Below, piece by piece: positions 1 to 64,000 of a stretch of DNA of 64,000 bases. This DNA is from Eublepharis macularius. Taxonomy: Eukaryota; Chordata; Lepidosauria; Squamata; Eublepharidae. A program made the translations under genes and the position numbers. Positions within the stretch are counted from its first letter, which is position 1, and the number at the start of each line of letters is the position of its first letter. The notes under the pieces were generated by a model that saw only the letters and a list, made by a program, of their open reading frames with translations, was not told the origin of the DNA and ran no database searches. Where the stretch lies: assembly GCF_028583425.1 (NCBI RefSeq), contig NC_072791.1, forward strand, positions 13,845,868 through 13,909,867. The letters are read 5' to 3'.

Positions 1-89
1 TTTATAAACTGAAATATAATAATAATATAATGAGTCATGAAGAAAGGATCATATTGTCTGAGGTGACCATGATTTGAAGAGGAGAGGTG

Positions 90-335
90 GATTTGGTGTA
101 GTGGTTAAGAGCACGGGACTCTTATCTGGAGAACCGGGTTTGATTCCCCACTCCTCCACTTGAAGCCAGTAGGTGACCGTGGGTCAGTCACAGCTTCTAG
201 CTCTCTCAGCCCCACCCACCTCACAGGGTGTTTTGTTGTGGGGATAATAATGACATCCTTTGTAAACTGCTGAGTGGGTGTTAAGTCATCCTGAAGGGCG
301 GTATATAAATCAAATGTTGTTGTTGTTATTAATTC
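90..335 (+). repeat. tRNA-headed SINE, MIR/CORE-like, L2-like tail
   Basis: The head has tRNA-like promoter boxes (ggtgtagtggttaagagc for box A, gggtttgattccccactcc for box B). The body includes tgaccgtgggtcagtcac, and the tail reads ggcggtatataaatcaaa followed by a (gtt)n run. Units A and B lack it at the homologous site, so it inserted after the units separated. The same family recurs at 33305-33550 and 40810-41068. Confidence 0.85.
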
Positions 336-1419
336 CAGAAGCAAAAGATCTTTCATTAGCAAAAGCAACTGAAATGCACCAAGCTACAGAAGTCACTCGG
401 AAGATTGCAGATTTTCAAGCAAGGAAATTCGTGCTGAGTCTATGGGCAGAATTGTACCTTCAATAAGCCATAATAGCATGAAAAGGGAAACCCTCTAAAA
501 GTCCAAATTTTCTGTTCCAGAACAGCAACAGGGCTTTCGGCAGATCCCACCCTGAACATGAGCAAAATCTACAGTTATCCACTGTTACTCAATTCTTGGA
601 GATTTGAGTCATATCTTAGGGTCAAATTATGCTGGGAGGGGAATCTGAAGTCCTTGTGGAGGATGGCCCTCTACTCTTTGTGGGGAAGGGCTCTGTATAA
701 TGGATGGATGCGCTGCTCTGCATTCAATTAGGCTTATAGCTGTATTTGTCACCCTTTGCTACTTAGTGTGACTTATGGTCACCCGGTATTGGTTTGTTGG
801 TTTAATGCAGGCTCCGTCTTCTATTTCTAGGCCCATGCTGAGATCAAAGTGGGGGGTTCAAATTGGGATCCCAGTGTGGCTAGGGTCCCGGGGCTACACC
901 ACACATGTGCACTCTCTGTAGTGCTCCCCACCTTAGAGAATTACTTTCCTGAGGAGTTCAGGAAAGCTCCCCCACTCCTGGGTTTCTGCAAACTGTGGAA
1001 AATGGAATTATTTAGCAGGCCTTTTTATTCAGGAAATAGGCCTGTTGTGTAAGAAATGGCTCAGAGAGATGTTCCAGAAAAGGGTCTGGGACTGTAGACC
1101 GGGGTGTGTGGACCAGATGACCCCGATCCGGGTTTCAGGGATATATTAAAAAAAAAAAAAAAACTAGGTATCCCTGAACTCCCAGTCAGATACGCTATCT
1201 GATTAGAGAATCCTGAATTTATAAAGAGATTATTTCCAATGAGGAGAAATGTCTGGAGGGACTGGGGGGGGGGGGGCATTGTTCAAGTAAAAAGCACCAA
1301 ATTTGCTGAGAACCTACTCCTGACAGTTCACTAAAGACTCCCCAAATTAGGGGAAGATTGAACCCTGGGATCCAATCCTATGGATCTATGAACAAAGTCC
1401 CCCGGCCGCTTTCTAAAAA

Positions 1420-1502
1420 AGAGTCCAGTAGCACCTTTAAGACTAACCGACTTTACTGTAGCATAAGCTTTTGAGAATCACGGTTCTCTTCGTCAGATGC
1501 TA
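1420..1502 (-). repeat. Fragment of hammerhead-cored interspersed repeat
   Basis: On the minus strand this reads from the catctgacgaagagaac core to the taaaggtgctactggactc end. It is the family found again near 13765, 25453, 27229-27342, 29447 and 43377. The ribozyme-like core is less perfect in this copy. Confidence 0.7.
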
Positions 1503-2625
1503 ACTTCTCTGGATCTACAGCCCCTTTCTGTAGTTTTTTAGATGGGAAACCGTCAAACCAGAAAATCCCTATTCCTTTTAGTGAAGGAAGGGGAGGGCTG
1601 AGGCTCGCTGAGTTGTGGATTTCCAAAGGAGATGCAGCCCTTCTTGCAAGGCGGACTCCACTCCACACCCAAGGAAGAGGAGCTTCCAAAGAGCAAGCAG
1701 AAAAGCCCTGGGGGTCAATGGAGCCCTCTAGCTACTATTGCCAAAAGCAGGGAGGCATTTTGCAAAGGAAATATTAGTCCATTACTTACCTCTTTTTAAA
1801 AAGTCCTCCAGTGCTGCCTCTCCCCCCCTTCCCCACTCAACGCAGGAAGTGGCTGAGACAAGTCAGGTGACTTTCTCTCTTCAGGCCTCTCTAGGAATTG
1901 AGACTCCTTCCCTTTAACCCTTAAATGGATATTCCAGAAAGCCAAAAAAAAACCCACTTCTGGCTTTGCCCTGCAAAGGGTGCATTTTTCCATTGCAACA
2001 AAATAAAACCACCCTCACATTGTAGAACATTTCTTAGTCTATAGGCATAACACTCACACATCCATGGTTTCAGGGTGCTGGCACTGCAAAAGAAGAGTCC
2101 AATGCACAGATCCTCATGGATCCTCTGGATTCTTAAATGGGGTCCACTGAAGCTCACCATCAAATCACGGCATGTTTATATAGCCACAGACTGCACTGCA
2201 AAAATCGCGCCCCTGCTGGTTCATGCCTCCCCACCCCTGTCCATGGTGCCAAAACATGGCTCCAAAACAGGGACCCTCGGGATTCCTGTGTTCGGGCACC
2301 ACAAATTCACAGGAAGGAGGGAAGAGGCTTGTCTTTGGGCTTAAAGGAGGTTTTTGCAACCCTCCCCCCAAGCACTTTGCAAGAGGCCGCCTCTGAAGGG
2401 GATGGAGGAAAAGCCGGAATGGGCATTAAACGACAGCAATCCCGCAAAAACCAGTGGGAGATGTTAAATGCACTGCAGAACATTAGATTAGAAATGACAA
2501 CATGGAAGGGGCATGCTTTTATTAACCCTTTCCTTGCCAAAATGCTCCCAGAACACCGAGGCTGAGGATGGTGGAGCAGCAAAGGTCCTACTCTAGATTA
2601 TAAGGGAAATAAGGGGCTGCTAAAC

Positions 2626-2755
2626 ACGAGTAGGTTTGCTATTATGGACTCCAGGAGAACATTTCTCCAGGTGAACTAATCTCTGTGGCCTGGAGACCAG
2701 TTGTAATTCCAAGAGATCTCCAGCCACTACCTGGAAGCTGGCAACCCTAGTGTCT
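2626..2755 (-). repeat. Foldback MITE fragment (ggttgccag family)
   Basis: It contains the internal ctccaggtgaactaatctctg segment and ends in the terminal sequence gctggcaaccct. Better copies lie at 11507-11818 and 11980-12206, whose termini are the inverted pair agggttgccag / ctggcaaccct. Confidence 0.7.
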
Positions 2756-2899
2756 CCCCTCCATTCAGTGCCCAGAAAGCCAAGAGGACCAATATGGTTG
2801 ACTAGGCAAGAATCTGCCCGTGGTGGTGGTGCAGAAAAGAGATATAAGGAGGAAAGCATTCTGCAACAACGGAGGTTACACTGAACAGGGAGAACCTGT

Positions 2900-3796
2900 G
2901 AGAGACATTTGTATGATATTCATATTTTTATTATAGTTTATGGAAGTACGCCCGTGAGGAAGTCTAGTGTACAAAATGGGAATTGAGAATCAGCTGACAA
3001 AAGACCTATAGGCTGTTCTTGAAGAGTCTTTACAGCTCCATTTCCATCTGGAGGACGGTCTGCTCTCTGCAAAATGAAAATATGAAAATATGAACTGTGA
3101 ATTTTGATTGCTCTTGTTCTTTCACCAGTTAGCATATGTTTATTGTATGATTTGTATGATTTGGGTTCTTGATTGCTGGTTGTTGTAACTGTATTGCATG
3201 ACTTGGGTAATGAGAATTGCATGGCTTATATTTTGCACCTTGCACTTTAAAAAATTGTTAAAGATTTTGGATATATACCTAAATTGTGTATACATTTTTG
3301 GTTCTACCTCCCTGATTTTGTAGTTGCCTTATTTTAACAATAAGAGCTGGGAATATATGGAAAACCTGCAGCAGCAATGGGGAAACAGCACAAGCCTGTC
3401 CCGATGTGAAAATACCTTGGAAATCTCTCTCGACCCCTCCCCGCAACCCCAGCCACTCTGAGAAAGGCACGCCCCTTTCTCGGAAAAGTAAGACACAAAA
3501 CCAATAGCCCATGGCACAAGAATGACAAGAATGCCTATTGGAAACAACAGGAGAGGTCTGAAGGTCCATTGGTTATGATGGGGGGGGGGCATGAGTACCC
3601 TTTGACCTGCATTGGTTCCCTTGAAATAGATTACCACCTTGAAAAGATGTGAGGGAAATACGGGGTATGGGCAGGAGACCCAGGCGCAGCGGAGCTGAAG
3701 AGAACTGTCAACTAAGTTGGTTTATACTGGTGTAGCAGGTGGAGACGCTGATGTGAGGACTTGTTGCCTTCCTAAGCACTTTGGGCCTCACCACAT
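2900..3796. other. No gene recognised
   Basis: The stretch is AT-rich, ending in a GC-richer part at 3340-3640. Overlapping short minus-strand ORFs at 3279-3637 show no domain I recognise. Confidence 0.5.
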
Positions 3797-3810
3797 AGGA
3801 TTGCACTGTT

Positions 3811-4708
3811 TTTTTTTTTTTTTTTTTGAAAAATTTTTTATTGGGTTAGAACATTTTTATTTTTACATTACAGTCAATTTTCCCCTAATTTTTCGTTTCT
3901 AACCCCCTCCCTTTCCCCCCCTTTTGTTGACTTCCAACAGCTTTCCCACCCTCTGTCCCTTTTCCCTTACTTCTATTAAATTCCTCTGTCTAAAACAAAT
4001 ATACATTCTCCATTATATTAAGCAGTACATCTTTAACTCCTTTACTTATTATACACCCAAACTATACGTCTTTAGATAAACAATTTATCCCATTTTCCAG
4101 TTTTGAATATTTCTATATAAACCTATATATCATAAACCATAAAAATTTCCCACATTTAAATCAAACAATTTGATTTGTTCTCTATATATTACTCATTTCA
4201 ACTTTTTATGGTAATTCTATATAACTCCTCGCATAATCAATCAATTTAACTCTTCTGTACATTCAGTTTGGTGCATATAAATCTTATCAAAGAAAGAAAA
4301 TATTGTTATTTACTCAATCCTCATGTTTAAACCTTATCATTAATTATTCTCTATCAATATTCTATCAGTTAACCTATACATATCTATATATATCTCAATC
4401 AATTAATCTAACTGCTTATAAATTCACATTTCTCTTCCTCCCCCGGTAAAGTCACCCCTCTCTTTTATACTTTTATTATACTTCAGTAGTTCTCAAACTG
4501 CCACAGTTTTCCTCCCACCTCCCATTTCTTCTCCAGATATTGTTTCGGCTTCTCCCAGTCTGTGTTAAACTGCCCTGAGTCCAGATCTCTCAGTTTTCTT
4601 GTCATCTTGTCCATTTCAGCCATATACAGCAATTTGTAGATCCAATCTTCAATAGTTGGCACTTCTTGTACTTTCCATTTCTGCGCATACAAAGGTCTAG
4701 CTGCTGCT
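3811..4708 (-). mobile_element. 5'-truncated L1 LINE, 3' end
   Basis: On the minus strand this encodes the end of an L1 ORF2 protein (MAEMDKMTRKLRDL ... LWQFENY, ORF end near 4483) and then an AT-rich 3' UTR and poly-A (the T-run at 3811). It is flanked by a 14-bp target-site duplication, aggattgcactgtt, at 3797-3810 and 4709-4722. The same L1 family is at 38748-40205 and 44037-63124. The exact duplication and clean tail point to a young insertion. Confidence 0.92.
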
Positions 4709-4722
4709 AGGATTGCACTGTT

Positions 4723-7090
4723 AAAATACATTAAAACAAACTTTAAAATACATAACAAATAAACATTAAAAACAGAAAACGAACAAAGATGAATCAGCGA
4801 GGCAACACGAAACGATAGGATTATAGACTTCACCACCAAGTTGCCTTGCGTATTATCGGTTGCTCGAATACGTACTTTTATGCTTCCTGCACTTTATGTT
4901 TATCTAATATCAGTCCTAGAACTGATTATGTTCTGTTTCAGCAATTCTTCAACTCTGTATTGGATCCTTGCTAACGTTACATCTTCATAAAATCTTATGA
5001 CATTGTCGTGGAAATGTCCCTTAACACCGTATGGAAATGTTCTTGTTACGGATTGTACTAATTTCACGCTACGTAATCTGCCTTGAGTCTCAGTGAGAAT
5101 GGCAGACTATAAATGACATGAATAAAATAAATAATAAATAAATAAATAAAATAAACCTTGTCTTCCGTTCTTTTTAACATGTTCACAAAACCACTGGAAG
5201 AGATCAATTTGGGAGTTTGGATGAGGGTCACCAATATGTTGGATGACACTCAACTTTCTCTCTTTTCCATCAATATCCAGAGCTGTGAATAAAATGTAAC
5301 AGTATCTGAAGAGTCCTACAGCACCTCTGGCAGATTTGGATTAAGAGGAAGTGTCCTCTCCGAGTTGTTTGTACACATACCAGTGAATTGAATTTGTAAT
5401 GGAATGTGTGTTCTGTGGAACTTTTGTAGCTTGGTACATTGCTGCCATCTAGGCCAAGAAACTATGTATATTAGGTTGGTTGCTGTGCCTTAGAAAGTGG
5501 TGATGTAGAATATTTTTTTGTGGAAAATGAATTTTGTTTGGGAACAAGTTAATAGAATTTAAATAGTACCCTGTTCTTATTTCTAAAATATTCTCCAGCA
5601 TCCATGTACTAGTATTTAGGGCTGCCAGTCCCCCATTGGGGGAGGATTCCCTGGTCCCAGCAGGGGTGGGGAGGCACATGGAATGGGCCCAATAGCTCAG
5701 GGTCACAACCCTGCATGCTCTGGAGCTTCATTCCTGATGCGACAAAGAAGGCTCTGGAGTGCATGGGCAAGGTAAGGACTAAGGGAGCGCACCCTCCACA
5801 ACCCCCATTCCCTGGTTTTCAGGATGGTGTCTTTAATGCTTCCCACCATTTTTTGTGGTACTAGCATTTCTTTAGTGCCCTTCCTGGCATGTTCTGTAGT
5901 GTTCTGGGAGCAGTTTGGAAGGGAAAAGATTTGGCAGTGAACAGGGCCGGCCCACCCATTGAGGCTGCCGCCTCAGGGTGCTAAGGCACCGGAGGGGCGC
6001 TGGCCCAGGGGCAGGGGTGCGCACCATGGAGCTGCTGTCGCCGTCGCTGGCCAGGAATGTGTGCTGGCGGCAGCAGCGTGGGGCAGCTGAGCAGGAAGCC
6101 TCCCGTTCAGTTGCTCTGTGAGGCAGGTGCAGCCGGCAGACAGGGCTAGGTGGGGGTGTAGGGAGGTGAGAGCAGTGGGGGAATGGCACCCCTACATGTG
6201 GGGGATTCAGGCTGCAAGAGAGAGCCCAAGGCCAGCTTCCATGACTGAGGAGGGATTCGAACTTTGGACTCCCAGAACCTAGTCAGACACTGCAATCGCT
6301 ACATCCTGATAGTCTGATGTTCAACATGCACTGTGCTATTGCTGTGGCTCTAAAAGTTTGACCTTATGAAGTGTCTTGAATGGGAGACCATATGAAAGAT
6401 TGGGGTATATAGGAACAATAGTAATTAAGGATTGCAGTTCTGGTCTTTCTCACTGGCTTGATGTAGCAGATCTGGTGGCTCATTCATGACCACTTTCTGT
6501 GAGCAAGTGTAGTGTGGTGTGTTGCAGTGTTCAAATCCCCCCACAGCCATGAAATCTGCTGAGTGGCCTCAGGCAAACTGCTCTCGGCCTCATAACCCTG
6601 GGGATGACAATATGGAGGCTGTGGAAAATCCCCCTGAGTCAGTCCTAAATTCCTTGGTGGCAGCATGGGATGAAAAGGGCTTTTCTTTTGAAAAGAGGCT
6701 TGTCTTCCCTTCTCTTTCAGGGATTTTGATTATGGTTTTCAAGGTCAATTGGGTGGCTATCAATTATTACATTTACATTTCTTGAGACTAGGAGAATGAG
6801 CATTTCTCACCAGATTACCTTTTCAAGCACTTACCAGATCTAGCTATTACATTTTTATCCTGCCCTTTTTCAAGTTGCTCAGACCAGCAAGTATGATTCT
6901 TCTTTGCTCTAGTTTATCCTCCCAATAACCCTGTGAGGTGAGAGATGCTGAACTAGATAGGTTGGCCCAGGATCACCCAGAGATCTCCCATGGCTGAGTC
7001 AAGATTTGAACCTGGGTCTCCCAGATTCTACTCAGACCTCTACATCATACTTTCCATCAGGACAAATTCTTGCCAGGCTTCAGAATGGGA
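4723..7090. other. Gene-free stretch with old repeat fragments
   Basis: It holds an L2-type tail at about 5060-5155 (ggcagactataaatga then an aaat microsatellite), a degenerate ggttgccag-type MITE at 5618-5700, a GC-rich piece at 5940-6190, and MIR-like SINE remains at about 6230-6330 and 6850-7050 (minus strand; gatttgaacctgggtctccc). No coding exon is recognised. Confidence 0.55.
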
Positions 7091-7094
7091 CACA

Positions 7095-7343
7095 ATCGCT
7101 GTGGTTAGTGAAAGGGTCTTTTGAGGCCATCTAGTTCAATCCCTAGCTCAGTGCATGAAACATAAAGCTAGGCAATCTCCATCTATCCTCTACCTGAAGA
7201 CCCCCAAATGTCTCACCACCCTCTTAGGAAATCAGTTATATTGCTGAATTGCTCTTCACTTGAAGAAAGTATCTCCTAATGGTCAACTGAAACCAACCAC
7301 GGGCCAACTTAAGCCCAATAGATCTAGCGTAGCCCTCCAGAAC
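7095..7343 (-). mobile_element. CR1-like LINE 3' fragment
   Basis: The minus-strand copy has the CR1-type wording gccatctagttcaatccc and a block ending in cttgaagaaagtatctcct. It abuts the 3' edge of the unit A SCAN exon exactly where the splice donor should be, and so probably replaced the original intron start. Confidence 0.6.
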
Positions 7344-7840
7344 CTCATGGCCTGGATTCTTCTCTTCTGTGTGGTTCAGGAGGAACCCTTCTGCCAGGGC
7401 TACTGCCTGGGAACTGCTCTCTGGCCCACATTCCCTGACCCAGCTCTCCATCTCTGTGGGTAGGATGACCAGGAACTGCTCCAGGATCACCAGGTCCAGG
7501 ATCTCCTTCTTGCTGTGCCTTTCTGGCTTCAGCCACTGGAGGCAAAGGCGGTGGAGTTCACTGCAGACCTTTCGGGGCCCTTCAGCCTCCAGGTAACAGA
7601 AGTGCCGGAATTGCTGACGCTTCACATCTGAAAGGGGGAAATCCTCTCCCAGGCTCTTCTGCAAGCTTCCTTCCCACAGTTCCCTTCTGCTCCCAGTCTC
7701 CATTGCAACAGGGCCTTTTCTTGCTCCTGGACCGACTGAGTCCAGCTCTCCCCTCATCTTCTCCAAGCAGCCTCCACCTGTACCAGTGGATCACCTCTTC
7801 CAGATTCTTCAACCAAGGAAGGTACTGAATCTATGACTTC
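7344..7840 (-). pseudogene. Orphan SCAN exon of unit A
   Basis: The frame 7345-7766 reads [10 protein letters not shown] ... and contains a full SCAN domain ([19 protein letters not shown] to [10 protein letters not shown], about 85 residues), closely matching the SCAN exon at 31872-32383. A polypyrimidine acceptor (cttctttttgtag on the minus strand) lies just beyond 7840. At the other edge the paralogue has GAG|GTAAGA, while here the sequence is GAG|GTTCTG and the following DNA is CR1-like, so the donor appears lost. No KRAB or zinc-finger exon lies between this exon and position 1. The SCAN reading frame is itself open, so a SCAN-only product cannot be excluded. I favour a duplicated exon without a functional gene. 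Confidence 0.75.
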
Positions 7841-8364
7841 CTACAAAAAGAAGACTGATCTGTTGGACCTACATATGTATAGGTATATATGTGGGCTTAT
7901 ATATGTATATTTATGAGGACACCTGCATCTAAATTGGTAAACAGTGACTCATGAAAGTCCATGGAATACCACAGACTCAAGGATGTCTGACAATAAAAAG
8001 CCAGACAGAGTAAGTGAAGCAAGCAGAAAAGTTCCACTCTGCTTAATAACAGCATCTTATATACTAATAAGCAAGTGGCCCTAATCTGAGGATACTTAAA
8101 TCCAGAGACTGGAGTCATGAACTGACAAGACAGATCTTTGTATAAACCTGAAAAACATAATTGGTTTGCAGAAAAATCTGAAATTTAGAAAATGAGATGC
8201 CCCCCCAAAAGTCCTTCCAGGACCTCGTTTGTAGCTAAACTATAAACCAAAGATTCCTGCAGAATTCAGATACTAGAGAACATTACATGGGACAAGGAGC
8301 GGAGTGCATATTTACGAAATGTTTGAGAAGTTAGAGTGAACCAGGAACAGAAGGGAGCAACTGA

Positions 8365-8598
8365 GGGCCAAACTACAAGTGACGCCTGACACTACTTGGA
8401 CATTTGTCAGCTTGCCTCAAGTTTTGATGGGAAATGTAGGCAGCTTGGCAGAATGTTGGACAAGTGACACTTGAAAAGTCCATTGGACAGCAGTCAGAGA
8501 GCCAAGCTGCAAGACCAGGATGCCTACATTTCCCATCAAAATTTGAGGGAAGCTGACAAGTATCCAACTAGTGTCAGGCGTCACTTGTAGTTTGGCTC
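8365..8598. mobile_element. MITE, PIF/Harbinger-like, 3-bp TSD
   Basis: The terminal inverted repeats are gggccaaactacaagtgacg (left) and, reverse-complemented, gagccaaactacaagtgacg (right), both continuing into cctgacac. They are flanked by the trinucleotide tga at 8362-8364 and 8599-8601. Unit B has the empty site gcaactgagagtccc with a single tga at 33579-33593. No coding capacity. A relative lies at 15269-15408. Confidence 0.88.
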
Positions 8599-8603
8599 TG
8601 AGA

Positions 8604-8850
8604 GTCCCAGAGATGCTGGATCTCTCAAATCGTGCTGCAGACAACTGGAGAAGATTTCAGGAGCAGTCTGACTTGTCCATGGAAGCCACCAGAGCCATGG
8701 AGGAGCCAAAGATGAGGAAGGGGGCCCTACTTTGGAAGCTTGCAGGGCCCAAACCCACTGATTGGTTTAATATCTTTCCGTGAAATGTGCAGATGAGAAC
8801 TCTAAATATGATAACAAGTTGGAAGAGGTTTATATGTTGACTTAAAATGG
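8604..8850 (+). mobile_element. Gag-like fragment, possibly Ty3/gypsy (fossil)
   Basis: The plus frame reads VPEMLDLSNRAADNWRRFQE and onward. This resembles the N-terminal part of gag proteins of some vertebrate Ty3/gypsy elements (an L-D-L-S ... W-x-x-F pattern). The paralogous copy is 33575-33835. It is a broken old fragment lying head-to-head with the SCAN exon. Family assignment by eye only. Confidence 0.35.
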
Positions 8851-10273
8851 GGTTTTTGTAGGGTACCTTTTAAAGTAAGGAGTTGTTCAGTGAATAGTAT
8901 CTTGATAGGTTGCTTTCAGTCTACAAAGCCCTACTTGTTGTCATTCAGGGATCTATGTTTTTATACTCCGGATGGGTTTTTTTATGCCGGATTTTTAACT
9001 GATATCTGTTAATCTTTTACGTTTTCTTTACACTGTGCTTTTTCAGCTGTCTCAATTAGGCTCTCTGGAGAGCCAGCACAAAAATTCCTCACAGAAATAA
9101 ATATCTTTGTCATAGAAGGAAGCAAAGCCAGACAGAGATCTCGGTGGCTTGTGAAGAAAGGATCAGATTGTCCAAGGTGCCCATGATTTGAAAAGGACAG
9201 GCAGATTTTGAGAAGCAAAAGCAACTGAAGAGCACCAGGCTGCAGAAGTCACTCAAAAGACTGCTGATTTTTTGCAAAGGCAATTTGTGCCAAGACTACG
9301 GGAAGAATTGTGCCTTCAGTAAGCCATAATAGCATGAAAAGGGAAACCCTCTAAAAGCCCAAGTTTCCTATTCCAGAACAGCAAGAAAAAAATCAAGAAG
9401 GCCGTGTGGGAACACAACTGCACTACAGCAGCACCAGGCTATTACGGGACTGCCTATCTTGTCTATGCCCACCATGCTGAGATCAAAATGGGGGCATCAA
9501 AGTGGGATCCCTGTGAAGCTAGGGTCCTGGGGGCTACACTGTACATGAGCACTCTCTGTAGTGGCCCCAACAGTTAGAGTTTAAAATGTAGCCAGAGATG
9601 CATCCCTTATTGCAAGGAGGACTCAGCTCCACTGCCAGGGAAGAGCAGCTTGCAGAGAGCAAGAAGAAAAGCCCTGGAGGTCAATGGAGCCCTCTGGCTA
9701 CTAAGGCCAAAAGCAGGGAGGCATTTGGCAAAGGAAATATTAGTCCCCTACTTACCTCTATTTAAAAAGCCCTCCAGTGCTTCCTCGCTTCCCCTTCCCC
9801 ACTCAGCACAGGAAGTGACTGCCACAAGTCAGGTGACTTTCTCTTCAGGCCTCTCTAGGAATGGAGACTCCTTCCCTTTAACCCTTAGGTTAACCCATGG
9901 CCACAGACTGCACCGCAAAAATCATGCACCTGCTGCTTCACCCCCTTGCAAAATGTGGCTCTAAAGCAGGAATCCTCAGGAATCCTGTGTTTGGTAACCA
10001 GAAATTCACTATTAAACACTCATCACATGTGTGGCCACTGTTTGTGTAACCTGTTTTGTTCAAGGGCAATATCAAATAAATAGATTTGTCTAATTTAAGA
10101 ACTGGGAGAGTTCATGTCTATGACAGTGTGATCCCACCTTGTGACACTTGCATTTATAAAAGATTACAATGAACAAACTTGAAAAAAAATCTTATTTGGA
10201 ACAATACAATAATAAAGCATATATAACAACAATCATGTAACAAAACAGGCCTATTTTACTCAAGCAGACCCAG

Positions 10274-10433
10274 GGTTGATTCCAGATGGCTTACCTCCTT
10301 CCGGAACGTCGTGCGTCGTTGCGCTGAAATGCGAAATATCGTGCAAAACTCGCACGAGAAAACGCGATATTTCGTGTTTTCAGCGCAACAACGTGCGACG
10401 TTCCAGAAGGAGGTAAGCCATCTGGAATCAGCC
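10274..10433. mobile_element. Near-perfect palindromic foldback element
   Basis: A 160-bp sequence whose two halves are almost exact reverse complements: outer arm tgattccagatggcttacct, inner arm with aaatatcg and a short loop of about 14 bases. It is flanked by cag on both sides (10271-10273, 10434-10436), compatible with a 3-bp target duplication. It has no coding capacity. The near-perfect arms indicate a young insertion or strong template switching. Confidence 0.85.
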
Positions 10434-10534
10434 CAGGTCTCAGTCTTTCTGACTTCTGTATGGTGGTCAGTCCCTTGAATTGCAGCAACTTGCAGCTGTG
10501 CTCTACGATGAGATGCCTTCTGTTCTTCACAGGA

Positions 10535-11250
10535 GTCCTATAACATTAATACAGAGTTCATAGAAAGGAATGTTTCTGAGGAGAGAGTGTTTCTCCCTGC
10601 AGTTTCAGGCTCTCCAGCCTCTCAGGGAAAATTATACATATAATATCTATTTCAAATAGTCCCAACAATAATCAAATTTCAAACTAACAGCCAATTAATA
10701 TAAACACAATCCTCCCTTCCAATAATAAGTATAAGAAATTCTCATACCTATAACATTAATAGAGAGTTCATAGAAAGGAATGTTTCTGAGGAGAGAGTGT
10801 TTCTCCCTGCAGTTTCAGGCTCTCCAGCCTCTCAGGGAAAATTATACATATAATATCTATTTCAAATAGTCCCAACAATAATCAAATTTCAAACTAACAG
10901 CCAATTAATATAAACACAATCCTCCCTTCCAATAATAACTATAAGAAATTCTCATACCTATAACATTAATAGAGAGTTCATAGAAAGGAGTGTTTCTGAG
11001 GAGAGAGTGTTTCTCCCTGCAGTTTCAGGCTCTCCAGCCTCTCAGGGAAAATTATACATATAATATCTATTTCAAATAGTCCCAACAATAATCAAATTTC
11101 AAACTAACAGCCAATTAATATAAACACAATCCTCCCTTCCAATAATAAGTATAAGAAATTCTCATACCTATAACATTAATAGAGAGTTCATAGAAAGGAG
11201 TGTTTCTGAGGAGAGAGTGCTTCTCCCTGCAGCTTCAGGCCCTCCAGTCT
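10535..11250 (+). repeat. 210-bp tandem repeat, about 3.4 copies
   Basis: The landmark taacattaat occurs at 10541, 10751, 10961 and 11171, a strict 210-bp period. The units are nearly identical; the few differences include gaatg/gagtg and aagt/aact. The last copy decays after about 80 bp. No ORF is shared, and the cause is a recent local amplification within unit A. Confidence 0.93.
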
Positions 11251-11506
11251 CTCAGGGAAAATTGCGCCTTTTTTTCCTTATAAGGAATACTCCAACTGTC
11301 TATCTCCCTCTAGTGGGCAAGGGTTACATTTGCACCACAAAAAGCATGCCTCCACCGCTTTGGGGAGCCACCATGGAACCAAACCATGATTTAAAGACAC
11401 GTAAATAAATTCCAGTGCCACAAAAAAGTGTGGGAAGCATTAAAGACCCTGCAGAACAAGATTTTAGAAATGAAAACACCAAATTGGATCACTTTTATTA
11501 ATCCTT

Positions 11507-11818
11507 CGGGTTGCCAGGTCCAGGTTGGGAAATTCCTGGAGATTTTATTATTTATTTATTTATTTTATCGTATTTATATTCTGCCCTCCCCGCAAGCAGG
11601 CTCAGGGCGGATAACAACATTAAAACATTTAAAACATTTTGGGGGTGGAGCCTAAAAAGGTGGAATTTGGGGAGGAGAGGGGCCTCAATAATGTCATATA
11701 ATGTCATAGACTCTACCCTCCAAAGCAGCCATTTTCTCCAGGGGAACTGATCTCTGTGGCCTGGAGATCCGTTGTAATTCTGGGAGATCTCCAGTCCCCA
11801 CCTGAAGGCTGGTAACCC
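11507..11818 (-). repeat. ggttgccag-family MITE split by an L2-type tail
   Basis: The outer parts (gggttgccaggtcc at the left, gaaggctggtaacccc at the right) belong to the foldback family. An L2-type 3' tail on the minus strand (tttatt run then attctgccctccccgcaagcaggctcagggcgg) occupies about 11543-11640. Confidence 0.65.
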
Positions 11819-11909
11819 CATTCCCCATCCAAAGTGCTTCCGGATCAGCACAAAAGAGGCTGGAAGGGAAATAAATAAATGCTAATACAGCAAAAAACAG
11901 CAGGAAGTA

Positions 11910-12206
11910 TTAGTGTTGCCAGCCTCTAGGTAGTGGCTGGAAATCTCCTAGAATTACAATTGGCCTCCAGGCCACAAAGTAGGGTTGCCAGCCTCCAGGT
12001 AGTGGCTGGAGATCTCCCGGAATTACAAGTGGTCTCCAGGCCACAGAGATCAGTTCACCTGGAGAAAATGGCTACGGGGGGGGGTTGGACTCCATGGAAT
12101 TAAGCCATGCTAAGGTCCTTTCCCTCCCCAAACTCCACTTTCTCCAGGTTTCTACCCCTCCCCCCTGATCTCCAGGAATTTCCCAACTTGGAGCTGGCAA
12201 CCCTAT
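11910..12206. repeat. Two ggttgccag-family MITEs back to back
   Basis: A complete copy spans 11980-12206, from tagggttgccagcctcc to gagctggcaaccctat, with inverted termini. It interrupts or abuts a partial copy at 11910-11979 that begins agtgttgccagcctc. Another scrap lies at about 12286-12335. Confidence 0.75.
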
Positions 12207-13109
12207 GAAGTACTCAGGAGCACTGCTGAACAATATTTTGAAACTGAAGTTCCTTCTCGTTCTAAACTATTCCCTCCACAGATTCTTCCCCCAGATCTCC
12301 AGGCATTTCCCAAGTAGAAGTTGGCAACGCTAAGACTGGGGAGGCTGAGGATGGTGGAGTGGCAAATGTCCTGCTCTAGAATATAAAAGCTAAGGAAGGT
12401 AAGGGGCAGGAGCAGGTTTGCTATTACAGCCTCCGGGAGAAAATTTCCATTGGATTCGGCAGCCCGTCGTACAACTTCTCCTGAGCACCTCTACCTCCAG
12501 TCATTGTCCAGGCAGCCAGGAGGACCGATAAGGCTGGCTAGGCGAGAATCTGCCCGTGGTATAGTGGTGCAGAAAAGAGATAAAAGGAGGAGGAGGGCAT
12601 ATCTCCATAACAAAGGGATTAGAGATTTGCAGTTTTAAAAATGGAAACTGGGAATATGGAGAACCTGCGAGAAACACTGTTGTAATGTTATAATGATCTA
12701 GTCAATAGCTTCGTGTGTGTGTGCGTGTGTGTGTGAAGGAGGCACAGTGTGTGAGTATCGGGGTGGTGGTGCTGGAGGACTGCTGGAGGACTGTCATGGA
12801 AACTACAGAGAAACCTTTCCTTAGAGATACCCAGATAGGGTTATTGTTGTCTGGTCTTTGATGGGCTGTTTTTAGAAAGTGTCCAGAAATGATAATTGAT
12901 CCAGATTATGGCTCTCTGGCTGTTAGCAGGGGCAGGATGTTATCTTTACCCTACAACATTTTAATGGGCTGCTGGCCTAACTCAAGGTCCAATTCAAAGT
13001 GGTGGATTTTATCTTTAAATTATTGAACGACTGCCTGATTCCCTTCTGTGCCCACCAGCAGATCAATCTCTTTCGAAGAGGGCAGAGGGCAACCAAGGTG
13101 ACCAAGGAG

Positions 13110-13570
13110 TGTAGTATCTACCTATGAGGAAAGGCTGAGGAATTTGGGACTTTTGAGTCTACTAAAATGACTCAAAAAGAGCCCCGCTGTGCAGAGTGGT
13201 AAGCTGCTGTACTGCAATCCAAGCTTGGCTCAGGACCTGAGTTCGATCCTGGCGGAAGCCGGGTTCAAGTAGCTGGCTCAAGGTTGACTCAGCCTTCCAT
13301 CCTTCTGAGGTCGGTAAAATGAGTACCCAGTTTCCTGGGGTAAAGTATAGATGACTGGGGAAGGCAATGGCAAACCACCCCGTAAAAAGTGTGCCAAGAA
13401 AACGTCGTGATGCGACGTCCCCCCATGGGTCAGTAATGACTCGGTGCTTGCACACCGATGGCTAAGGGGGGCATGATAGAGTTGTATAAAATGCACACTG
13501 TGGAGAGGGTGGACAGAGAGACAAAAGGAAACGCTTCTTTACATGAGTGATTATGTGGAATTTGCTGCCA
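13110..13570 (+). mobile_element. CR1/L2-class LINE remnant interrupted by a SINE
   Basis: The flanks aggaaaggctgaggaatttgg (13120) and catgatagagttgtataaaa (13470) are neighbouring parts of a LINE 3' coding region that the SINE at 13173-13478 pushed apart. Confidence 0.55.
13173..13478 (+). repeat. tRNA-headed SINE, second family
   Basis: Box A region ctgtgcagagtggtaagctg and box B region gagttcgatcctggcgg are followed by the body segment aaggttgactcagccttcca and the tail ccatgggtcagtaatgact. The family recurs at 42243-42541 in reverse. It is not a functional tRNA gene, as the cloverleaf is degenerate and a long body follows. Confidence 0.85.
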
Positions 13571-14400
13571 GAGGATGTAATGAGAACAAACAGAGAATTA
13601 GGCTGTCCCTGTAATAAACTATGATGCAAGAAGGAGGGAGGTGAATCCCACAGGGAACAAAAGAATCAATTTCATGCGCGTGAAGAAACATCGCTGCCTT
13701 GTCCGGGTTGATAGATGCAGAGAAGTTAGCCGTGTTAGTCTGTGGTAGCAAAATCAAAAAGCATCTGACGAAGAGAACTTGATTCTCGAAAGCTTATGCT
13801 AAAATAAAATTGGTTAGTCTTAAAGGTGCTACTGGACTCTTATTGATTTTGTCCGGGTTGAGTGATTTAAGTGCTTAGGGGTGTTCCCCATGGGGGCTTT
13901 GAAATAGACTCCTGAAGAAGCAAGCGCGAAATCTGCTTGCAGCCGGCCACAGATTGAGGGTTATGCAGGAATGAGGTTTACTGCTGCTTTTACAACTCAC
14001 CCCACGAGCGTTTTGCAGGGGTGACGTTGACTGCGGTTTTTATAACTCACCTCATGGCAGGAAAGCTTTTCTACTTTATATTTATGAATGTATAAGAAAG
14101 AAGATCTGGAAAGAAAGTAAAAAACTGTTTCATCAAGGATTTACCCGGAAGTTATGGACTATTTGGAGAATGCTCATATATGAAATGTTGCCTTGTATGG
14201 ACTTGTATGGACATTTGTGAATGGATATTTATGAATTTGTTATATTGTGGGAATATTTATGAATTGTCAGCACTTTGCACTTTCAATTGCACTTATAAAT
14301 TGACTCATTGTATTATAAATGGCATGAAATTGATTCTTTTGTTCCCTGTGGGATTCACCTCCCTCCTCCTTGCATCAGAGGATGTAATGAGGCAGAGAGA
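13560..14400. repeat. Inverted-repeat-bounded unit with hammerhead-cored repeat
   Basis: The arm 13570-13675 (agaggatgtaatgag, then ggaggtgaatcccacaggga) recurs reverse-complemented at 14322-14393 (tccctgtgggattcacctcc, with agaggatgtaatgag downstream). Between them lies a copy of the ctgacgaagagaac repeat at 13758-13850. No ORF of note, though AT-rich frames of about 100 codons exist. Confidence 0.6.
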
Positions 14401-14522
14401 GCATTGCTTCAACCTTGTTTCTTTCTCTGCGTATTTTCAGATCTCTGCAATCCAAATGCTACTGTATTGTTTAATGAACGTCCCAGTTGTTCATCGTATT
14501 GACATACATGGTGTAGTCCATG

Positions 14523-14580
14523 TTGAGTCTCAGTGAGAAAGGCGGACTATAAATGAATAAAATAAAAATATAATAAGTAA
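14523..14580 (+). repeat. L2-type 3' tail
   Basis: The tail has the wording gagtctcagtgagaaaggcg, then gactataaatgaataaaat. The same tail lies at 5088-5155. Confidence 0.6.
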
Positions 14581-15268
14581 GTTCCATCAATAACCCTTTT
14601 AGTGCGCAACCAATCCTGAGTAAGGCATGTCTACAGCATCCCACTTAGTATCTTATTTCCCCACAATCTACACACCTTCTCAGTGTAAATGTTCCCCCCC
14701 CCAAAAGCTCCATGGTTTGCGGAAGTTTCTCCTCCGACCTCCCCCTCTTGCCCCCACACATCAGTGCAGGAACATGGAGAGGCAAGAGTGGCTCCATCTG
14801 TACCACAAACCCCCTTTCGCCACTCATTTCATGAGACAATCTGGGACTTCCACAACAAGAAAGGTTGGTTATTTTCACATTTACCCCCTTTGTAGACAGA
14901 ATAGTTTTCTTAGACTTCACATGCATAAGGTTTGACTCTAGTATTGTGTGTGCGTGTATGCATGCTCATGTTATTCCATCTACCCTCATTTTTCATTGCT
15001 CTGTAAATAAATCATTTTATTCATTCCGGTGCAATTCTTCTGTGTTTTATTTATTCCAGATAAATTCTGTTTGCTTGCAGTGCCTTTCTGTTTTTTGGTT
15101 TACTTTGGAGGAGTTCCTTGTTTTGGTTTGGTGTATTTAGTTGTGGGCACCTTCCTCCAAATCTGGGACAGTGGTATCAAGAGCCAGTGTTGCCTAGTGG
15201 CTAGAGTGTCAGGATCAGACCTGCCATAGAAGCTTTCTGGGTGACTTTGGGCCAGTCACACACACTCA
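14581..15268. other. No gene recognised
   Basis: Short overlapping frames at 14627-14935 and 14865-15229 on both strands show no known domain and no splice context. Confidence 0.5.
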
Positions 15269-15408
15269 GGGCCAAGCTACAAATGACGCCTGACACAGCT
15301 TGGCTCTCCATTACAGCTGCAAGACCAGGATGCCTACATTTCCCGTCAAAACTTGAGGGAAGCTGACAAGTGTCCAACCTGTGTCAGGCGTCACTTGTAG
15401 CTTGGCTC
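15269..15408. mobile_element. Short MITE, same family as 8365-8598
   Basis: The inverted termini are gggccaagctacaaatgacg and gagccaagctacaagtgacg (right end, reverse-complemented). They are flanked by tca at 15266-15268 and 15409-15411. The 140-bp length indicates an internal deletion derivative of the 234-bp form. Confidence 0.85.
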
Positions 15409-15654
15409 TCAGCTTCACTTCATAAGGAGAGGAAACTTATGGCAGCCACCTTGGCTTCCCACTGGGGAGAAAGGTGTGATGTACATGAAGTAGGATAAGT
15501 TAGTAAGTAAATGGGGCTGTAAAGATTCTGGTATAAGTTGACCCTAGTGGTTCCAGTCTGCACGCTACTCACTCAGAGAGACGTTTGTGGGGCTACAGTA
15601 CAGACACATATACTCATTTGGGTAACAAGATTGCTGGCTGACATTTGAAATAAA

Positions 15655-16160
15655 AAATTGATTTTCAGTAAGAAATGTTACCAATTTGCATAAAAGAAAA
15701 GACACTTCAAAAATGGCAAAGACAGATAAACCAATTTATTTGGGATGGCAAAAAACCAAGAATAAGATTTAAGGTACTGCAAGATGGAAAAAGAAGAGGA
15801 GGACTGTTGGTGCCAAACATAAAGTTATATTACAAAGTGGCCGTCTTGGCTTGGATTATAGACTGGATAAAAAATCCAAAAGACGTAATACGATTAGAAG
15901 TAGCTGATCTACTGGAAGGATTGCATAACTACCTCTAGGTGAAGAGCAGGGCAAGGTCAAAACAAGAAAGTCATGTGATAAGAACCGCTTGATTCAAATC
16001 TGAGATTCGGTAAGAACAAGGATAAGCCCACCGAGAATCTTTCTCTTAATTGTACATTAAAAAACGATTGGCAAGCATATCCTTGTGTATTTAAATCCTC
16101 TCTGGATATCATCTTACATTCACCTTTAACAAAATCCAATATATCTTGATGCTGACATTT
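15655..16160 (+). mobile_element. L1 ORF2 fragment (older L1)
   Basis: The frame 15675-15938 reads MLPICIKEKTLQKWQRQINQ and on to NIKLYYKVAVLAWIIDW, matching the region after the reverse transcriptase in L1 ORF2 and the copy at 27384-28904. Stops follow. Truncated at both ends. Confidence 0.85.
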
Positions 16161-16224
16161 CTCTTCTTAAAAAGTCTCCATGTGGTGAAATCCAAAGCGG
16201 TGTTTTAGGGCCCAACCTAAATTT

Positions 16225-17150
16225 ATACTTATTCCATACTCTCAAGACAATTCCATAATGCGGGACCTACCACAGAGGCTGAACGTGTACAGGAAGCTGT
16301 TGACTTTGCCCACGCGCAGTGGCACCTGCAGAAGGTCCTGTTCAGATGACTGAAGCTGCCGTGGTGGAACACAGGGAGAGAGGCAGTTCTATAGACATAC
16401 TGGACCAAGGCCATAGAGAGCTTTGTATGTGGTAGCCAATTCCTTGACCTGAGCCCAGTAACTGATAGTTAGCAATAGAGTGATTGCAGAATGGGAGTCA
16501 CATTTATTTATTTTATTTTTATTTATATTTAATTTATATTCCGCCCTCTCCACATCAGCAGGCTCAGGGAGGATCACAACCAAGTTTGAAAACATATTTC
16601 ATCATATATACAATTTAAAATCATAAAACATCCTAATACATAGATTAAAATACATGTAAACATATTCACACACACACATATATATATATGTATGTATGTA
16701 AGTAAACACAGCGGCACATAATCCAGACGACCCCCTAATTAGCCATCTCCAGAGTATTTTGCCAGAGATGTATAAGAGGTGGAGGTGTCAGGGAGGGTAT
16801 ATACTGTGCTCCCCTGGCTAGGGGGCACCACCTGGCATCAACCGTATGCCTGGTGGAACAGCTCCATCTTACAGGCCTGGCAAAATGCTAATACATCTCG
16901 CTGGGCCCTGGTCTCATTGGACAGAGCATTCCACCAGGCTGGGGCCAGGACTGAAAAAGCCCTGGCCCTGGTCAATGCCAGGCGGGCCTCCCTAGGGCCA
17001 GGAATCTTTAATAGATGCTTATCGCTAGAGCGAAGAGTCCTCTGGGGTTCATATGGGGAGAGGCAGTCCCGCAGATATGCTGGTCCCAGTCCGTATACGG
17101 CTTTATAGGTTATTATGCTCCTCCTAACTCTCAATAACAGCCAAGCTGCA
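16225..17150 (-). mobile_element. L2 LINE 3' parts, two ages
   Basis: The minus frame 16838-17134 reads SIITYKAVYGLGPAYLRDCLSP and onward, the C-terminal region of an L2 ORF2, ending toward a tail at 16500-16600 (ttatattccgccctctccac). The same wording in diverged form (TTYKALYGLGPVCL) at 16229-16490 shows an older L2 below it. L2-like text seems to resume past the LTR at 18017-18560. Confidence 0.75.
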
Positions 17151-17215
17151 ATGTTGTGCCCTAAATGAAGTCTCCAAGTTGACTTAGGGAAAACCTATGT
17201 GGAGTGCACTATAAT

Positions 17216-18011
17216 TGTCATGGTCAGGGCTGGAGTCCGGCTCGGGCGCCGGGCTGAGTGAGGGGGAGAGGGCGAGAGAGAGAGAGGACCCAAAGCACGC
17301 CGAGGTCGAGAGCCGGGAAGTCCGTCCGTGATGGGAGCAAGCAGAGGAAAGTCAGAGAGCCGGGCTGAGGTCTGCAAGCCGAGTCGTCAGTCCAATGCGC
17401 AGAGAAGTGAGGGGTGGTCGAGGACAAAGCCAAGGTCAGGGCTCAAGAGATCAGTCCGAACAAGGGCAGGGTACAAGGCTGAGGCGTAGCTTCCAGGAGC
17501 CGAGCTGCTGGGTGCTAGAAGTGGTGAATGACATTGCTCCCATGCTGGGCTCTGCCCAGCGTCTCCCTTATAAGCTCAGCGCGGCATAAGAGAACGAGGC
17601 CCAGGTGTCTCGCCTTCGCTTGATTGCCCCATCTCGTCCTCAGCGTTCAGCTCCGGCCGTCGCTGTGCTTGCAGGTGCGCACTCCTCCGTCGTTCCCACA
17701 CTATCTCTTTCGCCTGAGCCTTCCGCCTTGCCGCCGGCTCGCAAGACTTGGTTTTCTGAGGTGTCGGCTGCTCCTCTTGTGCGCGAGCCCCCTCCTCTTG
17801 CACTGAAGGACCGGGTTGTGCTGAGGGGTCAGGTTGCACTGAGGGGTTGGGTTGCACTCAGTGGCCGAGTTGCACTGAGGGGCCAGGTTGCTGGTTGCTG
17901 GATGGCTCTTCAGGGGCCGTGGGCGGGTCTCGCGCAGGTTCTTCCAGCTCCTCGGAGGAGGAGGAAGGGTCATCAGAGGGTAATGAGTCCAGCCGATGTG
18001 GGTCTCCGACA
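17216..18011 (+). mobile_element. Solo LTR (fossil)
   Basis: The unit is 796 bp, starts tgtcatgg and ends ccgaca (TG...CA), and is flanked by the 5-bp direct repeat ataat at 17211-17215 and 18012-18016. No internal retroviral or gypsy coding region adjoins it, so it looks like a solo LTR left by recombination. The same family is at 37653-38332 in reverse. It lies inside older L2-derived DNA. Confidence 0.75.
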
Positions 18012-18604
18012 ATAATAGTCACGTCTTGATGTTACCCTGGCATGGATCCAGGTGGCCAGGTCAGCCGTTTCAAGGTAGGGGGCCATCTTCCAGGCTAGAC
18101 AGTTTGTGGAAAGCATTTTTGGCAGCTGCCTTAACTTGCTTTTCTAGCAGTAGTGCTTGATCCTTATCTTAGTCTGCAAATATCAGACAAACTCCATTTA
18201 AAAAGAGGGGAGTACAATTTCCTTCAAAGTTTCTGCTTTCCTTATGAACTTCACTTCCATCTTATCTGGGTTCACTTTCAATTTGTTTGCTTTTAGCCAT
18301 TTGAGCACAGCTGTCAGGCAGCAAACCAAATATCCACAGTGATTTGGATAGCAAGATACGGAGCTGGATGTCAACTGCATATTGATGGCATCCAGTTCCA
18401 TAGCTATGAATGAGTTCTCCAAAAGCCTTAACATAAAGGTTGCATAAGATGGGGGATAAGATTGTGCCCTGGGAAACTCCACAAAATTATACCTACTCTG
18501 AAGATAGCTGGTCTCCAACAGCAACTCCTTGAGTTCATTCCATGAGAAACTATTTGAAGCAGTTCAAGGTACATTCCTTGATACAAACATCTGTCTTAAC
18601 CAGG

Positions 18605-18836
18605 GCGTTTTTTTCTGGGAAAAGAGGTGGTGGAACTCAGTGGGTTGCCCTAGGAGAAAATGGTCACATGGCTGGTGGCCCCGCCCCCTGAACTCCAGAC
18701 AGAGGGGAGTTTAGATTGCCCTCTGTGCAATCTAAACCCCCTTCTGTCTGAGATCAGGGGGCGGGGCCACCAGCCATGTGACCATTTTCAAGAGGTTCCG
18801 GAACTCCATTCCACAGTGTTCCAGCTGAAAAAAGAT
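18605..18836. mobile_element. Foldback element (MITE-like)
   Basis: The arms aaaatggtcacatggctggt (18657) and accagccatgtgaccatttt (18769) are reverse complements. The inner arms gccccgccccctgaactcc / gatcagggggcggggcc also pair. The outer ends are gcgtttttttctggg and ccagctgaaaaaaga. No coding capacity. Confidence 0.8.
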
Positions 18837-18839
18837 GGT

Positions 18840-19440
18840 ATGGCCACTGCAACAAAGAAGCATGGCATTTGTCTATATTCAGGCGAGATCATCAACCAGA
18901 GACAACCTCCACCTCACAGCCTGGCCTGTATTAACCCTAATGTCTGTGACACCCCTCCTCAACATGTGTTAATGGCATAGGTAAAAACACTCCGATTTTA
19001 TAATAAGCTGTATACCAATTATTTTAGCTGGGAATAGAACAAAGCAAATCCAAAGGTGTAAAAGATAGGCTGAATTTAGCATAAAAATGCTAGATGCTAA
19101 GTGATAATTCCAAAGATTTATCCTACTGCTCAGCTGTGAAGATTTCATGGCAAAAATGGGCTTGGGGCTGAAGCTGCTGCTGCAGTGGCAGCATTTATTT
19201 TTTAGTAATTTATTAAAACATATCCCATGTTTGTACATGATTCAAGGTGGTTTACAAAACAATTTTAAAAATTCCAAATTAAAAAGATATAAAATCTCTC
19301 CCTCCCCCAGCCCTTGAAAACTTCCGGACTTTCACTGTACCTCATAAACCCTGCGAAAAGCCCTTTATGTATTTTCTCTCTTTGTGAATTCTTTGATATG
19401 TGACAAGATGATATTTTAAAAGTAACCTTTTTCCAGGCTC
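18840..19440. other. 3' flank of gene B, no gene recognised
   Basis: The part 19340-19440 (tctctctttgtgaattctttgatatgtgac) is shared with 43530-43600 downstream of gene D, so it belongs to the duplicated locus. An old LINE tail on the minus strand lies near 19195-19275. Confidence 0.5.
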
Positions 19441-21633
<2,193 letters not shown>

Positions 21634-21739
21634 TTAAAACAAATCAAAATCAAGGAAAAATTGTCATTAAAAGCACCTGATAACAACAGAACAAAAACAC
21701 TTGAAGAGGATGACATCCTACCATGTATTGTTTTGAGTA

Positions 21740-22900
21740 TTGAGTATTCATTCATTCATTTATTTGATTTATATTCTTCCCTCCCCACACTAGCAGGCTC
21801 ATGTCGGGTAAACATAGAAAAATAAAGCTGGAAGGGATCCAAAGCATTATTTAGTGCAACCTCATGCACAATACAGGACATTTACAGCTACCCCTCTACT
21901 CTCTTGGTGACCGTTGCCCTACATCCAGAGGAAGGCAATAAACCCTCCAGGGTCCATGGCCAATCTGGCTTGGAGGGAAATTCATTCCTGATCCCAAAGT
22001 GGCTATCAGCATTGCTCTGGAAACATAAGAAAGGGCCTTAGGAGCAGAGCACTGGCTCATTTCTTCCTGCTGTCCATCTCACACTCTACCTAAGTTCATA
22101 CTGAATCATAAAATCAGCACTGATGACAGATGGACATCTAGCCTCTACTGAAAATCTTCCAAAGAAGGAGAGCCCACCACATCCCGAGGAAGCCTGTTCC
22201 ACTGAGTAACTGATATAACTATCAGGAATGTCTTCCTAATGTCTAGCCAACAACCCTTTTCTTTTAATTTAACCTGTTGTTTCTAGTCTGACCCTCTGGG
22301 GCAACAGAAAATAACTGCTTCTTCTATGTGACAGTTATCGTATCACCTCTCAGTCGCCTCCTCTCCAGGCTAAGCATACCCATTCCTTCAAACCGTCCAC
22401 ATAGGACTTGGTCTCCAAACCCTTCACCATCTTTGCTGCCCCACTTTGGACATGTTCCAGTTTGTCAACATCCTTCTCAAACTGTGGTGCCAAAAACTTA
22501 AGTGAGGTCTCAGTGGAGCAAAGTGATACCATCACTTCACAAGATCTGGACACTTTATTTCTGTTCATGCAGCCCCAAATCGAATTTGACTCATCGCCAG
22601 TGTGTGATCTACTAAGACCCCAAGGTCCCATTTGCCTGCACTACTGCCAAGATAAGTTTCACTAATCCTACAATTATGTATTTGATTTTTCTAACCTAAA
22701 TGAAGAAATTTATATTTGTGTGTGATAAAATTCCTTTTGTTAATTTTAGCTCAGTTATCCAGCCTTTAATGTTTTCCTGAATCTTTATTCCATCTTCTAC
22801 TGTATTTGCTTCCTGTCCCGATTTAGTTTGAGAAAGCTTTCCTATCTATACTTGGCTGTTTCCTCTTCAATAATATCTCTGTTCTCCAATGAATAAAAGT
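21740..22900 (-). mobile_element. L2-type tail and CR1 LINE fragment in intron
   Basis: An L2-type tail lies at 21740-21800. A minus-strand CR1 copy follows at about 21815-22900: ggaagggatccaaagcatt near its 3' end, then tatcaggaatgtcttcctaa, then coding remains at 22350-22631 (FEKDVDKLEHVQSGAAKMVK). It lies in the intron between the KRAB and finger exons. Confidence 0.75.
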
Positions 22901-22904
22901 TAGC

Positions 22905-24040
22905 CAAAAAGGTCCTATCTGGATACACCAGAAAAAGGTCTGCACTACACGAGGAGGTTCAAACCTGCTGATCTCTCTCTTTCTTCTGGGTCCTGGAAAA
23001 ATAGATTTCCATTTCCTTGCATTGAGGAAATACTGTCAGGTTTGGGAACCAGAAGTCCTAATTTTGGGGAAAGAAAAAAAAATACTGCATGATAGGGGAG
23101 GAGGCTAGTGCTTGGATCCAGAAGAATCTGTCTGCTGATCCCGCGGGTGGTCCAGAGCAGAGGAGGGAGCAAGGCAGCACAGGGAAGGGAAGCCCTACCC
23201 AGGCCACAGCCACCCTGGTACAGGATCTCAGCCCCCTCCAAGGACATGCAGGATCCAGTACTCTAGTCTGACACCATCAAAGGCAGCCCTGAGGAAGGTC
23301 CTCTCCCTTTAAAGAGACCCCGTACTCCTTGTAGGGAGAGGGAATGTTGTTGATGGATCCCCAGAACCTTGAACTCCTACTAAAGATCAGAACATTCTTT
23401 TGAACACTTATTAATCTGATTTTCTGTTTGGAACCTTGTTTATCCAGCCCTTCCTTGAGGGGGCTCAGAACAGCATTTCCTCCAGCCCACCGCCTTTCGG
23501 AAAGGACCTTGACACACAAGAACTCAGCAGGCAAAATTCCTTGTGACAGAGACCAAAACTTCTCCTGCTCAAATCCAGGTTTTCTTGGTTTGTTCTTCAA
23601 GGCTCTGACACACCCTTTCCTGCCTGGGTTGACCATGCTGAAGCCTGCACTAGTTTCAGTAGAAGGAACACAGTGGAATGACCCCAATTCATCCCTCCCC
23701 ACCCCCCCCTGCACATTCATAGCTAAAGATCAGAAAATTCTTTTTTAACACTTATTAATCTGATTTTCTGTACGGAACTTTGTTTATCCGGCCCTTCCTT
23801 GAGGGGGCTCAGAACAGCATCTCCTCCAGCCCACCGCCTTTCGGAAAGGACCTTGACACATAAGAATTCAGCAGGTAAAATTCTTTGTGACAGAGACAGA
23901 AACCTGCTCAAATCCAGGGGACACACCCTTTCCTGCCTGGGTTGACCATGACGAAGCCTACTCTGGTGTCAGTAGAATGAACACAGTGGAATGACCCCAA
24001 TTCATTCCTCCCCCTCCTCCATTCATATCCTCCTCATACT
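22905..24040. repeat. Intronic stretch with ~337-bp tandem duplication
   Basis: The block 23385-23700 (gatcagaacattcttttgaa, cctccagcccaccgcctttc, tcctgcctgggttgaccatg) recurs at 23728-24035 with about 90% agreement by eye. Minus-strand frames 23277-23720 and 23723-23926 share LSQGILPAEFLCVKVLSERR-like text because of the duplication. I do not recognise a protein and do not call a gene. Confidence 0.7.
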
Positions 24041-24084
24041 CAACAGGAGACCAAAAGGTCCTTGGAGCACAGAAATGTCTTTTT

Positions 24085-24975
24085 GTACTTTGTAAAATGC
24101 GCAGCAAGGGCCCAATATAAATCCAAATCATATCCAAGTAATAATGTTTGTAATCTTCGACAAACCAGGCAATTTGCTCCCTGTCTCTCGACTCACGACT
24201 TAACTACAGTGGATCAAGCAATGGTCACCTCTGTGTTAGATTACTGTAATGTGCTCTACGCAGGGCTTCCCTTGAACCTGATCCGGTGGTTACAACTGGC
24301 TCAAAATGCGGTGGCGCGGGTTATCACTGGAGTGCCTTGCACTGCACATATAACACCGGTATTGCACCAGCTGCATTGGTTACCAGTAGAGTACCGGATC
24401 AGATTTAAGGTTTAGGTACTAACCTATAAAGCCCTATGCAGACTGGGACTGGCGTATCTATGGGACCGTCTCTCCCTGTATGAACCCCAGAGGACGTTTT
24501 GATCCAATGATAAACAGCTGCTACTGGTCCCTGGCCCCAGGGAGGCCCGTTTAGCATCGACGAGAGCTAGGGCCTTTTCGGTCCTGGCTCCAACCTGATG
24601 GGACGCTCTGTCTAAAGAGATCAGGGCCCAGCCGGATCTGCTATCATTCCACTGGGCCTGTAAGACATAGCTGTTCTGTTCTGACCTAGAGATAGCTGTG
24701 CTCCTACAAAGAGTATCTATCACTTAGCCTTGGCCATATATTTCTGGAGGTGGTTGGGGGTGATTGCTGCTGAAATCTGCTGCCATATATGTTTTCAAAA
24801 ACTTGCTGCTGTATTATTTGTCGTGTGAGTTCCTTTTAAAATATTTAAGATGTTTTATTGTTTTTAAAGATATTTGTATTTTATATTGTTGTATTAATTG
24901 GAATCTTCTTTGAACCTGCTGGTGCGGGGAGGGTGGAATACAAATCGAATAAAATAAAATAAATAATAATAATAA
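24085..24975 (+). mobile_element. L2 LINE 3' part
   Basis: The plus frame 24220-24415 reads SVLDYCNVLYAGLPLNLIRW and HQLHWLPVEYRIRFKV, the typical C-terminal region of L2 ORF2. Decayed coding text follows (TYKALCRLGLAYLWDRLSLY), then the tail ggtggaatacaaatcgaata and an (aat)n run. Inserted in the KRAB-finger intron, 5'-truncated. Confidence 0.9.
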
Positions 24976-25255
24976 TAATTTAAAATGCTGGCTTCCTTGG
25001 CAGCTCTGGAAGGCCCATGAGGAGGCCTTGTTGACATCCCATGAAGTGTTCCTCTGTTTGCAAACTGGTATTTTAGCTGATACATGAATACTTTGGGAGT
25101 CGTCTAGATATGCAGAAGTCCCTCCTTTGCCTGCGTGTGGAACTGCCCCACTCACTGACTGAGAGTTTCCATCAGAAGGGCCCTACAAGAGTCCTTCTTA
25201 GAAGGAGCTATTTCTGCCTTCAGCAGCTGTGAAGGAAGGGAAACAAGACCCTTAC

Positions 25256-25382
25256 CCAGAGAGGCCACATTCCGAAAATTCTCCTCCATGACTTCCTTGT
25301 GAAGGCTCCTTTTTTCCGGATCCAGTAGAGCCCACTCCTCCTCAGTGAAATGAACAGACACCTCCTCGAAGGTCACCAGATC
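25256..25382 (-). CDS. SCAN-KRAB zinc-finger protein, KRAB-A exon
   Basis: A 127-nt exon, the classical KRAB-A exon size. The acceptor is ttcttttttctgtttttag and the donor is CTCTGG|GTAAGG. It encodes [20 protein letters not shown] and then [22 protein letters not shown], a well-preserved KRAB-A box with the V-x-F and E-E-W-x-x-L motifs that in the family contact TRIM28/KAP1. It ends with one base of a codon, which joins the finger exon in frame (G|GA TTT ACC). No KRAB-B exon is evident between the two. It lies between the L2 copy at 24085-24975 and a CR1 insertion at 25485. Confidence 0.93.
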
Positions 25383-25399
25383 CTAAAAACAGAAAAAAG

Positions 25400-25484
25400 A
25401 AACCTCTCTATCCTCTCATAGATCCAGAGGAGTTAGTCTGTAGTAGCAAAATAGTAAAGAGTCCAGTAGCACCTTTAAGACCTT
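25400..25484 (-). repeat. Hammerhead-cored repeat, left part, split by CR1
   Basis: It contains gagtccagtagcacctttaag. The continuation (taaccaactttattgtagca) is found after the CR1 copy, at 27228. Confidence 0.7.
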
Positions 25485-27227
25485 TAAGAGGCAACTGGAC
25501 CACTGTTGGGAATGGAAGGAGAAACTCTGAAGAAGGACAGAGAAAAAGCAGACAGGCTTAATGATTTTTTTACCTCTGTTTTTTTTTTAAAGAACTTGAG
25601 CCTATTTAGAGATGGTAGTAGACATGACAGGGCACCTGAGTGGCTAGTTGACATTGACAGAGAGGTTGTGGAGAGGCACCTGGCTGCACTGGACAAATAC
25701 AAATCCCCTGGGATGAATGGTGTTCACCTAAGAGTGCTCAAAGAATTTTCTAGAGAATGTGCAGAACCTCTGTCCATCATCTTCAAGGCCTCATGGAGGC
25801 CTGTGGATGTGCCACAAGACTGGAGAAGAGCAAATGTTATCCCAATCTTTAAGAAAGGGAAGAAGGATGACCTGGGAAACTACAGGCTGGTCAGTCTGAC
25901 TTCTGTTGCTGGGAAGATATTGGGGCAGATTTTACAGGGATCGATCTGTAAGCATCTGAAGGACCACTTAGTGATCTGGGGAAGTCAACATGGTTTTGTC
26001 CCCAACAGATCTTGTCAGACCAACCTTGTTTCCTTCTTTGATCGAGTGACAAGCTTACTGGATTGTGGGAACTCTGTCAACGTGATTTACCTGGATTTCA
26101 GCAAAGCTTTTGATAAGGTTCCCTATGACATTCTAATGGGTAAACTGGAAGACTGAGGACTGGACTATAGGACAGTTCGGTGGATAAGGAACTGGTTAGA
26201 GGGCTGCACCCTTAGAGTGGCGATCAATGGCATTTCATCAGATTGGAGGGAGGTGTCCAGTGGGGTGCCACAGGGCTCGGTTTTGGGCCCAGTACTTTTC
26301 AATACTTTTATCAATGATCTGGGTGAAGTGGTAAACTGGCTACTCATTAAATTTGCAGATGATAACAAATTGGGAGGCATGGCAAACACGCAAGAAGATA
26401 GAGTTAAAATTCAACAAGAGCTGAATACTCTGTAGAAGTGGGCAGTTGTGAACAGGATGCAATTCAACATAGATAAGTGCACAATATTACATCTGGGCCA
26501 CAAAAATGTGAAGCATAAATAAAGGATGGGGGATACACTTCTGGGTAGTAGTGTATGCAAAAGAGATCTTGCGGTAGAGTGGACTGTAAACTAAATATGA
26601 GCAGTCAGTGTGATGTGGTAGCAAAAAAGGCAAACTCAGTCTTGGGTTGTATCAAAAGGGCCATTGCATCGAAATTGCAGGAGGTCATAGCCCCTCTCTA
26701 TACTGCCTTGGTCAGGCCACACCTGGAGTATTGTGTGCAGTTCCGGAGGCCTCACTTCAAAAAAGATGTGAACAAAATTGAGAGGTTGCAGAAGAGAGTG
26801 ACGAGAATGATTAGGGATCTGGAAACTGAGCACTACGAGGAAATGCTGAGGGCCTTGGGAATGTTTAGTTTGGAGAAGAGGAGATTGAGGGGGACGTGAT
26901 TGCTCTCTTTACATATTTGAAAGTCTGTCATTTGGAGGAGGGCAAGGAGCTGTTCCAGTTGGCAGCAGAGGACAGGACTCGAAGCAACAGGTTTAAATTA
27001 CATGCAGAAAGGTACTGGCTGGATATTAGGAAAAATTTTCATAGTCAGAGTAGTTCAAAGGTGGAATCAGCTGCCTAGGGAGGTGGTGAGCTCCCCGTCA
27101 CTGACAGTTTTCAAGAAGAGGCTGGATGAATATTTGTCAGGGATGCTTTAGGCTCATCCTGCATTGGGCAGGAGGTTGGACTAGAAGGTCTCTATTTGGA
27201 CTCTTCCAACTCTATGACTCTGTGACT
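25485..27227 (+). mobile_element. CR1 LINE, 5'-truncated
   Basis: The frame 25506-26156 carries reverse transcriptase blocks (YKSPGMNGVHLRVLKEF, GNYRLVSLTSVAGKI, NVIYLDFSKAFDKVP). After a stop it continues at 26217-26435 with SSGVPQGSVLGPVLFNTFIND and IKFADDNKLGG, and then at 26555-26899 with PHLEYCVQFRRPHFKKDV. The 3' end ggttggactagaaggtctct and ctctatgactctgtga are typical of CR1. Several stops, so inactive. Inserted into an older repeat. Confidence 0.93.
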
Positions 27228-27342
27228 AACCAACTTTATTGTAGCATAAGCTTCTAAGAGACATAGCTCTCTTCGTCAGATGCATCTGACGAAGAGAACT
27301 GTGGCTCTCGAAAGCTTATGCTACAATAAAGTTGGTTTGTCA
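27228..27342. repeat. Palindromic pair of hammerhead-cored repeats
   Basis: Two copies meet head-to-head at an atgcat centre near 27282: taaccaactttattgtagca on the left, and its reverse complement with tgctacaataaagttggttt on the right. The right copy has CTGACGA (27286-27292), a stem with a GAGA/TCTC core, GAAA (27310-27313) and the short hairpin gcttatgc. Confidence 0.75.
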
Positions 27343-29446
27343 CAGAATCACAGAGTTGGAAGGGGCCATACAGACAATTATGAGGCATTATGGAGGAGAA
27401 TCCAAAAAGATTTAGAAAGATGGTCCAAGTTAAAGCTGTCCTGGATTGGAAGAATTTCCGCAATTAAAATGACTATTTTACCAAAAATTAACTTTTTGTT
27501 CCAAATGTTACCAATTAGCATAAGAGATAAGACGTTGAAAAATTGGCAGAGACAAATAAATCAATTTATTTGGAATGGCAAAAAAGCAAAAGTAATATTT
27601 AAGTTACTACAAGATGAAAGAAGAAGAGGAGTTATATTATCTAGTTATATTATCAAGCAGCTGTCTTAGTTTAGATTACAGATTGGATAAGAAACCCTAA
27701 GAACAGATTAATAAGACTAGAGGCGGTGGATTTATCAGAGGGACTACATAATTACCTTTGGGTAGCAAGAAGAACAAGGAGACAACAAAAAAGTCATGTT
27801 ATAAGAGACAGCCTGATACAAATTTGGGAATCGATTAGAAAGAGAATAAGTCCGCTGATATCGCCAATATTTTCACTAATTGAAGCCTTCTGTGATAAAA
27901 ACCAGAGAAAAGACAATGACTTAATAATTTATAGAGATATGATAAGCTCTCAAGGAAAGATAAAATCATGGCAAGAAATTCAGGATGAAGGAATAAAAAT
28001 ACATTTCCAGGCGGTCTCCAGATTAAAAGAAGCTCTTAAAAGTTTACAGAGGACAGTTAAGAGATCTTACAGAGTTTGAGAAGATAATCACACGTGATTC
28101 CGCACATGTTGGATAATGCACTTCCAATCCTCTTTATAGATCATTTGGAACAGATTTTTTGTGTGTGCAGAACAAAAAATCCTCCTCAAATGATTGATAA
28201 AGTGCATTGAAAGTGCATTATCCAACGTGTGCGGAATCACTCACAAGAAGGAGCACATTCTGGGTCAAATTCATAAACTTTCACTTCAATATGACACAGA
28301 AACAGAACAAGTTAAAATTTGCACGATAAAATGGATGCAAAATTTTGGAGAAGAAATAACATTTCAACAGTGGGAGAATCTTTGGACAAAGGGCATAAAG
28401 TTCAGGGCAAGCCAAACTCTAAGGGAAAATTGGTATAAGATGTTTTTCAGATGGTACATTACACCAAAGGACATTGAGAAAATGGATAAGAAATATGTAG
28501 GGCCATGCAGGAAATGTAAAGAAGCGGACAACACCTTTTATCATATGTGGTGGACATGCAAAAAAAGTAAAAAATTTTGGAAATACATACATGTGGGGAT
28601 GCAAAAAATTTTAAAATTTGATTTCACCATGAAGCCCCAGACTATGCTGCTGGGAATATTACCAGACAATATTGATAAAACATCACATGGATTATTCAGA
28701 TACCTGCTGATGGCCGAAAGAGTGATATTTGCAAGTAAATGGAAAGAAGAGGAATGGCCAACCAATGAAATTTGGAAAGACAAGATGGCAGAATGTGCAG
28801 TGATGGCAAAATGGATGAGTTATATAAATAGAAGACCAATAAGAGAATTTGAAGAGAAATGGGGGAATTATTTTGCTTATAAAGAACAATATAAGATGTT
28901 GTAGTTTTACAAATTGGAACAAGATCGTAAATTGACTTATTGTACCTATTTTATAAGAGGTTGCAGTTTGACAAGGGGGGGAAATGTTTGAATATATAAT
29001 TGCTAAAATAGTTTGTAGGATATGGAAATATTGATATAAAGCTAAGGATAAGTAGAGATGATTGTTCTACTAAATGTTATGTTAATCAGCTATATTAAGA
29101 TGAAATATTGTAGTAACAATGAACTGAGCAGTCTTCCTTTTTGATTATCAATTTTTGATTATCAGTTTTTGATTATTGAGTGTGGAGAAGGAGGAGGTAT
29201 GCATTAAGTATGTGTAGCATAGAGGGATAATATACAGGAATGGGATTTAATAAAGGTTGTAATCTTTATTGTTATACAGACATACACTGAAAAAGATTAA
29301 GTGTGTGTGCACTCTGTATTACAACAATTTGTGTAGCGAACAGCTGTAAAATCTTCTTGACCTCATCAGTTTCTCCCCTCCCCTTTTTTCTTTCTGTATC
29401 CTATTTTTACTTAGATAAAATAAAATTATAAAAATATAAAAAAGAA
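27343..29446 (+). mobile_element. Older L1 LINE, ORF2 3' half and 3' UTR
   Basis: After a CR1-tail scrap at 27343-27375, coding text runs from 27384 (LERWSKLKLSWIGRISAIKM, NWQRQINQFIWNGKK) through 27726-28079 to 28194-28904 (CRKCKEADNTFYHMWWTCKK, the L1 C-terminal cysteine motif). The frame is interrupted, including by a MITE at 28090-28243. The 3' UTR runs to about 29440 and ends in ataaaataaaattataaaaa. It is more diverged than the 44037-63124 L1. Confidence 0.88.
28090..28243. mobile_element. MITE inside the L1 ORF2
   Basis: The inverted ends gtgattccgcacatgttgga and, at the right, tccaacgtgtgcggaatcac continue into gcactt stems. Flanking tcaca repeats lie at about 28087-28091 and 28244-28248. 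No coding capacity. Confidence 0.75.
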
Positions 29447-29512
29447 AGCTTATGCTACAATAAAGTTTGTTAGTCTTAAAGGTGCTAGTGGACTCTTTAC
29501 TATTTTTCTTTT
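29447..29512 (+). repeat. Hammerhead-cored repeat, 3' part
   Basis: Reads aaagcttatgctacaataaa and ttaaaggtgctagtggactc. The same start is present at 27312, so the L1 insertion between them is bounded by a repeated segment. Confidence 0.7.
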
Positions 29513-29604
29513 TTTCTTTTATTAAACAAAAAAAGGGAAATACAGAAAGGAAGGGAAGAAAGGGGGGCAAACAAAGCAGATATAACAATGTATACTGCAA
29601 GGGT

Positions 29605-29936
29605 GTATTGTCGAAGGCTTTCGCGGCCGGAGAACGATGGTTGTTGTGAGTTTTCCGTGCTGTATTGCCGTGGTCTTGGCATTGTAGTTCCTGACGTTTT
29701 GCCAGCAGCTGTGACTGGCATCTTCAGAGCTCTTACAGGATGACTCAGCCCAAACCCACCTTCCTGAGTAGATATAAATTACCTGCTAACATTTTCTCCA
29801 CATATTGACACTGAGAGATTTCTGTCTTTCGGTGCTACACCTCTGAAGATGCCAGCCACAGCTGCTGGCGAAACGTCAGGAACTACAATGCCAAGACCAC
29901 GGCTATACAGCCCGGAAAACCCACAACAACCATATA
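29605..29936. mobile_element. Penelope-like repeat pair with hammerhead ribozyme
   Basis: Two copies in inverted orientation: the left one 29605-29735 (minus sense) and the right one 29838-29936 (plus). Both contain the same strings, for instance gaactacaatgccaagacca in the right copy and its complement in the left. The plus copy has a full hammerhead core (see the ncRNA entry). Assignment to Penelope-like elements rests on the known occurrence of short hammerheads in that class. No reverse transcriptase is present here. Confidence 0.55.
29840..29880 (+). ncRNA. Hammerhead ribozyme motif
   Basis: The order matches the self-cleaving core. Stem I strand CCT is followed by CTGAAGA (29843-29849) and a 6-bp stem II GCCAGC/GCTGGC (29851-29856, 29864-29869). 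Then come GAAA (29870-29873), a minimal stem III AC/GT, the cleavage triplet GTC (29875-29877) and the stem I partner AGG. The very short stem III is as described for hammerheads of Penelope-like elements. Activity is inferred, not shown. Confidence 0.7.
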
Positions 29937-29939
29937 CTA

Positions 29940-30580
29940 CAAGGGCTATTAAAATACAAGATACAAAATCATGATCTTTATGACTATGATAATTAAATAT
30001 TTTTCCAAGATAAGTAACACATATAAAGTTCATACCTAATTCTACTCATCATTTTAGTAATAATAAAACGAAGAAACAAAAATCAATTCTTAACCCAGAT
30101 ACTACTACTTTCTTAATATAACTGGTTATCGTAACTGTAAAATCTTTAAAATAATATAGTATTAGGAATTCTGATCTATATCTACTCCATATTCTCATTA
30201 CCTTTTGCTTATACTCACAATATCTGTAACCATACTTGCCTATTGCCAATCTTCCAAAGTTATACGATCTACTATTTTATATTACTGATTATCTTACAGT
30301 CAAATTTTCAAGCATATCTCTATTTAATCATTTCCATAACTGCGGTTCTAAAACAGCTTATAAGTTTTATCCATTATAGCGGAAGCAAGTGTTAAACTAT
30401 TTACTACCAAAACTGTTGCAATACAAGGTATCAGAATCCTAACCTTTATAGATCTTGATTAACAATTAAATATTTTCCAGCCTAACCAGCCCATGTAAAA
30501 TTCAAACCTTACAATTATTAATAATCAGACTTCTTATTTGGTTAGTCTTAAAAGTGCTACTGGACTCTACTATTTTTCTA
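29940..30580. other. AT-rich intron sequence, no gene recognised
   Basis: No conserved frame or recognisable repeat, apart from a scrap of ttaaaagtgctactggactc at 30546-30570. Confidence 0.5.
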
Positions 30581-30838
30581 TCTTCTCAGATACCGTAACG
30601 TATCTTCCCCTTAGGAGGACCCTCCCAAATGAGTGTACTTAGAAGTTTGTGTAAAACATCCAGACTTCCATGACACCTTTCCATTTTCCTTCTAGTGAAC
30701 AGAACAGATAGGCAAAGAGAGTGAGGGGTTTTCCTTGGGCTAGGAACGGGTGAGTGGGGCACAGAGGCCATGTGGAATCACAACTGCACAACAGCAGCTC
30801 CAGGCACTCAGGGTTATGAGTTGCAGTTCTTCACTCAC

Positions 30839-30918
30839 CTGGTTTGGCCCCATAGAAGTCGATTTCTCCCTGCTGCAAAGATACAGCAAAGATTTTATTG
30901 TTGGTTTCAAGGCCTCGC
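30839..30918 (-). CDS. SCAN-KRAB zinc-finger protein, linker exon 3
   Basis: An 80-nt exon between the SCAN and KRAB exons. The acceptor is ttttgatctttccag and the donor CCAG|GTGAGT. Entering with one base from the previous exon, it reads GEALKPTIKSLLYLCSREKS and on to TSMGPNQ, and ends in phase 0, exactly the phase needed for the KRAB-A exon. It has no recognised domain and is a linker between SCAN and KRAB. The call rests on splice-site quality and phase agreement. A shorter alternative acceptor (ctgtatctttgcag, exon start 30872) would break the frame. Confidence 0.65.
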
Positions 30919-31657
30919 CTGGAAAGATCAAAAGATAATTGGAAGACATTGAAATCTTTTCCAGTATTTAGCATTTCAGTTTCTTGAATGGGGAAAACAG
31001 ATTTTCTTGGGTCATGTTCACAACTACCCTCCCTTCCTTCCATATATTTAAAAAAAAAACCAGTCTTGCACAGGTTATCATAGACAAATGAAGGGCTGAT
31101 TCTCCAATGGTATAGAATTCACAGAATAAAGAAGGAAGAACTCTGAAATGAAAGGTAGAAGCAACTCTGAACCCACTGATAGAAATTGCAGCTACCAAAC
31201 TCAAGAATCTCTCAAGAAAGGACTATTTCAGGCTTGTCAGTTGCGATTTGCTGGGTCCTTTGTAGTCCTGTTTTGACGTGGTGCCACACAGTCTGTTTCG
31301 AGGCTGGGGGGACCTCCCCCTCGCACAAGGAGGCATTTCCTCCCTTTCAGACCAAGCCAATCAGCCCCCACCCCTGGCAGATTACATTAGCCAGGAAGGA
31401 GAGGCCATATAAGCAAGACATAAGCCTCAAGACCCCAAGGATCCTGTCCACAGCCTCAGACTGAATGCCCTATACAAGTTCCCCAAACAGCCCAAAGAGT
31501 CTCCACCGGGCACCATCTGACCCTGTCACTGCTAATGCAGAGCCCAAGCCAGAACTGGGTCAATGCTGAGCAAAAAGGGTCAGAGTGGGCTGAACCCTCG
31601 ACTTCCTCCTCCCTCCAGATCCCAACAGGCCTCTGACTACAGCCCTTCTGATCTTAC

Positions 31658-31700
31658 CCAGAAAAGCTGCTCTGTGGCAATAGTTGATCCTTTCCTGCAC
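31658..31700 (-). CDS. SCAN-KRAB zinc-finger protein, linker exon 2
   Basis: A 43-nt exon with acceptor cacttctttttcag and donor TTCTGG|GTAAGA. It follows the phase-0 end of the SCAN exon and reads VQERINYCHRAAFL plus one base. Together with the 80-nt exon it gives 123 nt (41 codons), which keeps SCAN and KRAB in one frame. It lies only 171 bp downstream of the SCAN donor. No domain is recognised. Confidence 0.65.
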
Positions 31701-31871
31701 CTGAAAAAGAAGTGAGGATCTCACAAAGGGGAAACTGTTGAGAAAAGGAACAGGGTTAAGGGGGGGGGGGTAGGGGGATGTCTAAAAAAGGTGGGGCCCT
31801 CTGTGTGGACTTTGAAGGTATCTCTGATCATATCCAGTGCCCCACATACGATCTAGAGGAATCCCTCTTAC

Positions 31872-32285
31872 CTCCTGGCCTGGATTCTTGTCACCTGCGT
31901 GGCTCAGGAGGAACCCTTCTGCCAGGGCCACCGCCTGGGAAGTGGTCTCCGGCCCACATTCCCTGACCCAGCTCTCCATCTCGGGGGGCAGGATGGCCAG
32001 GAACTGGTCCAGGATCACCAGGTCCAGGATCTTCTTCTTGCTGTGCCTTTCTGGCTTCAGCCACTGGAGGCAAAGGCGGTGGAGTTCACTGCAGATCTTT
32101 CGGGGCCCATCAGCCTCTCGATAACGGAATTGCCTGAAGTGCTGTCGCTGCACATCTGAAGGGGGAAAATCCTCTCCCAGGCTCTTCTGCAAGGTTCCTT
32201 CCCACAGTCCCCTTCTGCTCACAGGCTCCATGGCAACAGGGCCTTTTCTTTCTTCTGGAGTGGCTGAGTCCAGCTTTGTCCTCAT
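31872..32285 (-). CDS. SCAN-KRAB zinc-finger protein, SCAN exon (coding part)
   Basis: It codes for the N-terminal 138 residues. The SCAN domain runs from about residue 47 ([20 protein letters not shown]) to 130 ([14 protein letters not shown]), with the W-L-x-P-E-x-x-S-K-x-x-I-L-x-L-V-x-x-Q-F-L core that mediates dimerisation between SCAN proteins. The exon ends CCAGGAG|GTAAGA (donor, phase 0). The start ATG at 32285 has A at -3; a later M (VAMEP) is an alternative. The exon itself extends 5' to about 32383, after the acceptor ctctttacag, and includes a tiny upstream ORF (ATG at 32376, six codons then TGA). It is the paralogue of the orphan exon at 7344-7840. Confidence 0.88.
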
Positions 32286-32383
32286 TTTCCCGTCCTCTCC
32301 AAACAGCCTCCACCTGGACCAGTGGATGGCCTTCCTCCTTTGCCAGATTCTTCTATCAAGGCAGCTGCTGGATCATTGACCTC
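32286..32383 (-). other. 5' UTR part of the SCAN exon
   Basis: It follows a good acceptor (tctctttacag), so an untranslated first exon must lie further right; I could not locate it. The short upstream ORF starting at 32376 may lower translation. Confidence 0.5.
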
Positions 32384-33304
32384 CTGTAAAGAGAAGTCTC
32401 AGCTGGTGGCCATATATATATATGGGCACCCGCATGTAAAGATGTGACCCATGTCGCACAAAAGTCATAGAATAAATCAGAATCAAAGATGTTTGAAAAT
32501 TAAAAAATGGATGGAGCAAGTGAAGAGGAACTTCCACACAGCAAGCAGAAAGGCTCCACTCTGCTTAATAACAGCATCTTATATACTAAAAGCAAGTGGC
32601 CCTCATCTGAGGATACTTACATCCAGAGACTAGAGTCATGAACTGACAAGACAGACCTTCCTACAAAAACTCTCATTGGTTTGCAGAAGAATGTGAAATC
32701 TAACCACCCCCCCCCCCCAAATCAAACAATAAACATTGCTTTTTAAAAAACCCTAAATCGTAAAAGGAGTGACTATAGCTTCAACCAGATGTCCTTGGTG
32801 GCTGTTGCTAGGCAACCATAACAGGTCTCCTAGTATTCCAGACTTCCTTTCTGTCAGTAAAATGCAAGGGGAAGGGACAGGGCCTTTTCTGGGGCTGTTT
32901 TGGGCTCCAGGGGAGGATTAATTGGGGCCAGGTACAGAAGCAGATAAGTTGTTTAGTAGGTACGTAAGAGAGAGGCATGTAGGAAAAGGTGAGAACATGG
33001 AAGCTACCAAGAGGAGGGAAAGAGGAAATAGTGTCCAGAAGGGTTTACAGGGGAATGGGAAAGGGGAAGAAGGGGGCAAAAAAATGTGGGAGGGAAAGAT
33101 AGAAGGAAGCAGGAAAGGGAGGAAAGCTGTGGAGGGCAGGGAAGGGAAGGGAAAGGGATTAAGGTGGGAAGTGGGAAATGAGATGCCCCACAAAAGTCCT
33201 TGCAGCCCCCGCATGTTTCTAAACTATAAATTAAGATTCCTACAGCATTTAGATGCCAGAGAACATGACGTGGGACTAGGAATGGAGTGCATATTTACAA
33301 AATA

Positions 33305-33552
33305 GAGAGCCAGTTTGGTGTAGTTGTTAAGAGCAGCAAGACTCTAATCTGAAGAACCGGGTTTGATTCCCCACTCCTCCGCTTGAAGCCAGCTGGGTGA
33401 CCTTGGGTCAGTCTCAACTTCTGGGAGCTCTCTCACTCCCACCCACCTCACAGGGTGATTGTTGCAAGGATAATAACAACACACTTTATAAACCGCTCTG
33501 AGTACACGTTAAGTCATCTTGAAAGGTGGTATATAAATCAAATTTATTATTG
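33305..33552 (+). repeat. tRNA-headed SINE, MIR/CORE-like
   Basis: Same family as 90-335: ggtgtagttgttaagagc, gggtttgattccccactcc, and the tail ggtggtatataaatcaaatt. Missing at the homologous place in unit A (about 8315). Confidence 0.87.
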
Positions 33553-33574
33553 TTATTAAAAATGGTGGTGATGG

Positions 33575-33835
33575 AGCAACTGAGAGTCCCAGAGATGCTG
33601 GATCTCTCAAATCGTGATTCAGACAAGTGGAGAAGATTTCAGGAGCAGTCTGGCTTGTCCATGGAAGCCGCCAGAGCCATAGAAGAGACGGAGATGAGGA
33701 AGGGGACCCTAATTTGGAAGCTTGCAGGACCCAAACCCAATGATTGGTTTCATATCTTGCCACTAAGTGCGCAGACGAGAACTCTGTATATGATAATGAG
33801 TTGGAAGAGATTTATAAGCTGACTAAAAATGAGGT
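33575..33835 (+). mobile_element. Gag-like fragment, paralogue of 8604-8850 (fossil)
   Basis: The frame reads VPEMLDLSNRDSDKWRRFQE and onward, close to the unit A copy. Old, partial, duplicated along with the locus. Confidence 0.35.
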
Positions 33836-35834
33836 TTATGAAGGGTACCTTTTAAAGTAAGGAGCTGAGCTATGAATAATATCTTAATAGCTTGCTTTCA
33901 GTCTAAAAATCCCTATTTGTTGTTGTTCAAGGACTTGTTGACTCATTAGGTCAACAAGTGTGAGGTGCCCATGATTTGAAGAGGTAGATTTCTAAAAGCC
34001 AAAGATCTTCCATTAGTAAAGGCAACTGAACTGTGCCAGGCTGCAGAAGTCACCTGGAAGACTGCCGATTATTTTGGCATAAACTGCACCACACTTATGG
34101 GAAAAAATTATGGGACTGCCTCTCTATCTCTGCCCACCACAGCAGCTTCACTCCTCTGAGCAGGGCCTTCTGCAGGTGCCACCCTGAAAATGGGCAAAAT
34201 CTATAGTTGCCCACTATTGCCCACTGTTTTGGAGATCTGAGTCATTTCTTAGGGTCAAATTATGCTGGGAGGGGAATCTGAAGTCCTTGAGGGGATGACC
34301 CTACATCTATTCTTTCCTGGGAAGGGCTGTGCATAATGGATGGATGCCCTGCTCTGCGTTCCATTGGGCTTGTGGCATAACCTGGCATGGGTTTGTTGGT
34401 TTAATTCAGGCCCCATCTTTTATTTCTCGGCCATGCTGGGATCAAAATGGGGCCATCAAAATGGGCTCCCTGTGAGGCTAGGGTCCTGGGGGCTACGCCA
34501 CACATGCACTCTCTCTGTAGTGGCCCCTATCATAGAGAATTACCTTCCTGAGAAGTTCAGGAAAGCTCCCCCATATCTGGCTTTCTTCACATTGTGGAAA
34601 ACTTAAGTATTTAGGAGGGCCTTTTTTCAGACAATAGGCCCGTGATATAAGAAAAGGCTCAGAAAGATAGTCTGGGAAAGGGAGGGGGACTAGAGCCTGG
34701 GAGTGTGCACCGGATGGCCCAGATCCAGTTTTGAGGGGTACAAAAGAATAACTTGGTATCCCTGAATTCCCAGGAAGTACTCTCATCCAATTAGAGAATC
34801 TTGAATTTATCCAGAGATTACTTCCTATGGGGGGGGGATGTATGGAGGGCCTTGTTCAAGTAAACAGCAGAACATTTGCCGGAAACCTAGTTTCTGACAA
34901 TTCACTAAAGACCCCGCAAGTTACAGGAAGATTGGATCCTGGGGACCAACTCTATGGCCCCCTGAATAAGCTGCCCCCAGCTTCTCTCTGTTGTTTCCTA
35001 GAGGAGAAACCATCAAACCAGAGAATCCCTAGGGGAGGGCTGAGGCTTGCTGAGCTGCGGAGTTTAAAAGGTGGCCAGAGATGCCGCCCTTATTGCAAGG
35101 AGGACTCAGCTCCACCCCCAGGGAAGAGGAGCTGCCAGAGAGAAAGCAGGAAAGCCCCGAAGGTCAATGGAGCCCTCTGGTTACTAAGGCCAAAAGCAGG
35201 GAGGCGTTTTGCAAAGGAAATATTTGTTCACTGCTTACCTCTTTTTAAAAAGTGCTCCAGTGCTGCCTCTCCTCCCCTTCCCCACTCAGCATAGGAAGTG
35301 ACAGTGGGAAGTCAGGTGACTTTCTCTCTTCATGCCTCTCTAGGAACAGAGACTCCTTCCCTTTAACCCTTAGATGGACTTTCCAGAAAGCCAAAACAAT
35401 CACTCCCGACAAAATAACACCACCCTCACATTGTAGATCATTTCTTAGTCTACAGGCAGCACCAAAACAATCACACACCCAGCACTTCAGGGCACTGTCA
35501 CAGGGCAATAATAAGAATCCAAGGCACGGGTCCTCATTGAGCCTGAGGATTTTTAAATGGGGTCCCCCCAAACTCACCATCAAATGACATATCATCTCTA
35601 TAGCCACAGACTGCACTGCAAACATCAAGCACCCACTGCTTTATGCCCCCCCCTTCCCACATACCAAAATGTGGCTACAAATCAGGGATCCTCTCTCAGG
35701 GACCCTCAGGATTCCTGTGTTTAGTCACTATACAAATTCATTATTTAAAAAATTGATCACATGTATGGCCACCGATTGCACCAGGCATCCACGACTTGGG
35801 GAAGCCGCCATGAGCAAAACAGTGATTTAAAGAC

Positions 35835-36290
35835 ACATAGAATCATAGGGTTGGAAGGGACCTCCAGGGTCATCTAGTCCAACCCCCTGCACAATGCAGG
35901 AACTTCACAACTGACCCCCCCCAACTGCCCCAGCGATCCCTGCTCCATGCCTAGAAGATGGTGAAACACCTGCAAGATTCCTAGCCAAACTGGCCTGTGG
36001 AAAATTGCTACCCGACCGCAAGGTGGCAATCGGCATTACCCTGGGCATGTAAGAAGGGCCACGAGAACCAAGCCCTGATACAACCCCTTCTGTCCTCCCT
36101 CTCATGATCTGCCCAGGTTCACGGAATCTGCATTTCTGTCAGAGGGCCACCTAGCCTCTACTTAATAACCTCCAAAGAAGGAGAGCCCACCACCTCCCAA
36201 GGAAGCCTGTTCCAACTGAGAGACAGCTCTAACTATCAGGAAGTTCTTCCTAATGTTTAGCCAAAAATTCTTTTGATTTAATTTTAATGT
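35835..36290 (-). mobile_element. CR1 LINE 3' end
   Basis: The minus-strand CR1 3' end is recognised by atagaatcatagggttggaa, gggtcatctagtccaacccc and, further in, actatcaggaagttcttcct. No coding part remains. A MIR-like scrap (agatctgaacccacgactct) follows at 36340-36450. Confidence 0.85.
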
Positions 36291-37299
36291 TAACCTGTCG
36301 GTTCTCATTTTCTCATCATCATAATCCTGCAGGAGACATTCAGCTCAGGGAAAGTGACTTGATCAATTTCACCAAATGGCAGAGCAGAGATCTGAACCCA
36401 CGACTCTCTGGCCTAAGTCTAAGACACTGTCTGCTAAGCCACTCTCTCTCTTTATATTATCGCTTCTATGGGGCATCCCTAGGGCTAAGGACCAACTCCT
36501 TTCTCCCCCCCTCCTCCATTCACTCACATTTTCTTCTCCCTCCATAGTTTCCCCGTTACCTGAAAATCCACAAACCTATCACGGCCATTGTTAGAGCAAT
36601 GAGAGATAAGCTGTGCTCGGTGGTGTAGCCAGTCTTCTCAGTGCCATAGAAGATGCTCCTGAATCCTCAGGAGTTTTCTTTGGGGCTGGCAGTGGAATTT
36701 CTCTTGGACAACCTTGTTCTGATCCCCAGAGAGGATCAGGTAAGTAGCTGCTGGCAGGTTTCCTTGCAGCGGTGAGCTGTGTGGATCTGCCTACCCTGGG
36801 GGAGAGCAAGTGATGGCCGAGGGGGTACCCCTTCCAGAAGACCCAAAGAAGGTGCCCAGGCTAGAAACTTTTGGTCAATATCCTGTGCAGTGACGGTGTG
36901 CCCATGTTCTCTTGCAGGGAGGAAGGGAGAGGCTCACCTTTGGTGCTTAAAGCAGGTTTCTGCAAACCTCCTGCCAAGCACCGGAATGCACTTTGCATGC
37001 AGCTGCCTCTGAAGGGGATGGGGTAGAAGCCAGAATGGCATTAAACAAATAGTAGTACCGCAAAAATCAGTGGGATGAATTAAAGATGCTGGAGAACAAT
37101 ATTCTAGAAATGAAAACATGGAAATGCCATGCTTTTATTTACCCTTTCCCTGCCAAAATGCTCCTAGAACAGAACGAAAAACACTGGAATGGATATTAAA
37201 GAAATGCTAGTAACCAGCAGGAGCAGAGAACATGCCAAACGGAAGGTGGTGTACCTAAATAACCCTTGATGAGTGTTGATCATTAGCAGTTCTTTGGAT

Positions 37300-37652
37300 T
37301 CTACATCAAGCTGGGTTCAGGAGCAGGGCAGCAGACAATGCTCACCTCCCACCTTCACCTGGTAGGGATCAGGAGCAGAGCAAGAGGCAATTCTTGCCCC
37401 CGCCTTCACTCAGCCCGGATAAGTAGCAAAGCAGAGGACAATGCCCCACCACCTTCACCCAGATAGGATCAGGAGTGGATCAGGTGGCAATTCCTGCTTC
37501 TCGCCTTCACATGGCTGGGATCAAGAGTGGAGCAGGTGGCAATGCCCGCCCGCCACCTTCACCCAGCCAGGATCAGGAGTGGAGCAGGTGGCAATGTGCG
37601 CCCCCTGACCTCACTCAACTGGGATCAGGAGCGAATCAGGGGCCATGCCCAC
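37300..37652 (+). repeat. GC-rich minisatellite, ~50-bp unit, block 1
   Basis: The repeated wording is gggatcaggagtggagcagg, tggcaatgcccgcc and ccttcaccca. The unit length is about 50-54 bp with base changes between units. The solo LTR at 37653-38332 interrupts it; it resumes at 38333. Confidence 0.85.
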
Positions 37653-38332
37653 TGTCCCGATGCAGACTCACACTGGCAGCAGGCAAGGGAAAACTCCCAA
37701 GTTGTCCGAGCAGGGCAGCACCCAGTTCCAAGGTTCAGGCACCAATTGGGCACACTCACAGCTTCAAGTCCAAAGGGGGCTTCCAGAAACACATCCACAG
37801 GAACAGGCCAAGGTCAGGGACAAGAGAATCAGTTCAAAACACAGCAGCAAGGTCAGTAGTAAGCGGACTCGTTGCTTCCACGCAGCCACTCCCTCTTTGG
37901 CTACTTTTAACCCTCACAGTGCTCAGCTGCCTGTGCTACAGCAAGCACCTGCCGGCTGTCTCTGTCCTGCTCCTGCGAGCACTCATCATCACTAACGATG
38001 CTGGGCCGGTGCTGTGCTGCTAGCCTGGCACTGCGCATTCTGGCTTGGAGGGCTCTTCTAGCCCTCCTCTGGCAGCGCTCCCGAGGCTCTGGTGAGGAAG
38101 GGGAAGAGCTGGCCTGCACCTTGCTTTCTGTTGCCAGCCCAGGGCTGGGAAGCTGAGGAACCGATGTGCTGGGACCTGGCTGTGGATCAGTATCTGAGCG
38201 TTCAGGGCCTGCCTCCTCCTGCAGTGCCTCTGCCACTGGCTGTGGATCTGGGTCAGGTTCACCAGCTGCCTCTTCTTCAGAAGAGTCCTCTGAGTCTCTC
38301 TGCTCCGCTGGGCCAGGTTGGTCCATGACACC
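37653..38332 (-). mobile_element. Solo LTR (fossil), same family as 17216-18011
   Basis: About 680 bp, TG...CA-bounded (tgtcccgatg at the left, ccatgaca at the right in plus orientation). The near-identical flanks cccac / cccgc are compatible with a 5-bp target duplication. Read on the minus strand it starts tgtcatgg as the other copy does, and both contain related arginine-rich open text. No internal element sequence adjoins. It lies within the minisatellite. Confidence 0.65.
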
Positions 38333-38640
38333 CGCCCCCCCCTCTTACCCTGGCTGGATTCAGGAGTGGAGCAAGTGGTAATTCCCGCACCCCCTTCACC
38401 TGGTTGGGATCAGGAGTGGAGCAGGTGGCAATGCCCATCCCCTCTCCACCTTCACCTGGCCAGGATCAGGAGGGGAGCTAGTGGCAATGTCCTCCCCTGA
38501 CTTTACCTGGCCAGGATCAGGAGTGGAGCAGTTGACAATGCTTGCTGCTCTGCCTTCAGCTGGATGAGATTAGGAGCAGAGCAGGTGGCAATGCCTGCCC
38601 TCCGTCTTCATCTGTTACCTGAACGGGATTCCTTGCAAGT
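38333..38640 (+). repeat. Minisatellite block 2
   Basis: Continues the ~50-bp unit of block 1 (ggatcaggagtggagcaggt, ggcaatgcccatcc). Confidence 0.85.
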
Positions 38641-38747
38641 AGGGGAATTAGGGGCAAGGAATGGGCTTATGCAAGAGGGGTAACAAGCAGAACCTCCGTT
38701 AATGTTTACGGGGTCCTCTCCCCAAGGAGACTCTCAAGACAGCTATT

Positions 38748-40205
38748 TTTTTTTTTTTTAGAAAATTTTTATTAGGTGAGAATATTAATATACAACTTTC
38801 AAATAGCATCTCATTGTCCTTTCCCCCACCCTTTCCCTCTCCCCCTTTTCCAAGACTTCCAACAGTTTTCCAATCCTATAGCCTAATCCATTCCCAGTCT
38901 GTCCCCTTTTTCTGTAACTCCTTATCGTATGTTTACTTACTCTTTTATTCAACTAAGCCCTATCTATTAACTTCAAAAATATTGTTATAAACTTAAAATC
39001 TATTATATATTACTTTATATTAGCTCCACATATATTTAAATTTAAACTAACTAACAGTCAGATAAAATATCTACTTTAGTAATTCTAACAATATCTATTA
39101 ACTCTAAGTCCACTTACATTTGGGCTAACAATTAGCTAATACTTCACTTCATATGGTAAAGACTCTATCTCTTCTAATAACAAATCCATTCTAATAATTT
39201 TCAAATTGCCATAATTCCCCCTTTACGTCCCACTTCTTTTCTAAATTTGTTTTCAATCTTCCCCAGTCCGTAAAAAATTCCGCTGGATTCTGATCTCTCA
39301 GCTTCCTTGTCATTTTATCCATTTCCGCCATGTACAGCAATTTATGCATCCAATCTTCAATAGTTGGTATTTCTTGCACCTTCCATTTTTGCGCATATAA
39401 AAGTCTTGCTGCCGTCATCATATAAAATAGTAATGTTCGGTATTGAGTAGGAACATCTTCCATGCTTAGGTTCAATAGCAATAGTTCTGGGTTCTTCTTT
39501 ATTTGAATCTGCAATATCTCATTTATTACTTCTATAATATCTCCCCAGAACTGTCTGGCTATTTCACATGTCCACCACATATGATACAATGATCCTTTAT
39601 GCTTTTTACATTTCCAGCATTTATCTGACATGTTAGCATTTCCAAGCGCAATCTTCTTTGGCGTTAAATACCATCTATAGATGATTTTATAAACATTCTC
39701 TTTAATACTGGTACAAGTTGAAATCTTCAATGTAGTTTTCCATAAATATTCCCATGATTCCATTGTTATTTCTTTATGACAATTAATTGCCCACTTCACC
39801 ATCTGTACTTTGACCATCTCATCCTCTGTATACCTCTTCAAAAGTATTTTATAAATTTTAGATATCTTCTTTTTGCTTTCTTGTAGTATAGTCTCTTCCA
39901 ACTCTGAGTTTTCCCATTTAATCCCTTCTTTTGAACAATCCGAATTATAAAGGTCTCTGATCTGTCTATATTGGGACCATCCATAACAAGAAGATAACTC
40001 TTCCTCCGATTTAATTCTTATCATTTTCTGTTCCATAATCAATATCTCTTTATATGGTAAACATTGTTCTTCATTGTAAATAGCTCTCGGATCAATCACT
40101 TCAAACGGTACCACCCAAGAGGGGATGCCTTCACCCAGATATTTTTTATATTTTTTCCAGATCATGAAGAGGCTCCTTCTGATATAATGATGCAAAACCA
40201 TAGAA
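38748..40205 (-). mobile_element. 5'-truncated L1 LINE, 3' end, young
   Basis: The minus frame 39191-40225 (344 codons, open) is the C-terminal part of L1 ORF2: RRSLFMIWKKYKKYLGEGIP, CWKCKKHKGSLYHMWWTCEI with the C-terminal cysteine/histidine motif, and the end LWQFENY. A 3' UTR and T-run (38748 on the plus strand) follow. The 14-bp target duplication tcaagacagctatt is at 38734-38747 and 40206-40219. The uninterrupted frame and exact duplication mark a recent insertion. Confidence 0.95.
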
Positions 40206-40219
40206 TCAAGACAGCTATT

Positions 40220-40805
40220 CTTCAAAGTAAAGAGTAACTTTATTTAAAGGGGAAAATGCATACACACAAGGTAATATGGAATGTTGGCACAGACACACAG
40301 AGTCTTAGAAAATTAGCCAGAGATTGCAATAAAGTGAGGGAGGGGAAGTTTATTTACCAATCCAGAAGAGTGGTTCATGGAGGAAGGAAGCTTCAGACAT
40401 TCTGCATCTTTGACCAGGGAAGTGGGAGCCTCTGAGGGTACTACGCTGGATGAACATGTACAATTTGAGTGTGTCAAAACTCTGGTTTTTATAGGGCATA
40501 TCATGTCCTGAGGCTGGGAAGCCTCTTTTGGCAATTGAGACAAAAGGCCATAACAGTCAGTTCCTGAGAATGACAAAAGTTTGAACATCTCTGGTTGTTG
40601 CCACCAGGGTGCGATAAAAGAGAAACGTTGGGTTTTGCTGTTGCTGGAAGATGAAGCAATTGATTCTTACTATCCCCAGAGCTGGGCAATATTAATCTCC
40701 AGGAAGAAATTTAAACTTATCAATGCTGATTGATGGTCCATCAACTGGAGGATGGGTTGTAAATTATGGAAAGGAGGGGTGATTGAAATGTATGGGGGTG
40801 ACCCA
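40220..40805. other. No gene recognised
   Basis: Minus-strand frames at 40313-40689 have no recognisable domain. Confidence 0.45.
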
Positions 40806-40809
40806 ACTG

Positions 40810-41068
40810 GAGATCCAGTTTGGTGTAGTGGTTAAGAGTGCGGGACTCTAATCTGGAGAGCCGGGTTTGATTCCCCACTCCTCCACTTGAAGCCAGCTGG
40901 GTGACCTTGGGCTAGTCACAGTTCTCTGCAGCTCTCTCAGCCCCTCCCACCTCACAGGGTGATTGTTGTGAGGATAATGATAACATACTTTGTAAACCGC
41001 TCTGAGTGGGCATTAAGTTGTCCTGAAGGGCAGTGTATAAATTGAATGTTATTATTGTTATAATGTTA
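40810..41068 (+). repeat. tRNA-headed SINE, MIR/CORE-like
   Basis: This is the best-preserved copy of the family: ggtgtagtggttaagagtgc, gggtttgattccccactcct, gtgaccttgggctagtcaca, and the tail ggcagtgtataaattgaatg. Confidence 0.9.
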
Positions 41069-41334
41069 TTATCAGAAACTTTTGTTGTCAACAACTGCAT
41101 GTCCATAGCTTGGGGTAGGGGTGAGGGGTAGAAACAATCCCACCCGATTGCTTTGCATTTGCATCTGTATGCTATTTAAACTTCACTCTCCTGGGCAAGA
41201 CTCAATAATTGCTTTGCCCATCCGGCTGGAATGTCTCTGATGCAGATCAATCTGCATTAATTCAAGAGCTCTGTAATTTTATATCACAGGTGGTATTAAA
41301 CATAGTGGAGGCTGGGAACTGCTGCTCACACACC

Positions 41335-42010
41335 GACCAGGATCAGGAGCAGAGCAGGTATCAATGTCTGCCATCCCGCCATCATCCATCAGGGATCAGG
41401 AGCAGTGCAGGTGGCAATGTCTGCCCCTTTTCTCTCCGCTGGGATCAAGAGAGAAGCAGGTGGGAATGCCCGCCCTCCATCTTCACCCAGCCAGGATCAG
41501 GAGCAGAGCAGGTGTAAATGTCTGCCACCACGGCCTTCCCCCGGTCAGAAGCAGAAGTAAAAGCAGCTGGCAATACCCATCCTTCACCTTCACTGGGCCA
41601 GGATCAGGAGTGGAGTAGGTGGCAATGCCTGCCCCCTCTTCACATGGACAAGATTAGGTGCAAAGCAGGTGGCAATGCCCGCCCCCTCTTCACACAAATG
41701 GGATCAGGAGCAGAACCAGTGGTAATGCCATCCCCCACCTTCACCTGGCTGGGATCAGGAGCATAGTATGTGGCACTGCCCCCCCATCACCGTCTGGGAT
41801 CAGGAGCAGTGCAGGTAGCAATGTCCACCCCTCTTCTCTTGTCTGGGATCAAGAGGGGAGCAAGTGGCAATGCCCGCCCTCCGTCTGTACCTGGCCGGGA
41901 TCAGGAGTGGATTAGGTAACAATGCCCATCCCCCACTTTCACCCATCCGGGATCAGGAACGGAGCAGATGGCAATGTCCGCCTCGCTTCACTTAGCTGGA
42001 ATCAGGTGCA
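41335..42010 (+). repeat. Minisatellite block 3
   Basis: About thirteen units of the same ~50-bp repeat as 37300-38640 (gggatcaggagcagagcagg, tggcaatgcccgcc). It is now separated from block 2 by unrelated DNA, the young L1 and a SINE. Confidence 0.87.
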
Positions 42011-42242
42011 GCAATCAACATGAGGGCTCCTCCAGAGCTAATATGAAGGCTATCACAGAAAGACTCCCGCCAACAGAGTAAAAACACAACTTGTATAAAT
42101 TGTATTAATAAATATTTTTTTCTTTTACCTTTTCTTTTTTCTTAAAGAGCATAGTGCTGCAAATGTGTTATTTAAATAACCAATAAATACAATAAATATC
42201 TATACATTCTACAAAACTCTTACTATCAATACATACAATATA

Positions 42243-42541
42243 AAGGTAAAGGTAGTCCTCTGTGCAAGCACCGAGTCATTACTGACCCATAGGGGGACGT
42301 CACATCATGACGTTTTCTTGGCAGACTTTTTATGGGGTGGTTTGCCATTGTCTTCCCCAGTCATCTACACTTTCCCCCCAAGAAACTGGGTACTCATTGT
42401 ACCGACCTTGGAAGGATGGAAGGCTGAGTCAACCTTGAGCCAGCTACCTGAACCTGGCTTCTGCCAGGATCGAACTCAGGTCGTGAGCAGAGATTCGATT
42501 GCAGTACTGCAGCTTACCACTCGGTGCCACAGGGCTCCTTA
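42243..42541 (-). repeat. tRNA-headed SINE, second family, reverse
   Basis: Reverse complement of the family at 13173-13478: caagcaccgagtcattactg at the left, box regions ggatcgaactcaggtcgtga and cttaccactcggtgccacag at the right. Confidence 0.88.
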
Positions 42542-42544
42542 ACA

Positions 42545-43376
42545 TACAATATAAACATACACTTATGAGTAACAAAGTACACACAATGGTTCACATAAAG
42601 AAGAAATAGTTCCTTTTTGGCACAATGTCCATAGATCCGAATAGTGAAAAAGTATCACAAAGGAATCCACTAAGGTAAGTAAGCAAACATCATTCTGTTC
42701 TTGAGTGTCTTAATCATTGTTCTTTCTTTTTTGCAGATGAATATGCTACCGACAGGAGTGGATTCTTCCAGAGAAATAGCAGTATTCTTGTTTATAATCT
42801 TGCTGTTGTAGGGCGGAGCCTAACGGGCATTGCCAGCATACCTTTTTCCCAATTTCATCATCAAACTTTCTCAAAGGCTCCTCAGTCCTAAAATCCACTG
42901 TAATAGAATATTTTTAAACAATGAAATAAGTATTTGTTTTTTCTTTACTACAAAACCTTATAGTATGAAGTGCTGAATCACGTACAGCATTGCCAACATT
43001 CAGTCTCATGTCACCAATTTGGTAAAAGTCTGACAGTTTGTTTCTGTTGAGGGCGTACTGTTTTTCCCACACTCGGTATAAAGCGAGTGTGGGAAAAGCA
43101 GAATCCAATGGGAAGCTGCTGAATTGGAATTCAAATGAAAATTTGACTCAATCAGACTTGGATTGAATAGACTCTGGATGGTTATCTCATTATCAGAAGT
43201 GGATAATGAGGCAAGCATTCAGGCATTCCATTCAGATTCAGCTATGGAGGGGAGGGGTCACACCCAGCCAGGACTGGGCACTCCACCTATTTCATGAGTT
43301 TTTGCAACTGATTTGCATCTACTTCCCCCTCCCCTCCCCACCTATATATCTCTGGCCAGTTTCTTCATACCCTCCA
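42545..43376. other. No gene recognised
   Basis: AT-rich. It includes a short hairpin near 43065-43098 (cccacactcg / cgagtgtggg). The part from about 43100 may belong to the same interspersed repeat as the element that follows. Confidence 0.45.
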
Positions 43377-43502
43377 TGCATCTGACGAGAACTGTGATTC
43401 TCGAAAGCTTATGCTACAATAAAGTTAGTTAGTCTTAAAGGTGCTACTGGACTCTACTATTTTGCGACTACAGACTAACATGGCTAACTCCTCTGGATCT
43501 CT
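43377..43502 (+). repeat. Hammerhead-cored repeat, 3' end copy
   Basis: Reads CTGACGA (43382-43388), a shortened stem, GAAA (43403-43406), gcttatgctacaataaag, ttaaaggtgctactggactc and cagactaacatggctaactc. The most complete 3' end of the family in the window. Confidence 0.75.
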
Positions 43503-44240
<738 letters not shown>

Positions 44241-44987
44241 TTAAGGTTCCCTCTGCGATGGGTGAGCTACAATCTCTGCAGAGCTCTTTTTGAGTCAATA
44301 CTTGGCATAAGGCTGCCAGAATCCAGGCTTCAGTATCTGAATTTGATCACCTTTGAACGCAAGAAGCAGCACGAACAACCCAAAAAGAACAAAGAAGGTA
44401 AAGATGGCTATCTATTTTAGGGACTAAAAAATAAAAGGAAAAAAATTAAAAAGTGAAAGTAATTTATGGAGGTGGTTGCAGATAAGCAGAAGGAAGTTAA
44501 AAGAAATTTAAGAGAATTTGGTGTAAATTAAGGCATTAAAGAAGGAAAATCAAGATTGTTTACACATACCTGTGGTTTCTCTGTTGATAATGACGGTGAG
44601 AAAGGGGATGGAGCGTGGAAGAAAAAGCGGAGCAAACATTGTGAGACTGAGAAAGAAATATAGGACTGTGAATTCCTGCCTAGAGAGGAGCTACTACTGG
44701 ATGTTGTTAAGGAAGTGGTGAGACCACGGAAGAGGAAGTGGAGGAATATCGCGAAATTGTGGAGGTGAGAGGAGAACAGGAAGTGATCAGCCGCCATTTT
44801 TGGAAGGGAAGTAGAGAAGAAGTGAATTAACCATAGAGAAATTGCGCCTGACATCTTGGTGAGGTTAATTTTAAGAAATTGTTAAAATAAAAAATAAGAA
44901 AAAGGAAATAAGAAAATAAGACAAACGATTGGACTAAGAGGACACTGATTGACGGGATAAAAGAAGAAAACACGGTCAACTTTAAAG

Positions 44988-45810
44988 ATGGAGCTAAGAA
45001 ATAGAGCCGCGACTTGGAGTGGTGCCAAGGTCAGTCCAAGGATGGCAAAAAAAGCAGAAAAGGAGAAGCAAGAATGGCAGACCGCGATGGATGTGTTAGA
45101 GAAGAAAATGTTGGAAGGTAATAAGGAAATATGCCAAAAGATGGAAGAAAATTTTGAAAAATTGACTAAATATATGAAAGAGTTGATAAAGGCAGAGGTG
45201 ACAGAGTTAACCAAGAATATAGAGGAAATGGAAAAAGGAACTGCAATCAACAACGCAAACAGTACAAGAGGTGGAACAAAAGACCAGTAACTTAAAAGAA
45301 GAAAATCAAAAACTTCAAGAGCGTGTGGCAGTGATGGATTACAAAGTGACGGAGAACCAGCTGAGATTTAGGGGAGTGCTGGAGTCTGCAGTGCAAAATG
45401 TACAAGAACAAATAGTGGGCGTACTGGCAGAGTTCTTAGGGAAACAACCAGAGGAGATAGATGTAAATTTGGATTTGGTATACAGAGTGAACTCCGTCTA
45501 TGCAGAACAGAAGAATTTACCGAGAGATGTAATTGTACAATTGACAACTAAAAGAATTAAAGAAGAAATTTTGAGAAAGCACTATGCAGATCCTCTTGAA
45601 ATAGAAGGGAGTAGAATCAGAATTATGAAAGAACTACCCAGGAAGATATTGCAAGAACGCAAGAAATATAGAGAACTGACAGAAAAGTTGAGAGAGAAGA
45701 GCATTAGGTACAGATGGGAAATACCAGAAGGTCTGAGTTTCTACTTTCAATCTACAAGAGTCAGCATTAAGACAAAGCAGGAAATGACAATGTTCCTAAT
45801 AGATAACTGA
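44988..45810 (+). pseudogene. L1 ORF1 (RNA-binding protein), one frameshift
   Basis: ORF1p of the split L1, the nucleic-acid chaperone that packages L1 RNA. The first part, 44988 to about 45237 (MELRNRAATWSGAKVSPRMA), contains a long charged coiled-coil. The frame changes within the purine run near 45231-45240 and continues to 45810, with EENQKLQERVAVMDYKVTEN and the RRM/C-terminal-domain text NVNLDLVYRVNS-like region, and RELTEKLREKSIRYRWEIPE. The length (about 274 codons) is at the short end for vertebrate L1 ORF1p. A single shift is the only break I see. Confidence 0.88.
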
Positions 45811-48506
45811 AAAGACTTTGCAGGAGCTACCAAAAAGTAATACTATGGAGTACAAATTGATTTCTTGGAATGTTAATGGACTGAATTCACCCCAGAAATG
45901 CAAATTAATTTTTCATTGGCTAAAGAAGCAAAAATGTAATATTATATGCTTACAAGAAACACATATTAAAGAACAGGGTAAGAAATTTTTAAAAAACTGA
46001 TAGTTGGGAAAAGAATTTTTGGCATCTGCAAAAGAAAAGAAAAGAGGGATTGTGATATATGTAAAGCAAGAATTAGACCCTAAAATGATTTTCAGAGATA
46101 AAGATGGAAGATATTTGGTGGTAGAAATAATGTTGAACTCCAAGAAAACTTTGGTTTTAGGAGTATATGCACCTAATGGTGCTAAAGATGGTTTCTATAA
46201 AGAAATAATTCAAAATTTAGATCAATATTCATATGATCAGATAATGATGATGGGAGATTTTAATGGAGTCGTTAATTTGCAATTAGACAAACAGCAAAAG
46301 AAAATACAAAGACAAGTAGGGAAACTACCCAAATCTTTTTTTGATTTAGTAAAACAGGAAATATGGAAGATATCTGGAGAAAATGGAACCCCAAGTTAAA
46401 AGACTTTACTTACTACTCTGCAAGACATCAGTCTTTTTCAAGAATAGACATGATCTGGACTACAAAGGACATAAGTTTATTGACAAAAAAATAGAGGTGA
46501 TGTCAAAGGTGAGTTCTGATCATAATCCGATGATGTGGAAAGCTTCGATGGGATATAGAAAATTTAGATGGAGATTGAATGAAGATTTATTTCAGAGTCA
46601 AGAGAAAGTGGACTATATTCAAAAGGAAACAAAGTATTTTTTTCAATATAACATGGGGAAAGAGGTGCCAATACATACGGTTTAGGATGCTTATAAAGCA
46701 GTGATCAGGAGAAACCTGATCACCTTGAATAGCAAAGAAAGAAAAAATAGGGAAAAGAAATTCCTGGAGATCCAAGAGAAAATAACCAAAAAGGAACTGG
46801 AGTTAAAGAAAAAAAACAGGGAAGAAAAAAATAATACAAGAAATTAGGATATTACAGAGACAGTTAGGGGCTTTTGTGAATAAAGAATTGGAATGGAAGC
46901 TAAAGAGTTTACAGCAAAAAACTTTTGAAGGAGCAAATAAGACAGGGAAATATTTAGCCTGGCAATTGAAGAAAAAAAGGGGAAAAAATAATTGGCAAAA
47001 TAGTTGAAGATGGAAAAGAAGTAATGGAACATCAAGGTATAAAGAGAGTAATCTATAAGTATTATGCCAAACTATTTCAAAAAAAGATAATTAACATGGA
47101 AAAAATAGATCGGCATTTGGACAAGGCGAAATTACCTAAGATTTCAGACACTATGAAGGCAACTTTAAATAATCCAATTACTGAAGAGGAAATTTTAGAA
47201 GCCATAGAGGCAACAAAAACAGGGAAAGCACCGGGCCCAGATGGAATTTCAGCTAAATTTTTATAAAATATTGAAAAAAGACTTGGTGCAAATTTTGAAA
47301 AAGTTGATGAATGAGATAATGAAGAAAGAAGGACTACCAAACACATGGAACGAAGCAAGTATCTCATTGATCCCAAAGGAGACACAATATTTAACAAATG
47401 TTAAAAGTTATAGGCCCATTTCTCTGTTAAACAATGATTATAAAATTTTCGCAAGAGTTTTAACGGAAAGGCTGAAGATATTTTTAATGGACTTTGTGGG
47501 AGAAGAACAAGCCAGATTCTTACCTAATAGACAAATAAGAGATAATTTGAGAGTTGTTATGGACACTATAGAATATTATGATAAGCACCCTGAAAAGGAG
47601 GTGGGCTTTTTGTTCGCAGATGTGGAGAAGGCTTTTGACAATTTAAATTGGGATTTTATGTTTTTAACAATGGAAAGATGGGACTAGGGCAAGAATTTAT
47701 AGAAGCCATAAAAGCTATTTACAAGGATCAAAAAGCGACACTATGTATAAATAATGACTTAACAGAAAAATTTGAGGTAAGAAAAGGTACAAGACAAGGA
47801 TGTCCACTTTCACCTTTGTTGTTTGTTATGGTTTTGGAAATACTGTTAAGACAGATAAGAGACGATTATAGTATTAAAGGCATAAGACTTAAAGGTTTCT
47901 CTTATACATTCAGAGCATTTGCAGATGATGTGATGTTTATTATTGAAGATCCAGTCCAGACATTACCATTATTATTAAATAAGATTAAAGAATTTGGAGA
48001 TCTGGCAGGTTTTTATATTAACAAATCAAAATCTAAATTGCTCTGTAAAAATATGATGAAAAAGAAACAAGTGGAGTTAATGAATGTTATGGAGTGTGAA
48101 GTGGTTCAAAAAACAAAATATTTGGGAACAGAATTAACAATGAAAATTATAGATTTATTTAAGAATAATTATGAAAAACTGTGGTCGCAATTAGAAAGAG
48201 ACATGGTAAAGTGGAACAAACTGAATTTGTCACTGTTGGGGCGTACATCAGTTGTAAAAATGAATGTGTTACCAAGAGTGATGTTCTTGTTGCAAAACAT
48301 CCCAATTGTAAAAGACAAAAAGCACTTTGATAAATGGCACAGGAAATTATCAGAGTTTGTGTGGGCAGGGATAAAGCCAAGAGTTAAGATGAAAGTGTTA
48401 TGTGATGCAAAAGAAAGGGGCGGATTACAACTACCAAATTTGAGACTATATCATGAAGCGATGTTTAACACGGTTAAGAGACTGGGTAAATTTATCCAAC
48501 TACAAG

Positions 48507-48680
48507 TAGGGATGTGCGTTTCGGCATTCTGAATGCCGAAAGAATGCCGAAACAAAAGTGTTTCGGCATTCTTCAAGAATCCCGAAACGTTTCGGGGAAT
48601 GCCGAAACGTTTCGGGATTGCCGAAAGAAAAACCCGAAACGTTTCGGGATTCTTTCGGCATTCTTTCGGCATTCGAGAAT
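48507..48680. repeat. Left terminal and subterminal repeats of the hAT element
   Basis: After the terminal inverted repeat come many copies of ttcggcattc / gaatgccgaa and cgaaacgtttcggg in both orientations. The right end (61610-61769) has the same words (cccgaaagaatgccgaa, ttgtttcggcattcgg). Subterminal short repeats are the usual transposase-binding sites of hAT elements. Confidence 0.85.
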
Positions 48681-48689
48681 CGCCATTTT

Positions 48690-48910
48690 GATTTTGCTAG
48701 CCGTTTGCCTTAGCAAGCGGCTAGCAAAATCCTGCTGGAAGCAAAGGCTTCCTGCAGGCTCTTAGAAGAGGGGAGGGGGGGAGAAGGAGTGAATCACTCA
48801 CTCCTTCTGTCACCCCCCACCCCTCTTGCAAAGGAGGATAGGGAATCCTGCTTTGCCTTGCAAATGCAAGGTGCAAGCATTGCATTGCACTTTGCATTTG
48901 CAAAGCAGCA
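48690..48910. repeat. Hairpins in the left arm of the hAT element
   Basis: Inverted repeats gctagccgtttgc / gcaagcggctagc at 48697-48727, and tgctttgccttgcaaatgca / tgcatttgcaaagca at about 48849-48907. Their function is unknown. Confidence 0.7.
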
Positions 48911-49129
48911 GAGATTCCCGCCAAAACTAACAGGTAGGGGAGGGGGAGCAGGAGGAGGGTGGCTCTTGGAGTGTGGGTGGGGAAAGGCAGGGGACTGGGG
49001 ACTTTAGGAGTCACCAATCCCACTGCTGCATTCTCATGCCAGCCAATAGATTTAAATCTTTGGCTGAGGCTGCAGCAGGGGATTTAAATTTGGAGCAAGA
49101 CTGTCTGGAACACTTCTGTTGCTGCTGCT

Positions 49130-49232
49130 GCTGAGCTGTGACCGAGAGAGGAGAAGAAGAGAGACTGCACCTGGAGCCTGGAGGACATCTGCCTGGAGGA
49201 TCAACTGTGCTGGACATCCTGAGAGGACACCT
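49130..49232 (+). promoter_or_regulatory. Possible untranslated first exon of the transposase transcript
   Basis: GC-rich leader ending GGACACCTG|GTAGGC, a plausible donor. It shares words (tggaggatcaac, gctggacatc) with later exon-like segments ending at 52621 (GTGGACTG|GTAGGG) and 53124. Inference from splice signals only; no transcript was seen. Confidence 0.4.
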
Positions 49233-49330
49233 GGTAGGCCTTTTTAAAATTTTTGTAAATTTTTTTGATGCTGGGCAATGTGCTGCTGTGGCCTGCCTCT
49301 GCAAAAAGGTGTTGCAGTTTATTCTTGGCA

Positions 49331-52270
49331 TGGCCTGGGGGACAGGTTGGGCAGACAATGTTTAATGGTGGGGTGGGGGTTTCAGCATTGGTTGTTGTGC
49401 TTGCCTTCTTTAAGCTTGATCCACTGTTTTAAGATTAAAACAAGAGTGTGCCAGCTTTGGGCCTACACAGGCCAGAAGCCTTTCTTCTGGCTGGCTCTCA
49501 CAGTTGTGCTCCACAATCTGGAATGGTGTGGCTTGCTTTTCTGTGTCTGGTCCCCTGCTTGCAAGGATTCCCAACAGGCTCCGTCCTGATCAACTGTGCC
49601 AGCCTGTGGGCCACACACAGGTATGGCCTGGGGGACAGGTTGGGCAGACAATGTTTGATGGTGGGGGGGGTTTCAGCATTGGTTGTTGTGCTTGCCTTCT
49701 TTAAGCTTGATCCACTGTTTTAAGATTAAAACAAGAGTGTGCCAGCTTTGGGCCTACACAGGCCAGAAGCCTTTCTTCTGGCTGGCTCTCACAGTTGTGC
49801 TTCACAATCTGGAATGGTGTGGCTTGCCTTTCTGTGTCTGGTCCCCTGCTTGCAAGGATTCCCAACAGGCTCCGTCCTGATCAACTGTGCCAGCCTGTGG
49901 GCCACACACAGGTATGGCCTGGGGGACAGGTTGGGCAGACAATGTTTGATGGTGGGGGGGGGGGTTCAGCATTGGTTGTTGTGCTTGCCTTCTTTAAGCT
50001 TGATCCACTGTTTTAAGATTAAAACAAGAGTGTGCCAGCTTTGGGCCTACACAGGCCAGAAGCCTTTCTTCTGGCTGGCTCTCACAGTTGTGCTTCACAA
50101 TCTGGAATGGTGTGGCTTGCCTTTCTGTGTCTGGTCCCCTGCTTGCAAGGATTCCCAACAGGCTCCGTCCTGATCAACTGTGCCAGCCTGTGGGCCACAC
50201 ACAGGTATGGCCTGGGGGACAGGTTGGGCAGACAATCTTTGATGGTGGGGGGGGGGGGGGGTTTCAGCATTGGTTGCTGTGCTTGCCTTCTTTAAGCTTG
50301 ATCCACTGTTTTAAGATTAAAACCAGAGTGTGCCAGCTTCGGGCCTACACAGGCCAGAAGCCTTTCTTCTGGCTGGCTCTCACAGTTGTGCTTCACAATC
50401 TGGAATGGTGTGGCTTGCCTTTCTGTGTCTGGTCCCCTGCTAGCAAGGATTCCCAACAGGCTCCGTCCTGATCAACTGTGCCAGCCTGTGGGCCACACAC
50501 AGGTATGGCCTGGGGGACAGGTTGGGCAGACAATCTTTGATGGTGGGGGGGGGGTTCAGCATTGGTTGTTGTGCTTGCCTTCTTTAAGCTTGATCCACTG
50601 TTTTAAGATTAAAACCAGAGTGTGCCAGCTTCGGGCCTACACAGGCCAGAAGCCTTTCTTCTGGCTGGCTCTCACAGTTGTGCTTCACAATCTGGAATGG
50701 TGTGGCTTGCCTTTCTGTGTCTGGTCCCCTGCTAGCAAGGATTCCCAACAGGCTCCGTCCTGATCAACTGTGCCAGCCTGTGGGCCACACACAGGTATGG
50801 CCTGGGGGACAGGTTGGGCAGACAATGTTTGATGGTGGGGGGGGGGGGGTTTCAGCATTGGTTGTTGTGCTTGCCTTCTTTAAGCTTGATCCACTGTTTG
50901 AAGATTAAAACCAGAGTGTGCCAGCTTCGGGCCTACACAGGCCAGAAGCCTTTCTTCTGGCTGGCTCTCACAGTTGTGCTTCACAATCTGGAATGGTGTG
51001 GCTTGCTGTTCTGTGTCTGGTCCCCTGCTAGCAAGGATTCCCAACAGGCTCCGTCCTGATCAACTGTGCCAGCCTGTGGGCCACACACAGGTATGGCCTG
51101 GGGGACAGGTTGGGCAGACAATGTTTGATGGTGGGGGGGGGGGTTTCAGCATTGGTTGTTGTGCTTGCCTTCTTTAAGCTTGATCCACTGTTTGAAGATT
51201 AAAACCAGAGTGTGCCAGCTTCGGGCCTACACAGGCCAGAAGCCTTTCTTCTGGCTGGCTCTCACAGTTGTGCTTCACAATCTGGAATGGTGTGGCTTGC
51301 CTTTCTGTGTCTGGTCCCCTGCTAGCAAGGATTCCCAACAGGCTCCGTCCTGATCAACTGTGCCAGCCTGTGGGCCACACACAGGTATGGCCTGGGGGAC
51401 AGGTTGGGCAGACAATGTTTGATGGTGGGGGGGGGGGGTTCAGCATTGGTTGTTGTGCTTGCCTTCTTTAAGCTTGATCCACTGTTTGAAGATTAAAACC
51501 AGAGTGTGCCAGCTTCGGGCCTACACAGGCCAGAAGCCTTTCTTCTGGCTGGCTCTCACAGTTGTGCTTCACAATCTGGAATGGTGTGGCTTGCTGTTCT
51601 GTGTCTGGTCCCCTGCTAGCAAGGATTCCCAACAGGCTCCGTCCTGATCAACTGTGCCAGCCTGTGGGCCACACACAGGTATGGCCTGGGGGACAGGTTG
51701 GGCAGACAATGTTTGATGGTGGGGGGGGGGGGTTTCAGCATTGGTTGTTGTGCTTGCCTTCTTTAAGCTTGATCCACTGTTTGAAGATTAAAACCAGAGT
51801 GTGCCAGCTTCGGGCCTACACAGGCCAGAAGCCTTTCTTCTGGCTGGCTCTCACAGTTGTGCTTCACAATCTGGAATGGTGTGGCTTGCCTTTCTGTGTC
51901 TGGTCCCCTGCTAGCAAGGATTCCCAACAGGCTCCGTCCTGATCAACTGTGCCAGCCTGTGGGCCACACACAGGTATGGCCTGGGGGACAGGTTGGGCAG
52001 ACAATGTTTGATGGTGGGGGGGGGGGGTTCAGCATTGGTTGTTGTGCTTGCCTTCTTTAAGCTTGATCCACTGTTTGAAGATTAAAACCAGAGTGTGCCA
52101 GCTTCGGGCCTACACAGGCCAGAAGCCTTTCTTCTGGCTGGCTCTCACAGTTGTGCTTCACAATCTGGAATGGTGTGGCTTGCTGTTCTGTGTCTGGTCC
52201 CCTGCTAGCAAGGATTCCCAACAGGCTCCGTCCTGATCAACTGTGCCAGCCTGTGGGCCACACACAGGTA
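49331..52270 (+). repeat. ~294-bp tandem array, ten units, inside the hAT element
   Basis: The landmark tggcctgggggacaggttgg occurs at 49331, 49624, 49915, 50208, 50506, 50798, 51094, 51388, 51682 and 51977, with an eleventh, diverged start at 52271. The spacing is 291-298 bp, the variation lying mainly in a G-run of 7-14 bases. Units 1-3 have aaaacaagagtg, later ones aaaaccagagtg; the last five alternate gcttgctgtt / gcttgccttt, a two-unit higher-order pattern. ORFs that run across the units are a by-product. Each unit holds a possible exon (see findings). Confidence 0.97.
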
Positions 52271-52500
52271 TGCTGCTTTGGCCAAGGTAACCCTTTTTGG
52301 TTGCTGGCCTGGCACTCACAGTTGTGCTCCACAATCTGGAATGGTGTGGCTTGCGTTTCTGTGTCTGGTCCCCTGCTTGCAAGGATTCCCAACAGGCTCC
52401 GTCCTGATCAACTGTGCCAGCCTTCGGCCCACACACAGGCCTGCTGCTCCGGCTTTGGTAACCCTTCCCGTTTGCTGGCCTGGCACTCACTGTTTTGCTT
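52271..52500 (+). repeat. Diverged partial units after the 294-bp array
   Basis: Two shorter relatives of about 160 bp contain the actcacagttgtgctccaca and gattcccaacaggctccgtc core but lack the G-run part. They begin tgctgctttggccaaggtaa and tgctgctccggctttggtaa and may resemble the ancestral unit. Confidence 0.8.
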
Positions 52501-53811
52501 CACATTCAGGTTGTTTATCGTTGGTGGACCTCTTCTGGACTGGACTGCACTTGGTGGACATCGGCCTGCAGATCTCTGCGTGGAGGATCAACATTGCTGG
52601 ACATCTGCACTGGTGGACTGGTAGGGTTGTTGTTAAATTTGGTTTTTGAGCTTATGTCTGCTGCTGTGCCTACCTGCGAGCATATGCTTTGGCTCTGTCT
52701 TTATGGCTTGGGCCGGGGGGGGGGGGCATTTTCTGGTTGGGCAAGAGGATATTGTTTGGGGGTTAGGGGGGCCAGCATTGATCGCAGTGCCAGCTTTCTT
52801 TCATGTTTCATTTTTCAAGTTTGAGTGTGGGGGTGGGCATGAACTGCTGTTTCACAGGACTAAAAAATGAGTGTGCCAGCTTCTGGCCTGCACAGGCCAG
52901 AAGCTCTGCTGGGTGGATGTGTTTTGTTTTGCTGCTGGTTGGCCCTAGCCTTTAAGGGGGGGGGGGCTGACTTGGCTTGTGCAACGGGGCCTTGAATTTT
53001 GGGGTTGCGTGTGCGGCGTGTGGTGTTGACTCTGCTAACATTTCCAATTTTCTTGACAGCATCGTGGAGGAGAGGAGGACCAGCTGCAAGACCGCCTGAA
53101 CATCGCTGGACTGCAGGACTGGTGTTAGTGTGAGCGAGTCCGGGTTGACATTTGGGTGGCCTTGGGGGTGGGTTCTTGCTAGCTTGGGAGGGGGGAGGCT
53201 CATCTTCAAAACACCACATCCACACCCCACACCGACATACCACAGATACATCGGTCCCGCTAAATAGTGTCTCTTAGGTAGGTAGGCCAGTTGGTAGGTG
53301 ATCAGTGGATAATTGCCCTCAACATAATTATTAGGGAAACCGAGCCTAGTTTTTTTTAAAAAACTAAATAGGGACTCAGCAGGGAAAGCATTAGTGAGTG
53401 AGTGTTAGGTTTGAATTCTATATATATATATATATATATATAAAAATTTGTAATAGCTGTCAATAGGCTTCCCATTAGTGCCCCCATAACTAGGGTTCCA
53501 CTGCCCATCTCTGGCACACGTGGTGGTGCCAGGCCGGCCCGGGCATACTAGTGTGTGAGTGTTTAAGGCTTCGTCACCTGTTATTGGGGTTTAGGGCCAG
53601 CTCAATTCCAGAGGAATTCAGCTGATTGGCAGGCTCAGGTTCCCTGACATAAATAGGGTTGCTTAAAAAGGCACTTGATTGTTCATCTCCAAGTCACAGA
53701 GCCACTAGAAACACAGATTTATAGCAGGTTAGTTAGGTCTTGAAAACAAAGTTGACCTTTGTTTTCTAAATCTTTTCTGATTAGTTAGGGTTGAATTTGG
53801 GAGGGGAAAGT
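52500..53811 (+). promoter_or_regulatory. 5' region of the transposase ORF, candidate exons and acceptors
   Basis: A good acceptor (tttccaattttcttgacag) at 53042-53060 opens an exon-like segment ending near 53124. Another (ttgttttctaaatcttttctgattag) ends at 53784, 27 bp before the transposase ATG, with a branchpoint-like tctaaat. A (ta)n run lies at 53419-53442. The two acceptors suggest the transposase mRNA has a spliced 5' leader. Confidence 0.5.
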
Positions 53812-56550
53812 ATGTCAGAGAGGAAAGCAGAGAGGGGACCCGGGGGAAAGGCTAGGGAGAAATCTAGAGGGGAGGAGGGGAGGGGGAGGGGGACTGCTGC
53901 GGCAGCCCCTCCATCTGAGCGGAGGAGGCCCTCCCCTGCGCTGCTGCCGTTCACCAGCCTGGCTTCTGGTGACAGGAAGAGGGTTCGCAAGACTCTCTTT
54001 CCTGAGGCAGCTGCTGGAGGGCCACCCCCAACCCGGGTGCGTGAGGCAGGGGCTGGCACTGGGCAGGGGCCTGCTGCTGAGGCTCCTCCTCCTCCAGTGG
54101 TTGCGAGCCAGCTGCTGGAGGAGGGGCAGCATGTGGTGTCTCCTGGGATGGGCGCGGAGCACATGACTTTCCCTGCGCTCCCGCTCACCCCAGGAACCCG
54201 GAGGATGTTGGAGGAACTGCCCGTGAGACCCCCCCTGGGGCGGTCCACCCCAGTTTCCTCTGAGGCCAGCAGCAGGCCTCTCGCGGCTGTGCAGGAGGAG
54301 AGGACGCGGGAGGAAGAGGCAGAGACTGTGGTGGAAGAGCCCACATCTCTGCCCCTTCAGCCTCGTCCATCCCCACCTGCCCGGCCGAGAGTGGGACACG
54401 GTGTGTCCGGCCAGAGCACCTCACAGGAGGTGCCGCAGGGTGGTCCCGAACGCACTTCTCCTGGGAAGCGTGGGATGCCCTTTTCCTCCGAAATCTGGAA
54501 GCACTTCCAGACAACGGAGGATCCCCGAGCAGCCCTGTGCCTGCATTGTAGGCAGCGCGTCAGCCGTGGCAAAGATGTGTGGCATCTCTCCACGTCTGGG
54601 ATGAGGTACCATATGAAGAGGCACCACCAGGCGGTGCTTCTTCGGGAGGAGGGTTCGAGTGGCGCCGCACGGCCGCCAGCTAGCCAGAAGGAGGCAGGCT
54701 CCTCTGGTGCTCTCCCCCCAAGGGTACCTGCAGGAAAGGGACGCCAAGCCTCTCTCCCGGAGATGCTTGGTATGCAGGGCGCTAGTGTGCCCAGAGAGGG
54801 GATCCGGAGGGCGAGCAGGCGCATCACGCGCCACATCGTCAACATGATAGCAGTGGATGGGCAACCGTATTCCGTAGTTGAAGACTTCGGCTTCTCAGGG
54901 CTGCTCCAAGATTGCTTTCCCTGGTACGCCGTCCCTGCTCGCACGTCGTTGAGCAGATCGGTGGTGCCCTCGTTTTACAGGGCTGCCAGGGATCATGTGA
55001 AGGCACAGCTGTCCCGGGTTGCCGGGAGAACTGTGCACTTCACATCGGACATCTGGACCTGCCCAAGTGTGCAGCAAGCGTACCTCTCGCTTACTGCTCA
55101 CTGGTGGGAACCCGAGTCGGTTCTGGGTGGGGGCCGGGGGGAGGTGCCTAGCACAGCTAGACAGGGAAGGATGCGAGACCGCCAGGCCGGCTACTGCAAG
55201 GCCTTGCTTCACGCCGAGGTGCTCGACGTGTCCCACACGGCGGAGAACATCGCTGCCACCTTAAGGAGACAGTTGGACGAGTGGATAGGCCAGGGACCCG
55301 CCACCGTGGGATGCATGGTGACGGACGGTGGCAAGAACATGAGGGCAGCGGCGCATCTAGTGAGCCGAGAGAGCGTCTACTGTGCCGCTCACAAGCTTCA
55401 CCTAGTGGTGAGAGATGCGCTGGGGTTGGGCTCCTCGAAGGAACCCGTGGATACCCGGACCCGTGAACTCCAGTTACTTGTCCAGAAATGTCGGAGGCTC
55501 ACGGGTCACTTCTCGCGCAGCGTGAAGGCCACGCACGAACTGCGCCAGACACAGGTCAGGACAGGTGTGCCAGAGCACGCTCTGATCACTGACGTCAGCA
55601 CTCGCTGGAACTCCACCTGCGCCATGCTTGAGCGCTTGGTGGAGCAGCAGGCCGCACTCCACGCGTGGCTCTCCGAGCACCGCGGTGCGAGTCAGGTGGG
55701 TGAGTTCAACCGGGAGGATTGGCTCACCATCACCCAGACAGTGGAGGTCCTGAAGCCCTTCAAGGACTTCACTGTGGCGGTCTCGTCAGACACGGCGACC
55801 CTCGGTCTGGTCATTCCCCTGGTGCACACGCTCCAGAGGAATCTGGCCACCCTTGCAGACCGGGTCGCGCCCCGTGCTGACCTTGTTCCAGCGGTGCGCG
55901 CATTAGTGAGAAGGCTGCAGCAGGGCATAGCTGCCAGGCTAACTCCTCTCACTAAGGAAGAGTCATACATGTTGGCGACCATGTGTGACCCGCGCATAAA
56001 GGGCACTTTCGCCGAGCGGGACGGGAACCTCACCCAAGCCAGAGACGGGCTCTGCTCTTGGGTGAGGCGCAGGCAGGCCAAGAGGGGACGCCTGTCGACA
56101 GGGGGGACGCAAGAGGGGCCCTGCCGTGCGGGTCCCTCTGACGCCCCCTCTGCGCAGGCCCCCCCCGAGGCCACCACCGGAGTGCCGATGGAGATGGAGA
56201 TGCTCCGGTGGGCCCTCGTCCCCTCTGGGGTCGTGAGGACCGTGAGAGAGGATCCGGCGGAGGCGATGGTCAGGGACTACCTCGCGGAGCCCTGCGAGTC
56301 GCTCTCCACCGATCCGCTCAGCTACTGGGCCAGGAAGGAGTCGGTCTGGCCGGACCTCTCCCTCGAGGCGCAGCGGCTGCTCTCATGCCCTCCGACGAGC
56401 GTGGAGAGCGAGCGCGTCTTTTCACATGCGGGCGACATTGTCGGCCCACATCGCACTCGCCTTCTCCCATGGAGAGTCGAGCAGTTGACCTTCCTGAAGG
56501 TCAACTCTCGCCTCTTCGATTTCTCAGGACTGGACTTCCAGAGTGACTGA
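53812..56550 (+). CDS. hAT transposase (BED finger), intact ORF
   Basis: An uninterrupted 912-residue protein starting MSERKAERGPGG; ATG has A at -3 and is the first ATG after a strong acceptor. Residues 1-220 are proline/arginine-rich and look disordered. The BED zinc finger is at about 222-275 (WKHFQTTEDPRAALCLHC, then HMKRHH). An RNase H-like fold follows with catalytic acids in FTSDIWT (about D412), MVTDGGKN (about D505) and the C-terminal SVESERVFSHAGD (about E866). Other hAT marks are CAAHKLHLVV (about 524), TDVSTRWNST (about 597) and the dimerisation segment DPLSYWARKESVWPDLSLEA. The enzyme would bind the element's ends and cut and rejoin DNA in the nucleus. The ORF is GC-rich, in contrast to the surrounding AT-rich L1. 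It is longer than typical hAT transposases (600-800 residues). Domesticated ZBED genes share this layout, but the termini and target duplication show this copy is inside a transposon. Confidence 0.96.
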   Translation: MSERKAERGPGGKAREKSRGEEGRGRGTAAAAPPSERRRPSPALLPFTSLASGDRKRVRKTLFPEAAAGGPPPTRVREAGAGTGQGPAAEAPPPPVVASQLLEEGQHVVSPGMGAEHMTFPALPLTPGTRRMLEELPVRPPLGRSTPVSSEASSRPLAAVQEERTREEEAETVVEEPTSLPLQPRPSPPARPRVGHGVSGQSTSQEVPQGGPERTSPGKRGMPFSSEIWKHFQTTEDPRAALCLHCRQRVSRGKDVWHLSTSGMRYHMKRHHQAVLLREEGSSGAARPPASQKEAGSSGALPPRVPAGKGRQASLPEMLGMQGASVPREGIRRASRRITRHIVNMIAVDGQPYSVVEDFGFSGLLQDCFPWYAVPARTSLSRSVVPSFYRAARDHVKAQLSRVAGRTVHFTSDIWTCPSVQQAYLSLTAHWWEPESVLGGGRGEVPSTARQGRMRDRQAGYCKALLHAEVLDVSHTAENIAATLRRQLDEWIGQGPATVGCMVTDGGKNMRAAAHLVSRESVYCAAHKLHLVVRDALGLGSSKEPVDTRTRELQLLVQKCRRLTGHFSRSVKATHELRQTQVRTGVPEHALITDVSTRWNSTCAMLERLVEQQAALHAWLSEHRGASQVGEFNREDWLTITQTVEVLKPFKDFTVAVSSDTATLGLVIPLVHTLQRNLATLADRVAPRADLVPAVRALVRRLQQGIAARLTPLTKEESYMLATMCDPRIKGTFAERDGNLTQARDGLCSWVRRRQAKRGRLSTGGTQEGPCRAGPSDAPSAQAPPEATTGVPMEMEMLRWALVPSGVVRTVREDPAEAMVRDYLAEPCESLSTDPLSYWARKESVWPDLSLEAQRLLSCPPTSVESERVFSHAGDIVGPHRTRLLPWRVEQLTFLKVNSRLFDFSGLDFQSD

Positions 56551-56899
56551 GGTGAGCCCAACTTGTGGCCTGCATCCTCTATGAGTCCAATCCTTTGGAA
56601 TCGCGCTCTCCCCTGTATAAAACCCTGTATATACAGTTAAAACCGGCCAGTAGAGGGAGGGTGGTTAGGAACCAGTGGCAAAGGGAAAACACCCAGCAAT
56701 TTGAAAGCCCCCCCCCCAGGGTATTCAAAACATCTCCCATCACTGAGACATACCCTGTGGGACCAAATTTATTATGAAAAATAATGCCCCAGAAACATGG
56801 ATTGCTACTGGAGGGAGAAACAGGTTAGATAGGGATTGCTTAGGTGTTTTTATCAGATGAAATCATTGTAAAAAAAATTGTAGAAGAATTGTTGTACTG

Positions 56900-57300
56900 T
56901 TTTTTGAAAGTTGATGTTCTGTTCATGTAAAAAAAAGGAAAAAAAACCAAAAAAAAATGTTGTGATTATGTTTTTTAAAAGTTGATGTTCTGTTCATGTA
57001 AAAAAAAGGAAAAAAACCCCAAAAAAATGTTGTGATTATGTTTTTTAAAAGTTGATGTTCTGTTCATGTAAAAAAAAGGAAAAAAAACCAAAAAAAAATG
57101 TTGTGCTTATGTTTTTTAAAAGTTGATGTTCTGTTCATGTAAAAAAAAGGAAAAAAAACCCAAAAAAATGTTGTGATTATGTTTTTTAAAAGTTGATGTT
57201 CTGTTCATGTAAAAAAAAGGAAAAAAACCCAAAAAAAAATGTTGTGCTTATGTTTTTTAAAAGTTGATGTTCAGTTCATGTTTAAAAAAAAAAATTTGAT
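56900..57300 (+). repeat. A-rich ~70-bp tandem array, six units
   Basis: The landmark ttgatgttctgttcatg occurs at 56911, 56982, 57052, 57123, 57193 and 57264 (last copy changed to ttcagttc). Units are joined by A-runs and ttgtgattatgttttttaaa. It lies about 350 bp after the transposase stop, so in the 3' UTR. Confidence 0.95.
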
Positions 57301-57544
57301 GTTAATGTTGGGTTTGCATGGTTGGGGGATGCGGGAAGAGTGGTGGATGGGCACCGGCCAATGATGATCTCTCACAGATGTTCCCAGGTAAATTCTGAGG
57401 CTGGTGTGGGGGTGGGGGGAGACCTCTGCAGAACTGCTCCAGAAATACCATTGTCCAGTGCCTTGGAAGTGCCCAGTTCAGCTTTGTGTGTCTGAACTGA
57501 AAGCACAGCCACAGGAAATGACATAGGTTCTGCTGGACCCTGTT

Positions 57545-58060
57545 GCAGTGGTTCCCCCCCATTAAGTCGTTTTATGGAGGGAGAGTTGTATTAGGCTGGT
57601 AGTTATTATGATCATCTTCTGTTTCCATGCCCTGTTGTGCCCGCTCACTATGTAACCTGTTGTAATGTTCAAAACTTTACTGTTTGTCCATTTCAAAAAA
57701 AAAATTGTGTTTAAGATTCTCTGATGTGTAGTTAATTGTGTTGTGTTGTGCTATGAGGGACAATAAGTGTAATATGTTGTGATTTGTTGACCACTTGTAA
57801 TTTGAAAATGAGAAAATAAAGGTTTTTTAAACTTAATGATTGTGTGTCTGTGTTCCCTTCTTTGATGGGAGGTTGGTTCCCAGCATAGGGAACAATGGGG
57901 CAGGCTGGCCAGCCTGTTCCTGGGGTACTCGGTGTGGGGCAGCTGAGGGTGGTTTTGGTTCTGAGAGGGGCTGAGTGGAGGATTTGGGTCTGTGTGTGGC
58001 AGCTGGGGTGGGGGAACTGGGTTTGTGTGGGGCTGAAAGGAGTGGACTATGGGGGATGAG
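57545..58060 (+). repeat. 3' module of the hAT element, copy 1, with poly(A) signal
   Basis: The sequence 57545-57925 recurs almost unchanged at 60371-60745 (attaagtcgttttatggagg, ggctggtagttattatgatc, gaaaatgagaaaataaaggt). AATAAA lies at about 57815. The following part to 58060 (gttcctggggt ... ggggctgaaagg) recurs at 60912-61045. Confidence 0.9.
57812..57822 (+). terminator. Polyadenylation signal for the transposase transcript (likely)
   Basis: AATAAA in gagaaaataaaggtttttta, followed by a GT-rich stretch (gattgtgtgtctgtgttccc), the usual downstream element. The duplicate lies near 60652. Confidence 0.6.
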
Positions 58061-60350
58061 AGCACTGGTCGTCCCTTTTGCCCAAGTAGGCCCCTGCTAC
58101 TGTCCTGGTGTGGGCTTCCATGCCTCTATCAGTTGCTGGCCCTCCTTTGCCATCTTTTTCAGAAATTTTCCTAGGGCTGCCAAACTCCTGGTTGGGCTTG
58201 AGTTCAGGTTAGAGAGAGTAGTTCCCTACAGATAAACTGGCTGCTTCCAAGGGCAATCTCTTTAGAGGGCAAATGCGGACCATGGATTCTGGGGGAGATC
58301 CCTACTCAGATTTTCCTTTCCACAAGTCCCACCCCCAAATTGCCAGTAACTTCCAAGGCCAGAGTTTGCCACCCCAGAGAGATCCCGTTCCCACCCTCTT
58401 AGCCTTGGCATGAAAGTTGTAGCCCCCATGGAACGCTTCCAGGTTCCTGATTCCAAGCCCAATGACACCAATGTAAGACAATCCAGACCTCCATCAAAAA
58501 TGGATTTTAAGTAGCAGTGGGATTGGGCTGCATTTCAGTCATTCACATATCTGGTTGTGTTCCCAAACATTTAGCTTATGGTTTTTTAAATCGGCGTATG
58601 GCACTTAAGGACACTTTTAAATGGTTCTAAAAACATATTTTTATTATGAAGTATTTAATGTGGCATTGATCAAGGGCAGGCCTTTTGGCCAAATGAGCAG
58701 TATCAGTACAGTAAAATTTAGACAAAGCTCATAGGAGGAAAAAGCATTCACACTGTGAAGTGGGAAGAAAGTTTCAATTTACATGTACCATGGACTCCGA
58801 AAAAGACATGTCCAGACCAAATCAGGCCTGCTTTCTCCCTTGAAGATATCAATTGATGATAGTGCTTATGTCACATCATGAGAAGACAAGGTTCACTAGA
58901 AAAGACAATAATGCTAAGAAAAATTGAAGGCAGTAGGGAAAAGAAGAATACCCTAGATGTGGTAGATTGACTTCGGTTTGCAATACATGGACAAGGTTTT
59001 TGGGATACTGTGGAGCTCAATATAATTCTAAAGTACACCACAAGTGATTTGAATGCATAAAACATACAGACACATACACATAAAATGTATATACCCCCTC
59101 CCCACCAAATTAAAGGTTTATCTTATGCCCCGGTTTTCTCCCCCATGGGAACCTAGAGTGGTTTACACATTGCTGTTCTCCCTTGATTTGTTTCACCCTC
59201 ATCACAACCAGGCTAACAATAGACAGCTGCTCCATGCCTCACATTGGAGTGACTCCACCGATGGCCTTCTTAGTTGTATGAGGGGGTGGAGGGGGGGGGA
59301 GGAAGGAAACAACGCACTCCTGCCCACTCTATCTGGGGCCTAGGTTGCCAAATTGCTTGGCCTTGGCAAGGAGCCAGTGGTGGGGCGGCACTGGTTCTGG
59401 GGCCCCGTCAAGAACATTTGTCCAGGGCCCCAAAATCACCTAGACTGCCTCTGGAAAACACAACACAATTGTTTACTTAGGCTGAGCCAAGAACATCCAT
59501 CAAGCCTACAAGGCACAGAATCAGAGTCTGCCAGATTCTAGACCAACTCTCTAGCCATTGCACTACAGTGGATATCTAAAAATTGTTCATACCCCCACCA
59601 GCAACTTGAACATTTTTCTCCAAAAGGCACACAACTTGGCTGGGTCTCAAAAAGGACTATGATGCATGGGCCTGTCAATGCATACTGGTACTAAGGCTCT
59701 GGCCGGGGGGAGGGGGGCATTGTGCCAATGCCACCCTGGCTTTGGAAGGGGACAGTAAAATAGAAGAAATAATCTAGCTTCAGTGCCTCCCCCCCTTCTC
59801 TCTCTCTCTCTCTCTCTCTATAATGTGAGTGAAAACATTACTATACCATCACTGAAGCCTACAGGATACATAGGGTCTGTTCACACACGCATGATCATTT
59901 AATGGCAATGCTCTGGCATGATGATGTCTGTTCTAGGAAGTGATGTGATCATCACACAAGGCTGGGGAGCACGCACAATTCACAGCAGGCAGATTTGGGC
60001 CACAAGGGATCCTGCTTTGGCCTGCAGGGCCCAAATCAGCCCACTGCAAAGCACAGGCATACTCTCAGGGCAGCCAGATGACATCAGTGACATCACGGCA
60101 GCAGCCCCTGGAGCGTACCTTGAAGGCTCATTCACTGACTTTCCCCCTTCGGGGTGATAGGTGAGAGTGGGGGATCCCCCACCAAGGGGAAACGGATCCC
60201 TAATTGTGTCTGAGGTTGTGGAAATCAAATGGGTCATATTGCTTCTGTCTTTGAGGGACTTACATGCACATTATATTTAACTCCAGATTTCTTGATTGTC
60301 AAGGAATGCATGTGGTGGGGGGTGGGGGGAAGGGTGGGAGAAGGGCCCCA
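58061..60350. other. Captured-looking segment between the two 3' modules
   Basis: No transposon-specific text. It contains old SINE-like remains at about 59125-59215 and 59515-59575 (cagattctagaccaactctctagccattgcactac, a degraded box region on the minus strand) and a (tc)n run at 59799-59818. No coding exon is recognised; short frames are unremarkable. Confidence 0.5.
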
Positions 60351-60370
60351 GAGGGTTGGGGGGGGGATTT

Positions 60371-61060
60371 TGTTGCAGTGGTTCCCCCCCATTAAGTCGT
60401 TTTATGGAGGGAGAGTTGTATTAGGCTGGTAGTTATTATGATCATCTTCTGTTTCCATGCCCTGTTGTGCCCGCTCACTATGTGACCTGTTGTAATGTTC
60501 AAAACTTTACTGTTTGTCCATTTCAAAAAAAAAAATGTGTTTAAGATTCTCTGATGTGTAGTTAATTGTGTTGTGTTGTGCTATGAGGGACAATAAGTGT
60601 AATATGTTGTGATTTGTTGACCACTTGTAATTTGAAAATGAGAAAATAAAGGTTTTTTAAACTTAATGATTGTGTGTCTGTGTTCCCTTCTTTGATGGGA
60701 GGTTGGTTCCCAGCATAGGGAACAATGGGGCAGGCTGGCCAGCCTTCTCTGCGGGTGGTGGGGGGGTCAGGGGGGTGGTTGTCTGTGTGCCAGGGCAGGT
60801 GCTCTTTCCCAGGGACGATTTGGCACTGCCACCATTGTGGCACCCCTTGTCTGTGCAGAACTGCCCTGGGAAAGAGAGTTTAGGGGTTCCCAAAAGGGGA
60901 GGGCAGGCCAGCCTGTTCCTGGGGTTATGGTGGGTGTGGGGCAGGTGGGGGTTGATTTGGGTCTGTGAGGGGCTACTGGGGGGATTTGGGTCTGTGTGTG
61001 GCAGCTGGGGGGGAATTGGGTTTGTGTGGGGCTGTGAAGGGTGGACTTTAGGGGCTGAGA
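60371..61060 (+). repeat. 3' module of the hAT element, copy 2
   Basis: Near-identical to 57545-58060, with an additional segment at 60747-60905. The signal AATAAA lies near 60652. Confidence 0.9.
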
Positions 61061-61380
61061 GCACCTACTTGGGGAGGCCATGAAATGGCCCCCCCAAGTG
61101 GGAGCAGGCTGAGCCTTGGTGGGGGGTGGGAGGAGGGGTGGGAGAAGGGCCCCAGAGGGTTGGGGGGCATTTTGCATGCAAAATGCCACCCCTGGCAACA
61201 CAAGCCTCCCCCAGCTGTCAGTGGTAGAGATTAGAGCACCTACTTGGGGAGGCCATGAAATGGCCCCCCCAAGTGGGAGCAGGCTGAGCCTCGGTGGGGG
61301 GTGGGAGGAGGGGTGGGAGAAGGGCCCCTGAGGGCTGGGGGGCATTTTGCATGCAAAATGCCACCCCTGGCAAAGGAAGC
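61060..61380 (+). repeat. ~180-bp direct repeat, two units
   Basis: The string cacctacttggggaggccatg occurs at 61062 and 61230, each followed by tgggagcaggctgagcctyg, a G-rich run and gcattttgcatgcaaaatgc. A partial relative is at 60310-60365. Confidence 0.88.
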
Positions 61381-61599
61381 CTGCTTCTTCATTTTTTCCC
61401 CATAGGAAATAATGAAGAAGATGCTCCTTTATGGGAGGATGGGGGGACCTGCTTTGGGGGGCCATAACATGGCCCCCCAAAGTCCAATCTGTCTGAAACT
61501 TGGGTGGGTGTTAGAGAAGGGTTAGAGGAAGGTCCCCACCAATTTTGGGCTTATTTGGTGGGAAAATGCCTCCTCCAGGCGTCCTGAAAGACGGAGGCA

Positions 61600-61769
61600 T
61601 TTTCCCAGCAAAATAACCCGAAAGAATCCCGAAAGAATGCCGAAATAATGCCGAATCCCGAATCCCGAAAGAGATTCTTGTTTCGGCATTCGGCTAATGC
61701 CGGTAGAGAATCTTGTTTCGGGTAATCCCGAAACAAGAAAGCCGAAAGTTTTTTCCTTGCACACCCCTA
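61600..61769. repeat. Right subterminal repeats and terminus of the hAT element
   Basis: Clustered cccgaaagaatgccgaa-type words in both orientations, then ccttgcacaccccta at the end, the inverted partner of the left terminus. Confidence 0.87.
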
Positions 61770-63124
61770 ACTACAAGCTGTTAACTTTGGAGGGTCATAA
61801 CAATTTGTTTGGTTGGCATGCATACTTATGTTATGAGAAATATAAAATGGATGGTATGTTTCAACACCACTTTGTAAGGAGAAATATTTTTTCGGTTTGG
61901 CAAAAATACAAAAAATATACAGAGGAGAAAAGGCCTATGTGGATTGTGCCAGCAGAGGTGATAAAACCACATACAGACTGTCAAGGAGAAGACTGGATAA
62001 CATATAAGGAATTATTGTTGATAGAGACATTGTAAAAATGAAGAAAGAAGAAGACTTACCTTTTAAATATAGATGGTTACAATACCGACAAATTAAAGAC
62101 TTATTTGAAGTAGATAAAAGAAAAGTAGGTTTCAGAACTAGAAATTCAGAGTTAGAAGAACTTTTACTTGGAGAGGGAACAAAAATAATTTCTAAGCTTT
62201 ACAAATTGTTACTGAAATGGTACACAGAAGATGAAACGGTTAAGACACAAATGGTGAAATGGGCATTAAATTTTAATGAAGAGATGGCAATGGAGGCATG
62301 GGAATACTTGTGGAAAAATACTATGAAAATATCTACATGTGTTAATTTAAAAGAGAATGGATATAAGATGATGCATAGATGGTATTTAAAACCGAAAAAA
62401 TGAGCAAATATGAGTAACGTTATGTCAAACAAATGTTGGAAATGTAAACAACATGAAGGCTCTTTCTATCATATGTGGTGGACTTGTGATAAAGCTAAGC
62501 AATTCTGGTCTAAGATATATGCGGAAATGTTGATAATTATGAAAGGTAATTTGTCAAAATGCCCTGAAATGTTTCTGATAGGGCTTAATATGGAAAAAGT
62601 CAATGTACTGGACAGGACATTATTGTATTACATGTTGGTGGCAGCAAGATTATTATATGCGCAATACTGGAAGCAAGAGGAGATACCAGAAATTGAGGAT
62701 TGGATTCAAAAACTGTTGTACATGGTGGAGATGGAGAAATTGACAAGAAAATTGGATGAACAAAGCTCACATGAATTTTTAAAGGACTGGGAAAAACTTA
62801 AAGAGTATTTGGAAAATAAGTAGGATGTAAAAGGAAACTATGGTCTATGGATAGTTATTAATATGTATATGAGAATACAACTAAAAACTATGTAAGAACT
62901 TTACCTTTGAAAACTGGGACAAATATTAGAATAGAAGGAAATGATAAGATTTAAAAAGGTTTTAGCGCTGTTGGGGGTCTAGGGTAAAAGGGGGAGGGAG
63001 GGTGGGAAATGTGTATTTGAATTGATAAGTGTGAGACAATTAGTACTAGTTGAAAACAAAAAGGATGTAATATGTAATCTGTGAAATGTATGTTAACCTA
63101 TGCAATAAATTTCTTTTAAAAAAA

Positions 63125-63185
63125 AGGAAATACAGTTGGCTCTTGGAATAAAGCTCTTTCCACACTCAATGTAGTTATATGGCTT
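63125..63185 (-). pseudogene. Start of the degenerate finger tail of gene D
   Basis: Sixty-one bases of decayed finger text after the stop, ending in the L1 target duplication. They continue at 43503-44036. Confidence 0.85.

Positions 63186-64000
<815 letters not shown>

Follow-up and report, generated by a model that had tools for sequence, protein, structure and literature searches.

What occupies 13.26 kb inside a broken L1 of the squamate reptile Eublepharis macularius, and could it still move? We addressed these questions in a stretch of 64 kb (in the following called the window), which had been described preliminarily as harboring a giant hAT transposon. We consider it likely that a hAT DNA transposon, complete and probably autonomous, was inserted here in recent times. 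The anatomy of the element, its target duplication, the catalytic residues and predicted fold of its transposase and its internal duplications are shown below, with the main features collected in Table 1; its autonomy and activity, the binding of the CGG arrays, the splicing and the repair origin of the duplications are inferred.

Table 1. Features of the hAT element and of the L1 that it interrupts (positions in the window, unless given as residues of the transposase)
Feature	Position	Strand	Remarks
L1, left part	45271–48506	+	interrupted, broken
Target site duplication, left copy	48499–48506		8 bp, ACTACAAG; exact repeat of 61770–61777
Terminal inverted repeat, left	48507–48517	+	11 bp, TAGGGATGTGC; 10/11 complementary to right end
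Subterminal array, left	48519–48674		TTTCGG(C/G)ATTC in both orientations; three AAACGTTT palindromes
Minisatellite	49330–52272	+	10 units of ~294 bp
hAT transposase ORF	53812–56550	+	912 codons, no internal stop
BED finger	residues 226–273
RNase H-like core	D413, D505, E867, C524/H527, W599
hAT dimerisation domain	residues 821–896
71-bp tandem array	56898–57291		5.5 copies, 3′ of the ORF
Block X	57541–57915	+	375 bp, with AATAAA
Spacer between X blocks	57916–60370	+	2,455 bp
Block X, second copy	60371–60745	+	99.5% identical to 57541–57915, 2 mismatches
175-bp duplication	61058–61373	+	1.8 copies, near right end
Subterminal array, right	61624–61747		TTTCGG array
Terminal inverted repeat, right	61759–61769	−	11 bp, TAGGGGTGTGC
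Target site duplication, right copy	61770–61777		8 bp, ACTACAAG
L1, right part	61778–62823	+	part of the same L1

Boundaries of the element and the interrupted L1

The element starts at 48507 and ends at 61769, which gives a length of 13,263 bp. Just as described preliminarily, its ends match and are flanked by an exact target duplication: ACTACAAG stands on either side and the tips pair at 10 of 11 positions. An 8-bp target duplication and short terminal inverted repeats are both marks of hAT elements, the repeats being given as 10–25 bp long (PMC3942097). Alternative registers are possible, for example one that places the end at 61768 and gives a match of 9 bp, AACTACAAG; we prefer the 8-bp register because the tips pair in that register alone.

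The whole window was scanned for exact 8-bp direct repeats flanking 11-bp inverted repeats (at most one mismatch, 200–15000 bp apart, 8-mers present more than 60 times left out). Two pairs were returned, and none in each of 10 block-shuffled controls. One pair is the hAT element. The other, at 2721–12008, is built on the 8-mer GAGATCTC, a palindrome, and its inverted arms of 11 bp are identical and separated by 9.3 kb; it looks like a short inverted repeat, not a transposon. The exact tip pattern has only two matches in the window, namely the two ends of the element, and with up to two mismatches it is not enriched (22 matches, 29.5 expected). Within the 64 kb we saw no other element bearing these ends.

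Parts of one L1 lie on both sides of the insert. Reading the stop-to-stop frames we count about ten breaks in this L1, eight to the left and two to the right, in keeping with the at least seven reported before. When the empty site is reconstructed by removing one copy of the duplication, an L1-like frame runs across the junction. Over 43 of its residues, which span the junction, it aligns with another L1 copy at 27 kb and is identical at 14 positions, a match of 26 bits which is weak when taken alone; as a 72-residue tblastn match it reaches an E-value of 0.003. A protein search with an L1 fragment gave a single match, of 38% identity. The longest frame of the left L1 part (47639–48505) is not the one that crosses the junction, and we therefore have to assume that the frame shifts immediately to the left of the insert. 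Both the assignment to hAT and the insertion into a broken L1 are supported.

The transposase gene and its relatives

The reading frame is uninterrupted over its 912 residues, as had been claimed, and the catalytic residues that the first description had seen are indeed there; all six residues compared with the relatives are kept. It encodes a DDE RNase H-like transposase with a C-terminal hAT dimerisation domain and lies between 5,305 bp of upstream and 5,219 bp of downstream element DNA. A complete transposase gene inside paired ends is the anatomy of an autonomous element, and judged from it the element is probably autonomous. Hermes, the house fly hAT, is shorter as an element than the present one. 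Its transposase is 22% identical across 425 aligned residues; it shares the predicted fold and, by alignment, the catalytic triad, the CxxH and the W motif.

A search with the full-length protein gave 7 matches and one with residues 340–912 gave 84, scoring being limited to the 7995 and 7993 candidates, respectively, with the most common words. The closest full-length protein found is P0001, a ZBED4-like protein of Eublepharis macularius itself (55% identity, 100% query coverage), followed by relatives from lizards, frogs and caecilians. No protein among the candidates scored is more than 55% identical over the full length. The family is thus, judged from its predicted protein, one without a close match among these candidates, which fits the earlier suggestion of an undescribed family as far as proteins can tell. 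In a tree of 37 rows over residues 201–912 (the window protein and 36 of 88 relatives; the window protein and seven other rows are flagged for unusual composition) the window protein is sister to P0001 with a support of 100/100, and the two are joined next by one protein from Pogona and another from Eublepharis (97/98). Taken by themselves, these relatives would point to a squamate host. The Ac and Buster groups of hAT elements are told apart by transposase phylogeny and target-site preference, for which reference rows of both groups and more than the one target site of the window would be needed. A further protein of Eublepharis macularius, P0060, is named cytochrome P450 2C26-like; its first 99 residues are a related hAT transposase (67% identical), probably due to a gene-model fusion or an exonised hAT fragment.

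Searches of viral contigs and prokaryote genomes, collections which may omit the window's own records, gave no relative, as is to be expected for a vertebrate element. The peptide pattern was fitted by 10 viral and 19 prokaryotic stretches, none of them confirmed by tblastn, and the doubled end motif had no exact match in the viral contigs.

Subterminal arrays and CpG content

With at most one mismatch, TTTCGGNATTC is found 18 times in the 64 kb, always within the two subterminal arrays and not more than 170 bp from the tips; 3.45 matches are expected in the window and 18 were reached in none of 100 shuffles. The hexamer TTTCGG occurs 35 times on both strands of the window, and 21 of these occurrences fall inside the 354 bp of the element ends. 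According to PMC8097297, hAT proteins use the BED finger, together with the Hermes-type domain next to it, to contact tips and subterminal repeats, and for each of the four hAT proteins that yielded a motif, this motif matches subterminal regions of the protein's own element. The usual preference of these domains is given there as CGG or CGC, some hAT proteins binding AT-rich motifs. By analogy, the CGG-bearing arrays fit recognition by a BED-type transposase and are putative binding sites.

The ends are rich in CpG, with observed/expected ratios of 1.88 (48507–48700) and 1.43 (61601–61769). The ORF has a ratio of 0.65, the other parts have 0.07–0.30 and the element as a whole has 0.33; outside it, the L1 flanks stand at 0.32 and 0.28, and the first 45 kb of the window at 0.27. 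All 21 end sites matching TT[TC]NNG[GC] carry a CG core even though C/T and G/A were permitted in the core, a count which is blind to sites altered outside the allowed core positions. The ends contain 31 CpG, 15 TpG and 13 CpA dinucleotides, and some decay beyond the matched cores is possible. To us the pattern suggests that the lineage has long lived in a genome that methylates its DNA; functional CpGs would have been retained in moving copies through selection, and the present copy would be too young to have lost them. Alternatively, an unmethylated state of the ends would yield the same picture.

Probable recency and possible present activity

If the ORF has been neutral since insertion, its intactness limits the divergence to at most 0.64–1.46% at the 95% level, a rough bound which assumes neutrality, an indel/substitution ratio of 0.05–0.15 and a CpG factor of 1 or 10. 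This bound, the terminal CG cores and the near-identical internal repeats point indirectly to the recent activity that had been proposed; the element is probably recent and may still be active.

Possibly, if on the whole somewhat doubtfully, the element is a structurally complete but immobile copy that inserted recently and whose family has since been halted by silencing or excess length. This explanation is compatible with our main reading and denies present activity only. It draws on P0001, the closest relative found, which differs from the window transposase in having N at D505 and C at R598 and in missing the region of E867; all six residues are kept in 14 of 28 relative rows (P0001–P0005 and P0008–P0030). 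The strong CpG depletion of most non-coding parts is likewise as expected of a long-methylated lineage. The element itself, however, retains all six residues as well as all 21 matched terminal cores.

We regard it as unlikely that the element is a large derivative mobilised by the transposase of another copy, its own intact gene being incidental. Internal duplications would be tolerable when the enzyme comes from elsewhere, but a stop-free frame of 912 codons is unlikely to last long without selection.

Internal repeats and the size of the element

The preliminary description had put the length at several times the usual hAT size. The length stands, with the qualification that 3–6 kb of it are extra internal copies and spacer: without the extra copies the element would measure about 9.7 kb, and without the spacer too about 7.3 kb. 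The range given for hAT elements is 2.5–5 kb (PMC3942097), which is typical and not defining, and the 13,263 bp lie well beyond it.

Among the minisatellite units 12 aligned columns vary. Save for gaps, unit 7 is identical to unit 9 and unit 8 to unit 10, and the last amplification step was thus probably the duplication of a dimer. The two X blocks are 2.83 kb apart; this spacing is not a full duplication because the spacer is mostly unmatched, its edges resembling the right part of the element and its middle being without significant match in the window (best E-value 0.066). Between 57900 and 60400 no direct repeat of 8 bp turned up that has inverted arms of 10 bp (at least 8 matching). After the second X block there are 147 bp which are absent after the first, with a short common sequence at both edges of the gap, the kind of scar that short-homology repair would leave. 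Also in the 3′ part of the element is a stretch of 172 bp with a match of 84%. For Ac/Ds it has been suggested that excision gaps are repaired by synthesis-dependent annealing, a process which yields both duplications and deletions (PMC3878927), and by analogy the duplications in the present element may have arisen in this way.

Repeats as similar as these raise the suspicion that an assembly error added some of the length, with the array or the stretch around the 375-bp blocks falsely expanded or joined. The near-identity of units 7/9 and 8/10 and of the X blocks is what such an error would leave, yet we think it improbable: the array units change gradually from the left end to the right and finish in an alternating dimer pattern, the X blocks run into differing sequence with the 147 bp after one of them only, and the ends, the target duplication and the ORF are independent of the repeat regions.

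Each of the ten minisatellite units contains a 117-bp segment between a splice-like AG and a splice-like GT, which comprises a whole number of codons and is open in one frame. Scored with frequency tables, the GT sites fall at percentiles 98.6–99.2 of all GT and the AG sites at the 92nd percentile of all AG in the window; an acceptor-like site 5′ of the ORF (53060) reaches the 97th. The splice sites of tandem copies are common by descent, and the ten copies are therefore not ten independent observations. The minisatellite looks as if a 5′ exon had been amplified together with its intron, the splicing itself being putative. One may go further and picture a currently active giant amniote hAT with methylation-sensitive ends, of which the transposase would engage the 21 CG cores, kept amid DNA otherwise depleted of CpG, in the unmethylated state only, and with the ten 117-bp cassettes tuning the splicing of the transposase mRNA. 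If true, the transposase would engage, for example, freshly replicated ends; we hold this extended picture to be rather implausible.

Proposed mechanism and comparison with known hAT elements

It is established that hAT elements transpose by cut-and-paste and insert with a stagger of 8 bp, and the anatomy suggests that the present element does so as well. The transposase would be made from its gene at 53812–56550, which untranslated exons probably precede. The CGG-containing arrays at both ends would be bound by the BED finger and the DNA-binding region next to it, the Hermes-type DDE RNase H core would cut at the TAGGG(A/G)TGTGC tips, and the element would be joined, with a stagger of 8 bp, to its target, in this case an old L1. 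Its large size would stem from amplified and duplicated internal DNA and the gain of the spacer, for which slippage within repeats and error-prone filling of excision gaps are the most plausible causes.

The transposase of maize Ac also carries a BED finger. With the present element Ac shares 11-bp ends, an 8-bp duplication and subterminal hexamer repeats (PMC3260210); it differs in its length of 4.6 kb and in its hexamer, AAACGG as against TTTCGG(C/G)ATTC, AAACGG being absent from both ends of the element. CGGBP-type hAT proteins, mainly of hAT-19, combine a BED with a Hermes-type domain and have mostly CGG-containing subterminal motifs, as far as described in PMC8097297. A literature search, a weak one given that subscription papers were mostly outside its coverage, found no giant vertebrate hAT among the papers listed. 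For Tol1 a full-length form of about 20 kb is reported to exist, which would be a precedent for giant hATs and would make great length among them unusual but not new. The medaka elements Tol1 and Tol2, likewise vertebrate hATs and found active, are listed with 4.4 and 4.7 kb (PMC10175614) versus 13.3 kb here.

Many database relatives carry the name ZBED4-like, but a domesticated, hAT-derived host gene maintained by selection is very hard to credit here, as domesticated ZBED genes lie outside transposon ends and the present gene is enclosed by paired ends and a target duplication, with all six residues retained.

The transposition mechanism is a known one; what merits interest is how large and how intact the element is and that its ends are rich in CGG. 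With its paired ends and intact transposase, the 13-kb element is, as a vertebrate transposon, a good candidate for recent activity, and it would demonstrate that hATs can bear considerable internal growth. It is also a test case for the recognition of CGG by BED-type transposases and for how CpG-containing binding sites are kept in a methylated genome.

Other features of the window

ARAGORN found no tRNA gene in the window, and nine Rfam matches with E-values up to 0.1, all under the gathering score, were taken as chance. Positions 61435–61584 of the element match 34836–34984 on the minus strand at 64%, with a weaker match near 1303–1403. We rejected 34836–34984 as a related element, the nearby tip-like sites at 34322, 34698 and 35030 (two mismatches each) being at chance level. 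To the right of the L1, positions 63128–63600 are about 91% identical over 473 bp to 19899–20371; both are zinc-finger stretches, which suggests duplicated C2H2 zinc-finger genes around the element.
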